In this document: one piece after another, positions 1 to 64,000 of the stretch
How positions within the stretch are numbered: position 1 is the stretch's first letter
Layout of the letters: every line of letters begins with the position of its first letter
Source: a virus
Length of the DNA: 64,000 bases
IMG/VR virus record: IMGVR_UViG_3300035698_012088
Location: 95,413-159,412 of that record
Strand: one strand, 5' to 3'
Notes under the pieces: generated by a model
What the model was told of the DNA's origin: nothing
The model's input: only the letters and a program-made list of their open reading frames with translations
The model's database searches: none
Made by a program: the position numbers and the translations under genes

Positions 1-179
1 AAGTGTAAGAGCGTAGTATAAAGAGACTACGGAGAATACGATTTTCGTTCAAGGCTTAGCAGCTGATGGAGCAAAATACGCCCTATGGTATTTATACTTA
101 GCTGATTATAAGATGGTTAACTTTATCCATAATAGACACGTCTCTTTCTAATGCTATATTAGTATAGGAAGGAGACATC
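1..179. other. Leading stretch without a gene
   Basis: I see no coding region here. It holds a short hairpin (stem bases 12-17 with 26-31) and, at 167-174, the ribosome site ggaaggag of the next gene. If the GIY-YIG gene lies inside an intron, this could be intron or exon sequence of a gene starting outside the window; that is inference. Confidence 0.5.
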
Positions 180-815
180 ATGTATTCTGTATATATGTAC
201 ACGCACACAAAAAGTAATAAAAAGTATATAGGTCTTACAAAATATACTTTAGAAAAGAGAGCCGGTAAAGAAGGCTGCAACTATAAAGGTTGTCCTAGAT
301 TTTACGATGCCATCCAACAATTTGGCATGTCTGCATTTAAAGCAGAAGTGGTAAAATCAGAACTAACTAGAAAAGAAGCAGCTGATTTAGAGAAAAAGAT
401 GATAAGGAAACTTAAAACCAGAGACCGATCTCTAGGCTATAATCTTCAACCAGGTGGATTTTGTTATCGTAGAACCAAAAGCTCTGAAAGGAGAAGGCGG
501 CAACGAATAAAAACCACCTTGAGGAAACAAAGGTCTAGTTCTAAAGTAAGAAAGACAATGAGTAATAGAATGAAGGATGTATGGAGCGATCCTATTTTTA
601 GAGAAAAACAACTAAATATCCTTCAAACCTCTCCCACAGGAAAACCTAAAAAGAGACTTCAATGCCGCGAAACTGGAGAGGTGTATTCTTCTCAAGCCGA
701 AGCAGCTAAAGTTTGGGGGCTTAGCAAGAGCTATATAAGCCGTTCTTTAAAGGAAAAGGATTTTGTTAGAGTTAACAAGTCCTGTGGAGATTATGTGCAT
801 TTATATAGATACTAA
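180..815 (+). CDS. GIY-YIG homing endonuclease
   Basis: A 211-residue GIY-YIG nuclease of the I-TevI/SegA type, expected to make a site-specific cut that promotes its own spread. The N-terminus shows the two core strands (VYMY at 4-7, YIGLT at 16-20) followed by a conserved Arg near 27 and a charged helix. The middle is very basic (RRRRQR near 100), and the C-terminus (about 163-196) has a NUMOD1-like DNA-binding repeat with VYSSQAEAAKVWGLSKSYIS. The ATG has a strong ribosome site 5-6 bases upstream. It lies just before a group I intron; whether it is free-standing or itself in an intron cannot be decided from the window. Confidence 0.9.
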   Translation: MYSVYMYTHTKSNKKYIGLTKYTLEKRAGKEGCNYKGCPRFYDAIQQFGMSAFKAEVVKSELTRKEAADLEKKMIRKLKTRDRSLGYNLQPGGFCYRRTKSSERRRRQRIKTTLRKQRSSSKVRKTMSNRMKDVWSDPIFREKQLNILQTSPTGKPKKRLQCRETGEVYSSQAEAAKVWGLSKSYISRSLKEKDFVRVNKSCGDYVHLYRY

Positions 816-825
816 ACATTGTGGA

Positions 826-1464
826 TGTAAAACAGGGTGAATTGCTGGAAAATCCTAAAGCCTTTTGTACTATAGTGGTTGCACTTTCAAATAGGGTGCA
901 GTACATTATCACTAAGTAACAATCAAAAGGATATTAAAATGGACAATCAGCAGGCAAGCTCGAACCTAATACCTCTCCCAGGCCTATCTCACTATTATAC
1001 AGATGGAGTCGGGAATATTTACAGTACAAAGAGAGGAGACACCAAAAAATTGAAGACTAGACTACACTATGGAAGAAGTGCTTCGCCCTACATAAGAGTG
1101 AAGGCAGCAGCGAAGAATTATTTACTGCATAGGTTAGTAGCATCTGTCCATCTTAAAAGGCCCCTTGCCAAAGAGGAGAGGGTAAACCACAAAGATGGCG
1201 ATACTGTAAACAACAGTCTGAACAATTTAGAGGTATTGTCTCACAGGGAGAATGTTGCTCATGCCGTGAGAAACAATCTCTACTGCTCCGGTAAAGAATG
1301 GTATAAGGCCAGAGAAGCTTCAACGACTATTCCGCGAGGAAGTACACTCAAGTGAGTGGAAGCGCCCTGCCCCTAGTAACTTAGGGTGATGATATAGTCT
1401 GATCTGAATGGAAACATTCAGCAGCTGTAAAGCGAGCAAAGAGCAACGACCTTTGCTGAACATG
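826..1464 (+). ncRNA. Group I intron with internal HNH gene
   Basis: Sequence 836-860 (gggtgaattgctggaaaat) matches the 5' core of phage group IA introns. A second core block (caatcagcaggcaagc) is at about 944-959. GACTAT at 1325-1330 can pair with ATAGTC at 1394-1399 as P7. A P9 hairpin with GAAA loop spans 1404-1421, and a further hairpin pairs 1435-1441 with 1451-1457. The 3' end ...gaacatg at 1464 resembles known phage intron ends. The 5' border near 825/826 is a guess. The interrupted gene is unclear: joining the ends would put TTG TGG ATA before the ATG of the 72-residue gene. Confidence 0.7.
939..1355 (+). CDS. Intron-encoded HNH homing endonuclease
   Basis: A 138-residue HNH endonuclease with a NUMOD4-like beginning (LPGLSHYYTDGVGNIYS) and the HNH core VNHKDGDTVNNSLNNLEVLS around residue 88, followed by NVAHAVRNN. 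It should bind and nick or cut the intronless allele, spreading the intron. I start it at the ATG at 939, which has aagg upstream; an in-frame ATG at 879 lacks a site. Its first codons overlap the P4/P6 core and its last codons overlap the P3/P7 core, so protein and ribozyme share bases at both ends. Confidence 0.88.
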   Translation: MDNQQASSNLIPLPGLSHYYTDGVGNIYSTKRGDTKKLKTRLHYGRSASPYIRVKAAAKNYLLHRLVASVHLKRPLAKEERVNHKDGDTVNNSLNNLEVLSHRENVAHAVRNNLYCSGKEWYKAREASTTIPRGSTLK

Positions 1465-1465
1465 A

Positions 1466-1684
1466 ATGGATGAGATAATAGTAGAGTTGCCTCTAGGAGA
1501 CGAGCTTCAAGCCAATGTCAAAAAAGTGGAAAAATATATGATTCTAGGTATGGAAAAAGTGATTAAACACGTTACAATAAAGGTAGAACCCACACTAATG
1601 ACTAGATGGTACAAAGAAGCTGAACCCGTGTATGATGAGGAGGATAATCTTCTCCTCTGGACACCTAAGATGAAAGAAATGTGA
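1466..1684 (+). CDS. Unknown 72-residue protein
   Basis: Not recognised. It is acidic with a mixed alpha/beta pattern (DEIIVELPLGDELQANVKK ... VIKHVTIKVEPTL) and ends in WTPKMKEM. It begins two bases after the predicted intron end, so it may be the downstream exon of an interrupted gene instead of a complete protein. Its stop overlaps the GTG that precedes the next gene. Confidence 0.6.
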   Translation: MDEIIVELPLGDELQANVKKVEKYMILGMEKVIKHVTIKVEPTLMTRWYKEAEPVYDEEDNLLLWTPKMKEM

Positions 1685-1686
1685 TT

Positions 1687-1917
1687 ATGAAACAGACTTG
1701 TCATTTCTGCCAGAAGACTAAAGCAGCAGCATCAATGTTCCCTCTGAAGAAAGGAGAGAATATCATAGTATGGGGCTGTAAACATCACCCTGGAATACCA
1801 GAACAATTTGCATTAGATAAAGAATATCTAAAAGAACTCATAAAAAAACCTACAAGGAATATTTTACCAAATGGCATTCAGAAAAATGTCCGACACCGGA
1901 CAAAGTACAAACACTAA
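1687..1917 (+). CDS. Small CxxC protein, function unknown
   Basis: A 76-residue basic protein with an N-terminal CHFCQKTK knuckle and a later CKHHPG, a possible zinc site of the Cys2-Cys-His type. A GTG at 1681 (GTGA overlap with the previous stop) is an alternative start. The 3' end overlaps the next gene by 47 bases, which suggests coupled translation. Confidence 0.6.
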   Translation: MKQTCHFCQKTKAAASMFPLKKGENIIVWGCKHHPGIPEQFALDKEYLKELIKKPTRNILPNGIQKNVRHRTKYKH

Positions 1918-3055
1918 TAGTTTTTCTAATTTAAACTTAATAGTAAAACCCGACTCAGGATTTGAGATCCTTATCCCCTATTTGAAAGAAGATGACCTGG
2001 AAACAGAAATCAGAGTTTTCAATTCATTTGATGAAGATGGAGATGAGGACTTGGTCCTTAACCCAGATGGAAACGTCGAAGACCCTTTCAATAGCCTTGG
2101 CTGTGCATTCTACTATGCAGAAGTATGTACAATCTGGAAGAATGGTAGGACCATGTTGGTCTCATCAGTCCAACCAGAAGATGAAGCAGGAAATCCAGTT
2201 CCTGGGAGTAACTACAGCCCAGCTGCCCATTTCATGAGGAGACTCAGCTACAAGATCTTTGTAGAGAATGAAAAGCAGCAGCGCGGTATGGAGACAAACA
2301 TTCCTAAGCATTGGATGCCCTGGACATCTAAAGGTACTATTGTAAGACCCCAGCCCATGTTTATGGTTCAGTGCATGGCTTCAAAAGTAAATGGAGAAGT
2401 CAAAAGGGATATGAAAAAGAAGATGCAATGGCAAGGTCCATATGTCTTCCTCATTCCCAAAAGTGCTGAAGGCGTTTTCCTGAACAACGTACTAAAGAAA
2501 GAGGATGAAGATGAGATGCTCAGTCTTGGCAATAATCGTTTAGGCGATTTCTGCTCCTGTGCTGAAGGTCACCTCTTAAGACTCTCAAGATTTACTCAAA
2601 AATCAGGTGGTGGAAAAAGAGGCAAGATCAGTTATTCTCTGTCTCTAGGTAAGAAAACACCATTTAGAGAAGATCAAGTCAAAGGTATTGTGAGACCCTG
2701 GGATGAACTTATTCATCTCCCCACAGTTGATGAAACTGTTAGGGTCTTGTCAAAACTCTTTGAGCCTGCTGTGATAGACTTCGGTTTTAGAAACACAGCA
2801 TATACTTCTTATGTCCCTGAAGAGTTCCTCGGAGCTGCAGATGACATTCCAGAAGCAGAAGATATTAGAGAGATTAGAGCCAAGAACGGGCCAATCCAAG
2901 AGGAGCGTACCGCCCCAAGACTCAAAGCTCCTTCTATTGCTGATGGAGATGATATTGACTTACCCAAAGTCTCAGATGATAGTGAACTAAGCCCAGAAGC
3001 GTTCAAGAAGAACTTGGATAAGCTCCAGGGTCACACTATGCCTATGGCAGACTAA
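1871..3055 (+). CDS. Putative single-stranded-DNA-binding protein
   Basis: A 394-residue protein directly before the UvsX gene. The first 300 residues are beta-rich with many aromatics (LGCAFYYAEVCTIWKNGRTML); the tail (about 330-394) is acidic and low in complexity (ADGDDIDLPKVSDDSELSP). An acidic tail behind a beta-rich body is typical of gp32-like proteins, and position beside UvsX fits, but I do not recognise a family signature, so the role is inference. A ribosome site (aagga near 1853) supports the ATG at 1871; another Met follows five codons later. A terminator follows the gene. Confidence 0.5.
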   Translation: MAFRKMSDTGQSTNTNSFSNLNLIVKPDSGFEILIPYLKEDDLETEIRVFNSFDEDGDEDLVLNPDGNVEDPFNSLGCAFYYAEVCTIWKNGRTMLVSSVQPEDEAGNPVPGSNYSPAAHFMRRLSYKIFVENEKQQRGMETNIPKHWMPWTSKGTIVRPQPMFMVQCMASKVNGEVKRDMKKKMQWQGPYVFLIPKSAEGVFLNNVLKKEDEDEMLSLGNNRLGDFCSCAEGHLLRLSRFTQKSGGGKRGKISYSLSLGKKTPFREDQVKGIVRPWDELIHLPTVDETVRVLSKLFEPAVIDFGFRNTAYTSYVPEEFLGAADDIPEAEDIREIRAKNGPIQEERTAPRLKAPSIADGDDIDLPKVSDDSELSPEAFKKNLDKLQGHTMPMAD

Positions 3056-3068
3056 CAAGTCTATATGT

Positions 3069-3094
3069 GCCGGGGCAAATGTCCCGGCTTTTCC
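3069..3094 (+). terminator. Rho-independent terminator
   Basis: Stem gccggg (3069-3074) pairs with cccggc (3083-3088) across an 8-base loop and is followed by tttt. It separates the putative ssDNA-binding protein from uvsX. Confidence 0.85.
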
Positions 3095-3118
3095 TCTTTC
3101 TACATATAGGAGATTACT

Positions 3119-4315
3119 ATGGCCAGAGGTCGTAAAGCAGCAACAGCATTAACCAATGCTACACCTACAGGATTCGCCAATGCACTCAGAGACAATGCTA
3201 TCAAAGAGTGGGGCACAACCAATGTAGCAGATGCAGATACCTTCTTGGATTCTGTATATGGCATACCAGTAGGGAATGATAAACTCCCTCTTCAATACCT
3301 TTTAGGCATTGACGTCTTAGCTTTAGAGAGATGTATTACCTTAGTAGGGTCTTGGGGAACAACCAAGTCTTCCCTAGGATGGTACTTTGCTAAGCTATTT
3401 TTAGAACATAACAGTCAAGTAGTATTTATTGATACTGAACATAAAACTAATCCTGATCAGGTCAGGGCTATTATTAACAACGATGAACTCTTAAAGAATA
3501 TCCTGTTTACAGAAGTGGACTCTTTAGATAAGATGCTCCATGCCTTATTCTATTATACAGAAGAATACAACAAACTGATTCCAGACAAAAGCATCCCTAT
3601 GTTGCTTTTTGTAGATTCCTTAAATGCTGTCACATCAGAAGATGTAGCATCTAAGATCATGGCACAGGAAGATGTAGCCGGTTTTAGTGGAGCCAGGAAT
3701 GCAGGACAGATACAAGAACATATGCAGACATTTGTTCCTAAGTGCCTAAAAGGTAACCCAATATCCCTGGTGGTAGTAAACCATCAGAAGTTAGATATTG
3801 GCGCCACAGCACGATCCCCCTTTATGCCAGCAATCAAAAAGGAAGCTGGAGGAGGACACAAAGATTTCGCCTACACTTGGAAATTTGAGTTGATGAAGGC
3901 TGGTTCTAAGAAATCAGTCCATGGGAATATTCCCTGCTACAAGATGAAAATAGGTAAGAGTTCTCTAGGTTCAGGTGAGAGATTGCCTATCCTAGTTCCA
4001 TATACCAGCACCTTCAAAGAAGATGGTGTTGAGATAATTGAATATGACTGGGACTCTGCTTTGGTAGACCTATTGACTGATAATAAGATATCAGCCACTG
4101 CGGTCAAAGAAGTAATACAGTTTACTAGAAGTGGATCTAAGTGCTCAAGCAAGCAACTTGGGCTAACAGATGTTTCTGCAAAAGAGATGGGAAAAGCCAT
4201 ACATGCAGATGCAGATATAGTTAAAGCACTACAAGACAATGTCTTACACATTAGGAGAAAAAGGGTATTTGGATGTCAATCTTTGGAAATAGCGAAAAGC
4301 GATTCAAAAAGCTAG
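3119..4315 (+). CDS. uvsX: UvsX/RecA-like recombinase
   Basis: A 398-residue strand-exchange recombinase. It should form a filament on single-stranded DNA and drive homologous pairing for phage recombination and recombination-dependent replication. The Walker A motif is GSWGTTKS (77-84); as in T4 UvsX, the Gly before Lys is replaced. The catalytic Glu lies in FIDTEHKT (Glu107), and Walker B is MLLFVDS (161-167). VVVNHQKLD and the KEAGGGHKDFAYTWKFEL loop region follow, as in the family. The ATG has tataggag upstream. The last 43 bases overlap the next gene. An acidic-tailed protein upstream may be its ssDNA-binding partner. Confidence 0.93.
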   Translation: MARGRKAATALTNATPTGFANALRDNAIKEWGTTNVADADTFLDSVYGIPVGNDKLPLQYLLGIDVLALERCITLVGSWGTTKSSLGWYFAKLFLEHNSQVVFIDTEHKTNPDQVRAIINNDELLKNILFTEVDSLDKMLHALFYYTEEYNKLIPDKSIPMLLFVDSLNAVTSEDVASKIMAQEDVAGFSGARNAGQIQEHMQTFVPKCLKGNPISLVVVNHQKLDIGATARSPFMPAIKKEAGGGHKDFAYTWKFELMKAGSKKSVHGNIPCYKMKIGKSSLGSGERLPILVPYTSTFKEDGVEIIEYDWDSALVDLLTDNKISATAVKEVIQFTRSGSKCSSKQLGLTDVSAKEMGKAIHADADIVKALQDNVLHIRRKRVFGCQSLEIAKSDSKS

Positions 4316-4668
4316 AGAAGCAGAGAGCTATAGATAAGTTCACTGCAAAAGTAAAGAAGATCATAGAGAAGGAAGTAATAGTTGATTTAGATATGGAGAT
4401 CATGGACACTGTCCTCACCATGTCAGAGATCTTTTCAGGAAAGTATCAAGAGACGAAGATGTGGGGTAAGTTCAAGAAAGCTTTGGCTGTCACGCCTTAC
4501 CCCATAATGATCTTTAAGATAAAGAGAAGTGGTCCTTGGGTCTTAACCAACGCCACTGTGCCCAATCAGCAGTCTGGAAGGGCCAGGATAGAGATACCTG
4601 CAAAGGGAACAGCCCAGAATGCATATGTCTATCCCCTAGAGTTATTTTGTAAGGAGTATAAAGTATGA
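4273..4668 (+). CDS. Unknown 131-residue protein
   Basis: Not recognised. The first 50 residues are a charged helix (KRFKKLEKQRAIDKFTAKVK); the second half is beta-like with a basic patch (FKIKRSGPWVLTNATV). It starts inside uvsX after aggag at 4252 and overlaps the next gene by ATGA, so it belongs to the recombination operon. Confidence 0.75.
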   Translation: MSIFGNSEKRFKKLEKQRAIDKFTAKVKKIIEKEVIVDLDMEIMDTVLTMSEIFSGKYQETKMWGKFKKALAVTPYPIMIFKIKRSGPWVLTNATVPNQQSGRARIEIPAKGTAQNAYVYPLELFCKEYKV

Positions 4669-4952
4669 GTAATCTAAGAGATAAGACCTACAGAGAGAAG
4701 ATGAAAACCTGTAGTCACTTGTTACCCGATCCAGGAGGAGAGGTAGTGAGGGAGTGTCTTGAGTACATAGAGGAGTTAGTCGAAAAGCTTGCAATTCCTC
4801 AGTATAGATCCATTGAGGACAAAATTGCTACTGTCCGGGTAGCTCTCTCTCAAACGGCGATCTCGGCCCTGAGCGATAGAGAAATCGGTAGACAGTGTGC
4901 AGTTAGCCATACCTTTGTGGGTAAGGTTCGTAGAAGTATGGAAAAGGAATAG
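4665..4952 (+). CDS. Small helix-turn-helix protein
   Basis: A 95-residue protein whose C-terminal third (about 68-92) reads LSDREIGRQCAVSHTFVGKV, a clear helix-turn-helix of the type seen in ParB-like and transposase DNA-binding domains. The N-terminal part is helical. It probably binds DNA, as regulator or as adaptor of the next protein, which it precedes by three bases. Confidence 0.75.
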   Translation: MSNLRDKTYREKMKTCSHLLPDPGGEVVRECLEYIEELVEKLAIPQYRSIEDKIATVRVALSQTAISALSDREIGRQCAVSHTFVGKVRRSMEKE

Positions 4953-4955
4953 AAA

Positions 4956-5741
4956 ATGGGTGCAGTTAAAATAGTAGAAGCTGAATTGATTGGGGACCTC
5001 CCAGCAGTAGTTCCTAAGCAGTTCCAGATCTTTGTGGATGAAGTCCCAAAGAAGAAAGAAGACTGCTTTACTCTGATCAAGAGTAATCTGATCGATGCAG
5101 CCAGGTATGCCACACTAAGGCATTGGAATGTAGGAAGGGTCATCGATACCCTAAAGGATAGAGGTGAAAAGGATGTACTCACTCAGGTCATGGAGAAGAC
5201 CCAGTATGAGAAGAGACATCTTCAGTACACCCTATCTGTCTTCAGGAAGTTTCCCTCCTTTGAGGAAGTACACGATCTCTGTGTAAAAGGCCTTGAATGG
5301 ACACAGTTCAAAATGTTGACTGCTGTCAAAGAAGATGGGGATAGAGAAGAGATTGTAGAGAAGATCATGGAAGACAGGATTGATAAGTATGATCTTGGAG
5401 ATGAGATCAAGAAGGCTAACAGCAGCGGACTACCTGCCCTCCCCGCTCTCCCAGAAGTCCCTGAGACTGATGGCACAATAGAAACTGCAGAGCCTCTTAA
5501 GTTCTTCCAGAAGATGCATGATGCCCTGGAGAAGACCTATCACCACTTCACGGACAAGCTCATGGAAAGTAAAGACTACTTGGATGTAGCCACTGATGAC
5601 ATGAGAACAACAGATGAAGTGTACAACAAAGTAATTGAACAGATTGCAGTGATCAGAAATGACACAGCAGACTGCCAGGATACTTTGATGAGTCTTCTAG
5701 AGTTTTGTGATACCACGGCCAAGGATCATGCAGAAGAATAA
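4956..5741 (+). CDS. Unknown, DUF1016-like N-terminus
   Basis: A 261-residue mostly helical protein. Residues 45-95 (YATLRHWNVGRVIDTLKDRG ... YEKRHLQYTLSVFRKFPSF) recall the N-terminal domain of DUF1016 nucleases, but no nuclease domain follows. A Pro-rich linker (LPALPALPEVPET, near 160) leads to a coiled-coil-like C-terminus. With the HTH protein before it, a DNA-binding or partition-like role is possible but unproven. Confidence 0.65.
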   Translation: MGAVKIVEAELIGDLPAVVPKQFQIFVDEVPKKKEDCFTLIKSNLIDAARYATLRHWNVGRVIDTLKDRGEKDVLTQVMEKTQYEKRHLQYTLSVFRKFPSFEEVHDLCVKGLEWTQFKMLTAVKEDGDREEIVEKIMEDRIDKYDLGDEIKKANSSGLPALPALPEVPETDGTIETAEPLKFFQKMHDALEKTYHHFTDKLMESKDYLDVATDDMRTTDEVYNKVIEQIAVIRNDTADCQDTLMSLLEFCDTTAKDHAEE

Positions 5742-6591
5742 TCTACCCAGCTTTAGTGTACCTAGATTCAACAAGCTCTCCGCTAAGATTAAAAGTGCTC
5801 TTATCGAAGATGGTCTACAGGATGCAACCATCCAACAGGCTAACATGAAAAGAGTGCTAGATGCTATAGTTTCTAATCTCCCAAAGAGAAAAGGGCTATC
5901 TAAAGATGACAAGTATATGAGGAGGAAGTCTGTAACAAGCATTCTCTCCCATTACATTGGAACACCTTTAGATGTATTAACTATAGATGTCCTATGCAAA
6001 CACATTGCTGGATGCGTAGATACCATCTTAGACGGTGAACTATATTGCCAATGGTCACCTAAGAGTCCAGCTAACTGGGCCTTCATAAAGGTAATAAGTA
6101 TAGAGAGGGACTTTACAGAGAGAAAGACATATAAATGTAGACTAGAGTCCTGTGGTGGAAACACTTATGGAACTACATGGATTGTGAACTTCTCTTCTAA
6201 ATTTGTATATAGAATCCTAAAGGCTTGTGGAACTAGATGGAAAGATGAGCATATTCCAGAAGATCTATTTGATCTATGGCTAACTGCTAAGATAGGATAT
6301 AAGAGCTATAAAACCACATTTACAGACATATATGCTTCCAACAGTCAACAGGTTTATAATAAGAATATACTAAAAAAAAGAATAGGTCCCTGCATTCAGG
6401 GCTTGACAAATAAGTGTATGAACTGTCAATTACCTAAGAAGCTGTGTGCTTTATCTAGACACACTGCAGAATACCCTAAAGAGGTATGTAAAAACACTAA
6501 ACCAACTAAACATTATGGATACATTGTAAGGGATAAAATATGCCTTGGGTGTATTAATGTTGGTAGATTTCCACATAAGGAGAAAAGATGA
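5728..6591 (+). CDS. Unknown, Cys-rich C-terminus
   Basis: A 287-residue protein, not recognised. The C-terminal 80 residues contain many Cys (NKCMNCQLPKKLC, later KEVC, KICLGC) that could hold zinc. The ATG at 5728 overlaps the previous gene by 14 bases; an in-frame GTG at 5707 has no better site. A weak aagga lies very close to the ATG. Confidence 0.7.
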   Translation: MQKNNLPSFSVPRFNKLSAKIKSALIEDGLQDATIQQANMKRVLDAIVSNLPKRKGLSKDDKYMRRKSVTSILSHYIGTPLDVLTIDVLCKHIAGCVDTILDGELYCQWSPKSPANWAFIKVISIERDFTERKTYKCRLESCGGNTYGTTWIVNFSSKFVYRILKACGTRWKDEHIPEDLFDLWLTAKIGYKSYKTTFTDIYASNSQQVYNKNILKKRIGPCIQGLTNKCMNCQLPKKLCALSRHTAEYPKEVCKNTKPTKHYGYIVRDKICLGCINVGRFPHKEKR

Positions 6592-7220
6592 AACCAAATA
6601 CATTTACCAAAGGAGGATCTACAATGGGAATGAGAATTCCAGGAGCAGGGCCCCCAATGGTTTTCCAGAGAGACCTGGCACTATGCCTACCTTTTTTGAT
6701 GAAGAATGCTACGATTATGTGCCAAGGCATATATGAGGGCCAAAAAGCAGAATTGGAGATTTTAGACACTATAATCCAGTTCTTCCATAGAACCTATGAG
6801 GATTCTAGAGCAGATAGAATGAAAGGCCTCAATCAGCTTAGACACTTGTTTGAGTATATTGAGACTAAGGGAGCTATGGGCACAGAGCTGTTAGCTACCT
6901 TTTCTACACTGTTCATGACATCCATTTTTACTTACATATATGGTAGTAAGCAAATGGCCATTGCATCCCCAGACAGTCTAGACACAGAAGAGTGTTACGA
7001 TTTTCAACAAGTAACCTCTATGCTATCTTTGATGGGTAAAGAAACAGCCAACTCTTTTATTGATGAAGTGAAAAGCTGTGGGGCTCTCCCTACAGGATAT
7101 GACCTCAATCCATTAAAGAAATCAGTAGATAACTATCTAATTGATATACAGAAAAATCAGGAAGAAAGATATGCCGCAAACACTACAGACTCTGACAAAG
7201 AAGCTCCAGCAGAGTCCTGA
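6588..7220 (+). CDS. Unknown 210-residue protein
   Basis: Not recognised. It is rich in helix with hydrophobic stretches (LATFSTLFMTSIFTYIYG near 105-120) that may be one membrane segment or a buried helix. Two starts look usable: 6588 (ATGA overlap, aaggag upstream) and 6624 (aaaggagg seven bases upstream, the stronger site), giving 210 or 198 residues. Confidence 0.72.
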   Translation: MKPNTFTKGGSTMGMRIPGAGPPMVFQRDLALCLPFLMKNATIMCQGIYEGQKAELEILDTIIQFFHRTYEDSRADRMKGLNQLRHLFEYIETKGAMGTELLATFSTLFMTSIFTYIYGSKQMAIASPDSLDTEECYDFQQVTSMLSLMGKETANSFIDEVKSCGALPTGYDLNPLKKSVDNYLIDIQKNQEERYAANTTDSDKEAPAES

Positions 7221-7908
7221 TACAATATACTACAGATGGTATGGTACTATCTTCTCTGAGCAGGATGTCTTCACTAGATTGGATAAAACATATCTCTATG
7301 TAGTTAAAGATAACATTATCCAAAGAGTGATAGGATATTCTAGTAAGACAGAAGATCAAGAGCCAATCCTCAAGTATTCAACAGAGACTTGTTATAGAAT
7401 CATGTCTGGAAACAGGAAGGGAAGAGTACTCCCCTCTAGTAGAATATTTCAGAATGAGACTTGTGAGATAGCTGGAATAAAAAAAGACCTAGAGGAAGGA
7501 ACCTCAAAGAACCAAATTAATGAAGATAAGCCTTCAGATTCATACCTATTAGAGATACTCGGGGAATTAGAAGTTCCTCCTCATACAATACCTAAGATGG
7601 TACATCCTCAGTTCTACTTGAGCTGCCCCTCTAATAATAAGATTCTATATCCTAGAAAGGGAGAGGCAACCTTAGAGGCTATCAAGGCTACAGGTGCCTA
7701 CAATGAGAGCCTACCTTTGGAGACATGCCTTAGGAGATGCTTACCTGACTTTGCAGAAGATGCAGGGAAAGGAAGAAGTGCTTACCCTTTTGAGCACATT
7801 TATGGAAAAGGGATAGTGGTTGCAGATCCTTCAATCTATGGCACATGGTTTGCAGTAGATAAGAAAGATGTAGCTAATACAAAAACAGTGGAGTTTACAT
7901 TTACATGA
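7171..7908 (+). CDS. Unknown 245-residue protein
   Basis: Not recognised. It has a Trp/Tyr-rich N-terminus (DTIYYRWYGTIFSEQDVF) and a region with several Cys (CYRIM, CEIAG, CPSNNK, CLRRCLPDF). The ATG at 7171 with aggaaga upstream is preferred over an upstream TTG. It overlaps the previous gene by 50 bases and the next by ATGA. Confidence 0.72.
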   Translation: MPQTLQTLTKKLQQSPDTIYYRWYGTIFSEQDVFTRLDKTYLYVVKDNIIQRVIGYSSKTEDQEPILKYSTETCYRIMSGNRKGRVLPSSRIFQNETCEIAGIKKDLEEGTSKNQINEDKPSDSYLLEILGELEVPPHTIPKMVHPQFYLSCPSNNKILYPRKGEATLEAIKATGAYNESLPLETCLRRCLPDFAEDAGKGRSAYPFEHIYGKGIVVADPSIYGTWFAVDKKDVANTKTVEFTFT

Positions 7909-8501
7909 GATTAGGAGAGTGGTTAGCAAGTAGAGAGTATATAACAAATAAAGCATGTGTTTTAACTGTAGGCTCAGATGGTCTCAAACCGTCCCAGAAT
8001 AATCTAATGTCAATTGGATTGCATACAGGTAAAGAACACTCTATAACATACATAACCGGAGCAGACCCTAGTGCTGTTGTACAGTACACAGGAGTATCTC
8101 CGTCTTCCTATACGGAAAGAGCAGTGGGGGCAGACAGAGCAAAGGAACTTATTCTTCCTATTCTGTACAGTATGGATTTCTATGTGGTATTTAACAAAGC
8201 CTTTGTAGAAGGATGGCTTGATGATTTTGATCCTAAGATGTTTGAGGATAAAGAGGTCTTGGACTTGTCCAGCTTCTTTAAGCTAAAGGATATGGGAGAA
8301 GATATCCCACCAGATGTGGAAAACCTTACAGACTTAAATGAAAGAATAAGTGCCTGCCTTGTAGGTACTAAGTACAGGAAGGGTTATAAGTTAGAAGACT
8401 TACAAGCCCGGTATTTAGGAGATATGGAAGACTATCTCCCTGCTTTAGAGATGAAGCCCCTAAAGCTATATAAATTATATGAAACTGCATTAATGCTATA
8501 A
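7905..8501 (+). CDS. DnaQ-like DEDD fold, apparently inactive
   Basis: A 198-residue protein that follows the layout of DnaQ/RNase T exonucleases without their acidic residues. Residues 17-39 (VLTVGSDGLKPSQNNLMSIG) match the Exo I strand, normally DTETTGL...; the metal-binding Asp and Glu are replaced. FYVVFNKAFVEGWL matches Exo II (usually vghNvaFD..fL), with Val in place of Asp. EVLDLSSFFKLKD resembles the next helix. A structural or DNA-binding role is therefore more likely than catalysis. The family match is my inference from motif spacing. Confidence 0.6.
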   Translation: MRLGEWLASREYITNKACVLTVGSDGLKPSQNNLMSIGLHTGKEHSITYITGADPSAVVQYTGVSPSSYTERAVGADRAKELILPILYSMDFYVVFNKAFVEGWLDDFDPKMFEDKEVLDLSSFFKLKDMGEDIPPDVENLTDLNERISACLVGTKYRKGYKLEDLQARYLGDMEDYLPALEMKPLKLYKLYETALML

Positions 8502-8669
8502 GGTGTATTCAGAGTTTAAAGCTTTATGTACTCTTTCATCAGATAATTCTGCAAAACCCCCAGATAGGGATTTGATAATCTTCTTACATTTAGTACATAT
8601 ATAAAGTCCTTCAGGGGCTTTGTTCTGCTTACATCTCATGCACGTTCTACGTGGTCTACGCTTTGCCAT
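8496..8669 (-). CDS. Small minus-strand zinc ribbon protein
   Basis: A 57-residue basic protein beginning MAKRRPRRTCMRCKQNK, with a second CTKCKK pair at about 25-28, which makes a four-Cys zinc ribbon. The helical tail ends ALNSEYTL. The start is the Met with aaagga nine bases upstream on the minus strand; longer in-frame versions lack a site. It lies convergent to the preceding gene (6-base overlap of 3' ends) and has its own promoter. Confidence 0.72.
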   Translation of the reverse strand: MAKRRPRRTCMRCKQNKAPEGLYICTKCKKIIKSLSGGFAELSDERVHKALNSEYTL

Positions 8670-8694
8670 GATGTAATCCTTTCCGTAAAAATTC

Positions 8695-8722
8695 AATATA
8701 TTGGCGATCCAGGATATTACAA
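8695..8722 (-). promoter_or_regulatory. Sigma70-like promoter, minus strand
   Basis: On the minus strand, TTGTAA (8722-8717), a 16-base spacer and TATATT (8700-8695) lie 26 bases before the zinc ribbon gene's start codon. Confidence 0.5.
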
Positions 8723-8733
8723 CAGGAGACTCC

Positions 8734-9825
8734 ATGAGGATAGATATCGAAACTAAACCTTTCAAAGAGTTTATTAAGACTTTTGAAAAGCATCCAAAGC
8801 ATAAAAATATGCAAGCTTATTTAACAGCTACAGAGGACTCTACTATCAATGTAGCAGTACCAACTGAAGACAATATACAAGATAAACAATATGACCCTAT
8901 TTATATAATGACTGAAATATCAGGTATGTCAGATACCACGGACAAAGATATGTCCTTTGACTTACAAGTTTTAAATGATGCACTTAAGAATACAGATGCA
9001 AAGATTATAACCCTAAAGCAAAATAACACAAAAATTGATATAGGTGTAGAGAGTTCAGCTCCATCAGGAGGTGTAATCTTTGAAGCCGTAGATACCGTTG
9101 AGGGGACTGTTTTAGAAACAGTCATGCCTAAGGGATTGGCAGGATTTGATTACGACAAAAAGTTTGACTTCTATTCCAATAAGGAATCAGAACAATTTGG
9201 GGTGAAGCTTATAAATAGGAATGTTGTTCTCATAGCAGACTGGTACACTCCAGGAGACATCAGTGAGATTGATGCAGTGATGAGCGTTTTTGTAAAAGAT
9301 TACGAACCTAGAGCTATTAAAAAGGATAAGAAAAAGATGCCCGCAGCAAGAAGAGCAAAAAAAGCAGCAGAAGCTACCTTAGATTTACCGGAGATTACAG
9401 ATGAAGAAAATATTAAAAGTGGAGATGAGGATTCCGGTCCTAGTGGTGATAAAGTACTGGGAGAAGGAGCTGAGCAGGTGGATGAGGATACCGAGACAGT
9501 ACCTGGGAATGAATCTGAAAGGGACACTGACAGGAAGGACACAGTCAAAGATCCCAAACCTGACAAGCCTGCCAAAAGGAAGCCCAGGAGAACTGCAGAA
9601 GAAATACTTAAAACAGATATCGCAAAGGCGATCACGAAGTTAGAGGAAAACGGGTATACAGTGTCCTTGGAAGATGAACAAGAGTATCCCCCAACTGTTC
9701 TTGGAAAGGTCGGTTCTGCTATGTCTTTAATGGCAGCAGCAACAGTGGCACTAAAAGATGTTGCAGCAATGACAGAGAATCTCGTTGACAAAGACGAATT
9801 CATTGCTAAACTAAGAGATCTCTAA
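8734..9825 (+). CDS. Unknown two-domain protein, charged linker
   Basis: A 363-residue protein. Residues 1-200 look beta-rich (LTATEDSTINVAV ... SFDLQVLNDALKNTDAKII), a pattern that loosely recalls sliding-clamp folds, but I cannot support that. Residues 200-300 are a highly charged, low-complexity linker (basic then acidic); residues 300-363 are helical. The ATG at 8734 with aggag upstream is chosen over an upstream TTG. Confidence 0.7.
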   Translation: MRIDIETKPFKEFIKTFEKHPKHKNMQAYLTATEDSTINVAVPTEDNIQDKQYDPIYIMTEISGMSDTTDKDMSFDLQVLNDALKNTDAKIITLKQNNTKIDIGVESSAPSGGVIFEAVDTVEGTVLETVMPKGLAGFDYDKKFDFYSNKESEQFGVKLINRNVVLIADWYTPGDISEIDAVMSVFVKDYEPRAIKKDKKKMPAARRAKKAAEATLDLPEITDEENIKSGDEDSGPSGDKVLGEGAEQVDEDTETVPGNESERDTDRKDTVKDPKPDKPAKRKPRRTAEEILKTDIAKAITKLEENGYTVSLEDEQEYPPTVLGKVGSAMSLMAAATVALKDVAAMTENLVDKDEFIAKLRDL

Positions 9826-9826
9826 A

Positions 9827-10036
9827 ATGAGTTCCATTGACAAGTTTCTAAGAGACTGGTGGAGACAAACTGAGCAGATCCTCAGGGCTAGGTATAAATA
9901 CAGCCTAAAGGATGTGAACAAGCAGTACTTAGATGACTGCTTTGAGGTCAGCCTGAGACCGGATCAGGCAGTAAATTATATGGCAGAATTTTATCAGTTC
10001 CATAAACTTAGAGGGAAAAAACCACCCCGGTACTAA
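9827..10036 (+). CDS. Unknown 69-residue protein
   Basis: Not recognised. It is helical, rich in Trp, Tyr and basic residues (DKFLRDWWRQTEQILRARYKY), and ends RGKKPPRY. It follows the previous stop by one base and precedes a tRNA gene. Confidence 0.65.
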   Translation: MSSIDKFLRDWWRQTEQILRARYKYSLKDVNKQYLDDCFEVSLRPDQAVNYMAEFYQFHKLRGKKPPRY

Positions 10037-10049
10037 AAGAAAAATATGT

Positions 10050-10124
10050 GCGCCATTGGTGTTAGAGATAGCATAGGGCCCCTCCAAGGCTCGGGCATCG
10101 GTTTGAATCCGATATGGCGCTCCA
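10050..10124 (+). tRNA. tRNA-Gly(TCC)
   Basis: Acceptor gcgccat (10050-10056) pairs fully with atggcgc (10114-10120), followed by T and an encoded CCA. The anticodon stem gggcc/ggctc closes the loop cctccaa, with anticodon TCC at 10083-10085. The T arm is atcgg/ccgat. Loop position 33 is C instead of the usual T. Confidence 0.88.
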
Positions 10125-10152
10125 CAACCTATAAGGAAATGTAAGAAATAAT

Positions 10153-10365
10153 ATGTATGGAGATTATGATTTTTGGATAGTCTCAAATAGCAAAGAGACC
10201 TTATTGTTTTATGGACCCAAGCCTGAAAAAGTAAATGGAAAGTGGTCCTCAGTATATGGCCCAGTAGGGCAGTTACCTAATAAGAAGTTTAAACCTAACC
10301 AGTTCAAAGAACCGGTACACCTCACCTTATACGAAGAAGATATGTGTAAGTTAGAGGACTCTTGA
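10153..10365 (+). CDS. Unknown 70-residue protein
   Basis: Not recognised. Aromatic-rich with beta pattern (MYGDYDFWIVSNSKETLLFY) and Pro/Gly turns. It stands between a tRNA and an HNH gene. Confidence 0.6.
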   Translation: MYGDYDFWIVSNSKETLLFYGPKPEKVNGKWSSVYGPVGQLPNKKFKPNQFKEPVHLTLYEEDMCKLEDS

Positions 10366-10418
10366 TAATGATGAGATACTGTGGTATATTTATAGTAAAC
10401 CCACAATAGGAGATCATT

Positions 10419-11069
10419 ATGAGAACAATTAAGAAAAACTGCATAAATGGACATGAGGTACATATAAGTAGGATGAAATGTCCAGAGTGCGGAATAGGTA
10501 AATTTGAAAAAGTATATAATACCTGTGAAAACTGCAAAGAGTCTTTTCCTGTTAGACAAAAAATAGGAGGTAAGGCTCTTACAGCATATAATAGAAAATA
10601 CTGCTACACCTGTTCCCCACCTCGCTCTATGAAGTATTGGGATTATATGTCCCCTGCTAAGGAAAAGGTCTGCTCTTGCTGTAAAGAAAAGAAACCTTTA
10701 GAAGAATATGTTAAAGAGAGAATAAGCGTTACAGGTAGACAGCTATACAGTGTTTGGTGTAAAAGATGTAAAAGCTCCTATAGTGTACATTTAAGACGTA
10801 GATATAAGCAGGATATGGTAGACTATAAAGGAGGAGAGTGCTCCCACTGCGGCTATGCTAAATGTTTAAGTGCCTTGGACTTCCATCACGTCGATCCTTC
10901 AAAAAAGGAATTCTCGCTAAAAGAGTACACCACAAGAAAATTATCAGCAGTCTGTAAAAAAGAATTAGATAAGTGTATACTATTATGCGCCACATGCCAT
11001 AGAGCAGAACATGATAGGCTTTTCTTAAAAGATAGGGACTTTTCTAGATTTAAAAAGGAGAATAAATGA
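10419..11069 (+). CDS. HNH endonuclease with zinc ribbons
   Basis: A 216-residue HNH nuclease. The N-terminal half has three CxxC-type ribbons (CPECG, CENCK, CSCCKEKK ... CKRCK). The C-terminal half holds the nuclease core: CSHCGYAKCLSALDFHHVDP near 140, then CILLCATCHRAEH. The active-site HH and the final H are present. It is probably a free-standing homing gene inserted before ruvC and overlaps it by ATGA. A shorter relative lies at 25329. Confidence 0.88.
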   Translation: MRTIKKNCINGHEVHISRMKCPECGIGKFEKVYNTCENCKESFPVRQKIGGKALTAYNRKYCYTCSPPRSMKYWDYMSPAKEKVCSCCKEKKPLEEYVKERISVTGRQLYSVWCKRCKSSYSVHLRRRYKQDMVDYKGGECSHCGYAKCLSALDFHHVDPSKKEFSLKEYTTRKLSAVCKKELDKCILLCATCHRAEHDRLFLKDRDFSRFKKENK

Positions 11070-11809
11070 AGATATTTGGAGTGGATCCAGGAACATCAGA
11101 ATCTGGATATGTAGTATATGATACAGAGACAGAAGATATAATATCGTTTGGTAAAATAGACAACGATGCCTTGCTAAAGATTATTGTTGAAAATCCTGAC
11201 GAAGCAGATGTGATGGCCATAGAAATTATTACATCATATGGCCAGAGAGTTGGAAAAGAGACATTCCAAACCTGTTTCTTCATTGGAAAATGTATGCAAG
11301 GGTTTAGGAAAAAGCATTATAGAATTAAGAGAGTAGATGAAAAGAAGTACATATGTGGCACAGGTGCTGCCAAAGATAGTGGAATAAGACAAGAATTGCT
11401 TGATAGATTTGAGCCAGACTTGATTGCAGGGAAGAGACCCAAAGGTAAACTCAAAGGATTCAAGGCTGATATCTATTCAGCCCTTGCAGTGGCCATAACC
11501 TGTGAAGAACAGTATTTGAAAACACAAAGAATGAAAACACCCATACAGACAGAGGATGAATTAGTAGAGAATTTAATGAAATTGTGGAACGAGCTTTGTG
11601 GGCCTCCCCCCAGTGGATCATCACCTCCAGCTGGAGAGTTTTTTAGATCAGAAAAGAAGTTAACCAATATAGAGATAGGAGACCTAGGGACTGCCCTGGA
11701 GAAATTCAACGGAGAGACAGGTGTATTCTTTAGTGATGGGCTACTAAATATCTACTACTCTCTACATCCTGTAACCAAATCAGATAGAATTGAAGGAAGA
11801 GTAATGTGA
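11066..11809 (+). CDS. RuvC-like Holliday junction resolvase
   Basis: A 247-residue RNase H-fold resolvase, expected to cut Holliday junctions or branched DNA made by UvsX. It begins MKIFGVDPGTSESGY (Asp7); Glu53 lies in AIEIITSYG; the last acidic residue is in GFKADIYSALAVAI (Asp135). These are three positions of the RuvC active site. About 80 residues beyond the usual RuvC length form an extra C-terminal region of unknown role. The stop overlaps a GTG start (GTGA). Confidence 0.85.
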   Translation: MKIFGVDPGTSESGYVVYDTETEDIISFGKIDNDALLKIIVENPDEADVMAIEIITSYGQRVGKETFQTCFFIGKCMQGFRKKHYRIKRVDEKKYICGTGAAKDSGIRQELLDRFEPDLIAGKRPKGKLKGFKADIYSALAVAITCEEQYLKTQRMKTPIQTEDELVENLMKLWNELCGPPPSGSSPPAGEFFRSEKKLTNIEIGDLGTALEKFNGETGVFFSDGLLNIYYSLHPVTKSDRIEGRVM

Positions 11810-11883
11810 CTTCTAAGAAACTAACTTCTCTAGAGGTCTCGGACAAAAAGCATTGGAAAAAGTACAAGGAGAGCAATCTATGA
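11806..11883 (+). CDS. 25-residue basic peptide
   Basis: A GTG start overlaps the ruvC stop (GTGA), with aaggaa nine bases upstream. The peptide is VTSKKLTSLEVSDKKHWKKY plus five residues. Its stop overlaps the ATG of the next gene (ATGA). The double overlap is what real genes here show, so I count it as probably translated; the function is unknown and it may only couple translation. Confidence 0.45.
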   Translation: MTSKKLTSLEVSDKKHWKKYKESNL

Positions 11884-12161
11884 CAAGAGAAACTATATTA
11901 GAGGACAGCAGGAATATGATTAATACTGGTGCAGCAAGAGCAACAGCTCTGATAAAGGCTAATCCAGCAGTGATCGGTTTAGGTCTTGTGATTATAGCAG
12001 GTATCATACAGCCTATTGCAGCAGTTCTAGGCGCAGCAGGTTTAGCAGCATTATCCTCTAATACCCCAGAGGCAAAAGTAGAAGCAGAAGAAGACGCTGT
12101 GGTCGTGCCTGATCAGGATACAGTGACTCCAGTTGAAGGAGCCCCAGATAGAGAGGAATAA
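11880..12161 (+). CDS. Small membrane protein
   Basis: A 93-residue protein with one long hydrophobic stretch (AVIGLGLVIIAGIIQPIAAV, about 29-60, possibly a hairpin of two helices) and an acidic tail. The start has aaggag eight bases upstream. Function unknown. Confidence 0.72.
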   Translation: MTRETILEDSRNMINTGAARATALIKANPAVIGLGLVIIAGIIQPIAAVLGAAGLAALSSNTPEAKVEAEEDAVVVPDQDTVTPVEGAPDREE

Positions 12162-12165
12162 GAAC

Positions 12166-12642
12166 ATTAATGGTAATACACAAGTTAGGCTGGAAAAGGT
12201 AATACCTCATTTCAGTGAACTGTTTTCTAATTTTATTCTTATAGGGGTCCTCTTCAAAAGGGAGGACCCCTATGGGGGATCCAGTAATCAAATAGGCTAT
12301 TCTTCTTTGACCTATGGTACAAAGAAGGCACTATATGCTTTGTGTAAGAGTCTAATGTTAGTGTCTTTTCAAGAGGAAGTTCAAAAGACTACTATGGAAG
12401 ATACTAAATTAGAAGTTATCAAGAAATGTACACCTATAATAGAAACGGAATTTAAAGATTATATCTTAGCAGGAATAAAATTAGAGAACCCTAAGACCTG
12501 GGGGTATTATGTGAATTTTAGACACAAAGGCCTGGACAGATTTGATTTAGGAAGAGCTGTTCTCTGGGCCATGGAACAAATATCCAATAACAACTATGAA
12601 GATGAAGACGATAAAGATAAACCAGAAGAACTACTAAACTAA
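12166..12642 (+). CDS. Unknown protein with unclear start
   Basis: About 158 residues, not recognised; the acidic tail is NNNYEDEDDKDKPEELLN. The frame has no ATG in its first 55 codons. Three readings are possible: a TTG at 12133 without a ribosome site; an ATT at 12166, eight bases after gagagga; or an ATG at 12170 in the next frame, which reaches this frame only by a -1 shift at the AAAA run near 12194. I cannot choose between them. A strong hairpin lies inside the gene. Confidence 0.55.
   Translation: MNGNTQVRLEKVIPHFSELFSNFILIGVLFKREDPYGGSSNQIGYSSLTYGTKKALYALCKSLMLVSFQEEVQKTTMEDTKLEVIKKCTPIIETEFKDYILAGIKLENPKTWGYYVNFRHKGLDRFDLGRAVLWAMEQISNNNYEDEDDKDKPEELLN
12241..12273. repeat. Perfect 12-bp inverted repeat in a gene
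   Basis: ataggggtcctc (12241-12252) is exactly complementary to gaggacccctat (12262-12273), with a 9-base loop. It lies within a coding frame and has no T tract, so it is not a simple terminator. Confidence 0.8.
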
Positions 12643-12649
12643 ACTATAT

Positions 12650-12662
12650 ACCTATTCGTAAA
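12650..12662 (+). promoter_or_regulatory. Recurrent tattcgtaaa motif, copy 1
   Basis: acctattcgtaaa stands before the GP88 gene. Closely similar strings occur at 13430 and 29149, each between genes. It may be a phage promoter element or processing site; the role is inference. Confidence 0.3.
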
Positions 12663-12705
12663 GAGGAGAGTGCTCCCATTATCTGTAAATAATAAGTATT
12701 GTAAA

Positions 12706-13413
12706 ATGATAAGAATGACGATTAAAGAAGCCACTAAATTAACAGGTGGTTTATCCAATCCCTCCAAGATGCCAGGATATGGTTACTCTGTATCTAAAGA
12801 TACATGTCCGGTTATAGCTAAACATAGTGACTGTGACTCTATATGCTCCAAATGCTATGCTAAGAAAGGGAGATATAATTTCCCCAAGGTACAAGCAGCT
12901 ATGAAGCTCAGAGCCCAAAAGAGAATGTTTTCTTTGGAATGGCAGAAAGGTATGGAACACCTTATATCCAAGAGATGTACAGGCTGGTATGGTAATGTCC
13001 CTTATTTCAGATGGCATGACTGTGGAGATATAGAATATGTAGAGGATCTTTTGTCTATCATGAGTATAGCAAAGAATTTACCTAAAGTACACTTTTGGTT
13101 ACCCACCAAGAGATATGAATTAGTAGAAATGATAGATAAAAAAGATGTACCAAAGAACTTAACTATAAGACTCTCTGCACATTATATAGATAGAAAGCCA
13201 ATGTATGACTGTGCTATTGGTTCCCAGGATGGCACATCATTTAAAGTAGAAGACCCTGGTAAACTGAAGAAGTACCCCTTCTCAACAGTTATCAAAGAAA
13301 TATCATATAAAGATGCTAGAATATGTCCCGCCACAAATGGGCAAAAGGGATGTCAAGAGTGTAGAAAATGCTGGGATTCCAAGGTAAAACATATTTCTTA
13401 CAAGATTCACTAA
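12706..13413 (+). CDS. GP88 family phage protein
   Basis: About 235 residues, matching the GP88 family known from mycobacteriophages and other phages, function unknown. The features are a Cys cluster with CPV ... CDSICSKCYAKKGRY, the block FRWHDCGDIEYVEDLL, and FWLPTKRYELVEM, with a late Cys group (CPATNGQKGCQECRKC). The Cys pattern suggests a metal or Fe-S site. Starts at 12706 or 12715 have weak ribosome sites; an in-frame GTG at 12670 is only one base after ggag. Confidence 0.78.
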   Translation: MIRMTIKEATKLTGGLSNPSKMPGYGYSVSKDTCPVIAKHSDCDSICSKCYAKKGRYNFPKVQAAMKLRAQKRMFSLEWQKGMEHLISKRCTGWYGNVPYFRWHDCGDIEYVEDLLSIMSIAKNLPKVHFWLPTKRYELVEMIDKKDVPKNLTIRLSAHYIDRKPMYDCAIGSQDGTSFKVEDPGKLKKYPFSTVIKEISYKDARICPATNGQKGCQECRKCWDSKVKHISYKIH

Positions 13414-13429
13414 AAAAGATTTAGAGCTT

Positions 13430-13443
13430 AACCTATTCGTAAA
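13430..13443 (+). promoter_or_regulatory. Recurrent tattcgtaaa motif, copy 2
   Basis: aacctattcgtaaa follows the GP88 gene and begins the 169-base gap before nrdD. Apart from this motif and the terminator below, I see no supported element in the gap. Confidence 0.3.
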
Positions 13444-13529
13444 AAAGCAGTTCCAGATGTTATGAAATTTTGATCAATTTTTCCCCTATTGATAGATGCG
13501 AAATTGACTAGTAGAGTAAGGACATACAG

Positions 13530-13556
13530 CGGGCCACACTGGGTCCGTATTTTTAT
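13530..13556 (+). terminator. Rho-independent terminator
   Basis: cgggcc (13530-13535) pairs with ggtccg (13542-13547), one G-T pair, six-base loop, followed by tatttttatt. It isolates nrdD from upstream transcription. Confidence 0.75.
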
Positions 13557-13582
13557 TCAAAAGAGAAGGATAGGAGAAAATA

Positions 13583-16500
13583 ATGATAGAAGAAATGACA
13601 TTCCAGAAGTTCCAGAAGAGAGACGGCAAGATAGTAAACTTTGATGAAGCTAAGATTGAGGCAGCAGTGCACAAAGCATATATAGCAGCCAGAGGGTCTA
13701 ATCACTCCTTAGTTCCTAGTATAGTATCAGAAAAAGTGGCAGAAAAAGTATATGGTGAGGACGAAGCAATATGGCACATCAATCAGGTTCATGATCTAGT
13801 TGCTATGTACTTAAAGGAAGTGGGATGTGACGATGTAGGAGTAGCTTATACAGAGTATAGACTTAAGAGGGATAAAGCTAGGAAAGAGATAAAGGTAAAG
13901 AATACAACCAAGTCCAAGAAGAGTATCACAGATGCATCTTTACTATTAGTAGAGGCCTCTGATTGTTATACCACTACTTGGGATAGAAATGAGATAGAGA
14001 AGACCTTAGAGACCCAGACAGAACTAGACTCTGATACTAGAGAAGCAATAGCAAAATTAGTAGAGAACAAGGTAATAGACTCAGGACTAAAAACTATAAC
14101 TACAGCTTTTGTAAGAGAGCTAATTAACACTGTACTACATGAGGGCAACTATGGGTGTGAGGTACAGGACTTAACAGTATATAGAATTTCAAGAGATTTT
14201 GTAGACAATTTGATGTATGACAAGGTAGATGAAAACAGTAACATCTCCAACAACAACCCAGAGGCAGTCTCTATGGCTATCTCTGAAGTAGTGCTCAAGG
14301 AATGGGCTTTAGATACAGTGTTTTCAGATGAATTGAAGAGAGCCCACTTAACAGGGGCAATCCATTTACATGACTTAGGTTATCCTCATAGAGTATACTG
14401 CTCATCCCACAGTATTGAGTATTTGAAGAAATACGGCCTTGTAGGGCATGACAACCTTAATACGGAGTCAGCCCCGGCTAAGAGTGCTAGTGTCCTTACA
14501 GGGCATCTAAACACGTATCTAGCTAGTATGCAGGCTAACTATGCCGGTGCACTAGGTCTCGGCTATGTTAACATCTTCTATGCACCCTACTTAGTGGGCA
14601 AAACAGACAAGGAAATGAAACAGGTTGCACAAGAGTTAATCTTTAATGGTTCTCAGAATGCATTCAGCAGAGGAGGACAGACCCTTTTCTTAGATTTCAA
14701 TATCCATAGTGGAGTACCAAGTTACCTCAGAGATGTTCCTGTAATAGGACCAGGAGGTAAGTATAAAGCAACCATGAATGGTCACGATGCCCTCTTAGAG
14801 GATAGATATGAAAAAGAGGAAGATCCTAATGGAAATAAGCTAATGAGCTTATGGCATGGCGATCTTTGTGTATATAAAGAAGTGTACACTAAACACGGAT
14901 ATAAAGTTGAATATCCCTATACTGATATTAAACTAATGACATATAAAGATTACGAAGTAGAGTCTCGGAGATTCTGCTCAGCCCTACTTAAAGTATGGGA
15001 AGAAGGAGATAAGAATGGCAATATATTTCCGTTTCCAAAATGCGATTTTCACGTTGATGCGGACACCTTCCTTAAGGAAGAAAATCACAAACTGTTTTCT
15101 AAAGCCTGTGAACTATCTTCTGTTAATGGCTCCACGTATTTTGTGTTTGACAGAGATGCTGTTACCTTGTCTGCCTGTTGTTTTTCAGGTGACCAAGATA
15201 TACTAATAAAAGGCAGTGCTAAAGTAACCAAAACAAAGTTTAAAGACTTTAAAGATTTAGACTACGAAGCATATAAAAGAAATTTGACTATTTTTCATAA
15301 TGGTGCTTGGTGTAAGGGTAAATATATAGAGACAGATTCTACAGATGTAGATTTCTATAAAATTAAGACAACAAATAACAAAGAGATGGTAGTAACAGCG
15401 GACCATATATTCCCCACCTGGGGGGGAGATACAGTGGCGTGTCAGTTAGATGTAGAAGACTATCTGCAGTTTAACACACTAGAGTTAGATAAACTAGCCA
15501 CACAGGATCTAGGCCTAACTTTTGAACAAGGGTTCTTGATAGGTCTATATTTAGGCGATGGGAGTTTAGATAAATCAGGTAGAAAACATGATGTATGTTT
15601 TTCACTTAATGAGCGAGATTATAATATAGCTCTACCTTATCTGACTAAAGCTCTAGAAGACTGGAATATTTCTGCAAACATATGCCTCAACACCCCCTAT
15701 AATAATGTTCATCCTGTAAGGATATCCTCTGCAGAACTTATAGACTTTATTAGAGTATGGATAGCCGGGAACCATTGTTATGAAAAAGAATTGGACTTAA
15801 ACGCTCTTGTGCAGTCAACGGAGTTTAGAGAAGGCATAGTGCACGGGTATTACACCTCTGATGGAGGAAACTCCAATAGGATCTACTCAACATCTAAAAA
15901 GTTGATTGATCAGATGGAGTGTGTTTTTACTAGCTTAGGGATGCAGACAACTATAGACGTATCAGATAGGACAGACGAACCTGTAATTATAAGGGGAGAG
16001 CAGTTCAAGAGAAACCACCCCCTATACTGCATAAGATGGTTTAACCTAAAGAATAGAAGAGCATATCCAGAGCATTATAAAGTACATAATAATAGCGTAT
16101 ATTTCAAAATTGAATCTATAGAAAACCTTGGAACTATTTCCGACAAAGCGTATTGTTTTGAAATGGACAATACAGAAGAGCCATATTTTACCCTACCTAG
16201 TGGAGTAATCACACACAACTGTAGACTGCGCACTACACTGGACGATAAGTATGCTTTAATGCATCCTGAATTAGTGTCTTTTTGTGGGTTTCAGAATGTA
16301 ACTGTAAATCTACCCCAAGCTGCATATAGAGCAGCAAGGAAAGGTAATAAGTCCATAGAGGGATTCCTAGAAGAGATAGATAATACAATGAGTCTGTGTG
16401 TACAGGCCCATCTACAGAAGAAAGATAAGATAGCACAGCTTCTAGACAAACCAGGGAAGCCTTTATACCAAATAGGTAAAATAGCTGCCCATGGTAAACC

Positions 16501-17194
16501 TTTTGTTGAGTTAGACAAATGTACATATATCATAGGTATCATAGGACTTAACGATGCACTCAACTATATGTATGGTAAAGAGATGCACGATGACCCAGAG
16601 ATTATGGACAAGGCACTCAAAGTAGTAGCCCATATGTACCATAAGACTCAGAACTACACAAAGAAACATGGACTCAAGTTTACTCTTGAAGAGACTCCAG
16701 CTGAATCCGCTGCAAGAAGATTAGCCAAAACTGATCTTAAGTTCTACCCAGAATCTGCAGGAGTGATCAAAGGTGGAGAGGACACAGAGTATTATACCAA
16801 TAGCATCCATCTCAGTGCAGATGCAGATGTATCTCTCATAGAGAGGATTAGAGAACAAGCCAAGTTTCACTCCCTAATTGAATCTGGGGCCATAACCCAT
16901 GCTTTTGTGGGCGAGGAAAATCCAGATCCCAAGACAATAGAGACATTAGTAGAGAGGGTGTTCTTAGATACCCAATCTGCACAGATCACAATATCCCCTG
17001 AGTTTACAATCTGTGACCGCTGTAAAAAGCAAAGTAGAGGACTGGAAGACACATGTGTTCATTGTGGAAGCCCAGAGGTGAAACACTTAACACGAGTTGT
17101 GGGTTATTTCTCTCTGATAGAAAACTGGAATAAGTCTAAGAGAGAAGGAGAACTCAATGCAAGACATACAGGAGAATATAGAGTCGGAACCTGA
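13583..17194 (+). CDS. nrdD: Anaerobic ribonucleotide reductase with intein
   Basis: The 1203-residue precursor of class III ribonucleoside-triphosphate reductase, which makes dNTPs without oxygen. An N-terminal ATP-cone (about 5-95) is followed by the NRDD core (CSSHSIEYL, FSRGGQTLFLDFNIHSG). A 347-residue intein interrupts it between two adjacent Cys (532/533); the spliced protein would read SAC-CRLR, as in T4 NrdD, with 856 residues. The C-terminus has the zinc site CDRCKKQ ... CVHCGSP and the glycyl-radical region LTRVVGYFSLIENWN. No activase (NrdG) gene is seen in the window. A thioredoxin-fold gene follows closely. Confidence 0.95.
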   Translation: MIEEMTFQKFQKRDGKIVNFDEAKIEAAVHKAYIAARGSNHSLVPSIVSEKVAEKVYGEDEAIWHINQVHDLVAMYLKEVGCDDVGVAYTEYRLKRDKARKEIKVKNTTKSKKSITDASLLLVEASDCYTTTWDRNEIEKTLETQTELDSDTREAIAKLVENKVIDSGLKTITTAFVRELINTVLHEGNYGCEVQDLTVYRISRDFVDNLMYDKVDENSNISNNNPEAVSMAISEVVLKEWALDTVFSDELKRAHLTGAIHLHDLGYPHRVYCSSHSIEYLKKYGLVGHDNLNTESAPAKSASVLTGHLNTYLASMQANYAGALGLGYVNIFYAPYLVGKTDKEMKQVAQELIFNGSQNAFSRGGQTLFLDFNIHSGVPSYLRDVPVIGPGGKYKATMNGHDALLEDRYEKEEDPNGNKLMSLWHGDLCVYKEVYTKHGYKVEYPYTDIKLMTYKDYEVESRRFCSALLKVWEEGDKNGNIFPFPKCDFHVDADTFLKEENHKLFSKACELSSVNGSTYFVFDRDAVTLSACCFSGDQDILIKGSAKVTKTKFKDFKDLDYEAYKRNLTIFHNGAWCKGKYIETDSTDVDFYKIKTTNNKEMVVTADHIFPTWGGDTVACQLDVEDYLQFNTLELDKLATQDLGLTFEQGFLIGLYLGDGSLDKSGRKHDVCFSLNERDYNIALPYLTKALEDWNISANICLNTPYNNVHPVRISSAELIDFIRVWIAGNHCYEKELDLNALVQSTEFREGIVHGYYTSDGGNSNRIYSTSKKLIDQMECVFTSLGMQTTIDVSDRTDEPVIIRGEQFKRNHPLYCIRWFNLKNRRAYPEHYKVHNNSVYFKIESIENLGTISDKAYCFEMDNTEEPYFTLPSGVITHNCRLRTTLDDKYALMHPELVSFCGFQNVTVNLPQAAYRAARKGNKSIEGFLEEIDNTMSLCVQAHLQKKDKIAQLLDKPGKPLYQIGKIAAHGKPFVELDKCTYIIGIIGLNDALNYMYGKEMHDDPEIMDKALKVVAHMYHKTQNYTKKHGLKFTLEETPAESAARRLAKTDLKFYPESAGVIKGGEDTEYYTNSIHLSADADVSLIERIREQAKFHSLIESGAITHAFVGEENPDPKTIETLVERVFLDTQSAQITISPEFTICDRCKKQSRGLEDTCVHCGSPEVKHLTRVVGYFSLIENWNKSKREGELNARHTGEYRVGT
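15179..16219 (+). mobile_element. Intein with LAGLIDADG endonuclease
   Basis: A 347-residue intein inside NrdD. It begins at Cys1 (CFSGDQDILI), has the splicing block TADHIF (TxxH) near intein residue 73, and ends VITHN followed by Cys+1 of the extein. Two LAGLIDADG-type motifs are present (LIGLYLGDGS near 120-129; VHGYYTSDGG later), so the homing endonuclease is probably active. All residues expected for splicing are visible, so excision should restore the CysCys junction. Confidence 0.92.
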
Positions 17195-17372
17195 ATGGGA
17201 TGTTCCCCCAAAGGAATTTCAGGAAGTGATATTAACAATTTTAAAACAGGGACATAAGAATAGAGATCAGGGGTTTAGAGACGAGTTCCCTGAGGAAGTT
17301 AAAGAAGGTTTACGTAGAATGGAGGACCCAGATGATGATTGGGTTCCCCCAGGGTGGGAGAAAGATGTATAA
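17157..17372 (+). CDS. Unknown 71-residue acidic protein
   Basis: Not recognised. Acidic, with the string PPKEFQEVILTILKQGHKNR and a Pro/Trp-rich end (DDDWVPPGWEKDV). It starts inside nrdD (38-base overlap, aaggag upstream) and overlaps the next gene by eight bases, so it is translated with the reductase genes. Confidence 0.7.
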   Translation: MQDIQENIESEPEWDVPPKEFQEVILTILKQGHKNRDQGFRDEFPEEVKEGLRRMEDPDDDWVPPGWEKDV

Positions 17373-17745
17373 CATAGTAATATTTGGTAAGAAGGGTTGC
17401 GCTAAATGTAAAATCCTGAAGAAGAGAATAGCTAAAGTCTTAGAAGATGAAAAATACAGTGCATACCTGTGCACTGAAAAAGATATAACACTAGATAATG
17501 ACTTAGTAGACTTATGTAATGCTGAGTGTATTAACCCCCAACAGATACCTGCATTTTATGTAGAGACAGAGGGGAAACCTATTGTTAGGACAAGCCACTT
17601 TTCACAGATAGAATTATCTTGTTTATATGGAGTGTATACTAATTACAGTACTACAGGTACAATATTAGAGGAAGACATAAGAAATATACTTGATCAAGTT
17701 CTAGCCCTAAAACTAGGAAATGAAAAAATGAAGAAAGATCCCTAA
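17365..17745 (+). CDS. Glutaredoxin/thioredoxin-like protein
   Basis: A 126-residue protein beginning MYNIVIFGKKGCAKCK. The CxxC at 12-15 after a first beta strand is the glutaredoxin redox motif, and the cis-Pro equivalent is in PQQIPAFYV near 70. Directly after nrdD, it may reduce the ribonucleotide reductase or another phage enzyme, though class III enzymes usually use formate; that link is inference. The ATG at 17365 has gggag four bases upstream. Confidence 0.75.
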   Translation: MYNIVIFGKKGCAKCKILKKRIAKVLEDEKYSAYLCTEKDITLDNDLVDLCNAECINPQQIPAFYVETEGKPIVRTSHFSQIELSCLYGVYTNYSTTGTILEEDIRNILDQVLALKLGNEKMKKDP

Positions 17746-17766
17746 CACAAACTATCAGGAAATAGA

Positions 17767-18495
17767 ATGACATTCAACACTTATTTGCAAAAAGTAACAG
17801 GGTTAACCAAAGAGGAAATCCCTAAGAGATTAAATGGAAAATACTTAACCAATAAGAATACCTTTAAGGAAGGACTGGACACAACTCTCTTGGCTTATGG
17901 TATATATGGAGAAGAGGGACTACTAGGGATATACAAAGGACCTCGATCTCTGCAATGTTGGTTGGTGACACTTCCACACAACGTAGAGCTGAGAGCAACC
18001 TTGGGCCTAATTGAAGCTCCCAGTGAAAAGCATGAAATAAATGTAGAGAAGTTTAACGCAGATAAAGTACTTGCTACTCTCCTTACAAAAAAGGACATGT
18101 TTAGTAAGGTATATTTAACTGAAAAGAACTTAGACATCCTAGAAGCAGCAATAGTTAAATATACAGTGGATGTTTTAGCAGAGTTTACTATAACAAGCGA
18201 CGCGACCAACTGGAAACCCACTAAGCTGTATGCCTTAGGAAAGAAACCTGGCCACAGTACATTAGGACTATACGAGAAGACCACTGTTTATGAAAGAGAT
18301 AGGTATACTTCGGTGTATAAACCTAGTCAGAAAAACTTACTCTTAGCTTTTATTCACAATGTACATACATATAATTATTATGGTAGAGATCAAACCTACA
18401 AAATGCATAAACAGAGTATAGAGCTTAAAACCGACAAAACCCTAAAAGAACTCAAAGAACAGGTCAGCGTAGAGCTGGCCATAATGGAGCTGTAA
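17767..18495 (+). CDS. Unknown 242-residue protein
   Basis: Not recognised. Mixed alpha/beta with Tyr-rich segments (LLAYGIYGEEGLLGIYKG; HNVHTYNYYGRDQTY). Placed eight bases before the MoxR gene, it may belong to the same unit. It ends ELAIMEL. Confidence 0.7.
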   Translation: MTFNTYLQKVTGLTKEEIPKRLNGKYLTNKNTFKEGLDTTLLAYGIYGEEGLLGIYKGPRSLQCWLVTLPHNVELRATLGLIEAPSEKHEINVEKFNADKVLATLLTKKDMFSKVYLTEKNLDILEAAIVKYTVDVLAEFTITSDATNWKPTKLYALGKKPGHSTLGLYEKTTVYERDRYTSVYKPSQKNLLLAFIHNVHTYNYYGRDQTYKMHKQSIELKTDKTLKELKEQVSVELAIMEL

Positions 18496-18503
18496 AGAAA
18501 ACA

Positions 18504-19676
18504 ATGGACGTTAATCACAACACCCTAGCAAAGCTTATTCACAAGTCATATTACACCACAATCCCTCTCTTTGTTAAAGGGACTACTGGTATCGGAAAAT
18601 CCCATACTATCAGAGAACAGGCAAAGATCATTGCTGCAAAGGAAGATCGGGAACTGGTAGACTGGAATTACCTTAGCAAAGAAGAGCATATCGCTTTGGC
18701 CACTGAGCCTGATAAGCTGAAGAAGCTTTTTATCCTTGCTGATGTAAGAATCAGTCAGATGGATCCCGGTGATCTCCGTGGTCTGCCATTCATGGTAACA
18801 CATGACATGGACGTAGCCAACAACTCAAAAATCTCTGACAAGAGGTTTGCCCGGTATGTAGAGTGGAGTCCTATGGCTTTGTTCCAGTGCATGTCACAGC
18901 ATGAGTGCAAAGGTCTTCTCTTCTTTGATGAGATGAACTTGGCCTCCCCCGCTGTACAGGCTGCTGCATATCAGATCATCTTGGATAGGTGCATTGGTGA
19001 GATTTCCCTCTCCCCTGGTGTTTCCGTCCTTGCTGCAGGTAATAGGGTTGAAGATAGAGCTAATGTATTCGAGATGGCAGCGCCCCTCAAGAATAGGTTC
19101 TCCCATATTAACTTAACACCCCCCACCATCAAAGAGTGGACTGATTTTGCCATTAAGGCAGATGTGGACTCTAGGATCATTACGTTCCTGCAGTTCAAGC
19201 CCAGCCTCTTGATGGCAGATCTGAGTAAGTTGGCTAAGTCCAAGACTGATGCCTTCCCTACTCCCAGATCTTGGGTATACTGCTCAAAACTTATCAGGGA
19301 CGAGAAGGGCATGGACTTTGTCCACACTCTTGCAGCCACGGCCATTGGAGATGGACCTGCCCTAGAATTTAAAGCATATGTCAAGCTGAATGATACCTTG
19401 GACATTAACGATCTCCTGAATCATCCAGAGAAGGTGAAGAAGATCGGGGCTTTGGACCTTAAGTGGTCCTTTGTGTCCGCAGTGTCTGAGATGTACAGAG
19501 CTGACAAGAAGCTCCTTACAAAGGTTATTGAAGTGTGTCCTCACATGGACCCAGACTTCAGCGTTAACTTACTTAGAATGATGAAAGCACATAACAAGAC
19601 ATCCTTTGTCACAGCCCTGACAAAGTCTCCTGAGTGCATTAAGATCGTAAAGCGGTACGCCAAGTACTTGGTGTAA
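18504..19676 (+). CDS. MoxR-family AAA+ ATPase
   Basis: A 390-residue AAA+ ATPase. Walker A is GTTGIGKS (26-33); Walker B is LLFFDEMN (138-145); sensor 1 lies in VLAAGN and the arginine finger in LKNRF. The insert ISQMDPGDLRGLPF after the second strand is characteristic of MoxR-like ATPases. Members usually act as chaperones with a VWA-domain partner that binds a metal ion, and such a partner is the second gene downstream. GC content and Leu/Lys codon use look higher than in neighbours. A terminator follows. Confidence 0.9.
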   Translation: MDVNHNTLAKLIHKSYYTTIPLFVKGTTGIGKSHTIREQAKIIAAKEDRELVDWNYLSKEEHIALATEPDKLKKLFILADVRISQMDPGDLRGLPFMVTHDMDVANNSKISDKRFARYVEWSPMALFQCMSQHECKGLLFFDEMNLASPAVQAAAYQIILDRCIGEISLSPGVSVLAAGNRVEDRANVFEMAAPLKNRFSHINLTPPTIKEWTDFAIKADVDSRIITFLQFKPSLLMADLSKLAKSKTDAFPTPRSWVYCSKLIRDEKGMDFVHTLAATAIGDGPALEFKAYVKLNDTLDINDLLNHPEKVKKIGALDLKWSFVSAVSEMYRADKKLLTKVIEVCPHMDPDFSVNLLRMMKAHNKTSFVTALTKSPECIKIVKRYAKYLV

Positions 19677-19690
19677 TCCTAGTAGTTTGT

Positions 19691-19720
19691 GGGGAGTGGT
19701 GTAAAAACCCTCCCCTTTTT
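19691..19720 (+). terminator. Rho-independent terminator
   Basis: ggggag (19691-19696) pairs with ctcccc (19710-19715) and is followed by ttttt. It ends the MoxR transcript, at least in part; the partner gene lies beyond it. Confidence 0.82.
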
Positions 19721-19736
19721 ATTCAAGGAGAGTAGC

Positions 19737-19862
19737 ATGTTAAGATTTTTCATGTGGACAATATTGTGGATTATCTGTTTAGGGTTTCCCACAATAAAAG
19801 TAAGCTATACTGATGGGTTGAATATACATCTTCATGGCTGGCAAGAATTAATTTTTAAGTAG
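19737..19862 (+). CDS. 41-residue membrane peptide
   Basis: A short gene with aaggag eight bases before the ATG. The product starts MLRFFMWTILWIICLGFP, a single hydrophobic N-terminal helix, then a soluble tail ending HGWQELIFK. Function unknown. It lies between the MoxR and VWA genes and may be part of that system. Confidence 0.6.
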   Translation: MLRFFMWTILWIICLGFPTIKVSYTDGLNIHLHGWQELIFK

Positions 19863-19877
19863 TAGGAAGGAAAAACA

Positions 19878-21122
19878 GTGGAAAGTAAATTGTCCCCAAT
19901 TGATAAGATTATGAGGGCTAAGATTAAGCTTCAAGATGAGAAGCCGTTCTTCAGCTTTCTGATTATGCATCTCAATATTAAGAGAGATGATGTGAAGGTA
20001 CCCACAATGGGAGTGGATGCCAGAGGAAACCTATTTTATAATGAGTCTTTTATCGAGACCCTCTCAGAATCCCAACTCAAAGCAGTCTTGTGTCACGAAG
20101 TAGGTCACATTGTCTTTGAGCACTTAATGAGATATCAGGGCTTTGATCCTAAGGTTAAGAACATAGCAGATGACATAAAAGTTAATGATGTACTGGTAGA
20201 TGATGGAATCACTGATCTCCCCCAAGGAGGTCTGATCCCCAATAGACACCAGATCAATATTGGCGGGGTTAGTGTGGACAATATCCATGAAAAGACCTCA
20301 GAAGAGATCTATACAGAAATCTTTAAGATCAATAAGTCAAAGCTTCCAAAGGGCTTTGATATCCATTTTCCAGGCACTGGGGATGAAGACGGAGAAGGAG
20401 ATGGAGAAGGAGAGGGTGATGGAGAAGGCAATGACGGCCATACCCCAGGCATGAAGGGTCTCTCTGAACAAGAGGTCAAGAATAAATGGAAAGAAGTTAT
20501 CACCCAAGCCGCGACAATTGCTAGACAGAGAGGTACTCTCCCTGCTGGTATTGCCATTGCTATGGATGACTTACTTGAACCTAAGATGGACTGGAAGTCG
20601 ATGTTGTACAATTTCATCACCCAGGATATCATCTATGACTTCAATTATATGAGACCACATAAGAAATCTCACTCCACGGGTTTCTACTTCCCTCAAATTT
20701 ACAAAGAGAATATTGATCTAGTAGTACACTGGGATACTTCAGGCTCCATGCAGGGAGATACTCAGGAATGCCTAGATCAAATGTATGGGCTACTTAATGC
20801 CTTTAACAATATCAGAATTGACTGGGTCATCTGCGATGCAGCTATCCAGGGACATTTTGAACTGAATAGAGAAGATAGACTTGATCTCACAAGCTTTGAT
20901 ATCAGAGGTTGGGGTGGAACATCCCATATCCCTGTGGTGGACTGGATCAATGAAAATAGACCAAGCTGTAGACTTTTCATCTCCATGACAGATGGGTATT
21001 CCGATATCCAAAATTGTTATGATGAGCTACCTCCTTGTCACAAGATTATCTTGCTGCCTAAGGACTATGCTGGGATGAGAGAGCAACTAGAGGACTATGG
21101 TACCTGCATAGTTATGGAATAA
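19878..21122 (+). CDS. VWA protein with metallopeptidase motif
   Basis: A 414-residue protein like the DUF2201 family. The N-terminal domain has a zinc-protease-like HEVGH (His73, Glu74, His77). A Glu/Asp/Gly-rich linker (about 167-190) follows, and the C-terminal VWA domain carries the MIDAS motif DTSGSM (near 281), with MTDGYSD later. Such proteins are partners of MoxR ATPases, and one is encoded upstream. Whether it cleaves protein or remodels a target is unknown. The start is GTG with aaggaa upstream. Confidence 0.88.
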   Translation: MESKLSPIDKIMRAKIKLQDEKPFFSFLIMHLNIKRDDVKVPTMGVDARGNLFYNESFIETLSESQLKAVLCHEVGHIVFEHLMRYQGFDPKVKNIADDIKVNDVLVDDGITDLPQGGLIPNRHQINIGGVSVDNIHEKTSEEIYTEIFKINKSKLPKGFDIHFPGTGDEDGEGDGEGEGDGEGNDGHTPGMKGLSEQEVKNKWKEVITQAATIARQRGTLPAGIAIAMDDLLEPKMDWKSMLYNFITQDIIYDFNYMRPHKKSHSTGFYFPQIYKENIDLVVHWDTSGSMQGDTQECLDQMYGLLNAFNNIRIDWVICDAAIQGHFELNREDRLDLTSFDIRGWGGTSHIPVVDWINENRPSCRLFISMTDGYSDIQNCYDELPPCHKIILLPKDYAGMREQLEDYGTCIVME

Positions 21123-21152
21123 TGAAAAAGATATTAGAGATACATACAAGGG

Positions 21153-21191
21153 CTCCTCCTTCCTACCATTATGGAGGGAGGAGTTCCTTTT
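21153..21191 (+). terminator. Rho-independent terminator
   Basis: ctcctccttcc (21153-21163) pairs with ggagggaggag (21173-21183), 11 bp with one G-T, followed by ttccttttc. An 88-residue reading frame over this site is therefore not taken as a gene. Confidence 0.75.
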
Positions 21192-21252
21192 CTGATAGTT
21201 CAACCTCCACTACCCCAGTATTCAATTCACTAAGGAATAGAAAGCCAGGACT

Positions 21253-21681
21253 ATGCGTGAAATCTGCACAGAATGCGGTGAAATTAAAGAAGTTGAGGAA
21301 GTACTCTTCCAAAGCTACTTTGCTCCCCCAGAACACCCAAAAGGCACAAAAATGTCAGACATCACTGACCAAGAAGCCTTTGAATTAGTAAGAGGAGAGG
21401 GAGCAGTATCTAGACTTTTATGCGAAGCATGTAAAACCTTACTCATAGATGTTTTTGAATTCCCTCTATATGAAGAGGTGCTAATGGAAGAAGTCACAGA
21501 GGAACATACCCCAACACCATTTACTGGAGAGCAGATGGAAGAAGCTAAGGCACAGCTGAAAACTATCTTCGGAGAAGGTGATGAATTAGACAAAGCTATG
21601 GAAGCATTAGAGAAACAACAGAAGGACCTCTTAGAGGCTAATGAAAAAGCTGAAGAAACAACAGTGGAGGAAGACACATGA
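21253..21681 (+). CDS. Unknown acidic protein with two CxxC
   Basis: A 142-residue protein. CTECGEIK at 5-12 and CEACKTLL near 60 may form one zinc ribbon; the rest is a long acidic helix with coiled-coil character (KAMEALEKQQKDLLEANEKA). Not recognised. It overlaps the next gene by ATGA. Confidence 0.7.
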   Translation: MREICTECGEIKEVEEVLFQSYFAPPEHPKGTKMSDITDQEAFELVRGEGAVSRLLCEACKTLLIDVFEFPLYEEVLMEEVTEEHTPTPFTGEQMEEAKAQLKTIFGEGDELDKAMEALEKQQKDLLEANEKAEETTVEEDT

Positions 21682-22001
21682 CAGATATCGTAGCCCAATA
21701 TTCCATTACAGATACAACTAGGAACCAAAAGGTTGTCTTCACATTAAAAGATGTGACAGAAGACACAACCCTAACAATGCATATAGATATCACCAAAGCG
21801 TCAACCGGTGTCTCTATAATGGATAGAACGTGTAAGAACTGGCCGCTCAAGAAAGCGCTTAAAACAATAGATACCTTAAGGGGCGTAAATAAAAAGATGT
21901 ACTCCCCTCAGCTAAATATGAGAGGCCAGGTAGAAGTTCTTAAGGATATATCTGAAGAAGATAGAGTAGAGATGGTAGCAATGATAGCGAGCAAGGAGTA
22001 A
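21678..22001 (+). CDS. Tandem paralog A, unknown function
   Basis: A 107-residue protein related to its downstream neighbour: both start with YSI(T/S)D, share the hydrophobic strand VVFT, and carry YSPQL(N/H)(M/L)RG near 75-85. Probably a small beta-rich domain. Function unknown. Confidence 0.72.
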   Translation: MTDIVAQYSITDTTRNQKVVFTLKDVTEDTTLTMHIDITKASTGVSIMDRTCKNWPLKKALKTIDTLRGVNKKMYSPQLNMRGQVEVLKDISEEDRVEMVAMIASKE

Positions 22002-22003
22002 CA

Positions 22004-22333
22004 ATGGGCAAAAAGAACGTGACAGCAAAGTATTCTATATCAGATAAGAATAAGAATAAGAAAGCGGTATTTACTTTCTCATATGTTCCCGGGGAAACTA
22101 AGGTTTCTGTAGGGATTGAGATCTCCAGCCTGGACGATGATAAGACCCTGCTGGACAGAGAAGTATCTGGATATCCTATCTCCAGAGTACTTAAACTGGT
22201 AGATAAGTTCAATAATTCAGAAGTAGTGTATTCTCCTCAGCTCCACCTTAGAGGCGAATCAGAAATTATTAAAGACCTTAGTCAAGCAGACAAAGACCTA
22301 ATGGCAGCCAGTGTGGTATGTGAGGAGCTATAA
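22004..22333 (+). CDS. Tandem paralog B, unknown function
   Basis: A 109-residue paralog of the preceding protein (AKYSISD ... KKAVFTFSYV ... VYSPQLHLRGESEIIKDLS). The pair probably arose by tandem duplication. The stop shares one base with the next ATG. Confidence 0.72.
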   Translation: MGKKNVTAKYSISDKNKNKKAVFTFSYVPGETKVSVGIEISSLDDDKTLLDREVSGYPISRVLKLVDKFNNSEVVYSPQLHLRGESEIIKDLSQADKDLMAASVVCEEL

Positions 22334-23106
22334 TGTGTTTTGGACGAGGCATCTTGGGAACAGTGTTCTCTAAGTTTGGAACAGGTACAGGTGATGTAAA
22401 AGCCACCTTGCCTGACCCTGAGTTCTTTTCCCATTCTGAGTACTATATGGATAACCTAGAAGCCGTAGAGAGCACTAAAAATACTATAAAGAATACACAG
22501 AGATATACAGGAATATTCAATGATATGGTCCTGGGCATGGGCATATTCACAACAAAGAAGACTGTGGATAGTGTAGGTGTAACATCTGCTAAGTATATGC
22601 ATCACCAGCGCACATTTGACACCGGCTTCAACCAAGGTACCTTCTCAAGTGCCCCAGACCATGAGAAGTTAGTTAGAGCAATGGCCCATAAGCCTGACTC
22701 TAAAGGCGCCCAGATGGAGTACTATAAGGTTAAGAAGAAATCTAAACCTTTAGGACATGTGCATTTAGAATGTAAGACATGGGTCTACCAGGATAGTGAC
22801 TTTAAGGAACACACCCTTAAGCTTAACCTGGTGAAGTCCAAGAATAGCCCTGATCTTGAAGAGGGTACACGAGATGCATTACTCATGCTTCTACAGTACT
22901 CTTCTGAAGACACAAAACATTATGGGATATTTAGAGACCCTTTGGGCTATTACTTTAGAGGCCTCTATTACTTACTTTACTCCCAGGCAATGCACTCTAT
23001 GGCGTATATGAATAGCCTAAGAGTGTTCCCTACTAAGCTAGACTTGAGCTTACCTAATAAGTCTAATGACTACCTAACAGTATTACAAAGCGTAGAACAG
23101 CTATAG
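22333..23106 (+). CDS. Unknown 257-residue protein
   Basis: Not recognised. Gly-rich N-terminus (MCFGRGILGTVFSKFGTGTG), then a mixed fold with a Tyr-rich helix (YYFRGLYYLLYSQAMHSMAY) near 210-230. Translated directly after the paralog pair. Confidence 0.72.
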   Translation: MCFGRGILGTVFSKFGTGTGDVKATLPDPEFFSHSEYYMDNLEAVESTKNTIKNTQRYTGIFNDMVLGMGIFTTKKTVDSVGVTSAKYMHHQRTFDTGFNQGTFSSAPDHEKLVRAMAHKPDSKGAQMEYYKVKKKSKPLGHVHLECKTWVYQDSDFKEHTLKLNLVKSKNSPDLEEGTRDALLMLLQYSSEDTKHYGIFRDPLGYYFRGLYYLLYSQAMHSMAYMNSLRVFPTKLDLSLPNKSNDYLTVLQSVEQL

Positions 23107-23118
23107 AAAGAGAGGATT

Positions 23119-24159
23119 ATGTATTTTTCTGAACGCGGCCTAGAAGCCGTAGCATGTGATGATAACAGTTTCTTATATCTTGTAAAAGATTTATTCTTGG
23201 ATGAGGAGGACGCTATAGAAGAAAGACACTCTGTATCTGGCTCCGGTGAGACCAAGGGTACAAACTATACAGGATATATATCTAACATATATAAAAGGGA
23301 TATGGAGACTGTATGTAATAGTAAACTGATAGCCTATGCAGTATTCTTCAATAAAACCTTAACTGGAATGAAGTTTGGATTATCTGAAGAGAAGTGTCTT
23401 TTCTTAACTACTGAGGGAGAGGGTGGAAAAGAGGAGACCCTAGGCATCTCCTCCGTAGTTTGTGAGCATAAGGAAACATATGAATCTCCCTCAATATATG
23501 CAGTAGTCCAAACACCTAAAGGTAAATATAAGGGGATCATGGTACATAAATCCCAGACCCCTAAAGATAAAACATCTGCGCAGTTGTATGCGGTTTTGAA
23601 GGGAGATTATGGTATAACTAGTAATCAGGGCTTCAATATCTCAGATAATACCAAATCCAATAAGGTAATTATGTTTAGAGAGACAAAGGATATCTGGACA
23701 GCAGTATATCAGATAAAAAGAGCATATGAAACCTCTCCTAAAAATCTCTTAAGTGTAAAATGTAGTAAAGGTCTAGTACCTAGAATAAGGAGAGCTATGG
23801 AAAAGGAAACTCCAGTCAACGGAGATGTCATTTGGACAGGAGTATTTGATATTCCTGAGAAGAAAGATGCACTAACAAGTCACCGATTTATATTTAGCAT
23901 TGCAGAAAAAGATAATAACTTTAGCTATTATGAAGTATCCCATAGAACTAAAGGTAAACATAAGAAAATACAGACTAATACCTTTATGAAGGTATATAAG
24001 GGGATGAGAGTTATGGATAAACAAACTGAGAATTTAACAGACTCACCGGAGAACAAAGTACTCCTGGCCTTAGGGGTAAGACTTGTAGCAGAGTCTAATG
24101 ACATGCCTGAAAACCTTAAGGATATTCTAAAGACAAAGCTGGTAGTAGAGGAGCTGTAA
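23119..24159 (+). CDS. Unknown 346-residue protein
   Basis: Not recognised. Beta-rich with no clear motif (SVSGSGETKGTNYTGYISNI; KSQTPKDKTSAQLYAVLKGD). Ribosome site agagagga before the ATG. Ends VVEEL and shares one base with the glycosyltransferase start. Confidence 0.72.
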   Translation: MYFSERGLEAVACDDNSFLYLVKDLFLDEEDAIEERHSVSGSGETKGTNYTGYISNIYKRDMETVCNSKLIAYAVFFNKTLTGMKFGLSEEKCLFLTTEGEGGKEETLGISSVVCEHKETYESPSIYAVVQTPKGKYKGIMVHKSQTPKDKTSAQLYAVLKGDYGITSNQGFNISDNTKSNKVIMFRETKDIWTAVYQIKRAYETSPKNLLSVKCSKGLVPRIRRAMEKETPVNGDVIWTGVFDIPEKKDALTSHRFIFSIAEKDNNFSYYEVSHRTKGKHKKIQTNTFMKVYKGMRVMDKQTENLTDSPENKVLLALGVRLVAESNDMPENLKDILKTKLVVEEL

Positions 24160-25025
24160 TGAAAAAAGGTATAGGTGTAGGCGTAATAACTTGTGAAAGC
24201 CCTAAATTCTTATCTGGATGTATGTTTACTCTTCCCGATTCAGAGTATTTAACTTTAGTGAATGACGGAACAGAAGAGAGCCTAGCCCCTGCCTTAATAG
24301 ATATCCCCTCTGCAGCCCATATAATGACTACACCTAAACCTAGAAGTGGGGTAGCCATAGCAAAGAACATGGCTATAAAAGATCTTCTTGATAAAGGATG
24401 TGATCATATCTTTATAGTAGAAGATGACATGGTATTCCTAAGACACTATACTTGGGAAAAATATATAGAACTATCTAAGATAACAGGTATACAGCATTTC
24501 AACTTTGGGTTCCACGGTAAAGGGAACATGGATATGGAGTATAAACCTGCTCCTAAGTATGTACTAGAGTACCCCGGAGCAACTCTGTGTATAAATAGTG
24601 TTGTAACAGGTGCGTGTTCATACTATAGTAGAGTTTCTTTAGAAGAGATTGGATATATGGATACTAAGTTCTATAATGCTTGGGAACACATAGAACATAC
24701 TTACAGAATGTCTCTGGCAGGGTTCACTACACCCTTTTGGAACTTCGCAGACTTAGGAAGGAGTTATCAGTATATAGAGGAGCAGGAGACATCTGGGTTT
24801 GTAGTAAAGAATGAAGAACATGTTATGTCAGGTTTACATTGGTTTAAATATAAGCACAACTTAGCACATGGCCCCAATAAGAATTCAGGACTTCCTATAG
24901 AATACGCGTCAACAGATGAGGTATATAAGTCTTTAAGAGCTATACATAGTAAGTACAGTGAAGTCGAGATGCAGGAGGACCAATGGTTGACTATAAAACA
25001 CACCTTAGATGAAAAAGATGGATAA
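24159..25025 (+). CDS. GT-A glycosyltransferase
   Basis: A 288-residue family-2-like glycosyltransferase. GVGVITCESPKFLSGC begins a Rossmann-type strand-helix; VEDDMVF (88-93) is the DxD-like metal and sugar-nucleotide site; YMDTKFYNAWEHIEHTYRMS is a C-terminal catalytic block. It may sugar-modify phage DNA bases, virion proteins or host surface glycans; no modified-base pathway is visible here to decide. Confidence 0.85.
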   Translation: MKKGIGVGVITCESPKFLSGCMFTLPDSEYLTLVNDGTEESLAPALIDIPSAAHIMTTPKPRSGVAIAKNMAIKDLLDKGCDHIFIVEDDMVFLRHYTWEKYIELSKITGIQHFNFGFHGKGNMDMEYKPAPKYVLEYPGATLCINSVVTGACSYYSRVSLEEIGYMDTKFYNAWEHIEHTYRMSLAGFTTPFWNFADLGRSYQYIEEQETSGFVVKNEEHVMSGLHWFKYKHNLAHGPNKNSGLPIEYASTDEVYKSLRAIHSKYSEVEMQEDQWLTIKHTLDEKDG

Positions 25026-25188
25026 AGAGGATAAAGAAAACCTAATATCTATATTAGAGTTCTGTACAGAAACTGTAGAAGCCTTAAAAAGAATGGACGC
25101 AGAAACAAAAAGGTTACAAACAGAAGTAGCCAAGTGCAGAAGAGAACTACATGACATTAAAACCAAAAATCCATACTTAGAACTATAG
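25018..25188 (+). CDS. 56-residue coiled-coil peptide
   Basis: Overlaps the glycosyltransferase end by eight bases. The product is almost fully helical and charged (ENLISILEFCTETVEALKRM ... TKRLQTEVAKCRRELHD). Function unknown. A tRNA begins two bases after its stop. Confidence 0.6.
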   Translation: MDKEDKENLISILEFCTETVEALKRMDAETKRLQTEVAKCRRELHDIKTKNPYLEL

Positions 25189-25189
25189 A

Positions 25190-25266
25190 TTCCCTGTAGT
25201 GTAATGGTTTTAGCACAGAATCCTTTGGAGATTTTAGTCTTGGTTCGAGTCCAGGCAGGGAAGCCA
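25190..25266 (+). tRNA. tRNA-Gln(TTG)
   Basis: Acceptor ttccctg/cagggaa, discriminator G and encoded CCA. The anticodon stem gaatc/gattt closes ctttgga, with anticodon TTG at 25225-25227. The T arm is cttgg/ccagg with loop ttcgagt. Confidence 0.88.
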
Positions 25267-25280
25267 GCTTTTCATAACAC

Positions 25281-25309
25281 TTGTATTGTGAAAACCCTTC
25301 ATGTATAGT
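25281..25309 (+). promoter_or_regulatory. Sigma70-like promoter
   Basis: TTGTAT (25281-25286), 17 bases, TATAGT (25304-25309), directly before the HNH gene. A partial palindrome (ttttca ... tgaaaa, 25269-25294) overlaps the -35 region and could be an operator. Confidence 0.5.
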
Positions 25310-25328
25310 ATATGTGAAGGAGACACCA

Positions 25329-25730
25329 ATGCAGAAAATATGTTGTACATGTGAGGAGAGCTTGCCTCTTGAAGCATTTAGTGTGAATAAGTCAAAGAAA
25401 GACGGCTTAAACCTGAAGTGCAAAGAGTGTAATAAAGCTTACCAAAAAGAACACTATAAGAAGAACCCTAAATACTATAAAGAGAAGAACACGATTAGGC
25501 GTATAGCGACACAGAAGTGGTGGCAGAAACATAAGTCATCCTTAGAATGTGAGATTTGTGGAGAAAAGTATTCTTACTGTCTCCAGTTCCACCACAAAGA
25601 CCCCTCTAAGAAAGAGGGAACCATATCTAATATGATAAGGCACTGTTCTAAACAGAAGTTACTTGATGAGATAGATAAGTGTATCGTACTTTGTGCAAAC
25701 TGTCACATAAAAACCCATCACCCAGAATGA
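25329..25730 (+). CDS. HNH endonuclease between two tRNAs
   Basis: A 133-residue HNH nuclease: CCTCEESLPLEAF, CKECNKAY, then CEICGEKYSYCLQFHHKDPS and CIVLCANCHIKTHH. It is a shorter relative of the HNH protein at 10419. It sits between tRNA-Gln and tRNA-Glu with its own promoter, typical of a free-standing homing gene beside a tRNA. ATG at 25329 with gaagg-gaga upstream. Confidence 0.87.
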   Translation: MQKICCTCEESLPLEAFSVNKSKKDGLNLKCKECNKAYQKEHYKKNPKYYKEKNTIRRIATQKWWQKHKSSLECEICGEKYSYCLQFHHKDPSKKEGTISNMIRHCSKQKLLDEIDKCIVLCANCHIKTHHPE

Positions 25731-25736
25731 ACTAAT

Positions 25737-25809
25737 GGCTCCATCATCTAGAGGCCTAGGATGCGAGATTTTCAGTCTCGTCACGCCGATTCGAATTCGG
25801 CTGGAGCTA
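25737..25809 (+). tRNA. tRNA-Glu(TTC)
   Basis: Acceptor ggctcca/tggagct (one G-T pair), discriminator A, no encoded CCA. The anticodon stem cgaga/tctcg closes ttttcag, with anticodon TTC at 25771-25773. T arm gccga/tcggc. Confidence 0.85.
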
Positions 25810-25842
25810 AAGACCAACCTGTAAGAAAGAAAAGAAAAGAAA

Positions 25843-26397
25843 ATGCAAACAGTAAAAGACGTAGCAGAAACATTTAAGTTCAACACCATTGATGTTGACT
25901 TTAAAGCAGCTCCCTGCATAGTTGAGTATGTGAAGGAAAGGACCTATAAAAGGGTCTTCTGCCAGGCATGTTCCACAGCACGACCAGTAGAGGCCACTTG
26001 CCCAGATTGTGGTGCCAAGCTCCTTGATCCCGAATCTGATGCCCTCCCTCTCCCAGTCTTCCTTCAGAAGGCCGGCAACAAGAGGGGGGCCATGGCAGCA
26101 GTCTATGACGAGCAAGCTGGCAAGGTATTTGTAGGGTGGAGCCTGTACAACGATAAGATGGAGGAATTCTCCTTCCAGAACTCCGAGGCTATGAAGATTG
26201 CTCTCCAGAGGGCTTGTTCTGCAGCCAAGGGAAAGACTTTTAAGACTCTCCCCCAAACAGTTCATACCCAGATGGAATTCTTTAAACATAAGGTTGCCAG
26301 GCAGTTCGAAGTGGATGATGACAAAGTAGTGAGTATTTCAGAATATGAACCCAACCAAAAAGTCGAGAAAATCGAAAACGACGATCCCGTTGAATGA
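25843..26397 (+). CDS. Unknown protein with a zinc ribbon
   Basis: A 184-residue protein. CQACSTARPVEATCPDCG (about 40-57) is a four-Cys ribbon; the rest is mixed (AAVYDEQAGKVFVGWSLYND) with no family I know. Codon choice is more GC-rich than in neighbours. Confidence 0.72.
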   Translation: MQTVKDVAETFKFNTIDVDFKAAPCIVEYVKERTYKRVFCQACSTARPVEATCPDCGAKLLDPESDALPLPVFLQKAGNKRGAMAAVYDEQAGKVFVGWSLYNDKMEEFSFQNSEAMKIALQRACSAAKGKTFKTLPQTVHTQMEFFKHKVARQFEVDDDKVVSISEYEPNQKVEKIENDDPVE

Positions 26398-26656
26398 AAT
26401 AGATATAAATAAGCCGGGGATCTGGATAGTTCAACACACTAAGCATTCAAAGGAAAGTAACTATGTGTGCAGAATTGGAGAGCTTCCAGATCCCCTTAGC
26501 CGATTAAAGATAGAGATGCATAAGAAAGACTTCTTAGAGGCTATGACAGAGATACATGAGGAATGGGAGGGCAAACCTATGTCTATAAATGAATATGCAA
26601 ACAGTGTATTCAACCTGTTCCTAGAGAAATTGAATGAAAAGGAGATAGATTTGTGA
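26345..26656 (+). CDS. Unknown 103-residue protein
   Basis: Overlaps the previous gene by 53 bases, an unusual length, so a later start (TTG near 26390) is possible. The conserved-looking part begins INKPGIWIVQHTKHSKESN and has a helical end. Its TGA overlaps the GTG of the next gene. Confidence 0.6.
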   Translation: MNPTKKSRKSKTTIPLNEIDINKPGIWIVQHTKHSKESNYVCRIGELPDPLSRLKIEMHKKDFLEAMTEIHEEWEGKPMSINEYANSVFNLFLEKLNEKEIDL

Positions 26657-27744
26657 GTCAAATGAGAAAGGTACTCTCCTATGGGGATGTACTTTTAGCC
26701 CCCAGATACTCTAAATGTAAGCACAAATCAGATGCAAATCTGGGATATCAGTATGATGCAAATATTGAATTCTGTGCAGTACCTTTGATAAATGCCCCTA
26801 TGGATACAGCAGGACATAGTGGATTAGTAGATTACTTATATCATAAATGTGATATGCCTGCAACAGTACATAGATTCTTTCCCAATGTCTCAGAGCAGAT
26901 ACACTTCTTAGAGGAGACCTTTGATCCAGTAGAACTAGTACATGGTTCTAAGATCTTTGTTGCTGTAGGGTCTGTATACAAATGGAAAGACTGGATTGAT
27001 TCCTTATTGGAATATAGAGAAAGCAAAGACCTTAATTTTGGTATCTTAGTAGACATGGCCAATGGAGATACAGCAGCTTGTGTAGATACAGTAAAATACC
27101 TGACAGATGTTAAGTGTTTTACAGGCAACTTAATGGCAGGTAATGTAGCCACCAAGTCTGGACTAGAGAGACTCTGGGAAGCCGGAGCTAACTTTATAAG
27201 AGTTGGAATAGGTAGTGGAAGTATCTGCAGCACAAGGATTAACACAGGGTTTGGAATTCCTGTATTTTCTTCTTTGCTAGACTGTGCTTCTATTAAACCA
27301 GATGCCTGTTACATAGTTGCTTGTGGAGGATGTGAAGAACCCGGAGATATTCTAAAAGCTATAGCTGCAGGAGCAGATATGGTTATGTGTGGTAAACTTT
27401 TTGCAGCTACAAGTTTAGCTGGAGGAGCTACCTATACTAAAGATTTAAAGGAAACATTAAAAGAAGATGAGAAATACTACAAAGCTTATCATGGAATGGC
27501 CTCAGCAAAGGCCCAGGAGTTAATAGGAAGTGAAGAACATAAAGCAAGTATTGAAGGAGTCTCAGGTCTTATCAGATATTCTGGAAGAACTGAAGATGTG
27601 GTACAAGGGATATTGCAAAATCTTAGATCAGCGATGACCTACTATGCCGGAGTCACCAATTGGAATGAGTTTCAAAGGAAAACCAAATTCCTTGAGATCA
27701 CCCCAGCTGGAAGAAAAGAGTCAGAAACAAGGGTGTTTGATTAA
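26653..27744 (+). CDS. IMP dehydrogenase/GMP reductase-like enzyme
   Basis: A 363-residue TIM-barrel enzyme of the IMPDH/GMPR family, acting in guanine nucleotide synthesis or interconversion. VLSYGDVLLAPRYS begins the barrel; the catalytic loop is GIGSGSICSTR with Cys192; a second block YHGMASAKAQE resembles the family's YRGMGS motif. There are no CBS domains, and the length fits GMP reductase or a reduced IMPDH. The direction of the reaction cannot be told. Start is GTG (GTGA overlap, aaggag upstream). Confidence 0.88.
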   Translation: MSQMRKVLSYGDVLLAPRYSKCKHKSDANLGYQYDANIEFCAVPLINAPMDTAGHSGLVDYLYHKCDMPATVHRFFPNVSEQIHFLEETFDPVELVHGSKIFVAVGSVYKWKDWIDSLLEYRESKDLNFGILVDMANGDTAACVDTVKYLTDVKCFTGNLMAGNVATKSGLERLWEAGANFIRVGIGSGSICSTRINTGFGIPVFSSLLDCASIKPDACYIVACGGCEEPGDILKAIAAGADMVMCGKLFAATSLAGGATYTKDLKETLKEDEKYYKAYHGMASAKAQELIGSEEHKASIEGVSGLIRYSGRTEDVVQGILQNLRSAMTYYAGVTNWNEFQRKTKFLEITPAGRKESETRVFD

Positions 27745-28094
27745 TGAAAGAACAGTTCAGGATTGTAAGTGACAGACATATCTTAACCTATGTGATATTC
27801 TTGGGAAGCATAACAGGTGTAGCGACCTATTGTGGTTTAGGTACATTCACAAGTTTCATAGAATACATGGTATATACCATTATCATAGCTGCATGTATTT
27901 GGCACCATGGGCATGACTGTACTGATCTAGCCCTTGCAGCTAAGAAATGTAAAGGTCCACAAGATGTCCAACCATTTCTGGAAGCTGCTGTTAAGTTCTC
28001 TGGAGTACTAGATAATAACACAGGTATTGTAATAAAGAATGTTGAGGTGAAAGACCCTAAGATCGAGGAGGATTCCCCAGATGAAGGTCTTTGA
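27744..28094 (+). CDS. Small membrane protein
   Basis: 116 residues with two hydrophobic helices (ILTYVIFLGSITGVATYCGL and EYMVYTIIIAACIW, about 13-55) and an acidic soluble tail. Function unknown. Confidence 0.7.
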   Translation: MKEQFRIVSDRHILTYVIFLGSITGVATYCGLGTFTSFIEYMVYTIIIAACIWHHGHDCTDLALAAKKCKGPQDVQPFLEAAVKFSGVLDNNTGIVIKNVEVKDPKIEEDSPDEGL

Positions 28095-28434
28095 AGCTAC
28101 GGTATCTGTAGAATATACTTTACACATAATGGCTGAGAACGAGGCCGAGGTAGAAGAAATATCTTCTGGTATAGACCCAGGTGATTGTGGTGACGTTGAG
28201 AACAGTGTGTGGTGCAGGGAGATACTAAATCCAGAAGGTTGGGAACATAACTATCCAGACAATGGCAACGGGAAACTTACTATAGCAGATATTATTCTTA
28301 GTCAACAAGAAGATGAAGAAGCAACTTTAGAAGAAATAGAGAAGAAGAAGTTTGATGTAGAACACCAGATGAAGTTCCCTTTTTGGGAAAACATGGGAGA
28401 TGAAGATGAAAATAGTAGAGATGCCAGTATTTGA
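28081..28434 (+). CDS. Unknown 117-residue acidic protein
   Basis: Not recognised. MKVFEATVSVEYTLHIMAEN suggests a beta start; the C-terminal half is strongly acidic. Overlaps both neighbours. Confidence 0.7.
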   Translation: MKVFEATVSVEYTLHIMAENEAEVEEISSGIDPGDCGDVENSVWCREILNPEGWEHNYPDNGNGKLTIADIILSQQEDEEATLEEIEKKKFDVEHQMKFPFWENMGDEDENSRDASI

Positions 28435-28717
28435 AGATCCTGAAGAAGTACCTGATGAACCAGTGGCCCCAGCTCTTATGTCCTCTTTGAGTAACTGTCC
28501 AGCCTGTGGTGTAAGAATAGCTCTCTGTGGATGGAAACAACATACCATTAAGGCTAAGTGGGATTCTGTCACCAGTTCAGATGGAAACATAAGAATCTCT
28601 GGGTTTGACATTACCTGTGATAATTGTGAGTTTACTTGGCATGAGCCACTGCCTAAATTCATAAATATCCCTGAACTCTTAGAGGCAGCAGAAAATGAAA
28701 CTAAACAGGATAAGTAA
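28406..28717 (+). CDS. Unknown zinc ribbon protein
   Basis: About 103 residues. CPACG near 32 and CDNCEF near 73 form a probable ribbon around a beta segment; the N-terminus is acidic and Pro-rich (EDPEEVPDEPVAPA). The ATG at 28406 has ggag at better spacing than 28400. Confidence 0.68.
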   Translation: MKIVEMPVFEDPEEVPDEPVAPALMSSLSNCPACGVRIALCGWKQHTIKAKWDSVTSSDGNIRISGFDITCDNCEFTWHEPLPKFINIPELLEAAENETKQDK

Positions 28718-29135
28718 GACAGGTTTTACAGATCATTTACATGTGTCTGGCCTAAAGAAGTCTCTCCTAGGAGAGACTTCTGAAGGTCAGTACTATATAG
28801 CCCTATGTATAAGAGAGATGAGAAAGACAATGTCATGGAGCAGTAAGCTAAGGAGAGAGAGCTTATACTTTGACGGCTATTGTCTAATGATAAAGAAGGA
28901 ATCCCACCGGATCTTTTGCTGTAGTATAGATGTAGAAGCAGACATACTTGCAGGGCCTCCTAATGAGATGGATTTACTTTGTACTTCAGTGCAGGGCCAT
29001 GACAGAGAAGGACAAGTAGGAGATATAGAGAATATAGGAGAAGTCCTTGATAAATATGGGATCCCCGAAATGGGAGTATATTCAGATATAGACAGAGAAG
29101 AATTCGCATTAGATCTTATTTTGTACAACCTATAG
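28695..29135 (+). CDS. Unknown 146-residue protein
   Basis: Not recognised. Mixed fold with YFDGYCLMIKKESHRIFCCS and an acidic C-terminus (EFALDLILYNL). Overlaps the zinc ribbon gene by 23 bases. Confidence 0.68.
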   Translation: MKLNRISKTGFTDHLHVSGLKKSLLGETSEGQYYIALCIREMRKTMSWSSKLRRESLYFDGYCLMIKKESHRIFCCSIDVEADILAGPPNEMDLLCTSVQGHDREGQVGDIENIGEVLDKYGIPEMGVYSDIDREEFALDLILYNL

Positions 29136-29148
29136 GATCTAGCAACAC

Positions 29149-29160
29149 TTATTCGTAAAA
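29149..29160 (+). promoter_or_regulatory. Recurrent tattcgtaaa motif, copy 3
   Basis: ttattcgtaaaa directly before aggagataaaaATG. See 12650 and 13430 for the other copies. Unknown role. Confidence 0.3.
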
Positions 29161-29183
29161 GGAGATAAAAATGGAAATGAATT

Positions 29184-29741
29184 ATGGTATGGTTAGAGGA
29201 TTGGATAAAGAAAGAAGTGACCCCTAAAATAAGAGAGCAAGCTAGAAAACTATCTCTTATTAGAAATGGCCCTAAGGATGGGGCTACGCAGCAATCAGGA
29301 AGAAACCACTGGCAAGGAGGCCTAGGGGAATATGAGGTTGCGGACTGGTGGGATGATCCTAATGTGAAGGTAGATGAGGACAGTTATGGCAAAGAAGGCG
29401 ATGAAGGTTTTGATTTTGATATCCCAGGGGTTGGTACAGTAGATGTAAAAACTCCAGAGTATCACAAGGGAGATCCTCTCCTAAAGGTGTCCCCTGAGAA
29501 GATAGAGGAGGGTAAAGCAGATTACTATCTCCTTGCCACAGTGGACTTACAAAACTATACCTTAGAAACCGTCCCCAAGGTTGCCCTTATAGGCATTGCC
29601 AGTAGAGAAGATATTCTGGAGAACACAAAGCCTAAAATGATAGGTGGAGTTTTAAGCCATGTTACTTCAATACATGACCCCTGGCTCAAACCCCTTAAGG
29701 AATTTAAAGCAAATGTACAAAATTATGGAAAAGAAAAATGA
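29184..29741 (+). CDS. PD-(D/E)XK nuclease-like protein
   Basis: A 185-residue protein with a restriction-endonuclease-like core: GGLGEYEVADWW (helix with Glu), then GFDFDIPGVGTVDVKTPEY, in which Asp and DVK match the D...(D/E)xK active site. It may be a nuclease acting on host or phage DNA. An 18-codon frame starts at 29171 with a better ribosome site in another frame and could be a leader. Confidence 0.62.
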   Translation: MVWLEDWIKKEVTPKIREQARKLSLIRNGPKDGATQQSGRNHWQGGLGEYEVADWWDDPNVKVDEDSYGKEGDEGFDFDIPGVGTVDVKTPEYHKGDPLLKVSPEKIEEGKADYYLLATVDLQNYTLETVPKVALIGIASREDILENTKPKMIGGVLSHVTSIHDPWLKPLKEFKANVQNYGKEK

Positions 29742-30033
29742 CAGTGTGAAAACACTGTTTCACGGGATAAATAGATCCAGAACTGTATCTCTTGGAAAGT
29801 GGCTACAAGCCGATGTAAAAGAGGTAACAGATGGGTCTAAGAACTCTACTTATATTTCTGGATGGCACATGCTCCCTACTCATAAGGAGTGTGTTGCCTA
29901 CCTGGAGAAGTTCAGACATAAAGACAATAAAGTAATTGTAAAGTGTAGGACCAAGGGAAAGACTTGGCCTAAGACACAAAGCAGAGCTAATGTGATCCTA
30001 AGTGAATGGATCTATTTGGAGGCAATTGTATAG
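29713..30033 (+). CDS. Unknown 106-residue basic protein
   Basis: Not recognised. FHGINRSRTVSLGKWLQADV begins the likely domain; the rest is basic (KCRTKGKTWPKTQSRAN). Possible starts are 29713 (aagga upstream) and 29725. It overlaps the nuclease-like gene. Confidence 0.62.
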   Translation: MYKIMEKKNDSVKTLFHGINRSRTVSLGKWLQADVKEVTDGSKNSTYISGWHMLPTHKECVAYLEKFRHKDNKVIVKCRTKGKTWPKTQSRANVILSEWIYLEAIV

Positions 30034-30036
30034 CTC

Positions 30037-30099
30037 ATGAGTAACGTTCAGTTGGGAACCGCTGTAATAGCGGGAATAGTATATATATATTGGGAGTAA
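30037..30099 (+). CDS. 20-residue hydrophobic peptide
   Basis: ATG three bases after the previous stop; product MSNVQLGTAVIAGIVYIYWE, a single membrane helix. No strong ribosome site, so only tentative. Confidence 0.35.
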   Translation: MSNVQLGTAVIAGIVYIYWE

Positions 30100-30119
30100 T
30101 AGGACACACAATTCAATTT

Positions 30120-30338
30120 ATGCATGAACAAGAACCTATACATGGATATTTCAAAAGAAAGATAAAATCTAAATTAGATGTTATATACAGATTACTCTCT
30201 TCTATACTGTGGCCTTTATTCCAACTGTTCTGCCTCCTCATGTGGATGACTTCTAGAGCTAGAAAGTTATTTTCTAGTTTCTGGAAGTTACCTTTGACTC
30301 ATGATCACGACCTATCAGATGTAACGGAGGAACTATGA
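30120..30338 (+). CDS. Small membrane protein, family of three (1)
   Basis: About 72 residues (an upstream TTG at 30090 would add 10). One hydrophobic stretch (LSSILWPLFQLFCLLMWM) and an end FWKLPLTHDHDLSDVTEEL that resembles the ends of the next two proteins. Probably three diverged copies of one membrane gene. Confidence 0.6.
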   Translation: MHEQEPIHGYFKRKIKSKLDVIYRLLSSILWPLFQLFCLLMWMTSRARKLFSSFWKLPLTHDHDLSDVTEEL

Positions 30339-30661
30339 AACCAGAAGCAACAGAAGTCTTAAGGGCAATTTTCATAGCAGCAGGAGGTATAGCATATATC
30401 CCCATACTTTATGCTACATACATTTATCACAGAGATGAATCCCATATCTTTAATCTCTTTGAAGAAGATGAAAACTTTCCCTATCCTTGTAGCAGGGTAG
30501 AACTTCTACTTCTCTATATAGGAATAGGTTTCTGGCCTATAACTTATATTGTAGGATTATCTATAATGGGAACTGAGGTACTTAAAAAGAAACTTAAATC
30601 TTTTAGAAAACTCCCTATGCATAGAGACAGAGATCTAGAGAAAATTGCAAAGGCCTTATAA
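30335..30661 (+). CDS. Small membrane protein, family of three (2)
   Basis: 108 residues with two hydrophobic helices (AIFIAAGGIAYIPILYATYI; LLLLYIGIGFWPITYIVGL) and the end FRKLPMHRDRDLEKIAKAL shared with copy 1. Confidence 0.7.
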   Translation: MKPEATEVLRAIFIAAGGIAYIPILYATYIYHRDESHIFNLFEEDENFPYPCSRVELLLLYIGIGFWPITYIVGLSIMGTEVLKKKLKSFRKLPMHRDRDLEKIAKAL

Positions 30662-30705
30662 CGAAACTATTTATAAAGTTAATGTAAAATGTAAAAGGAA
30701 GAAAA

Positions 30706-30993
30706 ATGATTTGGATTATGGCTACCATGGATATCTTTTGGCCAGTTTGTTTAGCAATATATGCAATTGGAGAATTCCTTCTCCTTTGGCATTTTCTAGG
30801 AGATAAAAACTTATCCTGGGATACTAAAGAAGAGATGATGTGGGATTTAGCTACAAGAATAATTTGGCCTATCACCTTAGGAGGGTGGGCAATACATGAC
30901 TGGACAGCCTCATTACACAAGAGAGTATGGGAGTTTAAGCAGACACCTTGGAAGAGTATGAGAGATGCAAAAATCGTAGCAGAAAACCTGTAG
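30706..30993 (+). CDS. Small membrane protein, family of three (3)
   Basis: 95 residues with a hydrophobic first half (IFWPVCLAIYAIGEFLLLWH), a second segment (IIWPITLGGWAIHDW) and a related tail (FKQTPWKSMRDAKIVAENL). Confidence 0.7.
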   Translation: MIWIMATMDIFWPVCLAIYAIGEFLLLWHFLGDKNLSWDTKEEMMWDLATRIIWPITLGGWAIHDWTASLHKRVWEFKQTPWKSMRDAKIVAENL

Positions 30994-31001
30994 GAAATAA
31001 C

Positions 31002-31169
31002 ATGACTAAAGAAGAAGCAGAGAAGAACCTTAGATCTCAGTTGAATATGGGATCCTATACAGTGGAAGACGCCTCTGTCTTTACAGAGGGATACATAGCA
31101 GCACTATATGATGCAGAGACTATCACTTGGGAAATACAACAGTATCTCTTGGATACCTTTGGGATATGA
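31002..31169 (+). CDS. Unknown 55-residue protein
   Basis: MTKEEAEKNLRSQLNMGSYT and a helical rest. ATG with aggaa upstream; overlaps the next gene by ATGA. Function unknown. Confidence 0.6.
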   Translation: MTKEEAEKNLRSQLNMGSYTVEDASVFTEGYIAALYDAETITWEIQQYLLDTFGI

Positions 31170-31558
31170 CTCCAGAAGAAGAATCCCCCTTCCCTTACTC
31201 TGATGACCCTAGCAGAGATTCTTATAAGGGTAAGAAGAAGATAAAAATTACTTCTTACCTAAACCCTAAAGACGATATGGGAGTAGAAGAATACTTAAAT
31301 ATGCTTAACAAAGCCATTGCCTTGGCAGAAGAATCCGGTCTTACAGAGTTAACAATGAGCTGGTGCGGTGAAGATTACAATATAGAACACTCTATAGTTG
31401 GAGTTAGAGAAGAGACTGATGAAGAACAAGCTAAGAGACTTGAGCACACTAAGAGGTATTGGAAGAACAAGTATAAAGGCTATGTGAGAGACACTGCTTT
31501 TTTTGAATCACCTAGAGGGCAGCAGACCATAGCAGCAGTAGTAGCAGAGGAGCTTTAA
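31166..31558 (+). CDS. Unknown 130-residue protein
   Basis: Not recognised. Starts MTPEEESPFPYSDDPSRDSY; a basic strand KKKIKITSYLN and helices follow; ends AAVVAEEL. The ATGA overlap favours this start over an upstream TTG. Confidence 0.7.
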   Translation: MTPEEESPFPYSDDPSRDSYKGKKKIKITSYLNPKDDMGVEEYLNMLNKAIALAEESGLTELTMSWCGEDYNIEHSIVGVREETDEEQAKRLEHTKRYWKNKYKGYVRDTAFFESPRGQQTIAAVVAEEL

Positions 31559-31941
31559 TGGTAACACAAGAAGAGTTGATGGAAATTCTTAAGAAGAGTA
31601 TGAATAAGGAAATAACTAAATTACTTAAAGATACGGATAAGTATATGAGGAAACATGCTAAACAGGGATGCAATTGTACTACCTGGACTTTGGCAAGGGA
31701 TAATATTGTTATGCCTTTTGTAGAGGCCCTTAGACAGACTTACCCAGATCTTGATATTACTATTGGTAAAACACGCCACACATCTGACTGGACAAGACCA
31801 CCCCAATATACTGTAACAATAAGGTGGGCCGAAAAATCTCACATTCTCACCACTGCACAAGCGATGAGGTATGCTGAGAAGGCCACAGCAGCAGCTTTAG
31901 CAGAAGCAGAAGAAGACAAAAAGAAAGAGGACAAGACATGA
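31558..31941 (+). CDS. Unknown 127-residue protein
   Basis: Not recognised. Helical N-terminus, CNCTTWTLARDNIVMPFVEA, a Trp-rich strand region (TSDWTRPPQYTVTIRW) and an Ala/Glu/Lys-rich helix at the end. Confidence 0.68.
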   Translation: MVTQEELMEILKKSMNKEITKLLKDTDKYMRKHAKQGCNCTTWTLARDNIVMPFVEALRQTYPDLDITIGKTRHTSDWTRPPQYTVTIRWAEKSHILTTAQAMRYAEKATAAALAEAEEDKKKEDKT

Positions 31942-32303
31942 AAATAGCAGTTGACATGGATGGCACTTGTGTTAACCATATATTTCCTGAAATGGGGGAG
32001 GATGTACCTCATGCAGCGGAAGTTATGAAGGAATTAGTAGAGGCAGGACATAAGCTTATCTTATATACAATGAGGTCTGGAAAGGAACTAGATGCAGCGG
32101 TGCAGTGGTTCGCAGATAAAGACATTCCTCTATATTCAGTGCAAAAGGACAAGGGCCAGCTTGCCTGGACTAAGAGTAACAAATGCTATGCTAATAAATA
32201 CGTAGATGATAGCGGAATCGGTTGCCCCCTCATAAAAGTAGAAGGATGGGATAGACCCTGTGTAGATTGGGAGGCAGTAAGAGCTGTTCTTCTCAATGAA
32301 TGA
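31938..32303 (+). CDS. HAD-like phosphatase
   Basis: A 121-residue minimal HAD fold: DMDGT (Asp6 nucleophile, Asp8), TMRSG (motif II Thr/Ser position), a Lys in QKDKGQ, and YVDDSGIGCPL with the metal-binding Asp pair. The small cap suggests a compact substrate such as a nucleotide or sugar phosphate; the substrate is unknown. Overlaps neighbours by 4 and 8 bases. Confidence 0.82.
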   Translation: MKIAVDMDGTCVNHIFPEMGEDVPHAAEVMKELVEAGHKLILYTMRSGKELDAAVQWFADKDIPLYSVQKDKGQLAWTKSNKCYANKYVDDSGIGCPLIKVEGWDRPCVDWEAVRAVLLNE

Positions 32304-32538
32304 GGGAGAGGAAAGGGTTTACTCTGAAATAATACAGGCAGTGGACGACATGGTCGCCTTGGTCGAGCCAGAGGACTATGTAAACATGAAGGAAATACAG
32401 AATAAGATCTATTATCTAGTAGGTTGCAGCCTGGGGACTACGGCAAACCTTGATATTAAAATAGACGAGCTTAGAGAGAAGTTAAATGCATTTCTAGAGA
32501 TAACTGTAGAGAAGGGAATATCAGATGATGACGAATAA
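32296..32538 (+). CDS. Unknown 80-residue helical protein
   Basis: Acidic, helical, with IDELREKLNAFLEI near the end. Overlaps both neighbours. Function unknown. Confidence 0.62.
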   Translation: MNEGEERVYSEIIQAVDDMVALVEPEDYVNMKEIQNKIYYLVGCSLGTTANLDIKIDELREKLNAFLEITVEKGISDDDE

Positions 32539-32749
32539 GGGATATGCTTTGTTAACTCTTAAAGAGGCATCAGATATACTACATGCTATTATAGATCACA
32601 ACTGTAAAGCATTCCCTATAAAAGAATTGGATCAGCTTTTAGATGTAGAACATGCTATGGGAATGGCCCAAAGGCAGATAGATTCATTGACAGTAGATAT
32701 TCAGAAATTATCTGAAACCTTACAAGACTTTATAGATGTCAGAGACTAA
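32525..32749 (+). CDS. Unknown 74-residue helical protein
   Basis: Helical (LKEASDILHAIIDHNCKAF; QRQIDSLTVDIQKLSETLQD), coiled-coil-like at the end. The second Met (32528) is an equally good start. Confidence 0.62.
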   Translation: MMTNKGYALLTLKEASDILHAIIDHNCKAFPIKELDQLLDVEHAMGMAQRQIDSLTVDIQKLSETLQDFIDVRD

Positions 32750-32767
32750 AATCTATGCGGAGGTGTA

Positions 32768-33169
32768 GTGGTAGAAGTAAAACAGCTAGAAACAGCAGTG
32801 AATGGGTATACATATCAGATAGAGCCCCTGTTGTTACACTTGGCTATTAATGGAAAAGTGTATGAAGAAAAAGATATAGATCTCTTAGCTAAAGAAATAG
32901 CAGGAGCGTTCTCAAAATTAGATGAGGAAGTAGGATGTCTTCAAGTGACTCTTAACCAAAAAATAGTAGGGCAAGAGGGTACATATCAAATGAAGATGAG
33001 TGGGAATTATGGGGAAAGAAGTGTCCCTGTATCCCCTAGAGGAGTCCAGAATATATGGAAGTATCTATATGGATTAACCCAAATAGAGGACCCCTCTGGA
33101 GTAGTTAAATTTAATGATGGATTAGACCATCAGCAATTACACTTCGATATAACTTTGGAGAGTATATGA
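32768..33169 (+). CDS. Unknown 133-residue protein
   Basis: Not recognised. GTG start with ggagg a few bases upstream. Beta/alpha pattern ending QLHFDITLESI; overlaps DUF3310 by ATGA. Confidence 0.65.
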   Translation: MVEVKQLETAVNGYTYQIEPLLLHLAINGKVYEEKDIDLLAKEIAGAFSKLDEEVGCLQVTLNQKIVGQEGTYQMKMSGNYGERSVPVSPRGVQNIWKYLYGLTQIEDPSGVVKFNDGLDHQQLHFDITLESI

Positions 33170-33498
33170 ATAAAGCAGTTAAGCATCCAGAACATTACAA
33201 TGAACACCCAAGTATAGAATGTATAGACGTAGCCGAGATCTTTAACTTTAATCTAGGTAATACTGTGAAGTATGTCTGGAGGGCAAGGTTTAAAGGTAAG
33301 AGACTGGAAGACCTTAAGAAGGCCCAGTGGTACTTAAATAGAGAAATAGAGAATATGGAAGCGACCACTAAGTTAAAATGGCAAAGGGTGCAAGATGAGC
33401 AGGACAAAGAGAAAACTACCTCGGAACTATCACAGACATCCCAAGGGCAGAAAGCAGGCCTTGATCCAAGGAGTGAGATCAGGTGCAATACCCCCTAA
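33166..33498 (+). CDS. DUF3310 protein
   Basis: A 110-residue protein with the DUF3310 signature at 5-62: HPEHYNEHPSIECIDVAEIF then GNTVKYVWRARFKGK and EDLKKAQWYLNREIEN. The family is common in phages; function unknown, some members are fused to nucleotide-related enzymes. The last third is shared with an overlapping gene in another frame. Confidence 0.85.
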   Translation: MNKAVKHPEHYNEHPSIECIDVAEIFNFNLGNTVKYVWRARFKGKRLEDLKKAQWYLNREIENMEATTKLKWQRVQDEQDKEKTTSELSQTSQGQKAGLDPRSEIRCNTP

Positions 33499-33727
33499 TC
33501 CATATGATGACAAATCCCATAGCAATGAGGTGATATTTGTATATAGTCTAATTGATAGATTAATTAGGAAAGGCTTAACCGATGATGATATAGTACATAA
33601 AATAAATAGAAAGCTAGGCATACCTATGGATAGAGTAGTACAACTAATTATTGATAAGGCAGATATAGCAACCCAAGTAGAAGCAAGAATGAAAGATTGG
33701 GGTTTCCCATATGAACCTGACTATTAG
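33395..33727 (+). CDS. Unknown basic protein, long overlap
   Basis: 110 residues beginning MSRTKRKLPRNYHRHPKGRK, then SGAIPPNPYDDKSHSNEV and a helical end. It overlaps the DUF3310 gene by 104 bases; its own conserved-looking N-terminus suggests it is real and that the DUF3310 tail is dispensable. Confidence 0.6.
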   Translation: MSRTKRKLPRNYHRHPKGRKQALIQGVRSGAIPPNPYDDKSHSNEVIFVYSLIDRLIRKGLTDDDIVHKINRKLGIPMDRVVQLIIDKADIATQVEARMKDWGFPYEPDY

Positions 33728-34418
33728 AAAAGCATTTATAATTGGAGACTCTCATGGGAATTCAACATACCTTGAGAATAGTATAGTGGCAGCACAGAAA
33801 TACGGAGCTGATGCTCTGATACAAGTTGGAGATTTTGGTCATTGGCCAGGACATAACTGTGACGTGACTCGAGATTTTGGATTCCCTATCTACTTTGTAG
33901 AGGGAAACCACGAGGATCATGGACACTTACAGAGCCTCCCCTCTAAGATCAATATCTTAGCTCCCAACCTAACCCACTTAGGTAAGGGAGCTATTATAAC
34001 AATACAAGAAAAGAATATCCTCTGCATTGGAGGAGCATACTCTATAGATAAAGACAATAGGACTCCTGGGTTAGATTGGTTTCCAGAAGAGGAAATGACC
34101 CATGATGAATATAAAGAGATAATGAATTTAGACATAAGAATACACGGCGTCTTATCCCATGATGCTCCTATAGCATTAAACGTAGCCAATACATTTGTAT
34201 ACCAACAAGCAACTAAAAATAGAAATAGGTTACAGAATATAACTGACCACTTTAGACCAGACTTCTGGTTCTTTGGTCACTATCACATGTTATATGAGAA
34301 ATATTGTAGGAAGACAGATACAGCCTACATAGGGCTTCCAGCTGATGTGAATAATCCTAGGCTGGGGTGTCTGTTTGACTTTAAAACTGAAGATATCGCC
34401 TTACACTTCATTGACTGA
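33711..34418 (+). CDS. Calcineurin-like metallophosphoesterase
   Basis: A 235-residue two-metal phosphoesterase with all blocks: GDSHGN, QVGDFGHWPG, EGNHED, LSHDAP and GHYHM. Phage relatives act on phosphodiesters or protein phosphates (lambda phosphatase type); the substrate here is unknown. Confidence 0.9.
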   Translation: MNLTIRKAFIIGDSHGNSTYLENSIVAAQKYGADALIQVGDFGHWPGHNCDVTRDFGFPIYFVEGNHEDHGHLQSLPSKINILAPNLTHLGKGAIITIQEKNILCIGGAYSIDKDNRTPGLDWFPEEEMTHDEYKEIMNLDIRIHGVLSHDAPIALNVANTFVYQQATKNRNRLQNITDHFRPDFWFFGHYHMLYEKYCRKTDTAYIGLPADVNNPRLGCLFDFKTEDIALHFID

Positions 34419-34442
34419 AAAAAGACAACAAGGAAACTAAAG

Positions 34443-34655
34443 ATGGCACGATTCACAGGAACCGGACAGAAGACAGTAAAGAGAACCAGCAAGCAATTCA
34501 CATTTGAGTATACCCGCCCAGAGGACCTGAGGCGTGAAGGCCGAACCCTTGCCCTTACCGTAGCAGGAAAGCGTGGTGGAAGCACAATGGTCTTGAATGG
34601 ACACGCACTCCGAAGCCTCAAGGCAGTTATGCTGGAAGCTGGAGAAATTTCCTAA
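34443..34655 (+). CDS. Unknown 70-residue basic protein
   Basis: MARFTGTGQKTVKRTSKQFTF and GRTLALTVAGKRGGSTMVL. It uses GC-rich codons unlike its AT-rich neighbours, suggesting high expression or recent arrival. Function unknown. A palindrome follows. Confidence 0.65.
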   Translation: MARFTGTGQKTVKRTSKQFTFEYTRPEDLRREGRTLALTVAGKRGGSTMVLNGHALRSLKAVMLEAGEIS

Positions 34656-34668
34656 GTAGGTTCTCCTG

Positions 34669-34696
34669 TGCCTATACCCCTTAAGGGGTATAGGCA
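34669..34696. repeat. 28-bp perfect palindrome
   Basis: tgcctatacccc (34669-34680) and its exact complement (34685-34696) flank ttaa. It lies between genes without a T tract; a terminator-like or RNA-processing hairpin is possible. Confidence 0.75.
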
Positions 34697-34718
34697 ACAC
34701 CCTAAACAGGAGGAATTA

Positions 34719-34958
34719 ATGTTTCACCTACATGAGACAGCAGAGGAGTGGATTTTAGACCACTCAGAACTCGATGAGCTTATCAGAGAGAGATTCAATA
34801 TACCAGAGGACTGTAATATCAAATATGATATGCAAGACGGTAAAATTGAAGTTACAGCTTGGAGAGCAAACTCTTCTGGTGAGCATATCCGAATAAATCC
34901 AAAGGACATAGACACAAATGACTATGAAGGAACTGATACAGAAGATATACCCAGTTGA
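34719..34958 (+). CDS. Unknown 79-residue acidic protein
   Basis: ATG with aggagg seven bases upstream. MFHLHETAEEWILDHSELDE suggests a helical start; the rest is acidic. A GTG at 34668 would run through the palindrome and is rejected. Confidence 0.65.
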   Translation: MFHLHETAEEWILDHSELDELIRERFNIPEDCNIKYDMQDGKIEVTAWRANSSGEHIRINPKDIDTNDYEGTDTEDIPS

Positions 34959-35754
34959 TATAACAGGATATGGTCTGAATATGACCGGAGCTAGATATTG
35001 GCTCTCTAAAGGTAGATATAATTATGCAACAAGGGTTTTTACACATTCCTCTACAAAAGAGGATCATGAACTATTAGCCTGGGCCTCTGGGGGAGGGTAT
35101 GCATATGGAGCATTTAAGTACAAAAGTAAAAGGCAGTGTGGAGCATTTTTTGTAAATGTAGACCCAAATGCCTTAGCCCTACTATTCAATGGAAAAACTG
35201 GAGCTAGTCTTCCTGTTCAGGTAGTACAGCAAGATATAGCTGAATTCGAAAAGGCTTTAGCTAATATGGAATTTGATGAAATGTCATTTTCAGAGGATGC
35301 TAAGGATACTTTGCAGATCAAATCAAGTAGTTATGTAGACACATTACCTGTAGTAGCTACCTTTATTGTATCTTATAAGGACGAGAAGAGGAGAACTTTT
35401 GGTCGCTACCACTATAGAGGTAATAACCAATGGCTTACCTCTTTTAGAGCAAGACAGTATAAGAATGGCAATCTAAGGCTGGAGTTTGTTGACCTAAACA
35501 GCAACAAATCTTTTAACGGAGATCTATCACACAATCTCCAGGAAGCAGAGGCACTTCAGGTGCCATTTACAGCATACCCAGACCTAACCCGATACTTTAG
35601 AGAGATGAAGAAAATGGATGCAAGAGATTTCAGATCTCTCCTTACCAAAATAGGTACAAAGGATCACCCAGGGGGTAGTATATATGCAGAGGGATGGGAT
35701 CAAGAAAAGCTCCTAGAAAAGATCGACCTACAAATAATGATGGGAGAATTATGA
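34918..35754 (+). CDS. Unknown 278-residue protein
   Basis: Not recognised. Tyr/Gly-rich N-terminus (WLSKGRYNYATRVFTHSS, ASGGGYAYGAFKYKSKRQCG) and a helical C-terminus. It overlaps the previous gene by 41 bases; Met at 34918 or 34924 may start. Confidence 0.7.
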   Translation: MTMKELIQKIYPVDITGYGLNMTGARYWLSKGRYNYATRVFTHSSTKEDHELLAWASGGGYAYGAFKYKSKRQCGAFFVNVDPNALALLFNGKTGASLPVQVVQQDIAEFEKALANMEFDEMSFSEDAKDTLQIKSSSYVDTLPVVATFIVSYKDEKRRTFGRYHYRGNNQWLTSFRARQYKNGNLRLEFVDLNSNKSFNGDLSHNLQEAEALQVPFTAYPDLTRYFREMKKMDARDFRSLLTKIGTKDHPGGSIYAEGWDQEKLLEKIDLQIMMGEL

Positions 35755-36005
35755 AATTACAAAGAGTGAAAGACTTAGTAGAAAAACATAATAATAAGAC
35801 AGCTACAGTAGAAGAATACAATGAGCTATATACCTTAGTAGAACTTGGTTATAATCTTTTAGCAGCCCTAGGCCCATACCATCATTTCTCCTGTTCTAAT
35901 TTGGCAGGACTGATGGGAGCCGTTGGGAGTAATAGAAGAGAGAAACAATATCTAAATAAAGCCAACAAAGTAGACGAGGAGAGAGAAAGTGCAAATCGAG
36001 ATTGA
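35751..36005 (+). CDS. Unknown 84-residue protein
   Basis: ATGA overlap with the previous stop. MKLQRVKDLVEKHNNKTATV starts a helical protein with the middle GPYHHFSCSNLAGLMGAVGS. Function unknown. Confidence 0.65.
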   Translation: MKLQRVKDLVEKHNNKTATVEEYNELYTLVELGYNLLAALGPYHHFSCSNLAGLMGAVGSNRREKQYLNKANKVDEERESANRD

Positions 36006-36267
36006 GACTCCATTTATTAGAGAAGCTATGCATTATGAAGAATTAGCTTACTTAGAGAAGACCCTTAAAGAAGTAACAGGTCAGGATATCCAGACTATGG
36101 AGATTGAACCTACACCTGTCCCTAAGCCCCCTCCACAGAATGAGGATGATCCCCAGGTTGTAGCACTGGGTCCGCAGTATGCTGCTATCTACTATCTCTC
36201 TGGAGAGAAGATTGAAGTAGACGCTATGGTAGATGAAGGGCAGATTAAACCATGCGAAGCGTATTGA
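35989..36267 (+). CDS. Unknown 92-residue acidic protein
   Basis: GTG start inside the previous gene, gaggag upstream. Acidic helices then PTPVPKPPPQNEDD, a Pro-rich linker, and a short beta end. Confidence 0.62.
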   Translation: MQIEIETPFIREAMHYEELAYLEKTLKEVTGQDIQTMEIEPTPVPKPPPQNEDDPQVVALGPQYAAIYYLSGEKIEVDAMVDEGQIKPCEAY

Positions 36268-36440
36268 CTGCAAAAGCTAAAGGTCATGAGGAACTTACCA
36301 TTATTCTGGAAAGAATCCTTAACGAAGAGAATACAAAAATCATCTGTGTATCGGAGCTGCAGAAATGCATTCCAGGTTTGGCTACTTACTATCCAGAATC
36401 TTCTGCACTCTATAAGGTCTTCTATTCCAAGGAGATATAA
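36252..36440 (+). CDS. Unknown 62-residue protein
   Basis: Helical protein (HEELTIILERILNEENTKI) ending FYSKEI; shares the base of its stop with the next ATG. Confidence 0.6.
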   Translation: MRSVLTAKAKGHEELTIILERILNEENTKIICVSELQKCIPGLATYYPESSALYKVFYSKEI

Positions 36441-36676
36441 TGGGTAAATGGTGGTTGAGCAAAACAAATGTGGATAAGTGTTACATATGTGGCTCATACC
36501 CCAGTGTTGGAGAGGATGGCCCATATATGTATTACTGTCCCAATTGCGGAGATAACTTTGTAGAAGAAGAAGAAATTGTAACTGCTATATGTGAATGGAA
36601 CAAGGAACAAAGAAATGGAATCAAAAGAATCAAAGATGCCTCTGATACCACAAAATTTAGATGCGGAGATCTCTGA
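36440..36676 (+). CDS. Lar-like zinc ribbon protein
   Basis: 78 residues with CYICGSYP ... MYYCPNCGDNF and then TAICEWNKEQ, the order seen in Lar-family (restriction-alleviation) zinc ribbons. The family match rests on motif order only; no function is shown. Confidence 0.65.
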   Translation: MGKWWLSKTNVDKCYICGSYPSVGEDGPYMYYCPNCGDNFVEEEEIVTAICEWNKEQRNGIKRIKDASDTTKFRCGDL

Positions 36677-37088
36677 GCACCGGACCTACATCAGGTTGGG
36701 ACATCACATCATAGATTGTGATACTCTCCTCCAGTTTGATATGCTCTGTATGACTAAAGAGATTAGAATGGATGATGTAATAGTCCCTACTCTCTTTGGT
36801 GGGGTTAAGATTACCCAAGAGCCAAAGACATATCATACTGTTTGGGGCCAAAAGATTGATGAATACTGTGAGGATATCTGGATTACAGACTATACAACAG
36901 AGACAGATGCTAAAATAGCTATTATGTTTCTTGTAGGCGTAGCCGATAAGTTAAATGAAGATGCTCTTGGCGTTGATGAAGAGAAGCTTAATAGAATAGG
37001 CCGTGTCTCTGTAGTGCCTGGGGTAGAAGAAGAACCTGAACCCCCAGCACCTTCCACATGTAGATGTGACTCTGTACCAGAAGAGTAG
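36615..37088 (+). CDS. Unknown 157-residue protein
   Basis: Starts at an ATG nine bases after aaggaac. Beta-rich middle (TLFGGVKITQEPKTYHTVWG) and an acidic/Pro-rich tail with CRCDSVPEE. Overlaps the Lar-like gene by 62 bases. Confidence 0.65.
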   Translation: MESKESKMPLIPQNLDAEISEHRTYIRLGHHIIDCDTLLQFDMLCMTKEIRMDDVIVPTLFGGVKITQEPKTYHTVWGQKIDEYCEDIWITDYTTETDAKIAIMFLVGVADKLNEDALGVDEEKLNRIGRVSVVPGVEEEPEPPAPSTCRCDSVPEE

Positions 37089-37119
37089 TATATTACCTAT
37101 ATAACATAGGAGTATACAT

Positions 37120-37488
37120 ATGGCCAGATTTACATCAGAATATCTAGAACTAGGTTTGCCTATCTTATCCCCCAATAAGAAAGCACCCTGGATTATTAGA
37201 CAAAGATTAGTATATGAAACAGATGTAGAGGGAGGACCTTCTACAATTGTTGTGCCTGAAGACTTCAACTCAGATCTAGGAACTATCCCTAGGTGGCTCC
37301 TCACCCTTTTCCCTAATGACTATAGGATTGCAGCAGCATGTGTTGTACATGACTATACCATCAAGGCGAGAATAGAGGACGAACCTTGGAGAGATAAGGT
37401 ATTTAAAGAAGCGCTGAAAGCAACAGGCTCTGGTAGGATAAAGAGGACATTCATGTATATGGGTGTTAGAGTAAATGATTTCTTTTAG
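37120..37488 (+). CDS. DUF1353 protein
   Basis: 122 residues with the DUF1353 signature VPEDFNSDLGTIPRWLL ... AAACVVHDYTIK. The family is common in phages and of unknown function. Confidence 0.82.
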   Translation: MARFTSEYLELGLPILSPNKKAPWIIRQRLVYETDVEGGPSTIVVPEDFNSDLGTIPRWLLTLFPNDYRIAAACVVHDYTIKARIEDEPWRDKVFKEALKATGSGRIKRTFMYMGVRVNDFF

Positions 37489-37532
37489 TAGGAGATAAGC
37501 GTATTGTATTTGACACTTGAAAAGGAAAAGAA

Positions 37533-37724
37533 ATGGAAAATTGTGATTCAGACTGCATATGCCCTAAATGTAAATCCTGTATTCCAACAGGCAAGAGCAA
37601 CCCTAAGAGGAAGTTCTTCTGCCATACTTTAAATAGAACGATCAAAGGTACAGAAGAATGTGCCAGTTTTGTAGAGGCAAGTGACCCGTTCAAGAAAAGA
37701 AACCAAGACATCTTGAACAAATAG
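37533..37724 (+). CDS. Small Cys-rich protein
   Basis: 63 residues with CDSDCICPKCKSCIPTG at the N-terminus and CHTL, CASF later; a probable metal-binding knuckle. Followed by a terminator. Confidence 0.62.
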   Translation: MENCDSDCICPKCKSCIPTGKSNPKRKFFCHTLNRTIKGTEECASFVEASDPFKKRNQDILNK

Positions 37725-37742
37725 TGGTTAAGTTTATATGCT

Positions 37743-37771
37743 CTGGGGTGAAATATCCCCAGGGCCTTTTT
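37743..37771 (+). terminator. Rho-independent terminator
   Basis: ctgggg (37743-37748) pairs with ccccag (37757-37762), followed by ggccttttt. Confidence 0.78.
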
Positions 37772-37788
37772 CATGTAAAGGAGATGTT

Positions 37789-38559
37789 GTGAAAAGAATT
37801 CTTGTAATAGGAGAGAGCTGTAGAGATAAGACAGTCTATGGCAGATGTAATAGGATATGCCCTGAGGCACCAGTTCCCGTCTTTGAGTATGACCATGAAG
37901 AGACTACAATGGGTATGTCCTTCAATGTAAAGAATAATATGAAAGCTCTAGATACAACAGCAGAGGTAGAGCTTATAACCAATTGGCAACTTTTACCCGT
38001 CAAGACTAGATATATAGATATGGTTTCAGAACAAATGGTACTTAGACTTGATGAAGACGATTCCCTTCCCCCAATGGATATTCAGAAGAAGTTGTGTGAG
38101 CAGGACCTAGGGAAGTTTGATGCTGTAGTTATCTCTGATTATGACAAAGGTCTGTTAACCTATGATGACATAGCATACATAGCTAGTGTTATAGATGTAC
38201 CCTTATTCTTAGACACAAAGAAACCACTTAAGGCCCTATACTTCAGCAGAGTAAATTTCATAAAGATAAATGAAAGGGAAGAAAAGTTAAGTATAGCAGA
38301 GGGAGCCGATTTGACTAGAGGGGAAATGAATATAATTGTAACTTTAGGAAAAGCTGGGTGCAAGCACAACGGCATCACATACCCAGTACCTGAGGTAGAA
38401 GTAAGGAATGTGTGTGGAGCAGGAGACACTTTCTTAGCTGCACTAGTAGTAAAATATCTTGAAGAAGGCGACATCACCAAAGCACTGCCTTTTGCAAATA
38501 CATGTGCAGCAGAAGTAGTTAGACATCAAGGAGTGACCGTATATGGCCACTATCACTAG
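37789..38559 (+). CDS. PfkB-type kinase, HldE/RfaE-like
   Basis: A 256-residue ribokinase-fold kinase. RILVIGESCRDKTVYGRCNR and ICPEAPVPVFEY match the heptose-7-phosphate kinase domain of HldE (which has RISPEAPVPV), GMSFNVKNNMKAL is the substrate lid region, and NVCGAGDTFLAA carries the catalytic Asp of PfkB. There is no nucleotidyltransferase domain. It may supply a phosphorylated sugar for surface or DNA glycosylation; that is inference. GTG start five bases after aaaggag. Confidence 0.82.
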   Translation: MKRILVIGESCRDKTVYGRCNRICPEAPVPVFEYDHEETTMGMSFNVKNNMKALDTTAEVELITNWQLLPVKTRYIDMVSEQMVLRLDEDDSLPPMDIQKKLCEQDLGKFDAVVISDYDKGLLTYDDIAYIASVIDVPLFLDTKKPLKALYFSRVNFIKINEREEKLSIAEGADLTRGEMNIIVTLGKAGCKHNGITYPVPEVEVRNVCGAGDTFLAALVVKYLEEGDITKALPFANTCAAEVVRHQGVTVYGHYH

Positions 38560-38567
38560 GAGACAAC

Positions 38568-39707
38568 ATGCACCCAGAACTAGAAGTACAGAAATACCTT
38601 AGATCTGGGAAGACCCCCCAGGACTTAAAGAATGAATTAGATATAAGATTTGATAATAGCGGCGACCTGTGGGGTTTCACCTATACACAGACAGACTCCC
38701 CTAAGATGCACCCTATAGTCTTGGAATGTAGAGGTATCATACTCGATGAGAGACAGAACTGGAAAGTAATCTATATGCCCTTCAAGAGATTCTTCAACCA
38801 CGGAGAAGCTCAAGAGATGGCTCCGGACAAAGATGATGAGAAATACTGGACCAGAGTTAAGCTGATGCAGAAGATAGATGGAACTCTCTTAGGAGTTTGG
38901 TGGTATAAGAATAAATGGAACTTCTCCACAAGAGGTAGGATTCATGCTTTAGGGCATGTAGATAGAGACCCTAATAAATCCTTTGCAGACCTAGCTACTG
39001 AAACTATAAAAGAGAACTACCCAGACTTCTGGAACAGGCTTGATAAGGAATACACTTATACTTTTGAACTGACCTCTCCGGAGAACAGAGTGGTTGTTCC
39101 CTATAAGGAAAAGGGCCTGACTCTACTGCAGATGAGAGAAGTTAAGACTCTACAGGAAGTAGGAGTTAATCCCAATCATGCACAGGAATTGGGAGTAGCT
39201 AGCCCTGAGATATATGAGAACAAGAGCATTAATGATCTAATGAGGTTAGTAAACTCTTGGCACATGTTTGAGGAAGGGATAGTAGCAGTAGACACCTCCC
39301 AGTATTATGATGGTTATAACTTCAGCAGAGTGAAGATCAAGAATCTGAACTACTTAGCTGTAGCCCATATAAAAGAGGACTCCACTAGAGGCTTAGTTAC
39401 TCTGATGCTGAACAGCAATGAGGCTGAGTTCCTTCTCCACTACCCTGAGTACACAGAAGAGTTAGAGGGGTATAAAGAGAAGTATAGTGCATACCTGTGC
39501 ACTGTCATGAATGAGTGGGAGAAGATCAAGGATATAGAGGATAGGAAAGAGTTTGCTATGGTTGCTAAGGTAGGAACCAATCCTTCTATACTATTCTCTC
39601 TCAAAGATGGTAAATACACAGAGGCTTCAGATCACTGGGAAGATCTTATAGGTTGGAAAGGTGAGAAGATGGCTGCTAAGATCATGATGAAGTACTTAGG
39701 AATATGA
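38568..39707 (+). CDS. RNA ligase, T4 Rnl1 type
   Basis: A 379-residue ligase expected to seal cleaved tRNA or other RNA ends. VLECRGIILD, then the adenylated Lys102 in KIDGTLLGVWW (KxDG), FSTRGR, FELTSPENRVV (motif III region), EGIVAV (motif IV) and RVKIKNLNYL (motif V), with the helical C-terminal domain of Rnl1. No obvious polynucleotide kinase (Pnkp) is next to it. It may counter host anticodon nucleases. Confidence 0.9.
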   Translation: MHPELEVQKYLRSGKTPQDLKNELDIRFDNSGDLWGFTYTQTDSPKMHPIVLECRGIILDERQNWKVIYMPFKRFFNHGEAQEMAPDKDDEKYWTRVKLMQKIDGTLLGVWWYKNKWNFSTRGRIHALGHVDRDPNKSFADLATETIKENYPDFWNRLDKEYTYTFELTSPENRVVVPYKEKGLTLLQMREVKTLQEVGVNPNHAQELGVASPEIYENKSINDLMRLVNSWHMFEEGIVAVDTSQYYDGYNFSRVKIKNLNYLAVAHIKEDSTRGLVTLMLNSNEAEFLLHYPEYTEELEGYKEKYSAYLCTVMNEWEKIKDIEDRKEFAMVAKVGTNPSILFSLKDGKYTEASDHWEDLIGWKGEKMAAKIMMKYLGI

Positions 39708-39710
39708 CAC

Positions 39711-39908
39711 ATGGCTATGAAGAAGACACACTACTATCATGGAATATGTTCTATTAGTAAATTGCAGAATCCTACATCCTGGGCAACAATGTGCGGATTA
39801 AGAGTTATAAAGAAAGAGAGTAAGAGAAAGATAACTAGAGATGAAGAGAAGGTAACATGTAAATTATGTAGATCTCTACTCTTTAGGAGGTTTGTGGATA
39901 AATTATGA
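39711..39908 (+). CDS. Zinc-knuckle array protein 1
   Basis: 65 residues: KTHYYHG, ATMCGL, EEKVTCKLCRSLL, end FVDKL. Directly follows RNA ligase and overlaps copy 2 by ATGA. Function unknown. Confidence 0.75.
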   Translation: MAMKKTHYYHGICSISKLQNPTSWATMCGLRVIKKESKRKITRDEEKVTCKLCRSLLFRRFVDKL

Positions 39909-40099
39909 ATCCTAAATATACAAAGATCATGGATAAGCCTACACAGGTTGTTCATATGCGGAGCACATTTCTGACAAGAAGAGTGTGCGATCTCGCCTAT
40001 GTTATAAACCCAAGAGAAGATTTAACAAGTGATGAAGATAAGGTAACTTGTCCTAACTGCCTATATCAGATGACAAGAAGTATATTGGAGGCATTATGA
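39905..40099 (+). CDS. Zinc-knuckle array protein 2
   Basis: 64 residues: VVHMRST, RRVCDL, EDKVTCPNCLYQM, end ILEAL. The Gly after the middle Cys is replaced by Asp. Confidence 0.75.
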   Translation: MNPKYTKIMDKPTQVVHMRSTFLTRRVCDLAYVINPREDLTSDEDKVTCPNCLYQMTRSILEAL

Positions 40100-40266
40100 G
40101 TAAAATACATAGAAGCTGGTGGAGGAGGAATGAGAAATTACGTACAAAAAGGCTATGTGATGGAATTGATGACAAATATTTTGGACATATAACTATAGAT
40201 GAAACTAAAGTTACATGTAAACACTGTGAGAGAATAATAATTAGAGTAATGGCTAACTACTTATGA
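40096..40266 (+). CDS. Zinc-knuckle array protein 3
   Basis: The shortest copy, 56 residues: SKIHRSWW, KRLCDGI, ETKVTCKHCERII, end MANYL. It keeps all four ligands with a spacer of only about 25 residues, so it approximates the minimal module. Confidence 0.75.
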   Translation: MSKIHRSWWRRNEKLRTKRLCDGIDDKYFGHITIDETKVTCKHCERIIIRVMANYL

Positions 40267-40469
40267 AAGACCTACCAAACCCTTGGGTACACTTTATGTA
40301 CTGGCAACCCATCAAATGTTTCTGGGGAGATAGTGTGAAATTAGTATTGTTTTGTGATGCTGACTCCATGTTTCATATAAGAGACTTAAAAAGAACTGAG
40401 TGCCAGGAGGAGGTAACATGTCCAAAGTGCAAGAGCAGAATAATAGAGAAAGCTCTGGAGAATTTATAG
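40263..40469 (+). CDS. Zinc-knuckle array protein 4
   Basis: 68 residues: WVHFMYW, LVLFCDA, QEEVTCPKCKSRI, end ALENL. The codons for EEVTC contain aggaggtaac followed by ATG in another frame, a possible start of copy 5. Confidence 0.75.
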   Translation: MKDLPNPWVHFMYWQPIKCFWGDSVKLVLFCDADSMFHIRDLKRTECQEEVTCPKCKSRIIEKALENL

Positions 40470-40648
40470 TACATTACTTTGATATTCAACATGTGCCCTA
40501 TACCTATAATCTATATAGGTATAAATCCTTATGTGTAACAAAAGGGCACCAGTTTAACAGTGATAAACCTAACAATGTTCCACCAGAAGAGGTAACTTGT
40601 GAAGAATGTCAAAGGTTACTCTTGATGAAGACGCTAAACAACCTGTAA
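40418..40648 (+). CDS. Zinc-knuckle array protein 5
   Basis: 76 residues from the ATG at 40418, which lies inside the VTC codons of copy 4 behind aggaggtaac. The module proper is IVHYFDI, SLCVTKG, EEVTCEECQRLL. No ATG or GTG exists after the stop of copy 4; the only other option is an ATA overlapping that stop (ATAG). Confidence 0.68.
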   Translation: MSKVQEQNNRESSGEFIVHYFDIQHVPYTYNLYRYKSLCVTKGHQFNSDKPNNVPPEEVTCEECQRLLLMKTLNNL

Positions 40649-40663
40649 AAAGGGAGAGGTGAA

Positions 40664-41140
40664 ATGGCCGAACCAGTTCTATCAGAAGAAGACAAGCAGT
40701 TTCTGGCTGCACTTTTACCTGATGGTGAAGACGATACAGTAGAGATTAAAGAGAATAAGAAACACGCTATAGAGAATATAGTTGAGAACATATCTAAAGA
40801 AGACAAAGCAAAGGCAGCTAAAGAGAAAAGGGCTAAAAATGCTAGATACAAAAGACAAGAAAAAAAAGAGACTGAAAAGTTTCTCCAAGAACTTCTCAAA
40901 GATAAAAAAGAAGAAAAAGTAGTAGAAGAGGAAGAAGTAGTACACTGGGTTAGAAAGAAGTATGACACTCCCTCTCTGATGAATGAGAGTCTGGGGCCTC
41001 TATATCTTGCCAGATGCAAAGTGTATCTCCAAGGAGATGCAGAAGGCAAAGTAATTGAACACGGTTCTACAGACACAGCTGATGTAACATGTCAGACTTG
41101 TCTAGAACTTCTAATGGAAAACATCAGGGACGCTCTATGA
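40664..41140 (+). CDS. Zinc-knuckle protein 6 with coiled coil
   Basis: 158 residues, the longest single-module copy. A charged coiled-coil-like extension (about 1-95, KAKAAKEKRAKNARYKRQEK) precedes the module VVHWVRKK, ARCKVYL, ADVTCQTCLELL. It overlaps the DNA ligase start by ATGA, so the two are translated together. Confidence 0.75.
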   Translation: MAEPVLSEEDKQFLAALLPDGEDDTVEIKENKKHAIENIVENISKEDKAKAAKEKRAKNARYKRQEKKETEKFLQELLKDKKEEKVVEEEEVVHWVRKKYDTPSLMNESLGPLYLARCKVYLQGDAEGKVIEHGSTDTADVTCQTCLELLMENIRDAL

Positions 41141-42420
41141 ATCAACTCGAAGAACTGCAACGCTTTGTAACAGAAGCAAACCAAACAACCTCAAGTAATG
41201 ATAAGAAGAAAGTCATTGCTAAATACCCACAGTGCAAGAAGATGTGGAATTACATATATGACAGCATGGCCTACACATATGGAGTAACCTCAAAGAGGGT
41301 TAAGAGCAAACCAGAGCTAACTACAGAGGATACCTATATCTCTATGGAAGCTTTGCTCCTAGATCTTAATGCTAGGGTCTTAACAGGTCATGCTGCAATT
41401 GCTGCTATCAATAGATTTGTAGCAGATAATGTCCAGTATAAGAATCTAATCTATGGTATCTTGGATAGGAATATCAAGACCAGAACAGATGCCAAGCTGA
41501 TCAATAAGATCTTTCCAGGATGCATTCCAGTATTCTTGGTAGCCTTAGCTGAGAAGTATGAAGATGGGATGAACATAGACTTTGATGTAGAAGTCTGGTT
41601 AGAGTCCCGGAAACTAGATGGAGTTAGATGTTTAGGCTTTGTGGATGCTGAGAACAATGTGACCCTTAAGTCTAGAACAGGTAAGCCTTTCAAGACTCTA
41701 GGTGTAGTAGGTAAAGTCCTTAAGAAGATGAATACACCCAATACAGTGTATGATGGAGAGCTGTGCTTAGTGGATGAGAAGGGTGTGGAGAACTTCCAAG
41801 AAGTGATGAAGTATATTCAGAAGAAGAACTTCACTATCCCCAATCCAAGGTACAAGCTCTTTGACATGCTAACCACTGAGGAGTTTGAGTCTGAAGTAGG
41901 AGATAGAATCCTCTCAGATAGACTCTCCCTGATCAAGGACAGTATCCCAGAAGACCAAGAGGTTGTCGTTCAACTTGACCAACATGTCATAAGAGATGAA
42001 AAGCATTTTCAAGAGAGAATGCAGGTCGCAGATAAGAATGGCTGGGAAGGTAATATCATCAGGAAAGATATTGGATATAAAGGCAAGAGATCCAAGGATA
42101 TGCTTAAGTGCAAGAAGTTCCATGAGACCGAGAAGGAGGTTGACTCAATAGCAACAGGGATGATTAGATATATTGAGGATAAAGTAGAATATGAGGAAGA
42201 GATGATGACTAAAGTTTTCATCACTCATAAGGGTAATGATGTAGGGGTTGGATCTGGGTGGAGTAGAGAACAGAGACAGTACTACTTTAAACACCCCGAA
42301 GACCTCATAGGTAAAATTATCACCATACAATACTTCGAAGAAACACTGGACGAAACCGGAAAATTAAGCTTAAGGTTCCCTACTATCAAGTGGGTTCATG
42401 GAGATCAAAGAGATACTTGA
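41137..42420 (+). CDS. ATP-dependent DNA ligase
   Basis: A 427-residue ligase like T4 gp30, sealing nicks in replication and recombination. Lys159 in RKLDGVRC is the adenylated residue (KxDG); VYDGELCLVD is motif III, GWEGNIIRKD motif IV and DMLKCKKFHE motif V. The ATG at 41137 overlaps the stop of zinc-knuckle copy 6; the frame is open further upstream but only within that gene. Its position inside the array suggests the array grew around it. Confidence 0.92.
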   Translation: MNQLEELQRFVTEANQTTSSNDKKKVIAKYPQCKKMWNYIYDSMAYTYGVTSKRVKSKPELTTEDTYISMEALLLDLNARVLTGHAAIAAINRFVADNVQYKNLIYGILDRNIKTRTDAKLINKIFPGCIPVFLVALAEKYEDGMNIDFDVEVWLESRKLDGVRCLGFVDAENNVTLKSRTGKPFKTLGVVGKVLKKMNTPNTVYDGELCLVDEKGVENFQEVMKYIQKKNFTIPNPRYKLFDMLTTEEFESEVGDRILSDRLSLIKDSIPEDQEVVVQLDQHVIRDEKHFQERMQVADKNGWEGNIIRKDIGYKGKRSKDMLKCKKFHETEKEVDSIATGMIRYIEDKVEYEEEMMTKVFITHKGNDVGVGSGWSREQRQYYFKHPEDLIGKIITIQYFEETLDETGKLSLRFPTIKWVHGDQRDT

Positions 42421-42932
42421 TAGGATGAAATATAGTCATATAGCTTCAATACAGTAGATGGAGAATCGTTTAGGAAACCCAAAGCTTTATTACATCTACT
42501 ACATAAACACCCCCTAGTTTTTCCAGTATTATGGTCGTGATCTATACAAAGTATTCCTTCAATAATCCCGCAACAATTACATCCTTTAGCTTTAATTTTC
42601 GATGCCTCTTTTAAAGTTAAACCATATTTGCGCTGGTAGTGAAGATCTAGCGCCTTTTCTTTATTCTTTATATAATATGCATGGGCCCGCCCTCTGTTTC
42701 TTTTGTTATAGGCATGGTCTCTTTCTTTAAGTCTATCTTTATTCTTTTCACGGTACTCCTGATGAGTTTTTCTAATCTTGTCTTTATTCTTTAAATGATA
42801 CTCTTTACCCCATTCCTTATCGCACTCTTTACACCAACACTTATAACCATCCTTCAGGTTTTTAGCTTTACTAAAGAGTTCTTCAGCTGGCTTCTCAAGC
42901 TTACATTTTGAACATAGTTTAAGCACATCCAT
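42405..42932 (-). CDS. Endonuclease VII-like HNH protein
   Basis: A 175-residue minus-strand nuclease. N-terminal ribbons CSKCKLEKPAEELF and CWCKECDKE and a basic helix lead to CNCCGIIEGILCIDHDHNTG, RGCLCSRCNKALGFLNDSP, the zinc and His-Me core of the endonuclease VII family. Such short versions are usually homing nucleases. It overlaps the ligase 3' end and the HTH gene upstream. Confidence 0.87.
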   Translation of the reverse strand: MDVLKLCSKCKLEKPAEELFSKAKNLKDGYKCWCKECDKEWGKEYHLKNKDKIRKTHQEYREKNKDRLKERDHAYNKRNRGRAHAYYIKNKEKALDLHYQRKYGLTLKEASKIKAKGCNCCGIIEGILCIDHDHNTGKTRGCLCSRCNKALGFLNDSPSTVLKLYDYISSYQVSL

Positions 42933-43092
42933 CTCCTTTTAAAAAGCTGTTTAAGTTCTCTTCAGTCACTCTGGTAATCCCAGCCTTGGCTGCTTTGAGT
43001 TTACCTGACTTAATCCATAGTCTTACAGTTTTAGGGCTGACTTTTAGAATTTCCGCTACTTCTTTTACAGTGTATGTGGGAATAATACTCAT
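42919..43092 (-). CDS. Excisionase/MerR-like HTH protein
   Basis: 57 residues: YTVKEVAEILKVSPKTVRLW with ITRVTEENLNSFLKG, the layout of the small HTH_17 excisionase-type domains. Met at 43092 has aaaggag upstream. It overlaps and probably regulates or accompanies the endonuclease VII-like gene; the two may move as a unit. Confidence 0.8.
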   Translation of the reverse strand: MSIIPTYTVKEVAEILKVSPKTVRLWIKSGKLKAAKAGITRVTEENLNSFLKGDGCA

Positions 43093-43117
43093 GGATATCT
43101 CCTTTGTTGTTAAAGAT

Positions 43118-43145
43118 AACATACATCAAAAAGGAACAAAAACAA
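43118..43145 (-). promoter_or_regulatory. Possible promoter, minus strand
   Basis: On the minus strand, TTGTTT (43145-43140), 16 bases, TATGTT (43123-43118), about 25 bases before the HTH gene. A small palindrome (gttaaagataac) overlaps the start region. Confidence 0.35.
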
Positions 43146-43185
43146 ACAATGTTGGTAAAAAAGAAACATTATGAAGGTGAGAGGG

Positions 43186-43386
43186 ATGTGTAAGGAGTGT
43201 GTGCCCAAGTCCAGACATAGAGTTGTACACTATATACGACATGAGACCGGGTTCACAAAGTACATGTCATATTGCTGGTGGACAGGAGAACCTACTTCCC
43301 ACAGACACTTCACTACAGAGGAAGATAAAGTAACCTGTAAGCTCTGTAAAAAATGGATGCTTACTCAGATTGTGAGGGCCCTATAA
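43186..43386 (+). CDS. Zinc-knuckle array protein 7
   Basis: 66 residues beginning MCKECVPKSRH, an extra N-terminal CxxC also seen in copies 8, 14 and 15. Module: VVHYIRH, MSYCWW, EDKVTCKLCKKWM. The ATG at 43186 follows gagagg; an upstream Met at 43171 is possible. Confidence 0.72.
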   Translation: MCKECVPKSRHRVVHYIRHETGFTKYMSYCWWTGEPTSHRHFTTEEDKVTCKLCKKWMLTQIVRAL

Positions 43387-43607
43387 TGTGTAAAAAGTGT
43401 AAGCGTCCCGATGAGTCCTGGAATAGAAGCTCTCTACATAAAGTTCATCTTTGGACACATGAGTCCCTTTCTTTACCTTATATGCCTCCCTGTGGCTGTG
43501 AAGGTGGATACATCTGGGAATTTCTGCATTTCACTAAAGATACTGAGAAAGTAACATGTAAGACTTGTAAGAAGTTAATAACAAAATTAATATTGGAGGC
43601 TTTATGA
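43386..43607 (+). CDS. Zinc-knuckle array protein 8
   Basis: 73 residues starting MCKKCKRPDESW, then KVHLWTH, PPCGCEG, TEKVTCKTCKKLI, end LILEAL. Shares one base with the previous stop (TAATG). Confidence 0.75.
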   Translation: MCKKCKRPDESWNRSSLHKVHLWTHESLSLPYMPPCGCEGGYIWEFLHFTKDTEKVTCKTCKKLITKLILEAL

Positions 43608-43837
43608 CAACAGTACACTACTTTAATATAGGATGTGAGGAGAATGGAAGATTAACACAGGATATGCATAGCCCAGATACTATGGCAATTGCCACTGAAT
43701 GTGGACTTATAAAGAAGCCTTTATGGACAGTAAAAGAACAGAAGCATACATACCTAGATGTCACAGAGAACAGCGAGGATGTAACATGTCCTGCCTGTTT
43801 AGAGATCATAACTAAAAAGATGTGTGAGGCACTATGA
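43604..43837 (+). CDS. Zinc-knuckle array protein 9
   Basis: 77 residues: TTVHYFNIGCEENG, ATECGLI, SEDVTCPACLEII, end MCEAL. One additional Cys after the first strand. Confidence 0.75.
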   Translation: MTTVHYFNIGCEENGRLTQDMHSPDTMAIATECGLIKKPLWTVKEQKHTYLDVTENSEDVTCPACLEIITKKMCEAL

Positions 43838-44208
43838 AAAAGAAAAAGGTACATTTAGCTAAGCCTAATCAGGGAGACCCTAGATGTGACTCTTGTGGAC
43901 AGGAGATAGTTGTATCTTATTGTGGGTGGAAATATAATCCACTTTCCCCCTTTATTACAGAAGATATAGAAAAGGCTACTTGTAAAGGATGTCTTAAAGT
44001 ACAAGCTACTTTAGAGTACATACCTAAGATCCACTATAGAGCTGATGTAAAATATACTTATTCTACTGGATCCTATGTTTCTAAACAGGCTATTTGCGGA
44101 CTACCTTATATAGGAGAATATAAAAAGAGGTTTACTTCTGAAGAATCTGAGGTTACATGTAAGACTTGTAAGAAGTACCTCCTAGGAAGGGTAATAAAGT
44201 CATTATGA
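43834..44208 (+). CDS. Double-module zinc-knuckle protein 10
   Basis: 124 residues with two complete modules: KVHLAKP ... CDSCGQEI ... EKATCKGCLKV, then KIHYRAD ... QAICGLPY ... SEVTCKTCKKYLL. It looks like a fusion of two neighbouring copies by loss of a stop. Confidence 0.75.
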   Translation: MKKKKVHLAKPNQGDPRCDSCGQEIVVSYCGWKYNPLSPFITEDIEKATCKGCLKVQATLEYIPKIHYRADVKYTYSTGSYVSKQAICGLPYIGEYKKRFTSEESEVTCKTCKKYLLGRVIKSL

Positions 44209-44405
44209 GCCCTGCAAAAGAAAATAATAGGTTAACAGGAAAGCACTTTGTTGTGCAGGCAATGGGCACGTACTGGCCTTGGACCTCATTGTGTGGTAAT
44301 ACATATTATAGTAATGTTCTAGACTGTGTAACAGAGTCTCCAGATGAGGTAACATGTAGAGTATGTAAGAAGTTATTGTTGAATCACATATTGGAGAAAT
44401 TGTAA
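44205..44405 (+). CDS. Zinc-knuckle array protein 11
   Basis: 66 residues: GKHFVVQA (His shifted two positions), TSLCGNT, PDEVTCRVCKKLL, end ILEKL. Confidence 0.74.
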   Translation: MSPAKENNRLTGKHFVVQAMGTYWPWTSLCGNTYYSNVLDCVTESPDEVTCRVCKKLLLNHILEKL

Positions 44406-44638
44406 TGCCAAGCCGACTTGATGAAGAAGATGGAAGAGTCCATTTTCATAAGTTCTCTATGTCAGATACACGGGATATTCCTCACTCTGTATCCTGGTGT
44501 GCCCGCTTCTTTGATGGCATCTGGGATTCTGAAACAGAAGATTATGTTCTTAGGGATGATCTGACAAGGAATGAAGAAGAAGTAACTTGTCAAAGATGTA
44601 TAAGTAACTTTGAGAGAGATATTATAAAAGCTATCTAA
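44405..44638 (+). CDS. Zinc-knuckle array protein 12
   Basis: 77 residues: RVHFHKF, VSWCARF, EEEVTCQRCISNF, end DIIKAI. The stop codon touches the first base of the tRNA-like RNA. Confidence 0.75.
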   Translation: MPSRLDEEDGRVHFHKFSMSDTRDIPHSVSWCARFFDGIWDSETEDYVLRDDLTRNEEEVTCQRCISNFERDIIKAI

Positions 44639-44704
44639 GGGGATGAAACGGCTTCGATTTACGTCATTGGCGTGAAGACTTGGGTTCGACTCCCAACATC
44701 TCCA
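44639..44704 (+). ncRNA. Mini tmRNA-like RNA, 66 nt
   Basis: Acceptor GGGGATG (44639-44645) pairs with CATCTCC (44697-44703), with G3-T70 as the third pair, the alanine identity element; discriminator A. The T arm ttggg/cccaa with loop ttcgact abuts the acceptor. The 5' part GGCTTCGA (44650-44657) matches the D-loop block of tmRNA (GGnTTCGA). There is no canonical D arm or anticodon arm; a 5-bp hairpin (ttacg/cgtga, loop of seven) takes their place. No tag-coding region is seen. A diverged tRNA gene is the alternative. Confidence 0.55.
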
Positions 44705-44726
44705 AAAATAAAGAAGAGAGGACAAT

Positions 44727-45008
44727 ATGAACAAGGTTCACTATGTTAAACCATGGCCTGATATGCATATAGAGGCTTCCAAACTTAATGTCTATATGGC
44801 AGACATAGAAATGAAATCTGTCTGTGGTAAGGTCGTAGCCTTCAAGCAACTAAGAATAGTTGGACACCTTGTTGGACATCAAATCATTGCAGAGATTGAC
44901 AGCACATATAGAAGTCAAAGCAACTGCTATTGGGACACCAATATGGATAATGTAACTTGTGCTACTTGTAATAAACACATAGCAAAGGAAATTTTGAAAG
45001 GAATATAA
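44727..45008 (+). CDS. Zinc-knuckle array protein 13
   Basis: 93 residues: KVHYVKPW, KSVCGKV, long insert, MDNVTCATCNKHI. First gene after the RNA; its own ribosome site (agagagga) restarts translation. Confidence 0.75.
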   Translation: MNKVHYVKPWPDMHIEASKLNVYMADIEMKSVCGKVVAFKQLRIVGHLVGHQIIAEIDSTYRSQSNCYWDTNMDNVTCATCNKHIAKEILKGI

Positions 45009-45281
45009 ATGTGTTATAAATGTGAAAAGGATAGACCAAGTGGTTACAACTTTTATGGAAGAGCTTCTAAGATACATTTTATAAATAGAGAGCTATCCGA
45101 GACAAATGACCCTATAGATGTGAAAGGCTGGACCTGTAGTTGTGGATATGAGGCTCTTCGTTGGGAACATAGACACGTTACTGATGATTACTTTAAAGTG
45201 ACTTGTTCTAAGTGTAAAGCAATAATTCCTCATGCATTTTTAGACGACCTAGTAGGAGAATTAAAGGAGAAACATGTGTAA
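45009..45281 (+). CDS. Zinc-knuckle array protein 14
   Basis: 90 residues: MCYKCEKDRP, GRASKIHFIN, CSCGYEALRWEHRHVT, FKVTCSKCKAII. Close paralog of copy 15, so this duplication is recent. Confidence 0.76.
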   Translation: MCYKCEKDRPSGYNFYGRASKIHFINRELSETNDPIDVKGWTCSCGYEALRWEHRHVTDDYFKVTCSKCKAIIPHAFLDDLVGELKEKHV

Positions 45282-45642
45282 ATTATGTATAAGAGATAGG
45301 CCTAAGAAGTTAGGTATGTATGGACGTGCAAATAGGGTGCATCTTATGATAGAGAAAATTCCAAGGGCATTGGTCGATGACGTAGTTTACACTACACAAT
45401 GTGATTGGCAAGCTATAGCCTTTGAACATAGGCATATAACAGAGAATGTATTGGAAGTTACCTGTTCTAAATGTCTAAGTAAGATTGGGGAACTAATACT
45501 AGAGGGAATAGTACCTTCAAGAAAACAGTGCAACGGCTGGAAAAGATATAAGGCTATGAGAAAACCTAAGTGTAACTGCGGAAAGTGTTTAGCCAAATGG
45601 GAAAGAAAACAAAAAAGAAAAAGCATTGCAGAGTCTACTTAA
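45274..45642 (+). CDS. Zinc-knuckle array protein 15, extended
   Basis: 122 residues: MCKLCIRDRP, GRANRVHLMI, TQCDWQAIAFEHRHIT, LEVTCSKCLSKI, then a basic extension with KPKCNCGKCLAKW. The extra Cys group may bind a second zinc. Confidence 0.75.
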   Translation: MCKLCIRDRPKKLGMYGRANRVHLMIEKIPRALVDDVVYTTQCDWQAIAFEHRHITENVLEVTCSKCLSKIGELILEGIVPSRKQCNGWKRYKAMRKPKCNCGKCLAKWERKQKRKSIAEST

Positions 45643-45848
45643 CAAAGAGATGGGAAGTCCCAAGTAAAAATAGAGACCACTGGGGTACATATATAAAGAT
45701 AAAGAAGTCTAGGATACTAAAGACCTTTCTCTGTAAGGCTAGAAGATATCCTAAAGGAGACATATTAGAAGAAGATCTCTCTAATGAAGAGGTAACATGT
45801 GCAAAATGTCTGAAGATAATTGTCCAAAGAACAATAGAAAGTCTGTGA
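45597..45848 (+). CDS. Zinc-knuckle array protein 16
   Basis: 83 residues with a very basic start (MGKKTKKKKHCRVYLTKRW). The usual His is replaced (VYL), with HC four residues before. Then TFLCKA and NEEVTCAKCLKII. Confidence 0.7.
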   Translation: MGKKTKKKKHCRVYLTKRWEVPSKNRDHWGTYIKIKKSRILKTFLCKARRYPKGDILEEDLSNEEVTCAKCLKIIVQRTIESL

Positions 45849-46030
45849 GTCATTACTATTGCAGCCCTACTGTAGGTAGTTTTAAGAGGATACATAAAGG
45901 GAGGTTGTGTAAGTATGGCGCGGCATTCATAAAAAGATGGGGGTTTAGGATAACTAATTTAGATTCAGAGGTTATTACCTGTGAAGACTGTAAAAAGAGA
46001 TACTTAAGGTATCTAACAGAGGCACTATGA
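45845..46030 (+). CDS. Zinc-knuckle array protein 17
   Basis: 61 residues from a GTG overlapping the previous stop (GTGA): SHYYCSP, GRLCKYG, SEVITCEDCKKRY, end LTEAL. An in-frame ATG at 45797 lies inside copy 16; the GTG gives the pattern seen in the family. Confidence 0.7.
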   Translation: MSHYYCSPTVGSFKRIHKGRLCKYGAAFIKRWGFRITNLDSEVITCEDCKKRYLRYLTEAL

Positions 46031-46167
46031 GAAAGAGACTTAAGAAGAAAAAGAGATCCTGTGCTATGTGTAAACCCTACAAGATGCACTGGGAGAATAG
46101 GTGGAAGCCTAAAGACGAAGCTAGGTTGAAAGACTTTGAAAAAGAAAAGAAACAAAGAGAAGACTGA
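46027..46167 (+). CDS. 46-residue basic CxxC protein
   Basis: MRKRLKKKKRSCAMCKPYKM and a charged helix. It lacks the module but has a CxxC and sits in frame order between copies 17 and 18, so it may be a truncated copy with only the MCxxC start. Confidence 0.55.
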   Translation: MRKRLKKKKRSCAMCKPYKMHWENRWKPKDEARLKDFEKEKKQRED

Positions 46168-46357
46168 GTCTTTAGACACCCATTACTACTTTAATTGTAG
46201 ACAATACCCTGATTTTAATATGAGACTTTGTTTGATTACTGCAAATGCCTACAAAGACTTTTATGACACAAGACACAGCATAGCAAACCATGAAGAGGAC
46301 GTGACATGTCAAAGGTGCCAAGAACTGATGATAAAACTCCTAATGACAAAAATATAG
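46136..46357 (+). CDS. Zinc-knuckle array protein 18
   Basis: 73 residues from a TTG: DTHYYFN, MRLCLIT, EEDVTCQRCQELM, end LLMTKI. No ATG or GTG precedes the module, so the start codon is uncertain. Confidence 0.62.
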   Translation: MKKKRNKEKTESLDTHYYFNCRQYPDFNMRLCLITANAYKDFYDTRHSIANHEEDVTCQRCQELMIKLLMTKI

Positions 46358-46527
46358 AATCCCATTACTACGGTCATCCTGGGGGGTACAGCATCCCCTT
46401 TAAGATCTGTAGCTATGCTCTCTCTACTATGCTGTGGAGAGGTCTCATAGTACACAATAAAACAGCAGAAGTAAAGTGTGAAAAATGTCAACAGAGACTA
46501 CTAAAAATGTTAGTGAACAGGCTATGA
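46306..46527 (+). CDS. Zinc-knuckle array protein 19
   Basis: 73 residues from an ATG inside the VTC codons of copy 18 (gaggacgtgacATG): ESHYYGH, FKICSYA, AEVKCEKCQQRL. VTC has become VKC. As in copy 5, the only alternative is an ATA overlapping the previous stop. Confidence 0.65.
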   Translation: MSKVPRTDDKTPNDKNIESHYYGHPGGYSIPFKICSYALSTMLWRGLIVHNKTAEVKCEKCQQRLLKMLVNRL

Positions 46528-46862
46528 GTAAAAAACCTAAAGTACATTATTACAGAGATATTGAGATAGAGACAGAGAACACATATGAATATGATGAACA
46601 TGGGTGGTGTAAATACGATAAGTGGGATAATGCTATAATACGGCCTGGTAAAGAAATAACTGCTACCCTTACCTCTATATGTGGAGCAGCAGGAGATGAA
46701 GGCACTGCACAAATGACATGTGATATAGAAGATGGAGAGATAGTAACTAAGGTTACCCCAACAGAAAAAATTGATATGACATTTTGGACTAAAGATCCAG
46801 ATAAGGTAACATGTGAGAGATGTAAGAAAAGTCTTCTAAAGAAAACAGTGGAGGCGTTATAA
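46524..46862 (+). CDS. Zinc-knuckle array protein 20
   Basis: 112 residues: KVHYYRDIEI, TSICGAAG, PDKVTCERCKKSLL, end TVEAL. A long acidic insert lies between the middle Cys and CxxC. ATGA overlap. Confidence 0.76.
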   Translation: MSKKPKVHYYRDIEIETENTYEYDEHGWCKYDKWDNAIIRPGKEITATLTSICGAAGDEGTAQMTCDIEDGEIVTKVTPTEKIDMTFWTKDPDKVTCERCKKSLLKKTVEAL

Positions 46863-46863
46863 C

Positions 46864-47151
46864 ATGCCTAGATCCCCAAAGGTACATTTGTTTAGGATTA
46901 TAAATCAAGATGTTACCCGCTATAGAGAGTATAACATGTTTATTAAAATAGAGACACTATGTGGGCACGAGCTACACGAGAATGTTCTGATTATACTGGG
47001 CTACGATATAGAGGGTAACATTACTGCAAAGGTAACTAAAGCCCCAGAAGACCCCAGGTGGCCTCCTTGGGGAATAACACAAGATCATGATAACTGCACT
47101 TGTGAAAACTGCAAAAGAATCCTTCTCTCTCAAACAATAAAAGCTTTATGA
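46864..47151 (+). CDS. Zinc-knuckle array protein 21
   Basis: 95 residues: KVHLFRI, ETLCGHE, DNCTCENCKRIL, end TIKAL. VTC is replaced by CTC. Confidence 0.75.
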   Translation: MPRSPKVHLFRIINQDVTRYREYNMFIKIETLCGHELHENVLIILGYDIEGNITAKVTKAPEDPRWPPWGITQDHDNCTCENCKRILLSQTIKAL

Positions 47152-47372
47152 ATAAGAAAAGAAAGATTTACTATATGTTTGTACCTACTCACACTTTCTT
47201 CTCTGTGACTAGGCATAAAGTTAGAACCAGTTTCTGGTATACTTTTGCCAGGCTAGATAAGAGCTTTTGTGGAAGGGAGCTGGTCTCAAACTGTGCAACT
47301 AATGATCTAAGTAAAGTAACATGTAAAATTTGTGACAGAATGTTAACAAGGATTACAGTGGAGGAGCTATGA
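47148..47372 (+). CDS. Zinc-knuckle array protein 22
   Basis: 74 residues: KIYYMFV (Tyr at the His position), KSFCGRE, LSKVTCKICDRML, end TVEEL. Confidence 0.74.
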   Translation: MNKKRKIYYMFVPTHTFFSVTRHKVRTSFWYTFARLDKSFCGRELVSNCATNDLSKVTCKICDRMLTRITVEEL

Positions 47373-47680
47373 GTAAAGAAAAAGTCGTTCATTTATATGT
47401 CTCCACAAATGCACATATATCTCACCGCAATTCAGCTAGAGATACCTTTCATGTGATATTTAAACCTAGCTCTTTGTGTGGAGTTCTCTTAGTTAGGTTG
47501 AACTGCAATATGGAGATACACCTGGAGCCGGACCATACTGTCCATACAAGGTTCTATGGTATGGACACTTTACCTGGAAGACCTCCCAAGTATCCACATT
47601 TGTTTACCTTGGACCCAGAGGAGGTCACTTGTACCAACTGTCTAGAGATTCTATTAAAACAAGTGACATCTAAGTTATGA
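47369..47680 (+). CDS. Zinc-knuckle array protein 23
   Basis: 103 residues: VVHLYVS, SSLCGVL, PEEVTCTNCLEIL. The insert contains several further His (HLEPDHTVHTRF). Confidence 0.75.
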   Translation: MSKEKVVHLYVSTNAHISHRNSARDTFHVIFKPSSLCGVLLVRLNCNMEIHLEPDHTVHTRFYGMDTLPGRPPKYPHLFTLDPEEVTCTNCLEILLKQVTSKL

Positions 47681-47946
47681 AAAAGATTATACATTTTGCA
47701 GAGGCTCCAGAGGCAACTCCTTTAAGAGACCATATAGAGATAGCTATGATGTCAATATGCGGTATTGAAATAGGGTATACTAATTACAAAGTAATCCCTG
47801 AGCAGTTTGGATGGAAGCTATCAGCAACATTCATCCCTTTTGAAGAAGTGATGTTTGACGATGTCTTTTGGACTACAAACCCAGAGGGCGCCACCTGTGA
47901 GAAATGTAAGAAGATGATATTGCAAAGGACATTGGAAAGTCTATGA
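47677..47946 (+). CDS. Zinc-knuckle array protein 24
   Basis: 89 residues: IIHFAEA, MSICGIE, PEGATCEKCKKMI, end TLESL. VTC is replaced by ATC. Confidence 0.75.
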   Translation: MKKIIHFAEAPEATPLRDHIEIAMMSICGIEIGYTNYKVIPEQFGWKLSATFIPFEEVMFDDVFWTTNPEGATCEKCKKMILQRTLESL

Positions 47947-48134
47947 GTAAGATCACCCACATGAAGGGCTTTAATACAGATAAGATCACTAGGTGTGGCA
48001 AATACCGATATACCTTTAGGTTAGAAAGAGGTAGATGGAAGAACGATATAGCATCCATGACTGATGATGCAGAGTATGTAACTTGCCCTGGTTGTAACAA
48101 AAGGATTGTAGAGGAGTTAGAACTATACCTATGA
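47943..48134 (+). CDS. Zinc-knuckle array protein 25
   Basis: 63 residues: KITHMKG, TRCGKYR, AEYVTCPGCNKRI. Short spacer, close to the minimal module. Confidence 0.75.
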   Translation: MSKITHMKGFNTDKITRCGKYRYTFRLERGRWKNDIASMTDDAEYVTCPGCNKRIVEELELYL

Positions 48135-48409
48135 GTAACAAACCTAAAGTACACTATTCTAAAGAGAAACCCGTAGTAGATACTTCTTTTGCCGAGGTCC
48201 GTGTCTATCTTCTTACCCAATGTGAAAGATATATAAAAGACTATTCCCTAACCTTTAAAGTAGTACCAGATAAAAACGGTGCACCTAATATAAGATCTGT
48301 AAGGGCCGGATTTGATAGAGATATCATTTTAGTAACAACAGATCCTGAAAAGGTTACCTGTAAAGTCTGTTCTAAGTATCTAGCCAAAAAAGTAGTGGAG
48401 AAATTGTAA
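48131..48409 (+). CDS. Zinc-knuckle array protein 26
   Basis: 92 residues: KVHYSKE, LTQCERY, PEKVTCKVCSKYL, end VVEKL. Last copy; shares one base with the next gene. Confidence 0.75.
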   Translation: MSNKPKVHYSKEKPVVDTSFAEVRVYLLTQCERYIKDYSLTFKVVPDKNGAPNIRSVRAGFDRDIILVTTDPEKVTCKVCSKYLAKKVVEKL

Positions 48410-49188
48410 TGAGAATTATTTCAAAGTTTCATGACTACTATGACATGATCATGAAACAGGGGTTTGACCCTAAAGTAGTATACAAAAGAGAAACAATAGA
48501 GATACTCCCAGAAGCCCTCAGGAATTCTAAAGACTGGGGTGCCAAGTGGAGGCAAGATGGTAGAGAGAGAGTGCAGAAATGGGGAAGTCCTTATGGGGTC
48601 TTTAAAAAGAAGATCTTTTTCTGCGGTAAGATATATCCCTTAGTGAGAGTAGAGATACATCTTCCCATGCCCAACGGGGGCTATTTTAATGGCTGTGAGG
48701 ACTCTTATCACTATTCTGCAGAATCTGCTATTACACACATCCTAAAACAGAAGCATATAAAGGCCTTGACCCATAAATTATATCGCGGAGTTAGCCACGA
48801 AGAAGATATAGAGAATTGGTTCTCAGATATTCCAAACAATACTATGTGGGACAAGGAGACCTACTCCCAGGTGGTGCCAGAAGCCTTGAAGCTAAGTGCA
48901 GAGCACAGGGTTCCAGTAATTACCTGGAATAGACGTACTGCCATATTGAACCCCTGTCTCAATGACCTTGAGTTCTATAAGGTAGTTGATCCATATACTG
49001 CTTTTCAGGAACTGTCTATGTACATGGGCAACAACCTAGCAGTACAGCAAGACCCCGTAGTGCCTGTAGGTGGAGATATCATTGTAGCAGAAAGTAAAGG
49101 TTACAATAGGTTTAGCTTTAGACAGGACGGTACAACCAAGAAGAGAAAACTAAAAAAGAAGAATAGGAAACATGGCAAAATATCTTGA
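48409..49188 (+). CDS. Conserved phage protein, unknown function
   Basis: 259 residues. MRIISKFHDYYDMIMKQGFD, GVFKKKIFFCGKIYPLV and FYKVVDPYTAFQELSMYMGN are blocks I associate with a protein found in many large phages without assigned function. The C-terminus is very basic (KKRKLKKKNRKHGK). Confidence 0.75.
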   Translation: MRIISKFHDYYDMIMKQGFDPKVVYKRETIEILPEALRNSKDWGAKWRQDGRERVQKWGSPYGVFKKKIFFCGKIYPLVRVEIHLPMPNGGYFNGCEDSYHYSAESAITHILKQKHIKALTHKLYRGVSHEEDIENWFSDIPNNTMWDKETYSQVVPEALKLSAEHRVPVITWNRRTAILNPCLNDLEFYKVVDPYTAFQELSMYMGNNLAVQQDPVVPVGGDIIVAESKGYNRFSFRQDGTTKKRKLKKKNRKHGKIS

Positions 49189-49423
49189 AGACATTTGGGA
49201 TAATGACATAGTTAATAATACCATTGTCTGGGTCAAAGGTAGTGCTGCTAAGGCTCCACAAGATAGAGACAAAGCAGTAAAATTACCTGCAGTTAGAGAG
49301 CTTTATGACTACGCTACCTTTGCTAGAGATTTAGTAAAAACCATGAGAGAGCAGGCCATAGAGAAAGGCTTTGCTCAGTATAACCCCAAAACTGGGGATT
49401 GGGAGTGGAGTGATGAAGTATAA
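49172..49423 (+). CDS. Unknown 83-residue protein
   Basis: Overlaps the previous gene by 17 bases. Helical (YATFARDLVKTMREQAIEKG) with Trp-rich ends (NNTIVWVKGS; DWEWSDEV). Function unknown. Confidence 0.65.
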   Translation: MAKYLEDIWDNDIVNNTIVWVKGSAAKAPQDRDKAVKLPAVRELYDYATFARDLVKTMREQAIEKGFAQYNPKTGDWEWSDEV

Positions 49424-49667
49424 ACACATCTCAGTAAATTTAGAGAATACTCATGCTACTTTTGTGCCTGAAGACAATGATACACATGAAGAAGTAGTAG
49501 TAGCTCTAGCAAACCTCACCCTTGCCTTAAGTAAGCAGGGACAAATAGACAATGGGCGAGGAGAGGCTCTTGCCGCCTTATCTGGTATGGAATATTGGAG
49601 TATAAGTAAAGCCGTGTACGAAGAACTACAAGAAGCAATCATGGATATAAGGATTGATGATGGTTGA
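49413..49667 (+). CDS. Unknown 84-residue protein
   Basis: MKYKHISVNLENTHATFVPE, then helices (EEVVVALANLTLALSKQG). ATG after ggagtggag; an in-frame upstream TTG-type extension is rejected. Confidence 0.63.
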   Translation: MKYKHISVNLENTHATFVPEDNDTHEEVVVALANLTLALSKQGQIDNGRGEALAALSGMEYWSISKAVYEELQEAIMDIRIDDG

Positions 49668-49902
49668 ATTAAGTTTGGATGGAAAATGGATTAGATTTAA
49701 GGATGATGATAAAGACATAGTGGTTATGGCAGTGAGTAAGATTATACATGTGTATGAAGATCGGGATGGGAAAGAGGGTGTAGTCCAGGCTGAAAATGAT
49801 GAAGACGCCACAGTTACCCTTAAAACAACAAAGAAAATACAGCAGGTCCTTATGGGAGTAGAACTCTTTAGTGAACCTGAACATTCTAATGAAGAAGTAT
49901 AA
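49660..49902 (+). CDS. Second array, copy 1
   Basis: About 80 residues: VELSLDGKWIRFK ... VVMAVSKI ... ATVTLKTTKKIQQVLMGVE. Six neighbouring genes share the start (M/V)xLSxNGxWLxF, a middle strand and a Y/F...I..LIM helix. Probably a small beta-sheet domain with a final helix. Function unknown. Confidence 0.68.
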   Translation: MVELSLDGKWIRFKDDDKDIVVMAVSKIIHVYEDRDGKEGVVQAENDEDATVTLKTTKKIQQVLMGVELFSEPEHSNEEV

Positions 49903-50135
49903 TGGCAGAGCTAAGCCTAGATGGAAAGAGAATAAGGTTTAATACAGACATTGCTACTGTAATAGTGTGCGTAGAGGATGTAGCTGTTCTCTGCGGACAA
50001 AAGAAGTTTAGAGCGAAAACAGAGTATAATATGATAAATCGAGATGGAGATTCGTGGACCTTAACTAAGAAAGAGTTTGATGATATAAGTGCAATACTAA
50101 TGACAACAGAAGTATTTGGAGAAGAAGATGGCTAG
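49902..50135 (+). CDS. Second array, copy 2
   Basis: 77 residues: MAELSLDGKRIRFN ... SWTLTKKEFDDISAILMTTE. Shares one base with the stop of copy 1. Confidence 0.68.
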   Translation: MAELSLDGKRIRFNTDIATVIVCVEDVAVLCGQKKFRAKTEYNMINRDGDSWTLTKKEFDDISAILMTTEVFGEEDG

Positions 50136-50346
50136 ATTGAGTCTATGTGGAAAATTCATAAAGTTTAAGCAGGCCAATGATCCCGGCATCGCATTGATAA
50201 ACCTAGATAAACTAAAGGGCACGTATTGGGAGCACTCAGTACAAGGCCTTCTTTATGTTGACGATCTAACTTACAAAGTAGGTGAGGTAGAGTATGCCAG
50301 CATTATTGAGATCGTAATGGGATATGATAGTGAAGGGACGTGTTAA
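50128..50346 (+). CDS. Second array, copy 3
   Basis: 72 residues: MARLSLCGKFIKFK ... LTYKVGEVEYASIIEIVMGY. ATG at 50128 overlaps copy 2 by eight bases; an upstream TTG is less likely. Confidence 0.68.
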   Translation: MARLSLCGKFIKFKQANDPGIALINLDKLKGTYWEHSVQGLLYVDDLTYKVGEVEYASIIEIVMGYDSEGTC

Positions 50347-50577
50347 ATGGCGCAACTTAGTTGTAATGGAGAATGGTTAGATTTTAAAGGATATCAAGGT
50401 ACACCTTTTATGCTCCGTGTAGAGGATATCCACAGGCTAAATATAAAACCCACTAAACCCGCTCTTGGAATCATATATTTAAAAGATCCTAGTACTACAA
50501 CCTTTAGTGTAACTAAAGAAGAATATAACGAGATCAAATCCCTGATAATGGGGGAGACATTGGAAGGAAGATGTTAA
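50347..50577 (+). CDS. Second array, copy 4
   Basis: 76 residues: MAQLSCNGEWLDFKG ... TTTFSVTKEEYNEIKSLIMG, ending LEGRC. Directly abuts its neighbours; most similar to copy 5. Confidence 0.7.
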   Translation: MAQLSCNGEWLDFKGYQGTPFMLRVEDIHRLNIKPTKPALGIIYLKDPSTTTFSVTKEEYNEIKSLIMGETLEGRC

Positions 50578-50802
50578 ATGCCTAGGTTAAGTTGGAATGG
50601 AGAATGGTTAGAATTTAATGAATCAGGTGGTGATCCTGCAGTAGTCAATATAAATGCTATAGCAGGGTTAGGTATTGAGAAGCTGAAAGGCCCTAGGGTA
50701 TATTTAAAAGATAGCCTTATTTATTATGCTGTGGATAGGTCTACATATGACTCTATAAGATCTCTTCTTATGGATGGAACATCAGATCAGGACAGTGTTT
50801 GA
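50578..50802 (+). CDS. Second array, copy 5
   Basis: 74 residues: MPRLSWNGEWLEFNES ... VYLKDSLIYYAVDRSTYDSI then RSLLMDG. Confidence 0.7.
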   Translation: MPRLSWNGEWLEFNESGGDPAVVNINAIAGLGIEKLKGPRVYLKDSLIYYAVDRSTYDSIRSLLMDGTSDQDSV

Positions 50803-51056
50803 TGAAAACAACTATTAGTGCAAATGGAGAACATATAGCTTTTGAAGGAGCAGATGGGGCAAGGTGCTGTATGCCCATAAAACATATTACAATGTGGTCA
50901 GTTGTCCCAAGAACTGTTCAACCTATCCAAAAAGAAGAAGAGTGGTTTATTCAATATGGTGACATAAAGGCCAAAGTCACAATAGAAGTGTGGCATGAAG
51001 TATATGAGAAGATTATGGGACTTGATATAATAGTAGAAAAGGACAAAGATGAATAA
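50802..51056 (+). CDS. Second array, copy 6
   Basis: 84 residues, most diverged: MKTTISANGEHIAFEG ... EVWHEVYEKIMGLD. Overlaps copy 5 by one base and the MYG1-like gene by eight. Confidence 0.68.
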   Translation: MKTTISANGEHIAFEGADGARCCMPIKHITMWSVVPRTVQPIQKEEEWFIQYGDIKAKVTIEVWHEVYEKIMGLDIIVEKDKDE

Positions 51057-51918
51057 AGACAACCTCACTAGAATCTACACTCATCTAGGAAGCGTGCACA
51101 GTGATGAGCTGATTTCTATTGCTATTGTGTTACATGTGTTTTACATGGACACAACACAGTTTAACTTATCAGATATTCAAATATTTAGATCAGAAATACC
51201 AGATGACTTAAAAGTTACAGACTGGGTATTAGATCAAGGTAAGGTATGTCTCCCTCTATTGAGGCAGATTGACCATCACCAGCTAGAGAAGGAGAATCAC
51301 TGTACCTTTTCCCTTCTCTTAGACTCTATAGGGTATCATGAGAAGGCAGAGCTATACCTAGACTGGTATAGGAACTTTATCACCTTAGATTGCTCTGGGC
51401 CAACTGCTCTAGCTTCTAAGTTGAGGACTGGACCAGATGTGATCTACTCATTACAGAGCCCTTTTGACCTAGCCATTAAGGATTGGTTCAAAAAATCTCC
51501 TAATGATCCTATACTCAAAGCTTTTCTAAGAAAAATGGGAGAGCATATAGTAGACACTATTGGGAAGTACGTACATAAGATGGCTCTTCTAGATAAACAT
51601 GTAGAAATAGTAGATTTAGAGAAGCATGGCCTCAAGGCTTTGTTTTACAGGACAGTAGAAGAAGATCCCAGCTTTGGTATTAGGAAGTGGATGCAGATCA
51701 ATAAACATAATGATGCAGCTTTGTCTATTACCTATGATGAAAGAAACAAAGGCTGGAGTATATATAGATTTGGTGATCATCCAAAGATAAACTTAATCAA
51801 AATTAAGAAAGAAAAAGATGTAACATATGTACCTAGAAATGGGTTTGTAGCTAAAGTTAAGAAGGAAGCAACCAGAGAGAGGCTCATAGAATTAGCCAAC
51901 AAATCTCTAAAAAGGTAG
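51049..51918 (+). CDS. MYG1/DHH-like phosphoesterase
   Basis: A 289-residue protein resembling the MYG1 (UPF0160) branch of DHH phosphoesterases, some of which are 3'-5' RNA exonucleases. YTHLGSVHSDELISIAIVLH matches the opening THxGxxHxDE metal site; QIDHHQLEK holds DHH; the C-terminal block KGWSIYRFG matches the family's GRWS strand. The target (RNA end or small nucleotide) is unknown. Confidence 0.75.
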   Translation: MNKDNLTRIYTHLGSVHSDELISIAIVLHVFYMDTTQFNLSDIQIFRSEIPDDLKVTDWVLDQGKVCLPLLRQIDHHQLEKENHCTFSLLLDSIGYHEKAELYLDWYRNFITLDCSGPTALASKLRTGPDVIYSLQSPFDLAIKDWFKKSPNDPILKAFLRKMGEHIVDTIGKYVHKMALLDKHVEIVDLEKHGLKALFYRTVEEDPSFGIRKWMQINKHNDAALSITYDERNKGWSIYRFGDHPKINLIKIKKEKDVTYVPRNGFVAKVKKEATRERLIELANKSLKR

Positions 51919-51925
51919 CTTAATT

Positions 51926-51947
51926 ATTATGCCTTTTTTGGCATAAT
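51926..51947. repeat. 8-bp hairpin after MYG1-like gene
   Basis: attatgcc (51926-51933) pairs with ggcataat (51940-51947) around six T. It may end transcription weakly; no T tract follows. Confidence 0.5.
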
Positions 51948-51995
51948 ATATTGGATGATGCCCCTAGCTGAAATGCTTGGAAATTCACCAAATAT

Positions 51996-52114
51996 ATATG
52001 TACAGCATACTTAGTGTTGCGCTGTAGTTCTCATAGAGATTAATTTCTCAAGGACTGCAGTATAAGATATTAAGTATGCTGTACATATCGCAGAGGAGAG
52101 AAGTTCTCTTTTTT
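51996..52114 (+). ncRNA. Structured non-coding RNA with terminator
   Basis: ATATGTACAGCATACTTA (51996-52013) is exactly complementary to 52071-52088, an 18-bp closing helix. Inside, ctgtagt/actgcag (one G-T) and gaga/tctc continue a long imperfect stem. A short terminator hairpin (52097-52109) with six T follows. There is no reading frame. It lies in the longest gene-free stretch (51919-52140) and is probably a small regulatory RNA or RNase III substrate. Confidence 0.65.
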
Positions 52115-52140
52115 GCTTAGGTATATGTTGAGGATAAAAG

Positions 52141-52404
52141 ATGGATGATAGTATAAATTTGACTGCAACACTTGCCCCCATGTATAACATTAAGTTTGAT
52201 AAAATACAGACTCAAAGGTATAACATTGGGCAACAATTTATAATCCCTATGCCAGGGAAGAATATACGTATAAATAATAGGCCAGGTCTGCACCATATGT
52301 CATATGACAAAGATCTGATGAAAGATCTTACAGATATCATGGCTAAAGATATTATAGATGAGGAGGATGCTAAACGGCTAGCAGCGATCTCTTCAATAAA
52401 ATAA
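52141..52404 (+). CDS. Unknown 87-residue protein
   Basis: ATG after gagga. MDDSINLTATLAPMYNIKFD and a helical end (DAKRLAAISSIK). Function unknown. Confidence 0.65.
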   Translation: MDDSINLTATLAPMYNIKFDKIQTQRYNIGQQFIIPMPGKNIRINNRPGLHHMSYDKDLMKDLTDIMAKDIIDEEDAKRLAAISSIK

Positions 52405-52439
52405 CTATACATCTTCCTAAAGGGAAGGTGACAATAAGT

Positions 52440-52607
52440 ATGGAAACAGCTAGGCTGCATAAGCTTAGAGCTACAAACAGGTTTCTAAGGATGAAGGCCA
52501 GAGAAGAGGGGTTCCTAAGAGAACTAATCCCTCCCATTCCAGTATCTCCGGTGGAGTGTGATAGAGCAGTATATACCCCACAACCTAGGATTGTAAAAGA
52601 TGGATAA
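52440..52607 (+). CDS. Unknown 55-residue basic protein
   Basis: METARLHKLRATNRFLRMKA, helical and basic, then a Pro-rich tail. It ends within the start of the deaminase-like gene (8-base overlap). Confidence 0.58.
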   Translation: METARLHKLRATNRFLRMKAREEGFLRELIPPIPVSPVECDRAVYTPQPRIVKDG

Positions 52608-52911
52608 ATTTAAGAAGCAAGCAATACAGAAGGCTAAGCAAAGCTCTTCTAAAATAAGGATCTCCGCAATAGCTTTAACTAAAAATGGTAATGTACTAGG
52701 CTCTGCAACCAACAGACCTAGATTCAATAGATATGGAGGAGGGTATCATGCTGAGATGGCATTGATACATAAAGTAGGGCCTGGGTTCTCCACAATGATC
52801 CTGTGTAGAATAGGAAGGGGAGGTAAAGTATTACCAATCCACCCTTGTAAAAAGTGTAGCAAGACCTTGAAAAAACTGCATATCAAAGTCATTTGTATTC
52901 AACCAGATTGA
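52600..52911 (+). CDS. Cytidine deaminase-like zinc protein
   Basis: 103 residues with the deaminase signature: GGGYHAEMALI (His50, Glu52) and HPCKKCSKTL (Cys83, Cys86), the zinc ligands and proton shuttle of the CDA fold. It is smaller than dCMP deaminases. The substrate could be a nucleoside, nucleotide or nucleic acid base; not decidable here. Confidence 0.82.
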   Translation: MDKFKKQAIQKAKQSSSKIRISAIALTKNGNVLGSATNRPRFNRYGGGYHAEMALIHKVGPGFSTMILCRIGRGGKVLPIHPCKKCSKTLKKLHIKVICIQPD

Positions 52912-52960
52912 GGAACACATGAGTTAAATATACTCATAGCAAAGAAAAGGAATTACTGAA

Positions 52961-53302
52961 ATGAAACCGGAGAAACTAATAGCACTTCTTGCTATAGGTT
53001 TACTTCTTGGTCTATGTATCAAGAGCTGTACCAAAAAAGAAGAACCTGTTGTAGAAGAATCTGTTGTAGAGAAGGTTGAACCAGGCCTAGGAGTAGATCA
53101 ATATAAAGAAGAGATGGATAGATATAAGGTAGCCCAGATTTGGAAGATACCTGTTACAGACCCCTTCAAAGAGCCTTTTGTTATTGAAATACTGGAGATC
53201 AAGGGAGAGTATCTTAAGTTTAGAGGTCTTGGCACCGTAATGGTAGGAGGAGAGTCCTCTTCCCATCACAGTCTGCTACATGATGCAGAACTTGTGAAGT
53301 AA
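52961..53302 (+). CDS. Membrane-anchored protein
   Basis: 113 residues; the N-terminus MKPEKLIALLAIGLLLGLCI is a signal anchor, perhaps a lipoprotein signal (Cys at 19) though the lipobox is imperfect. The rest is acidic and soluble, presumably outside the cytoplasm. Confidence 0.68.
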   Translation: MKPEKLIALLAIGLLLGLCIKSCTKKEEPVVEESVVEKVEPGLGVDQYKEEMDRYKVAQIWKIPVTDPFKEPFVIEILEIKGEYLKFRGLGTVMVGGESSSHHSLLHDAELVK

Positions 53303-53309
53303 AATCAAT

Positions 53310-53391
53310 GGTCCCATGGTGGAATTGGCATACACAACAGATTCAAAATCTGTCGCTTAAATGCATCCCGGTTCAAGTCCGGGTGGGATCA
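53310..53391 (+). tRNA. tRNA-Leu(CAA)
   Basis: Acceptor ggtccca/tgggatc, discriminator A, no encoded CCA. The anticodon stem acaga/tctgt closes ttcaaaa, with anticodon CAA at 53344-53346; long variable arm; T arm cccgg/ccggg. Confidence 0.9.
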
Positions 53392-53415
53392 GACTGTTTT
53401 TGTAAAGGAGTTAGT

Positions 53416-53871
53416 ATGATTTGGCCATGGCAAAAGAAAGAAGAGGTACTCCCTCCAGAGCCTCCCCATGAGCATTTGTTTACTGGATCAATAGAAGATG
53501 GATATCAATATTGTTTGGGTTGTGGAGAAGCCATTCCAGTACAGCCTATAAAATGTACCCACCTGGAGTTAGACCCTGAAATATATAAGGGTTACCAGAA
53601 ATGTATTAAGTGTAGTAAAGCTATAGCAGTAGCTGCCTGTCCCCATATTCATTTAGCAGAAATGGTTGATTCTTTTCAGAGGTGCGAAGACTGTGGTAAA
53701 CTCTTACCTGTCAAACCTCCTCCTTGTCACCATGAGTGGGAAGAGAAAGAATGTTTTCCTATAGAGAGACTGAATAACAGACTTAACAAACAGGTTACCG
53801 TAGCAAAGAAATATGTGTTTGAGTGTAAGAGGTGTAAGACCTTTAAGTCTAACACTGTAAACCTAACCTAG
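53416..53871 (+). CDS. Triple zinc-finger repeat protein
   Basis: 151 residues made of three repeats of about 35 residues: H-H ... GYQYCLGCGEAIPVQPIKCTH, GYQKCIKCSKAIAVAACPHIH and FQRCEDCGKLLPV ... CHHEW, then a C-terminal ribbon ending FECKRCKTF. A single-repeat relative is at 59173. ATG with aaaggag upstream, just after tRNA-Leu. Confidence 0.78.
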   Translation: MIWPWQKKEEVLPPEPPHEHLFTGSIEDGYQYCLGCGEAIPVQPIKCTHLELDPEIYKGYQKCIKCSKAIAVAACPHIHLAEMVDSFQRCEDCGKLLPVKPPPCHHEWEEKECFPIERLNNRLNKQVTVAKKYVFECKRCKTFKSNTVNLT

Positions 53872-53881
53872 GAGGGTTTGA

Positions 53882-54088
53882 ATGGACACCTATCTATATA
53901 ACATTTGTATGTTGAGCATCATTTTTGGCGCCCTGGCCTTAGCTGCTGGGGTAGGCATCATTGAGATACTTGATAATAAAAATAAGACCAAGATCAGGGT
54001 AGCAGAGCTTAGTCTTGCAAAAGCACAAGCAGAATTAGAGATGCAAAGAGAAAAGGATCAGATGAGTATCAGAGGTCCTTCAGTATAA
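53882..54088 (+). CDS. Small membrane protein with coiled coil
   Basis: 68 residues: one membrane helix (ICMLSIIFGALALAAGVGII) and a charged coiled-coil tail (AELSLAKAQAELEMQREKD). Confidence 0.65.
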   Translation: MDTYLYNICMLSIIFGALALAAGVGIIEILDNKNKTKIRVAELSLAKAQAELEMQREKDQMSIRGPSV

Positions 54089-54094
54089 TTTAAT

Positions 54095-54263
54095 CTCGGA
54101 GTAGCTCAAGTCTCTTCACAGTGTAATCAGAGCCCTGGTAGAAGTCGAAGTGGCACGAAGCACATTGTTTTGAGGGGAACTCTTCGGAGTAGGTGGAGCA
54201 ACTCTCTGGAACAGATCTTACCCGGAGAGTAGGTTATTGGTTCGATTCCAATCTCCGAGGCCA
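54095..54263 (+). ncRNA. 169-nt tRNA-like RNA with long insert
   Basis: ctcggag (54095-54101) pairs fully with ctccgag (54253-54259); discriminator G and CCA follow. The T arm attgg/ccaat with loop ttcgatt is perfect, and the 5' part tagctcaag looks like a tRNA D arm. Between them lie about 100 extra bases with a UUCG-loop hairpin (actc/gagt near 54178-54190) and a stem near 54202-54232. It could be a tRNA with an insertion, two fused tRNA remnants or a tmRNA-like RNA. Confidence 0.5.
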
Positions 54264-54283
54264 CGTTTTGTAAAGGAAATGAA

Positions 54284-54670
54284 ATGTCTATATTAGGGAC
54301 CCGTGCCATGGAGTTACTAGAGAAGATAAAGAGGAACAACTATAAATTTACTCCTACTATGGTAAAGCAGTTAGAGGGTCTTATAGGAACAACCCCTTCA
54401 GTCACCTTGATGGAGACTGTAGATAAATCCGCATTTCCTCAAGTAGTATCAGATTTACAGAGGATTACAGGGGTGGAGTTTACTGCGGAGACTATAAATA
54501 TCCTTAGAGAATCATATCCAGATATGAGAATCAAGGCTATCAAAGAGGTAAGGAAAGCAACAGGATCAGGTCTCAAGGAGGCTAAACACGTAGTAGATGA
54601 TGCATGGCCGTATCATATAGTAAACCAAAGGAAACAGAGATGGACCAAGAAAAAGCAAACATTCTCATAG
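54284..54670 (+). CDS. Ribosomal bL12 C-terminal-domain protein
   Basis: 128 residues. The C-terminal part (about 80-108) reads MRIKAIKEVRKATGSGLKEA then KHVVDDA, the sequence pattern of the bL12 (L7/L12) C-terminal domain, which binds translation factors. The N-terminal part is unrelated helices. It may recruit translation factors or mimic the ribosome stalk; viral ribosomal-protein relatives are known. Confidence 0.72.
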   Translation: MSILGTRAMELLEKIKRNNYKFTPTMVKQLEGLIGTTPSVTLMETVDKSAFPQVVSDLQRITGVEFTAETINILRESYPDMRIKAIKEVRKATGSGLKEAKHVVDDAWPYHIVNQRKQRWTKKKQTFS

Positions 54671-54723
54671 ACACTTTTATTGCATGGAAAGAGACTCTCT
54701 ATCCAAGCACAAGCAACTTTTAG
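54640..54723 (+). CDS. 27-codon frame before membrane protein
   Basis: ATG nine bases after aaggaaac; product MDQEKANILIDTFIAWKETL plus PSTSNF, then TAG directly after TTT. A +1 slip on the run of four T would continue into the membrane protein below, which has no good start of its own. Confidence 0.4.
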   Translation: MDQEKANILIDTFIAWKETLYPSTSNF

Positions 54724-55009
54724 TGAGATTATCTATATTGGTAAAATAGAGCAAGTCAGTTGTCTTATAGGAGTTCTGATCTTCCTTGCAGTTTTAGGGG
54801 GCATTGTGGGATACCTAATGAAACAATATAAGAAACTGGACCTTGAGACGTTTTCAGGCCAAGAAGAGCAAGGTGGGTATATAGCGGGAATGGGGGTCGT
54901 AACTGCGATCATGCTTTTTACCGTAGCTGGAAACTTAGCCTCAATAGCCTCTTATCTCAAGCCTTGGGTAGCCCCAAGAGCATATGTCCTAGAGCAACTA
55001 ATCAAGTAA
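54680..55009 (+). CDS. Two-helix membrane protein, start uncertain
   Basis: About 109 residues from a TTG without ribosome site. Two hydrophobic helices (CLIGVLIFLAVLGGIVGYL and GMGVVTAIMLFTVAGNLASI) flank a charged loop. The frame is also continuous with the bL12-like gene after its TAG. True N-terminus unresolved. Confidence 0.58.
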   Translation: MHGKRLSIQAQATFSEIIYIGKIEQVSCLIGVLIFLAVLGGIVGYLMKQYKKLDLETFSGQEEQGGYIAGMGVVTAIMLFTVAGNLASIASYLKPWVAPRAYVLEQLIK

Positions 55010-55019
55010 AGGAATCCAC

Positions 55020-55262
55020 ATGGGACTCGCAGAATTTGTAAAGAAGCAGACAGATGGTTCTCCAATGCCCAGACAGGGTAACTGGGGAAACCCCAATAAG
55101 AAGCAGGCTAGGAAAATAGCCTATAGACAGAAGGTTTATGATGACCTTAACATGGTGCCCCCAAAGAAGAGGATTAACTTCCCTTCTGTCCATGAGACAC
55201 ACAGACCTGGATCCGGTAATGCTAGAAAAGGCATTGGTCCTGGTAAGAAGAAATCTAGCTAA
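55020..55262 (+). CDS. Unknown 80-residue basic protein
   Basis: Basic, Gly/Pro/Asn-rich (GSPMPRQGNWGNPNKKQARK; GSGNARKGIGPGKKKSS), likely disordered and nucleic-acid binding. Function unknown. Confidence 0.62.
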   Translation: MGLAEFVKKQTDGSPMPRQGNWGNPNKKQARKIAYRQKVYDDLNMVPPKKRINFPSVHETHRPGSGNARKGIGPGKKKSS

Positions 55263-55421
55263 ATGCCTATAATGAGTGGAACGAAGCACCCTAAATCGCA
55301 ATACGTTGTGAAGTATCTAATGGACTGGTTACTGAGAAAAGCTAGTTCAAGGTACATGACAGTGATGAGAAAGGGTAAAATGTGGAGAGAAGGCGAGCAC
55401 CCCTTAACAGGTAAGGCTTAA
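55263..55421 (+). CDS. Unknown 52-residue basic protein
   Basis: Starts one base after the previous stop: MPIMSGTKHPKSQYVVKYLM, then a basic helix. No strong ribosome site; translation would be coupled. Confidence 0.48.
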   Translation: MPIMSGTKHPKSQYVVKYLMDWLLRKASSRYMTVMRKGKMWREGEHPLTGKA

Positions 55422-55473
55422 ACTCTCCTTTGGCGTAATAGCACACCAAGTTCTTTTTCTTTTAGGAGACAAC

Positions 55474-55865
55474 ATGATAACGAACACAGATCTAGTATCT
55501 ATAGCTGAATCTATAAGAAATACTTGTCCTATGCTTAAAGTCTTAGTTAATGAAGACACTTTACAAATTTTTTCAGGAAAAGATAAGGGCACAATGTTTA
55601 AGTTTTGGCTTAAAATATCAAAGGGGGCGAGGTTTTAATTGGTAAAGTCCAAGCCATAGGTTCAATTGACCATATCCTTGAATACCATTATGCTAACATT
55701 TATGATACAGAGGTTGTAGTTGCATGGCTAGTGTCTGATGTTTTAAAAAAATGGTATATTAGAGAAAAAGAGAGATGTGAATCTCAAATAAGGAAATGTC
55801 AGGATACTTTTGAAGAGGTAAAGCACCAGGTTGGAGAAGGGGTTATGTCACTATGGAACCTATAG
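55474..55865 (+). pseudogene. Frameshifted copy of the 58072 gene
   Basis: The first part (54 codons from ATG 55474, site taggaga) stops at TAA at 55636; the second part (about 75 codons) continues in the -1 frame without a start. Joined, they follow the 58072 protein along its length (ITNTDLVSIAESI vs ITQADFFPITKSI; VVAWLVSDVLKKWYIREKE vs ITAWILNTVIKEWYFRELE). The break lies at TTTT (55633-55636). Either a decayed copy, a programmed shift or a missing T in the sequence. Confidence 0.6.
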
Positions 55866-56104
55866 GAGAGATTGACACCCCTGAAGTAGGGTTAGTTAAA
55901 ACTATAAGAGCAACCTTTGAGCCTAATGGTACACCTTATGGGTTAAAGACATCAGATGTAGAAAAGATACATAAAACTATTATAGACCGTCCAGGTGGGC
56001 ATAAAGACGATATCGCATTTATATCTCTGGTGAGAGTAATTTTTACAATGGAGAGAATGGGATACGTATCCTTCAGGCCTTTTGAGGAAGATGAAGAAGA
56101 TTAA
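55853..56104 (+). CDS. Cassette partner copy 1, unknown
   Basis: 83 residues: MEPIGEIDTPEVGLVKTIRA ... GYVSFRPFEEDEED. It pairs with the frameshifted gene as the 58483 protein pairs with 58072; both share the LVK start and an L..LGYV-type end. Confidence 0.63.
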   Translation: MEPIGEIDTPEVGLVKTIRATFEPNGTPYGLKTSDVEKIHKTIIDRPGGHKDDIAFISLVRVIFTMERMGYVSFRPFEEDEED

Positions 56105-56114
56105 AGGAGATTGA

Positions 56115-56747
56115 ATGCCCTATTCTGAACAACATAAGTGCTTCTTCTTCCATATAACTAAGGCAGCAGGAACAGCAGTAGAGAAAACTTTAGGTATGTA
56201 TGGAAATCGTACTCCTCTAAAAGGTAAGGTTGGGGGAATATTTGGAAGAAATAGACAGCACTTTACCTATGCCGAACTTGTTCATTTTGATTTGGTGGAT
56301 GAATCCTTATTTGCAGACAGTGTATGTTTTGCAATAGTGAGGGATCCTTTGGACAGAATTGTATCTGAGTATTTCTGGCTAGCTTTCCACAAAGAAAATA
56401 TATCTTTTAAAGACTTTGTTATAGACACATATATACCTAGTTATAAGTTAGCAGAGGAGAACGCTTTGGTTCCTCCCTACTGCAGTTATGCACACTTCTA
56501 TCCCCAACATCTATATGAGTGTAAATATATGTCTGAGTATTTAGTCTTTGACACCTTAGACTCTGATTGGAAAGCTTTTGTAAATAAATATACTTTGGAT
56601 CTTCCTAAGAACTTGAAAAAAAGAAACAAAACAAAGGTTAGGGAGAAAGATTTCCTTTCCTACTACGATTCTGAATTACTATCTATAGTCAATAAGAGTT
56701 TGGATAAAGATATACAGTTCTACTGTAGAATCAGCACAGGTCTGTGA
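56115..56747 (+). CDS. Sulfotransferase-family protein
   Basis: A 210-residue protein with both PAPS-binding blocks: FFHITKAAGTAVEKTL (5'-phosphosulfate loop, residues 11-26) and FAIVRDPLDRIVSEYFWLAF (3'-phosphate site, about 72-91), as in carbohydrate sulfotransferases (Sulfotransfer_2). It would sulfate a glycan or other hydroxyl group with PAPS from the host. Its target is unknown; a phage-decorated surface sugar is conceivable. Confidence 0.83.
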   Translation: MPYSEQHKCFFFHITKAAGTAVEKTLGMYGNRTPLKGKVGGIFGRNRQHFTYAELVHFDLVDESLFADSVCFAIVRDPLDRIVSEYFWLAFHKENISFKDFVIDTYIPSYKLAEENALVPPYCSYAHFYPQHLYECKYMSEYLVFDTLDSDWKAFVNKYTLDLPKNLKKRNKTKVREKDFLSYYDSELLSIVNKSLDKDIQFYCRISTGL

Positions 56748-56765
56748 AATACTGCGAGAAGAAAA

Positions 56766-56936
56766 ATGTCTAATAAAAGAAACGACATCTTAGGAAAACT
56801 TAAGTGTCCCCAGTGTGGGGAGTTAGTCTTTGTACAGCTTAAAGTTAGAGAGTTAGCCCTAGGAATATCCTTTTGCATCAAGTGCAACTGCTCTTGGATG
56901 TTGATTAAGTGTAGACAACACGGAGACAAGAAATGA
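56766..56936 (+). CDS. Small zinc ribbon protein
   Basis: 56 residues: KLKCPQCGELVFVQ and CIKCNCSWMLIKC, a four-Cys ribbon with extra Cys. Overlaps the next gene by ATGA. Confidence 0.65.
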   Translation: MSNKRNDILGKLKCPQCGELVFVQLKVRELALGISFCIKCNCSWMLIKCRQHGDKK

Positions 56937-57205
56937 AGTGGAAAGAATTTCCTCCTCCAGGAGCTTGGTATACAGAAATCTCTGGATGGCATAGAGTAAG
57001 GATATCTACACCTAATTGTGACAATGAAGAGATAGGGTGTGGAACCTCAAAAGAAAAAGCTCTTGAAGAAGCTTGGGAGTGGTGGCTCAAGGCTGCTGCA
57101 GCTGCTATAAAGGGAGAATGCTGGTACTGTGTAGATTATGACTATACAGAAGAAGAGGTTTGCTTTGTGTGTAAAGAAGCAAGAGCAGCTTTAAAGGAAA
57201 AGTAA
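56933..57205 (+). CDS. Unknown protein with CxxC pairs
   Basis: 90 residues: Trp-rich start (MKWKEFPPPGAWYTEISGWH), an Ala helix, and CWYCVDYDYTEEEVCFVC, a probable zinc site. Confidence 0.68.
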   Translation: MKWKEFPPPGAWYTEISGWHRVRISTPNCDNEEIGCGTSKEKALEEAWEWWLKAAAAAIKGECWYCVDYDYTEEEVCFVCKEARAALKEK

Positions 57206-57787
57206 ATGAATTTGGAAAAAGATCTCATAGTTATCAAGAGTAAGATAAAAGCTCAATACCCTAACCTGGGGATGGAAGTAGATACCAAGCATGTTAGTGA
57301 GGGCAATTTCATAGGTGTGTACTTCAAAGGAGTAGATGTCCTGATACATGCTGACATGAACTTAAAGGCTCCACAGAAGAGCTACAGCGGATTCATCAAT
57401 CACTGGAAGAGTGATTACTTTAAGTCTGAGGGTAATAAAGGTGGAAAGTACGCCTATACTGATCCTGATTCCCTAATGGCTGAACTAGCTAAGTGGATAC
57501 AGGTTAGGATAGAGGAATATGAAGAGTTTGAAGCAGAGCTTGATGACATAGACAAAGAGTATAATCTTCAAAGCTTGGACAATTATGAGAAGAGACAGAG
57601 TATAAGTATGAAAGACCAGCTTGCTGTTATTGCTATAAAGAAGGTAACTGTTGATGACATAAAAGACTTCTTAGATGACAAGGTTGATGGTGCTAACATC
57701 CTTGACCATGTTCCTGGGGTTAAGCCTCATGCCATAACCCAAGCCAAGATGCAGTATTCTTATATCAATAACAAGTCAGATCCATAG
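57206..57787 (+). CDS. Unknown 193-residue protein
   Basis: Not recognised. Mixed fold N-terminus with YFKGVDVLIHADMNLKAPQK, then acidic helices. The stop is TAG, after which the same frame stays open for 38 codons. Confidence 0.68.
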   Translation: MNLEKDLIVIKSKIKAQYPNLGMEVDTKHVSEGNFIGVYFKGVDVLIHADMNLKAPQKSYSGFINHWKSDYFKSEGNKGGKYAYTDPDSLMAELAKWIQVRIEEYEEFEAELDDIDKEYNLQSLDNYEKRQSISMKDQLAVIAIKKVTVDDIKDFLDDKVDGANILDHVPGVKPHAITQAKMQYSYINNKSDP

Positions 57788-57904
57788 GTAATAGAGTGGT
57801 TGAGATATGAAGGTGGAATAGCCACAGAATGGGAAAGAGAGTTCTACGCTGAACTCTTCAACAGTACACAGCCCATCAACGCATTGTTCTGGGATGTGAA
57901 GTAA
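57788..57904 (+). CDS. In-frame extension after an amber stop
   Basis: Thirty-eight codons follow the TAG of the previous gene in frame (VIEWLRYEGGIATEWEREFY ... LFWDVK). There is no ATG or GTG near its beginning; a TTG at 57800 is possible. Either a small gene with TTG start or a readthrough tail. Confidence 0.35.
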   Translation, partial: VIEWLRYEGGIATEWEREFYAELFNSTQPINALFWDVK

Positions 57905-57914
57905 AGGAAGTGAT

Positions 57915-58079
57915 ATGGAATCTGAACTGATTACAACAGAAGAGTTTGTGGAAAAGGTCAGAGATGGCATCTTTACTTTTGGGCAGTTCGTCCATGCCCA
58001 TGAAGATGACTTTCCTGAAAATATGTCTATGGAAGAGTGGATGGAAGAATTCACTAAGTTTGTGGTTGAAGATGGGTAA
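57915..58079 (+). CDS. Unknown 54-residue acidic protein
   Basis: ATG after aaggaag. MESELITTEEFVEKVRDGIF, acidic helical. Overlaps the next gene by eight bases. Confidence 0.58.
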   Translation: MESELITTEEFVEKVRDGIFTFGQFVHAHEDDFPENMSMEEWMEEFTKFVVEDG

Positions 58080-58482
58080 AGGGATAACACAAGCAGATTT
58101 TTTTCCAATAACAAAGAGCATAATGGCACTGTGCCCAGGTATATTAGTACATTATGACAATAGAGTTTTCACCTTTGAACTTAGTGAAGGAGATACATCT
58201 TTAGACTTTAAGATGCACTTGAGACCAAAAAAGAATTGTGCAGAGCTCTGCACTCTTGTGACATATATTAGAAAAAATGAGGATACAAGAATAGTAGAAT
58301 TTATACATGAGAATCGTATAGATGCAGAAGGTATAACAGCTTGGATCTTAAATACAGTAATCAAAGAGTGGTATTTCAGAGAGCTTGAACATAGTAACAA
58401 TGTAATAGTTGAACATACAGAACTTAAGCAATCTCTGAAAAAGAAGATAGGATTATCCCTCCTAGCAACATGGGAGCTGTAA
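58072..58482 (+). CDS. Cassette gene A copy 2, unknown
   Basis: 136 residues: MGKGITQADFFPITKSIMAL ... ILNTVIKEWYFRELEHSNNV. Intact relative of the frameshifted gene at 55474. Function unknown; mixed beta then helical. Confidence 0.65.
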   Translation: MGKGITQADFFPITKSIMALCPGILVHYDNRVFTFELSEGDTSLDFKMHLRPKKNCAELCTLVTYIRKNEDTRIVEFIHENRIDAEGITAWILNTVIKEWYFRELEHSNNVIVEHTELKQSLKKKIGLSLLATWEL

Positions 58483-58713
58483 ATGGAAGAAGAAATTGAA
58501 GCTCCTTTAGCACTTGTTAAAGTTGTTGAGGGGGATATTGCCGATATCTTTTCACAGGCATGGAAAAAAGATGGAAAAGATAACTCTACGTATAACAAGC
58601 TTATAGCTGGTTTAGACGGTGCAGGAGATCTAACAGAAGCCTTAACCCAGATGTTGGAAGTATTACACGATCTAGGATATGTACATCTAGAAGGAAGAAA
58701 GGAAGGAGGATAA
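58483..58713 (+). CDS. Cassette gene B copy 2, unknown
   Basis: 76 residues: MEEEIEAPLALVKVVEGDIA ... MLEVLHDLGYVHLEGRKEGG; relative of the 55853 protein. Confidence 0.65.
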   Translation: MEEEIEAPLALVKVVEGDIADIFSQAWKKDGKDNSTYNKLIAGLDGAGDLTEALTQMLEVLHDLGYVHLEGRKEGG

Positions 58714-58714
58714 G

Positions 58715-59035
58715 ATGAAAGACATTATAGATCAAGATGGGGAAGAATATACTCTTGACGAATACGAAGCTAAGCTTATGAAAGAGACTGGAGTGACTAG
58801 AGAAGAGTGGTTCATGGAAACAGACCCTGATGACCCTCCTTTCCAAGTAGGAGATAAGGTTAATATCAAGTCCATGTCTGGAGATATCCCTGCAGAGTAT
58901 TTCCATATCCTTAGGGAGCCCCAAGAAGTAGAGTCTCTGATACCTGTACCTTGTAGTGATGGGTCTATTTGGTCTGTGGATCTTGTAGACGTACCCTTTA
59001 TCTTCAACCAAGAAGATTTGGAAAAGGTAGAATAA
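58715..59035 (+). CDS. Unknown 106-residue acidic protein
   Basis: Not recognised. Acidic helix first, then FQVGDKVNIKSMSGDIPAEY, which looks like a small SH3/KOW-like barrel segment. Confidence 0.66.
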   Translation: MKDIIDQDGEEYTLDEYEAKLMKETGVTREEWFMETDPDDPPFQVGDKVNIKSMSGDIPAEYFHILREPQEVESLIPVPCSDGSIWSVDLVDVPFIFNQEDLEKVE

Positions 59036-59053
59036 TGAAAGGAAGGTAAAGAG

Positions 59054-59170
59054 ATGAGCTATTTTGAACATGTTGAGAAGCACCCTTTTGAGCATTTACT
59101 TGCTCGCATACTGGGTAGTATTTCAGGCTACTTTGCCACTGGGGCTTTCATAGATTTTCTAGGAGGATAG
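59054..59170 (+). CDS. 38-residue peptide
   Basis: ATG ten bases after aagg. MSYFEHVEKHPFEHLLARIL with a moderately hydrophobic end; possibly membrane-associated. Confidence 0.45.
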   Translation: MSYFEHVEKHPFEHLLARILGSISGYFATGAFIDFLGG

Positions 59171-59172
59171 AT

Positions 59173-59409
59173 GTGAGTCTATTTCACAAACATACATTCC
59201 TTTCTGAAGTTAAGGATGGATATCAGTTCTGCAAAGTTTGTGGAAAAGCTGTACCTGTAGAACCTATAGGATGTGAACATATATGGGAAGAGTTTACACG
59301 ATTTGATACAAAGAGAACGAGTAATAAAGCTATTATAGCTAGAACCTTTATAATGAAATGCAGTCAATGTGGAGAGATGAAAAGACATCTCTTTAAAGTG
59401 GAAGACTAA
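59173..59409 (+). CDS. Single zinc-finger repeat protein
   Basis: 78 residues with one repeat of the 53416 type (HKHTFLSEVKDGYQFCKVCG, KAVPVEPIGCEHIW) and the same C-terminal ribbon (MKCSQCGEMK). GTG start; aggagg upstream. Confidence 0.7.
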   Translation: MSLFHKHTFLSEVKDGYQFCKVCGKAVPVEPIGCEHIWEEFTRFDTKRTSNKAIIARTFIMKCSQCGEMKRHLFKVED

Positions 59410-59411
59410 AA

Positions 59412-59699
59412 ATGCAGATTTTAATTTCAGAACAGCTAGACACAATAGTAGACTGGTGTACCAATAATAGGGAAAAACTGGACTTAGAGTTCTATGATTC
59501 TGATGAAGATACGGGTCTTTATGAAGAAGAGTATACTGGCCTCTTAGATCGGGATAACTGGAGAGTAGGAGATATCCAACTAGAAGACTCAGAATATATA
59601 ATAAGTTTTGACTGTATTCTTTTAGACGATCAGCTAAGAGCTTATGTGTATCTAGATGAAGATGGTGTGTATAAGAGATTAGAGGTACAAGGAGAATAA
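59412..59699 (+). CDS. Unknown 95-residue acidic protein
   Basis: Strongly acidic, beta-like (DSEYIISFDCILLDDQLRAY). Function unknown. Confidence 0.65.
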   Translation: MQILISEQLDTIVDWCTNNREKLDLEFYDSDEDTGLYEEEYTGLLDRDNWRVGDIQLEDSEYIISFDCILLDDQLRAYVYLDEDGVYKRLEVQGE

Positions 59700-59700
59700 A

Positions 59701-60021
59701 GTGAAACCTTTTGCATTTGACTTTGTATTTGAGGACCCTATTAAAGGAGCCATTGTCCAAATATGGCATCTTCCTGTTGAAGCAGAAGAGCTAACAGAAG
59801 AGCAGAATAATAAACTCTTTGAAGAAATAGAAGATAGAAAACTAGAATATGATTTTGGTGTCCATGATGTAGGATATAGTGATGAGCTATTTGGATTTAA
59901 CTCTTATGAAGTAAAGTATGATAAGATCTCAGAATTACTGCAGATATGGAAAGATATTTTAACAAGCCTTGGTTTAGAAACAGGTGAGTGGAATATGGTT
60001 GAAGAAGAGAAGCAGGAATGA
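59701..60021 (+). CDS. Unknown 106-residue acidic protein
   Basis: GTG start after aaggagaataaa. Beta start (FAFDFVFEDPIKGAIVQIWH) and acidic helices. Function unknown. Confidence 0.65.
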   Translation: MKPFAFDFVFEDPIKGAIVQIWHLPVEAEELTEEQNNKLFEEIEDRKLEYDFGVHDVGYSDELFGFNSYEVKYDKISELLQIWKDILTSLGLETGEWNMVEEEKQE

Positions 60022-60035
60022 GTTAGGAGAATAAG

Positions 60036-60224
60036 ATGACTGGATGTGGTAACCATAGCTGTATCTTTGTTAAACCTAAAGGGCAGGGCACTAACAGTAA
60101 TTGTTCTTGCCTGAGTTCTTTGGATACAGAGAAACAGCTGTATATTAAGCAGCTCATATATCATGAGAAGGTGTATAAGAAGAGAATAGAGGAATTAGAA
60201 GCAGAGTTAAAACTTAAAGAATGA
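60036..60224 (+). CDS. Small Cys-rich coiled-coil protein
   Basis: 62 residues: MTGCGNHSCIFVK and CSCLSS, then a coiled coil (KVYKKRIEELEAELKLKE). Possible metal knuckle. Confidence 0.58.
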   Translation: MTGCGNHSCIFVKPKGQGTNSNCSCLSSLDTEKQLYIKQLIYHEKVYKKRIEELEAELKLKE

Positions 60225-60242
60225 TTTGGAGAAAGTGGAATA

Positions 60243-60413
60243 ATGAAAAGAAAATGGATAGTAGAAGTATTCCCTCATGAGGGCTTTGGCATAAGCATAG
60301 ATGGGAAAGAGATATATCTAACAGATGATAATGCCTCAGAAGTAGAGAGGCTATTGAATAAAGCAGAAGAGATGGAAGATATCCAGGACAGGGTGGAGAG
60401 AATGCAAAAGTAG
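60243..60413 (+). CDS. Unknown 56-residue protein
   Basis: MKRKWIVEVFPHEGFGISID, then a helical acidic end. ggag lies 11 bases upstream. Confidence 0.52.
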   Translation: MKRKWIVEVFPHEGFGISIDGKEIYLTDDNASEVERLLNKAEEMEDIQDRVERMQK

Positions 60414-60457
60414 ATGCTCTGTTTAAAGATGACTTCATTCTAGAGTATTACTAAGTT

Positions 60458-60483
60458 TCACAAGGGCTCTTAGCTCAGTAGGA
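60458..60483 (+). repeat. tRNA-5'-half-like repeat, copy 1
   Basis: A 26-base string that contains gggctcttagctcagtagg, like the acceptor and D arm of a tRNA, without a matching 3' half nearby. A copy with three differences lies at 60648. Its final ggag serves as ribosome site of the gene at 60491. Confidence 0.6.
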
Positions 60484-60490
60484 GAAGAAA

Positions 60491-60643
60491 ATGTTGATTC
60501 AATTAGCGGCCCATCAGACAGTAACTTATGTTAGTTGGCTAGAACAGTGGGAAAAGATTCATGGAAGAAACTCCACAGCTGTTCAGAGAACTGAAGCATT
60601 TTACGCATTAGTTCATAATAGAAAACCTAGTTGGATAGGTTGA
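60491..60643 (+). CDS. 50-residue protein between tRNA-like repeats
   Basis: MLIQLAAHQTVTYVSWLEQW and an amphipathic end. Starts seven bases after ggag at the end of the first repeat and stops five bases before the second. Function unknown. Confidence 0.5.
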   Translation: MLIQLAAHQTVTYVSWLEQWEKIHGRNSTAVQRTEAFYALVHNRKPSWIG

Positions 60644-60647
60644 AGGA

Positions 60648-60673
60648 TCACAAGGGCCCTTAGCTTAATAGGA
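60648..60673 (+). repeat. tRNA-5'-half-like repeat, copy 2
   Basis: Second copy (gggcccttagcttaatagg core). Its last three bases are the first bases of the tRNA-like RNA that follows. Confidence 0.6.
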
Positions 60674-60753
60674 AGTGTATGCCCCCTGGCTTATATCCAG
60701 TGCATTATAATGGGCTAATTTGGTGCATGTAGGTTCGAGGCCTACCACTTCCA
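60671..60753 (+). tRNA. tRNA-like, possible Ile(TAT), no D arm
   Basis: Acceptor ggaagtg (60671-60677) pairs fully with cacttcc (60746-60752), discriminator A. T arm gtagg/cctac is perfect. Stem ctgg/ccag closes cttatat, anticodon TAT at 60692-60694. Only eight bases separate acceptor and anticodon stem, so there is no D arm, while a 27-base variable region closes on tgca/tgca. Could also fold with a P2-like helix. Confidence 0.5.
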
Positions 60754-60767
60754 AAGTCTACCTTCTT

Positions 60768-61445
60768 TTAGAACAATTTGCATATATTTCTATATATTAT
60801 ATCTTCTATAATATTCAAATACTTTTTAGCCTTGTTGGGTTTGAAGTAACTCAAAGAAGAGACATCTATAGTACACATCTCTATCCCAGCCTCTAAACAG
60901 GCTTGGAACTTCCTTTCATCATTATTCTCTATTTTATCTAGTTTATCCTTACCAAAAATAGGTTCATAGTGAAATATCCCATTTAGTTCAAAGGCTAATT
61001 TCAGAGAGGGAATATAGATATCTAATTCTGAATTAATTGCATCTTTTCTGTTGAAATGAAATACTAGATCTGGATATAGAGGAGGAAGAACTTCTTGGAG
61101 CCAGACCTCTAGCTTAGATACTCTAGTCCCCTGAGTTTTGTGAGTATTATTATAAGTACATGCACAAGATCTGGAACAAAAGTGATTGGTATATCTTTTG
61201 ATTTGATTTGCCGCTTTACGAAACGATTTTTTACATTGGGAACATGTAACTATTTCTTTTGTTTTTCTCGCACTTCCACAACATCCTAAAGAGCAAAAAA
61301 TAGCTTTAGCACATCTACCTCGTATACACTGCTGTATGTAGTGTTTAGTTTTATAGAATGTTTTTGTACATTGTTTACATTTCAAAGGTAATTTATCTCT
61401 ACTTTTAGCTTGACCATACTCCTCTGGGGTATATAGTTTAATCAT
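60768..61445 (-). CDS. Vsr-like homing nuclease with zinc ribbons
   Basis: A 225-residue minus-strand protein. Several CxxC-type ribbons (CKQCTKTF, CSQCKKSF, CSRSC) occupy the first 130 residues. The C-terminal domain (about 140-215) has SKLEVWLQEVLPPLYPDLVF, INSELDIYIPSLKLAFELNG and IFHYEP, the pattern of Vsr-like/EDxHD nucleases used in homing. Met at 61445 has aaaggag upstream. It lies between tRNA-like RNAs. Confidence 0.8.
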   Translation of the reverse strand: MIKLYTPEEYGQAKSRDKLPLKCKQCTKTFYKTKHYIQQCIRGRCAKAIFCSLGCCGSARKTKEIVTCSQCKKSFRKAANQIKRYTNHFCSRSCACTYNNTHKTQGTRVSKLEVWLQEVLPPLYPDLVFHFNRKDAINSELDIYIPSLKLAFELNGIFHYEPIFGKDKLDKIENNDERKFQACLEAGIEMCTIDVSSLSYFKPNKAKKYLNIIEDIIYRNICKLF

Positions 61446-61464
61446 TTGAATCTCCTTTGTATAT

Positions 61465-61493
61465 AATGTACTGCACAAAGGAGTAGAAAACAA
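61465..61493 (-). promoter_or_regulatory. Sigma70-like promoter, minus strand
   Basis: TTGTTT (61493-61488), 17 bases, TACATT (61470-61465), 20 bases before the nuclease start on the minus strand. Confidence 0.4.
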
Positions 61494-61502
61494 CTTTTCA
61501 AT

Positions 61503-61590
61503 GGTTTCTGCCCCTCCACCGGCCCTCTAAGCCGATGACGTTAAACAGGAGGAAGGATGTCAAGAGGTTCAATTCCTCCAGAAATCTCCA
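61503..61590 (+). tRNA. tRNA-like, possible Arg(TCT), no D arm
   Basis: Acceptor ggtttct (61503-61509) pairs with agaaatc (61580-61586, one G-T), then T and CCA. The T arm has four pairs. Stem cggc/gccg closes cctctaa, anticodon TCT at 61526-61528, fitting the AGA-rich codon use; position 33 is C. No D arm fits; a 27-base variable region closes on tgac/gtca. Alternatively cctcc pairs with ggagg as a P2-like helix. Confidence 0.5.
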
Positions 61591-61594
61591 ATTT

Positions 61595-61654
61595 TTGAGG
61601 GCAGCTCACCATAGAGTGACTGGTAAATCTAGGCATACACTCCTAGTCCCTCAA
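61595..61654 (+). ncRNA. 60-nt cloverleaf-like RNA candidate
   Basis: ttgaggg (61595-61601) pairs exactly with ccctcaa (61648-61654). Inside are a hairpin tcac/gtga and a hairpin ctagg/cctag with loop of eight. It lacks T-loop consensus. It may be a small structured RNA or a tRNA remnant. Confidence 0.4.
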
Positions 61655-61680
61655 TCTATCAATTTTTGTAAAGGAGAGTA

Positions 61681-61902
61681 ATGAAAACATCAGATCTAAA
61701 AGTTGGAGATAAAGTCCATTATTCTCCTGCCCACTATGGAAAAACTAAGTGGGAAAATGGCCTAGTTAAAGAGATAAGAGATAGTAATACTGAAGGAGTT
61801 TGGGTTGTATATAACTGCAATGGTGAGTGGAAAAAGTACAAAGAGTACACAGGTGCCTTAACCAATTTAGAGGATCTGAAAAAGGGATGGAGAAAAGTAT
61901 GA
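61681..61902 (+). CDS. SH3/KOW-like small protein
   Basis: 73 residues: LKVGDKVHYSPAHYGKTKWE and NGLVKEI ... VWVVYNCNGEWKKYK, a small beta-barrel pattern common in phages. ATG eight bases after aaaggag. Confidence 0.7.
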   Translation: MKTSDLKVGDKVHYSPAHYGKTKWENGLVKEIRDSNTEGVWVVYNCNGEWKKYKEYTGALTNLEDLKKGWRKV

Positions 61903-62069
61903 AAATGAAACCAGAAGATCTACTCAAATGTCCTTATGGTCATCATTGCAAAGAATATAACAATACTTCAGATTGTGATGAGTGTTCCGATAAAGTAAAT
62001 GATGCTTGTTGGAAAAGATATGATAAATGGGAAGATGAAGAAGAAAGAAATATGAGAGAAGACCAATAA
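61899..62069 (+). CDS. Small Cys-rich protein
   Basis: 56 residues: LLKCPYGHHCKEYNNTSDCD and ECSDKVNDACW, a likely metal-binding cluster. ATGA overlap with the previous stop. Confidence 0.62.
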   Translation: MKMKPEDLLKCPYGHHCKEYNNTSDCDECSDKVNDACWKRYDKWEDEEERNMREDQ

Positions 62070-62070
62070 G

Positions 62071-62331
62071 ATGACAACTAAACTTTGGATTGTGTATCAT
62101 GTGGAAGAGGGTGAGGTCTGGTTGGCTAGCAAACCAGCTTTCCTCACTACTAGAGGTTTAAAACAGTCTTTTGCCTATCTCCATATGAAACCAGAATCAG
62201 AAACAGATACAAAGATAGTATTTAAGTATAGAGGGTATGAGTCTAACAAAGACTGCTTCTATGTAGCAATACTTAAAACACTTAGAACAGATCTCTCTGC
62301 CTATGAGAAGAGATCTAAAAAGGATTTGTAA
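62071..62331 (+). CDS. Unknown 86-residue protein
   Basis: MTTKLWIVYHVEEGEVWLAS, mixed fold, basic end. Function unknown. Confidence 0.66.
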   Translation: MTTKLWIVYHVEEGEVWLASKPAFLTTRGLKQSFAYLHMKPESETDTKIVFKYRGYESNKDCFYVAILKTLRTDLSAYEKRSKKDL

Positions 62332-62717
62332 TGAAAAATGCGAAAACAATAAGATTCCTCGTAGTGTGTGGTATGACTTGGACAGGAGTCTTTGCAGTGT
62401 ATTCCCTTTGCCTGGTAGTTTTAGGAAGCTACTGGCAGGTACTTACCTGCCTTATACAAATTGCGGCCTTCCTGGTATTTAATAGGTGGAGAATAAATGG
62501 GAATAAGTGGAGAGAGCATATGAAGGTTGATCCTTTCCCCACCATTGCTACTATGAATAAAAAGGATTGCGAAGAGATATTAGGTACTGTCAAGACAGAA
62601 AGAGGCCTAATGCCTGATACTGAAGAACCTGATGTAGAGTACGAGGTGTGGCTTCATACTATAGAAGAAGCTTGTAACACTAGAATAGCAAAACTTGAAG
62701 AAGAAAAGGTTACATAA
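62331..62717 (+). CDS. Two-helix membrane protein, copy 1
   Basis: 128 residues: KTIRFLVVCGMTWTGVFAVY and WQVLTCLIQIAAFLVFNRW are membrane helices; cytoplasmic FPTIATMNKKDCEEILGTV and an acidic end. The next gene is a paralog. Confidence 0.72.
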   Translation: MKNAKTIRFLVVCGMTWTGVFAVYSLCLVVLGSYWQVLTCLIQIAAFLVFNRWRINGNKWREHMKVDPFPTIATMNKKDCEEILGTVKTERGLMPDTEEPDVEYEVWLHTIEEACNTRIAKLEEEKVT

Positions 62718-63162
62718 TGGTACATTTAAAGACAATGAGACGATTCAATATAGCAGGTATGGTTTGGTGCTCCTGCTGGGCATTCTTGTCACTTTGCCAT
62801 ATATTTTTAGGAAACATGTATCACATATTCCCCTTATTCTCCAATTAGTTGCCCTATATGTATTTAATAGAGGAAGCATACACTGTAGTGAAATTGAAGA
62901 TGATAAAGATGCAGAGAAAGACTGCACCACCCTCAATCCTTTTGAAGAGATAACTTCAATGGATAAAGAGTCTTGTGAAGCCGTGCTTGAGGTGCTTATA
63001 GAGTTAGATAGGGAAGGAAGCGACCCCGAGTTCGAAGAAGCAATAAAACTCAGGCTCAAAGTACTTGAACTTGAGGCTGAACTACAAGCAGAGAGAGAAG
63101 TAGTTATTGGAGAGAGTAAAAGAGAAGTTGAAGGAGAGGTAGATGAAACTAGTGACAGCTGA
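62717..63162 (+). CDS. Two-helix membrane protein, copy 2, frameshifted
   Basis: From ATG 62717 the first 31 residues (LKTMRRFNIAGMVW ...) match copy 1; the match continues in the -1 frame (LILQLVALYVFNR ... ITSMDKESCEAVLEVL) after ATTTTTA near 62801-62807. With the shift, 55 residues align to copy 1 without gaps. Without it, the second frame would need a TTG at 62695. A programmed -1 shift, a mutation or a missing T are possible. Confidence 0.62.
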
Positions 63163-63424
63163 GGATGTAGACCATATAGAACACATAAGAGAGGAGAACG
63201 TAGAGGAAGAAGTTGGTTGTGAGGAGCTTCTGGGAAGACATATCCAAAGCCTTTACCCTAATGCCCCTACAGATGTCTGGGAATGCCAAGACTGGATGTT
63301 GGAGAATGTGTTTGATACAGACAGAGGCGCCCCACCACCAGAGTTCTCTGGAATAGTAGCTGCTGCTATTAACACAGATCCTACTGCAAGACAAGAGTTT
63401 TGGGACGTGTACAACGATTTGTAA
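63143..63424 (+). CDS. Unknown 93-residue acidic protein
   Basis: MKLVTAEDVDHIEHIREENV, acidic helices, then PTDVWECQDWMLENVF. Function unknown. Confidence 0.65.
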   Translation: MKLVTAEDVDHIEHIREENVEEEVGCEELLGRHIQSLYPNAPTDVWECQDWMLENVFDTDRGAPPPEFSGIVAAAINTDPTARQEFWDVYNDL

Positions 63425-63431
63425 TATCACT

Positions 63432-63520
63432 GGAGAGGTGACCGGAACTGGTAACGGCCCTGACTGCTAATCAGGTGTCCTTCATTGGACATGTGGATTC
63501 GATCTCCACCCTCTCCGCCA
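63432..63520 (+). tRNA. tRNA-Ser(GCT)
   Basis: Acceptor ggagagg/cctctcc, discriminator G, encoded CCA. Anticodon stem cctga/tcagg closes ctgctaa, anticodon GCT at 63466-63468. Long variable arm (tgtcc/ggaca) and T arm gtgga/tccac. Confidence 0.9.
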
Positions 63521-63537
63521 AACAACTAAGGATAAAA

Positions 63538-63711
63538 ATGGAAACAACATGTTTGAACTGTACACATTATCTTATGTGTAAATTTAAGCTCGACCCTTAT
63601 AATGGGAACTCCTCTGATGGATTCCCTGCCAAAGATTACGTAAAATATGTGAGAGATATGCACAGAGTACAGGCTAAAAGCTGTGAAGAGTACGAAGAGA
63701 AAGCAATTTAG
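63538..63711 (+). CDS. Small Cys protein, unknown
   Basis: 57 residues: METTCLNCTHYLMCKFKLDP, DGFPAKDYVKYVRD, CEEYEEKAI; a CxxC with further Cys. ATG after aagga; longer frames overlap the tRNA. Confidence 0.64.
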   Translation: METTCLNCTHYLMCKFKLDPYNGNSSDGFPAKDYVKYVRDMHRVQAKSCEEYEEKAI

Positions 63712-63715
63712 TATT

Positions 63716-63810
63716 TTGTACTGATATGGAGGTGATGACTCTTATAGTTGAGACAGGTCTGTCATGGGTTCGAATCCCTAAGCTATACCTACATCGGGAT
63801 ATCAGTACAA
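63716..63810 (+). ncRNA. tRNA-like RNA closed by 12-bp helix
   Basis: ttgtactgatat (63716-63727) is exactly complementary to 63799-63810. Inside is a T-arm-like gggttcgaatccc (63765-63777) and a stem tatagtt/agctata around it. No standard cloverleaf fits, so it is a tRNA relic or another structured RNA. Confidence 0.45.
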
Positions 63811-63851
63811 TTCAATCTCAAGAAGAGTTAAGAAGAAAAAGGAAATGAAAA

Positions 63852-63998
63852 ATGAGTTGTGATATCTGTGGAAGAACTGGCTGTGTTGAATCCTTCCACT
63901 CTCTAGAAGAACAAGAAAGATTCTCAGAATCTACAGAAGCCTTTGAGAAGGCTAGAGAGATCAGAGAAAGAATAAGAACAGAGGAGGAAGAAGAGTGA
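63852..63998 (+). CDS. 48-residue CxxC acidic peptide
   Basis: MSCDICGRTGCVESFHSLEE followed by a charged helix ending in Glu. aaggaa upstream. Function unknown. Confidence 0.55.
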   Translation: MSCDICGRTGCVESFHSLEEQERFSESTEAFEKAREIRERIRTEEEEE

Positions 63999-64000
63999 AA

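What the first reader, a model, noticed from the sequence alone, without database searches (positions are those of the whole stretch)
39711..48409. Tandem array of 26 diverged zinc-knuckle genes
Twenty-six consecutive small genes share a His ... Cys(Gly) ... VTCxxCxxxL layout but little else. The motif residues and gene overlaps are kept while the loops differ, as expected when copies are retained for different partners. Single proteins of this kind are known in phages; an 8-kb expansion suggests a repertoire, for example many inhibitors of host defence or RNA-binding factors. The array is the strongest candidate for an undescribed system here.
Basis: partly seen in the sequence, partly recalled or inferred. 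Interest (0 to 1): 0.92.

Follow-up and report, generated by a model that had tools for sequence, protein, structure and literature searches.

The report
Phage array of 26 zinc-finger genes
A large uncultured phage carries 26 neighbouring, strongly diverged copies of one small, probably zinc-binding protein, most likely a home-grown set of different host-binding proteins, and a second unrelated phage has built a similar set from the same family.

Summary
In detail: 26 plus-strand genes (27 modules; gene 43834-44208 is a fusion of two) share one H...C...VTCxxC...L domain. Every module scores above 200 shuffles of itself against a profile of the others. The three Cys are invariant and His is in 24 of the 25 copies with a residue in that column. 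The array is not strictly consecutive: a 2-kb block with a DNA ligase, an endonuclease VII-type nuclease and an HTH gene splits it after gene 6. "Zinc knuckle" in the retroviral sense is wrong; ligand order and spacing differ. AlphaFold models of two divergent copies share short strands and a C-terminal helix, without a PDB match. No copies lie elsewhere in the 159-kb record; ten distant relatives have none. Adjacent copies resemble each other more than chance (p=0.003), so it grew by tandem duplication. Related single proteins occur in other phages, and a second, apparently independent array (about 15 modules) lies in an unrelated 68% GC phage contig. Precedent: Bacillus phage G has about 35 copies of a different zinc-ribbon family. 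Best reading: a co-translated repertoire of small zinc-stabilised binding domains aimed at different host targets (inferred). Zinc binding and function are untested.

The parts
39711..39908 (+). array gene 1
   Evidence: LOO 45.6 bits
39905..40099 (+). array gene 2
   Evidence: LOO 33.0 bits
40096..40266 (+). array gene 3; its CxxC half matches Pfam zf-BED above cut-off (26 bits, partial)
   Evidence: LOO 31.6 bits
40263..40469 (+). array gene 4
   Evidence: LOO 32.1 bits
40418..40648 (+). array gene 5, starts inside the VTC codons of gene 4
   Evidence: LOO 28.5 bits
40664..41140 (+). array gene 6, module at the C-terminus of a charged ~90-aa extension
   Evidence: LOO 20.8 bits
41137..42420 (+). 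ATP-dependent DNA ligase, overlapping gene 6 by ATGA; interrupts the array
   Evidence: Pfam DNA_ligase_A_M 3.8e-14
42405..42932 (-). endonuclease VII-type nuclease, probable mobile element
   Evidence: Pfam Endonuclease_7 1.5e-13
42919..43122 (-). HTH_17 excisionase-like DNA-binding protein
   Evidence: Pfam HTH_17 7.7e-15
43171..43386 (+). array gene 7, extra N-terminal CxxC
   Evidence: LOO 49.8 bits
43386..43607 (+). array gene 8, extra N-terminal CxxC
   Evidence: LOO 43.4 bits
43604..43837 (+). array gene 9
   Evidence: LOO 34.4 bits
43834..44208 (+). array gene 10, fusion of two modules
   Evidence: LOO 23.2 and 40.1 bits
44205..44405 (+). array gene 11; AlphaFold pLDDT 82
   Evidence: LOO 39.0 bits
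44405..44638 (+). array gene 12
   Evidence: LOO 25.9 bits
44727..45008 (+). array gene 13 (long insert between Cys and VTCxxC)
   Evidence: LOO 31.5 bits
45009..45281 (+). array gene 14, close pair with gene 15
   Evidence: LOO 33.0 bits; only starred fork of the tree
45274..45642 (+). array gene 15
   Evidence: LOO 31.9 bits
45597..45848 (+). array gene 16 (start uncertain)
   Evidence: LOO 31.1 bits
45806..46030 (+). array gene 17 (start uncertain)
   Evidence: LOO 25.5 bits
46027..46167 (+). small ORF without VTCxxC, possible remnant copy
   Evidence: start region like gene 10, repeat D16
46136..46357 (+). array gene 18 (start uncertain, TTG)
   Evidence: LOO 25.6 bits
46306..46527 (+). 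array gene 19, starts inside the VTC codons of gene 18
   Evidence: LOO 14.4 bits
46524..46862 (+). array gene 20
   Evidence: LOO 47.7 bits
46864..47151 (+). array gene 21
   Evidence: LOO 36.3 bits
47148..47372 (+). array gene 22 (His column is Tyr)
   Evidence: LOO 17.6 bits
47369..47680 (+). array gene 23
   Evidence: LOO 35.8 bits
47677..47946 (+). array gene 24
   Evidence: LOO 38.6 bits
47943..48134 (+). array gene 25
   Evidence: LOO 25.7 bits
48131..48409 (+). array gene 26; AlphaFold pLDDT 81, same core plus inserted strands
   Evidence: LOO 44.2 bits

Best explanation
The array is a lineage-specific tandem expansion of one small domain, a probable HCCC zinc-binding fold (short beta strands plus a C-terminal helix that starts at VTCxxC). 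The metal site holds a minimal scaffold; the loops between His and the middle Cys, and between that Cys and VTCxxC, vary freely. Copies arose by tandem duplication and were then kept under purifying selection while the loops diverged. The genes overlap and are probably read as one coupled, early operon, so the phage makes a cocktail of 26 different small binding proteins at once. I think each binds a different host protein (defence or takeover target). Shown: homology, scaffold conservation, loop divergence, adjacency signal, overlaps, a second array elsewhere. Inferred: zinc, early expression, host-protein targets.
For: Common domain in all 27 modules. Confident models of two divergent copies with the same core. 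26 intact overlapping frames despite about 32% mean pairwise identity, and kept ligands, argue that each copy is selected. Adjacent copies are more alike than in permuted order, p=0.0027. Window copies cluster on the tree (3 changes against 14.9 shuffled) and one clade is not rejected, consistent with an expansion of its own. Net charges from -8 to +15 argue against one shared nucleic-acid target. A second, unrelated phage contig, G011, carries an array of about 15 homologous modules (profile-profile probability 96.6%). Published: amplification of counter-defence genes is a route by which T4-like phages escape host immunity (PMC9391042), and a homing endonuclease can drive it (PMC13096335).
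Against: No target, interaction or expression data. The mean charge is slightly positive (+2.7), so nucleic-acid binding by part of the set is possible. Small zinc domains often bind nucleic acids. No known counter-defence protein is matched. In the T4 work the amplified genes are recent copies, whereas these are old and diverged. No close relative was found, so copy-number change between sister phages could not be seen.
Confidence: 0.45

Rival explanations
1. The copies are nucleic-acid-binding factors: site-specific transcription factors or RNA-binding regulators of the phage, each for its own site.
For: Small zinc domains often bind nucleic acids; this was the suggestion made for the phage G expansion (PMC7824862). 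One copy partly matches zf-BED, a DNA-binding finger. Several copies are strongly basic (+7 to +15). A DNA ligase and an RNA ligase lie beside the array.
Against: Five modules have net charge of -4 or lower (down to -8); no conserved basic or aromatic position outside the motif region; the zf-BED match covers only the CxxC half and lacks the His half.
Confidence: 0.25
2. The copies are subunits of one multi-protein assembly (for instance a virion or replication component) in which paralogues occupy different positions.
For: Co-translation by overlapping genes suits stoichiometric assembly; the C-terminal helix is regularly hydrophobic.
Against: Single-copy relatives exist in other phages, and 27 different positions would be many; no structural gene was recognised beside the array.
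Confidence: 0.12
3. The array is mostly non-adaptive: tandem duplicates raised by recombination or homing-nuclease breaks, drifting and decaying.
For: Endonuclease VII-type nuclease inside the array and GIY-YIG and HNH nucleases elsewhere; a possible remnant ORF at 46027-46167; clear tandem-duplication signal.
Against: 26 of 26 genes are open with all Cys kept after very deep divergence; drift would have left stops.
Confidence: 0.1
4. The likeness is chance or a convergent C-terminal tail on unrelated genes.
For: Most of the score lies in the last ~25 residues.
Against: Every module beats all its shuffles; the N-terminal His and middle Cys are also kept; common core fold; the same layout in other phages.
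Confidence: 0.02

Closest known systems
Bacillus phage G zinc-ribbon expansion (~35 copies, e.g. YP_009015343.1; PMC7824862)
   Same: Large phage with a lineage-specific expansion of a small Cys-rich protein of unknown function, some copies in neighbouring genes.
   Different: Other family: CPxC...CxxxC with a KENDRYL-type tail. No match of profile A1 or A4 to the phage G record. Genes there are mostly spaced rather than overlapped in the stretch read.
Array in contig G011 (IMGVR_UViG_3300005529_000953)
   Same: About 15 tandem or near-tandem modules of the same domain, overlapping frames.
   Different: 68% GC, unrelated phage; several ORFs hold two modules; copies mostly group apart from the window's copies.
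Single-copy homologues: Actinomycetia phage DSL-LC01 WJZ48429.1, Pseudomonas phage Arace01 XAI69679.1
   Same: VH...C-G...T...VTCxxC layout.
   Different: One copy per genome by profile; function unknown.
tifA amplification in phage T4 (PMC9391042) and SegB-driven amplification of anti-defence genes (PMC13096335)
   Same: Tandem multiplication of a small accessory gene; endonucleases at hand.
   Different: There recent copies raise dosage; here the copies are old and diverged, and no defence target is known.

Membership tests
H-C-CxxC phage mini-domain (G011, DSL-LC01, Arace01, G001 proteins) | His near the N-terminus, middle Cys, VTCxxC before a C-terminal helix, significant profile match | tested here: met
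   A1 against A5 hhalign 96.6%, E 6e-10; A4 alignment with H, C, T, C, C invariant
Retroviral-type CCHC zinc knuckle | C-x2-C-x4-H-x4-C spacing | tested here: not met
   Ligand order is H...C...CxxC; no zf-CCHC match listed among 26 members
Phage G zinc-ribbon family | Four-Cys ribbon CxxC...CxxxC with KENDRYL tail | tested here: not met
   Sequences read; no profile match in the phage G record
zf-BED (Pfam PF02892) | CxxC followed by a His pair, full-length match | tested here: not met
   Only gene 3, profile positions 5-27 of 44, His half absent; no other member
Lar-type restriction alleviation proteins (TIGR03655) | Match above curated cut-off | tested here: not met
   Best E 0.061 in one member
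Zinc-binding protein | Bound zinc at the HCCC site | not testable with these tools
   Conserved ligands only; model coordinates are not exposed
Counter-defence / host-takeover proteins | Inhibits a host defence or host protein | not testable with these tools
   Needs experiment; PADLOC holds only defence proteins and gives no convincing match (best E 0.02)

The most novel reading that the evidence does not exclude
A viral binder repertoire: a metal-stapled mini-scaffold that phages multiply in tandem and diversify loop by loop, giving a standing cocktail of inhibitors against many host proteins, and which has grown independently in at least two unrelated phages.
Probability: 0.3. Interest if true: 0.85.

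Novelty: new variant of a known kind. Interest (0 to 1): 0.62.

Why it matters
Phage accessory regions are full of small unknown genes. Here 26 of them reduce to one scaffold with conserved metal ligands and free loops, so one structure and one assay type can address them all. If they are a repertoire of host-directed binders, the array is a natural library for finding phage targets. The recurrence of the same family in a second array makes the family, not just this genome, worth describing.

Tried and rejected
Chance or convergent tails (rejected). Membership in the phage G zinc-ribbon family. PHROG, Pfam, NCBIfam and PADLOC: no family that several members match convincingly. Searches with the flanking gene 48409, the ligase, the RecA-like gene and the portal in viral contigs found no close relatives; an alignment of the portal found 9 distant ones, and the 7 large records among them that were searched, plus Vibrio phage D181, Salmonella phage Arash and Stenotrophomonas phage DLP6, have no copies. 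The search for related loci with A1 failed for lack of conserved stretches, so spaced DNA patterns were used. The same pattern in 84,980 bacterial and archaeal genomes gave 36 stretches, none with a significant profile match. Foldseek against PDB found nothing; best viral model hit A0A6J5PD54 (TM 0.65, E 0.019, uncharacterised). Promoter scan close to shuffles (41 against 34.8 +/- 5.1). Literature searches for tandem zinc-finger arrays in phages gave nothing beyond phage G.

Full report
WHAT WAS CLAIMED. Cys(Gly) ... VTCxxCxxxL layout, and proposed a repertoire of zinc-knuckle proteins in a phage.

THE SEQUENCE. Open frames confirm 26 plus-strand genes carrying 27 modules; the gene at 43834-44208 is a fusion of two. 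In the 26-row alignment three Cys are invariant; the His is kept in 24 of the 25 rows with a residue in that column, the Thr before the first Cys of CxxC in 25 of 26, and the final Leu in 22. The rest is near random: mean column identity is 18%, mean pairwise identity about 32%. To test chance I built a profile from all modules but one and scored the one left out: 14.4 to 49.8 bits, in every case above all of about 200 shuffles of that protein. A module left out of the alignment was found in the genome search at E=7.6e-5.

CORRECTIONS. The run is not unbroken. After gene 6 come an ATP-dependent DNA ligase (overlapping gene 6 by ATGA), and on the other strand an endonuclease VII-type nuclease and an HTH_17 protein; gene 7 starts at 43171. 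Gly after the middle Cys is present in only 13 of 26. The starts of genes 16-19 are ambiguous, because ATG occurs inside the VTC codons (GTAACATGT) and three genes open there or just after it. The pattern is not the retroviral CCHC knuckle.

GENE COUPLING. Of 26 junctions 12 are ATGA overlaps and 3 are TAATG; most have a GGAG-like sequence, often written by the LEAL-type end of the upstream protein. This suggests a translationally coupled operon. I did not measure the same statistic for the rest of the genome, so I do not claim it is special to the array. A consensus promoter scan was close to shuffles.

FOLD. AlphaFold with the array's own alignment gave mean pLDDT 82 and pTM 0.66 for gene 11, and 81 and 0.59 for gene 26. 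Both have short strands and a helix that begins at the CxxC and runs to the C-terminus; gene 26 has extra strands inserted between the middle Cys and VTCxxC. Foldseek found no PDB relative; the best viral model is an uncharacterised 80-residue phage protein (TM 0.65, E 0.019). Coordinates were not exposed, so the geometry of the presumed HCCC site was not checked.

SURROUNDINGS AND GENOME. The record is a 159,412-base IMG/VR virus; the window is its last 64 kb. No further copies lie outside the array. Before the array is an Rnl1-type RNA ligase, after it an unknown gene with one distant match in Stenotrophomonas phage DLP6. The genome has no close relative in the phage collection; the portal's nearest relatives are Vibrio phage D181 and Salmonella phage Arash at 28-29%. 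Those two, Stenotrophomonas phage DLP6 and seven distant IMG/VR portal relatives of 172-193 kb carry no copies.

ORIGIN. Adjacent modules are more alike than in permuted orders (p=0.0027; separations of 2 or 3 are not significant), as expected for tandem duplication. In a tree of 46 modules the window's copies are strongly clustered (3 changes against 14.9 shuffled) and a single clade is not rejected (p-AU 0.45), though few forks are resolved. All 26 genes are open with their ligands kept at this depth of divergence, which I take as purifying selection on each copy (inference). A small frame at 46027-46167, with a gene-10-like start but no VTCxxC, may be a dying copy.

THE FAMILY ELSEWHERE. 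Spaced DNA patterns over 2.9 million viral contigs found true relatives (read with profiles). Contig G011 (15,243 bases, 68% GC, with terminase and portal genes) has an array of about 15 modules; 14 matches were found at E<=0.1 by profile A4, which includes some of its rows. The two arrays' profiles A1 and A5, which share no rows, match with 96.6% probability, E 6e-10. A 312-kb contig has two tandem copies, and several others have one to four. Single proteins occur in Actinomycetia phage DSL-LC01 and Pseudomonas phage Arace01. Of 12 other large phages, including phage G, only one has a weak match. The pattern scan of 84,980 prokaryote genomes gave no true array. These scans see only arrays with certain spacings, so rarity is an estimate.

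WHAT IS KNOWN. [quoted passage not shown] I read the cited protein and its neighbours: they are CPxC...CxxxC proteins with a KENDRYL-type tail, unrelated by profile to ours. So the kind (a lineage-specific expansion of a small zinc-type protein in a large phage) is known once; this family, its tight overlapped array and its recurrence are not described in Pfam, PHROGs, NCBIfam or the papers I could search. Gene 3 alone passes Pfam's cut-off for half of zf-BED.

HOW IT MOST LIKELY WORKS. A minimal metal-held scaffold tolerates free change of its loops. Tandem copies, made by recombination, perhaps helped by the phage's own nucleases (an endonuclease VII-type gene sits inside the array; GIY-YIG and HNH genes elsewhere), were kept when their loops gained different partners. 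In T4 and T6, amplification of counter-defence genes under host immunity has been shown (PMC9391042, PMC13096335); an old, diverged array is what such a process could leave behind. The wide spread of net charge (-8 to +15) fits different protein targets better than one nucleic-acid target. I put 0.45 on a repertoire of host-protein binders, 0.25 on nucleic-acid regulators, 0.12 on a multi-subunit assembly, 0.10 on mostly non-adaptive growth.

VERDICT. A real and unusual array, correctly spotted and nearly correctly described, of a small undescribed phage domain family; a new variant of a known kind of expansion, with function untested.

Noticed in passing
window 13583-17194: Anaerobic ribonucleotide reductase NrdD carries an intein-like insert with a LAGLIDADG_3 domain.
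   Followed up: partly
window 180-815, 879-1355, 42405-42932: Several homing-type nucleases (GIY-YIG, HNH_3, endonuclease VII-type), the last one inside the array.
   Followed up: partly
window 53308-53871 and 59173-59409: A second small Cys-rich family: three internal H...CxxC repeats in one gene (whose ORF start lies inside a tRNA-Leu, so the true start is later) and a shorter relative downstream.
   Followed up: no
window 21678-22333 and 62331-63162: Two further pairs of neighbouring, similar genes that look like tandem paralogues.
   Followed up: no
L054 126-1023 and L099: In contig G011 several frames hold two modules, the second lacking the long C-terminal helix.
   Followed up: partly
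G009 and G010 (145 and 188 kb contigs, about 64% GC): Two apparently related large phages carry a few dispersed copies of the family.
   Followed up: no
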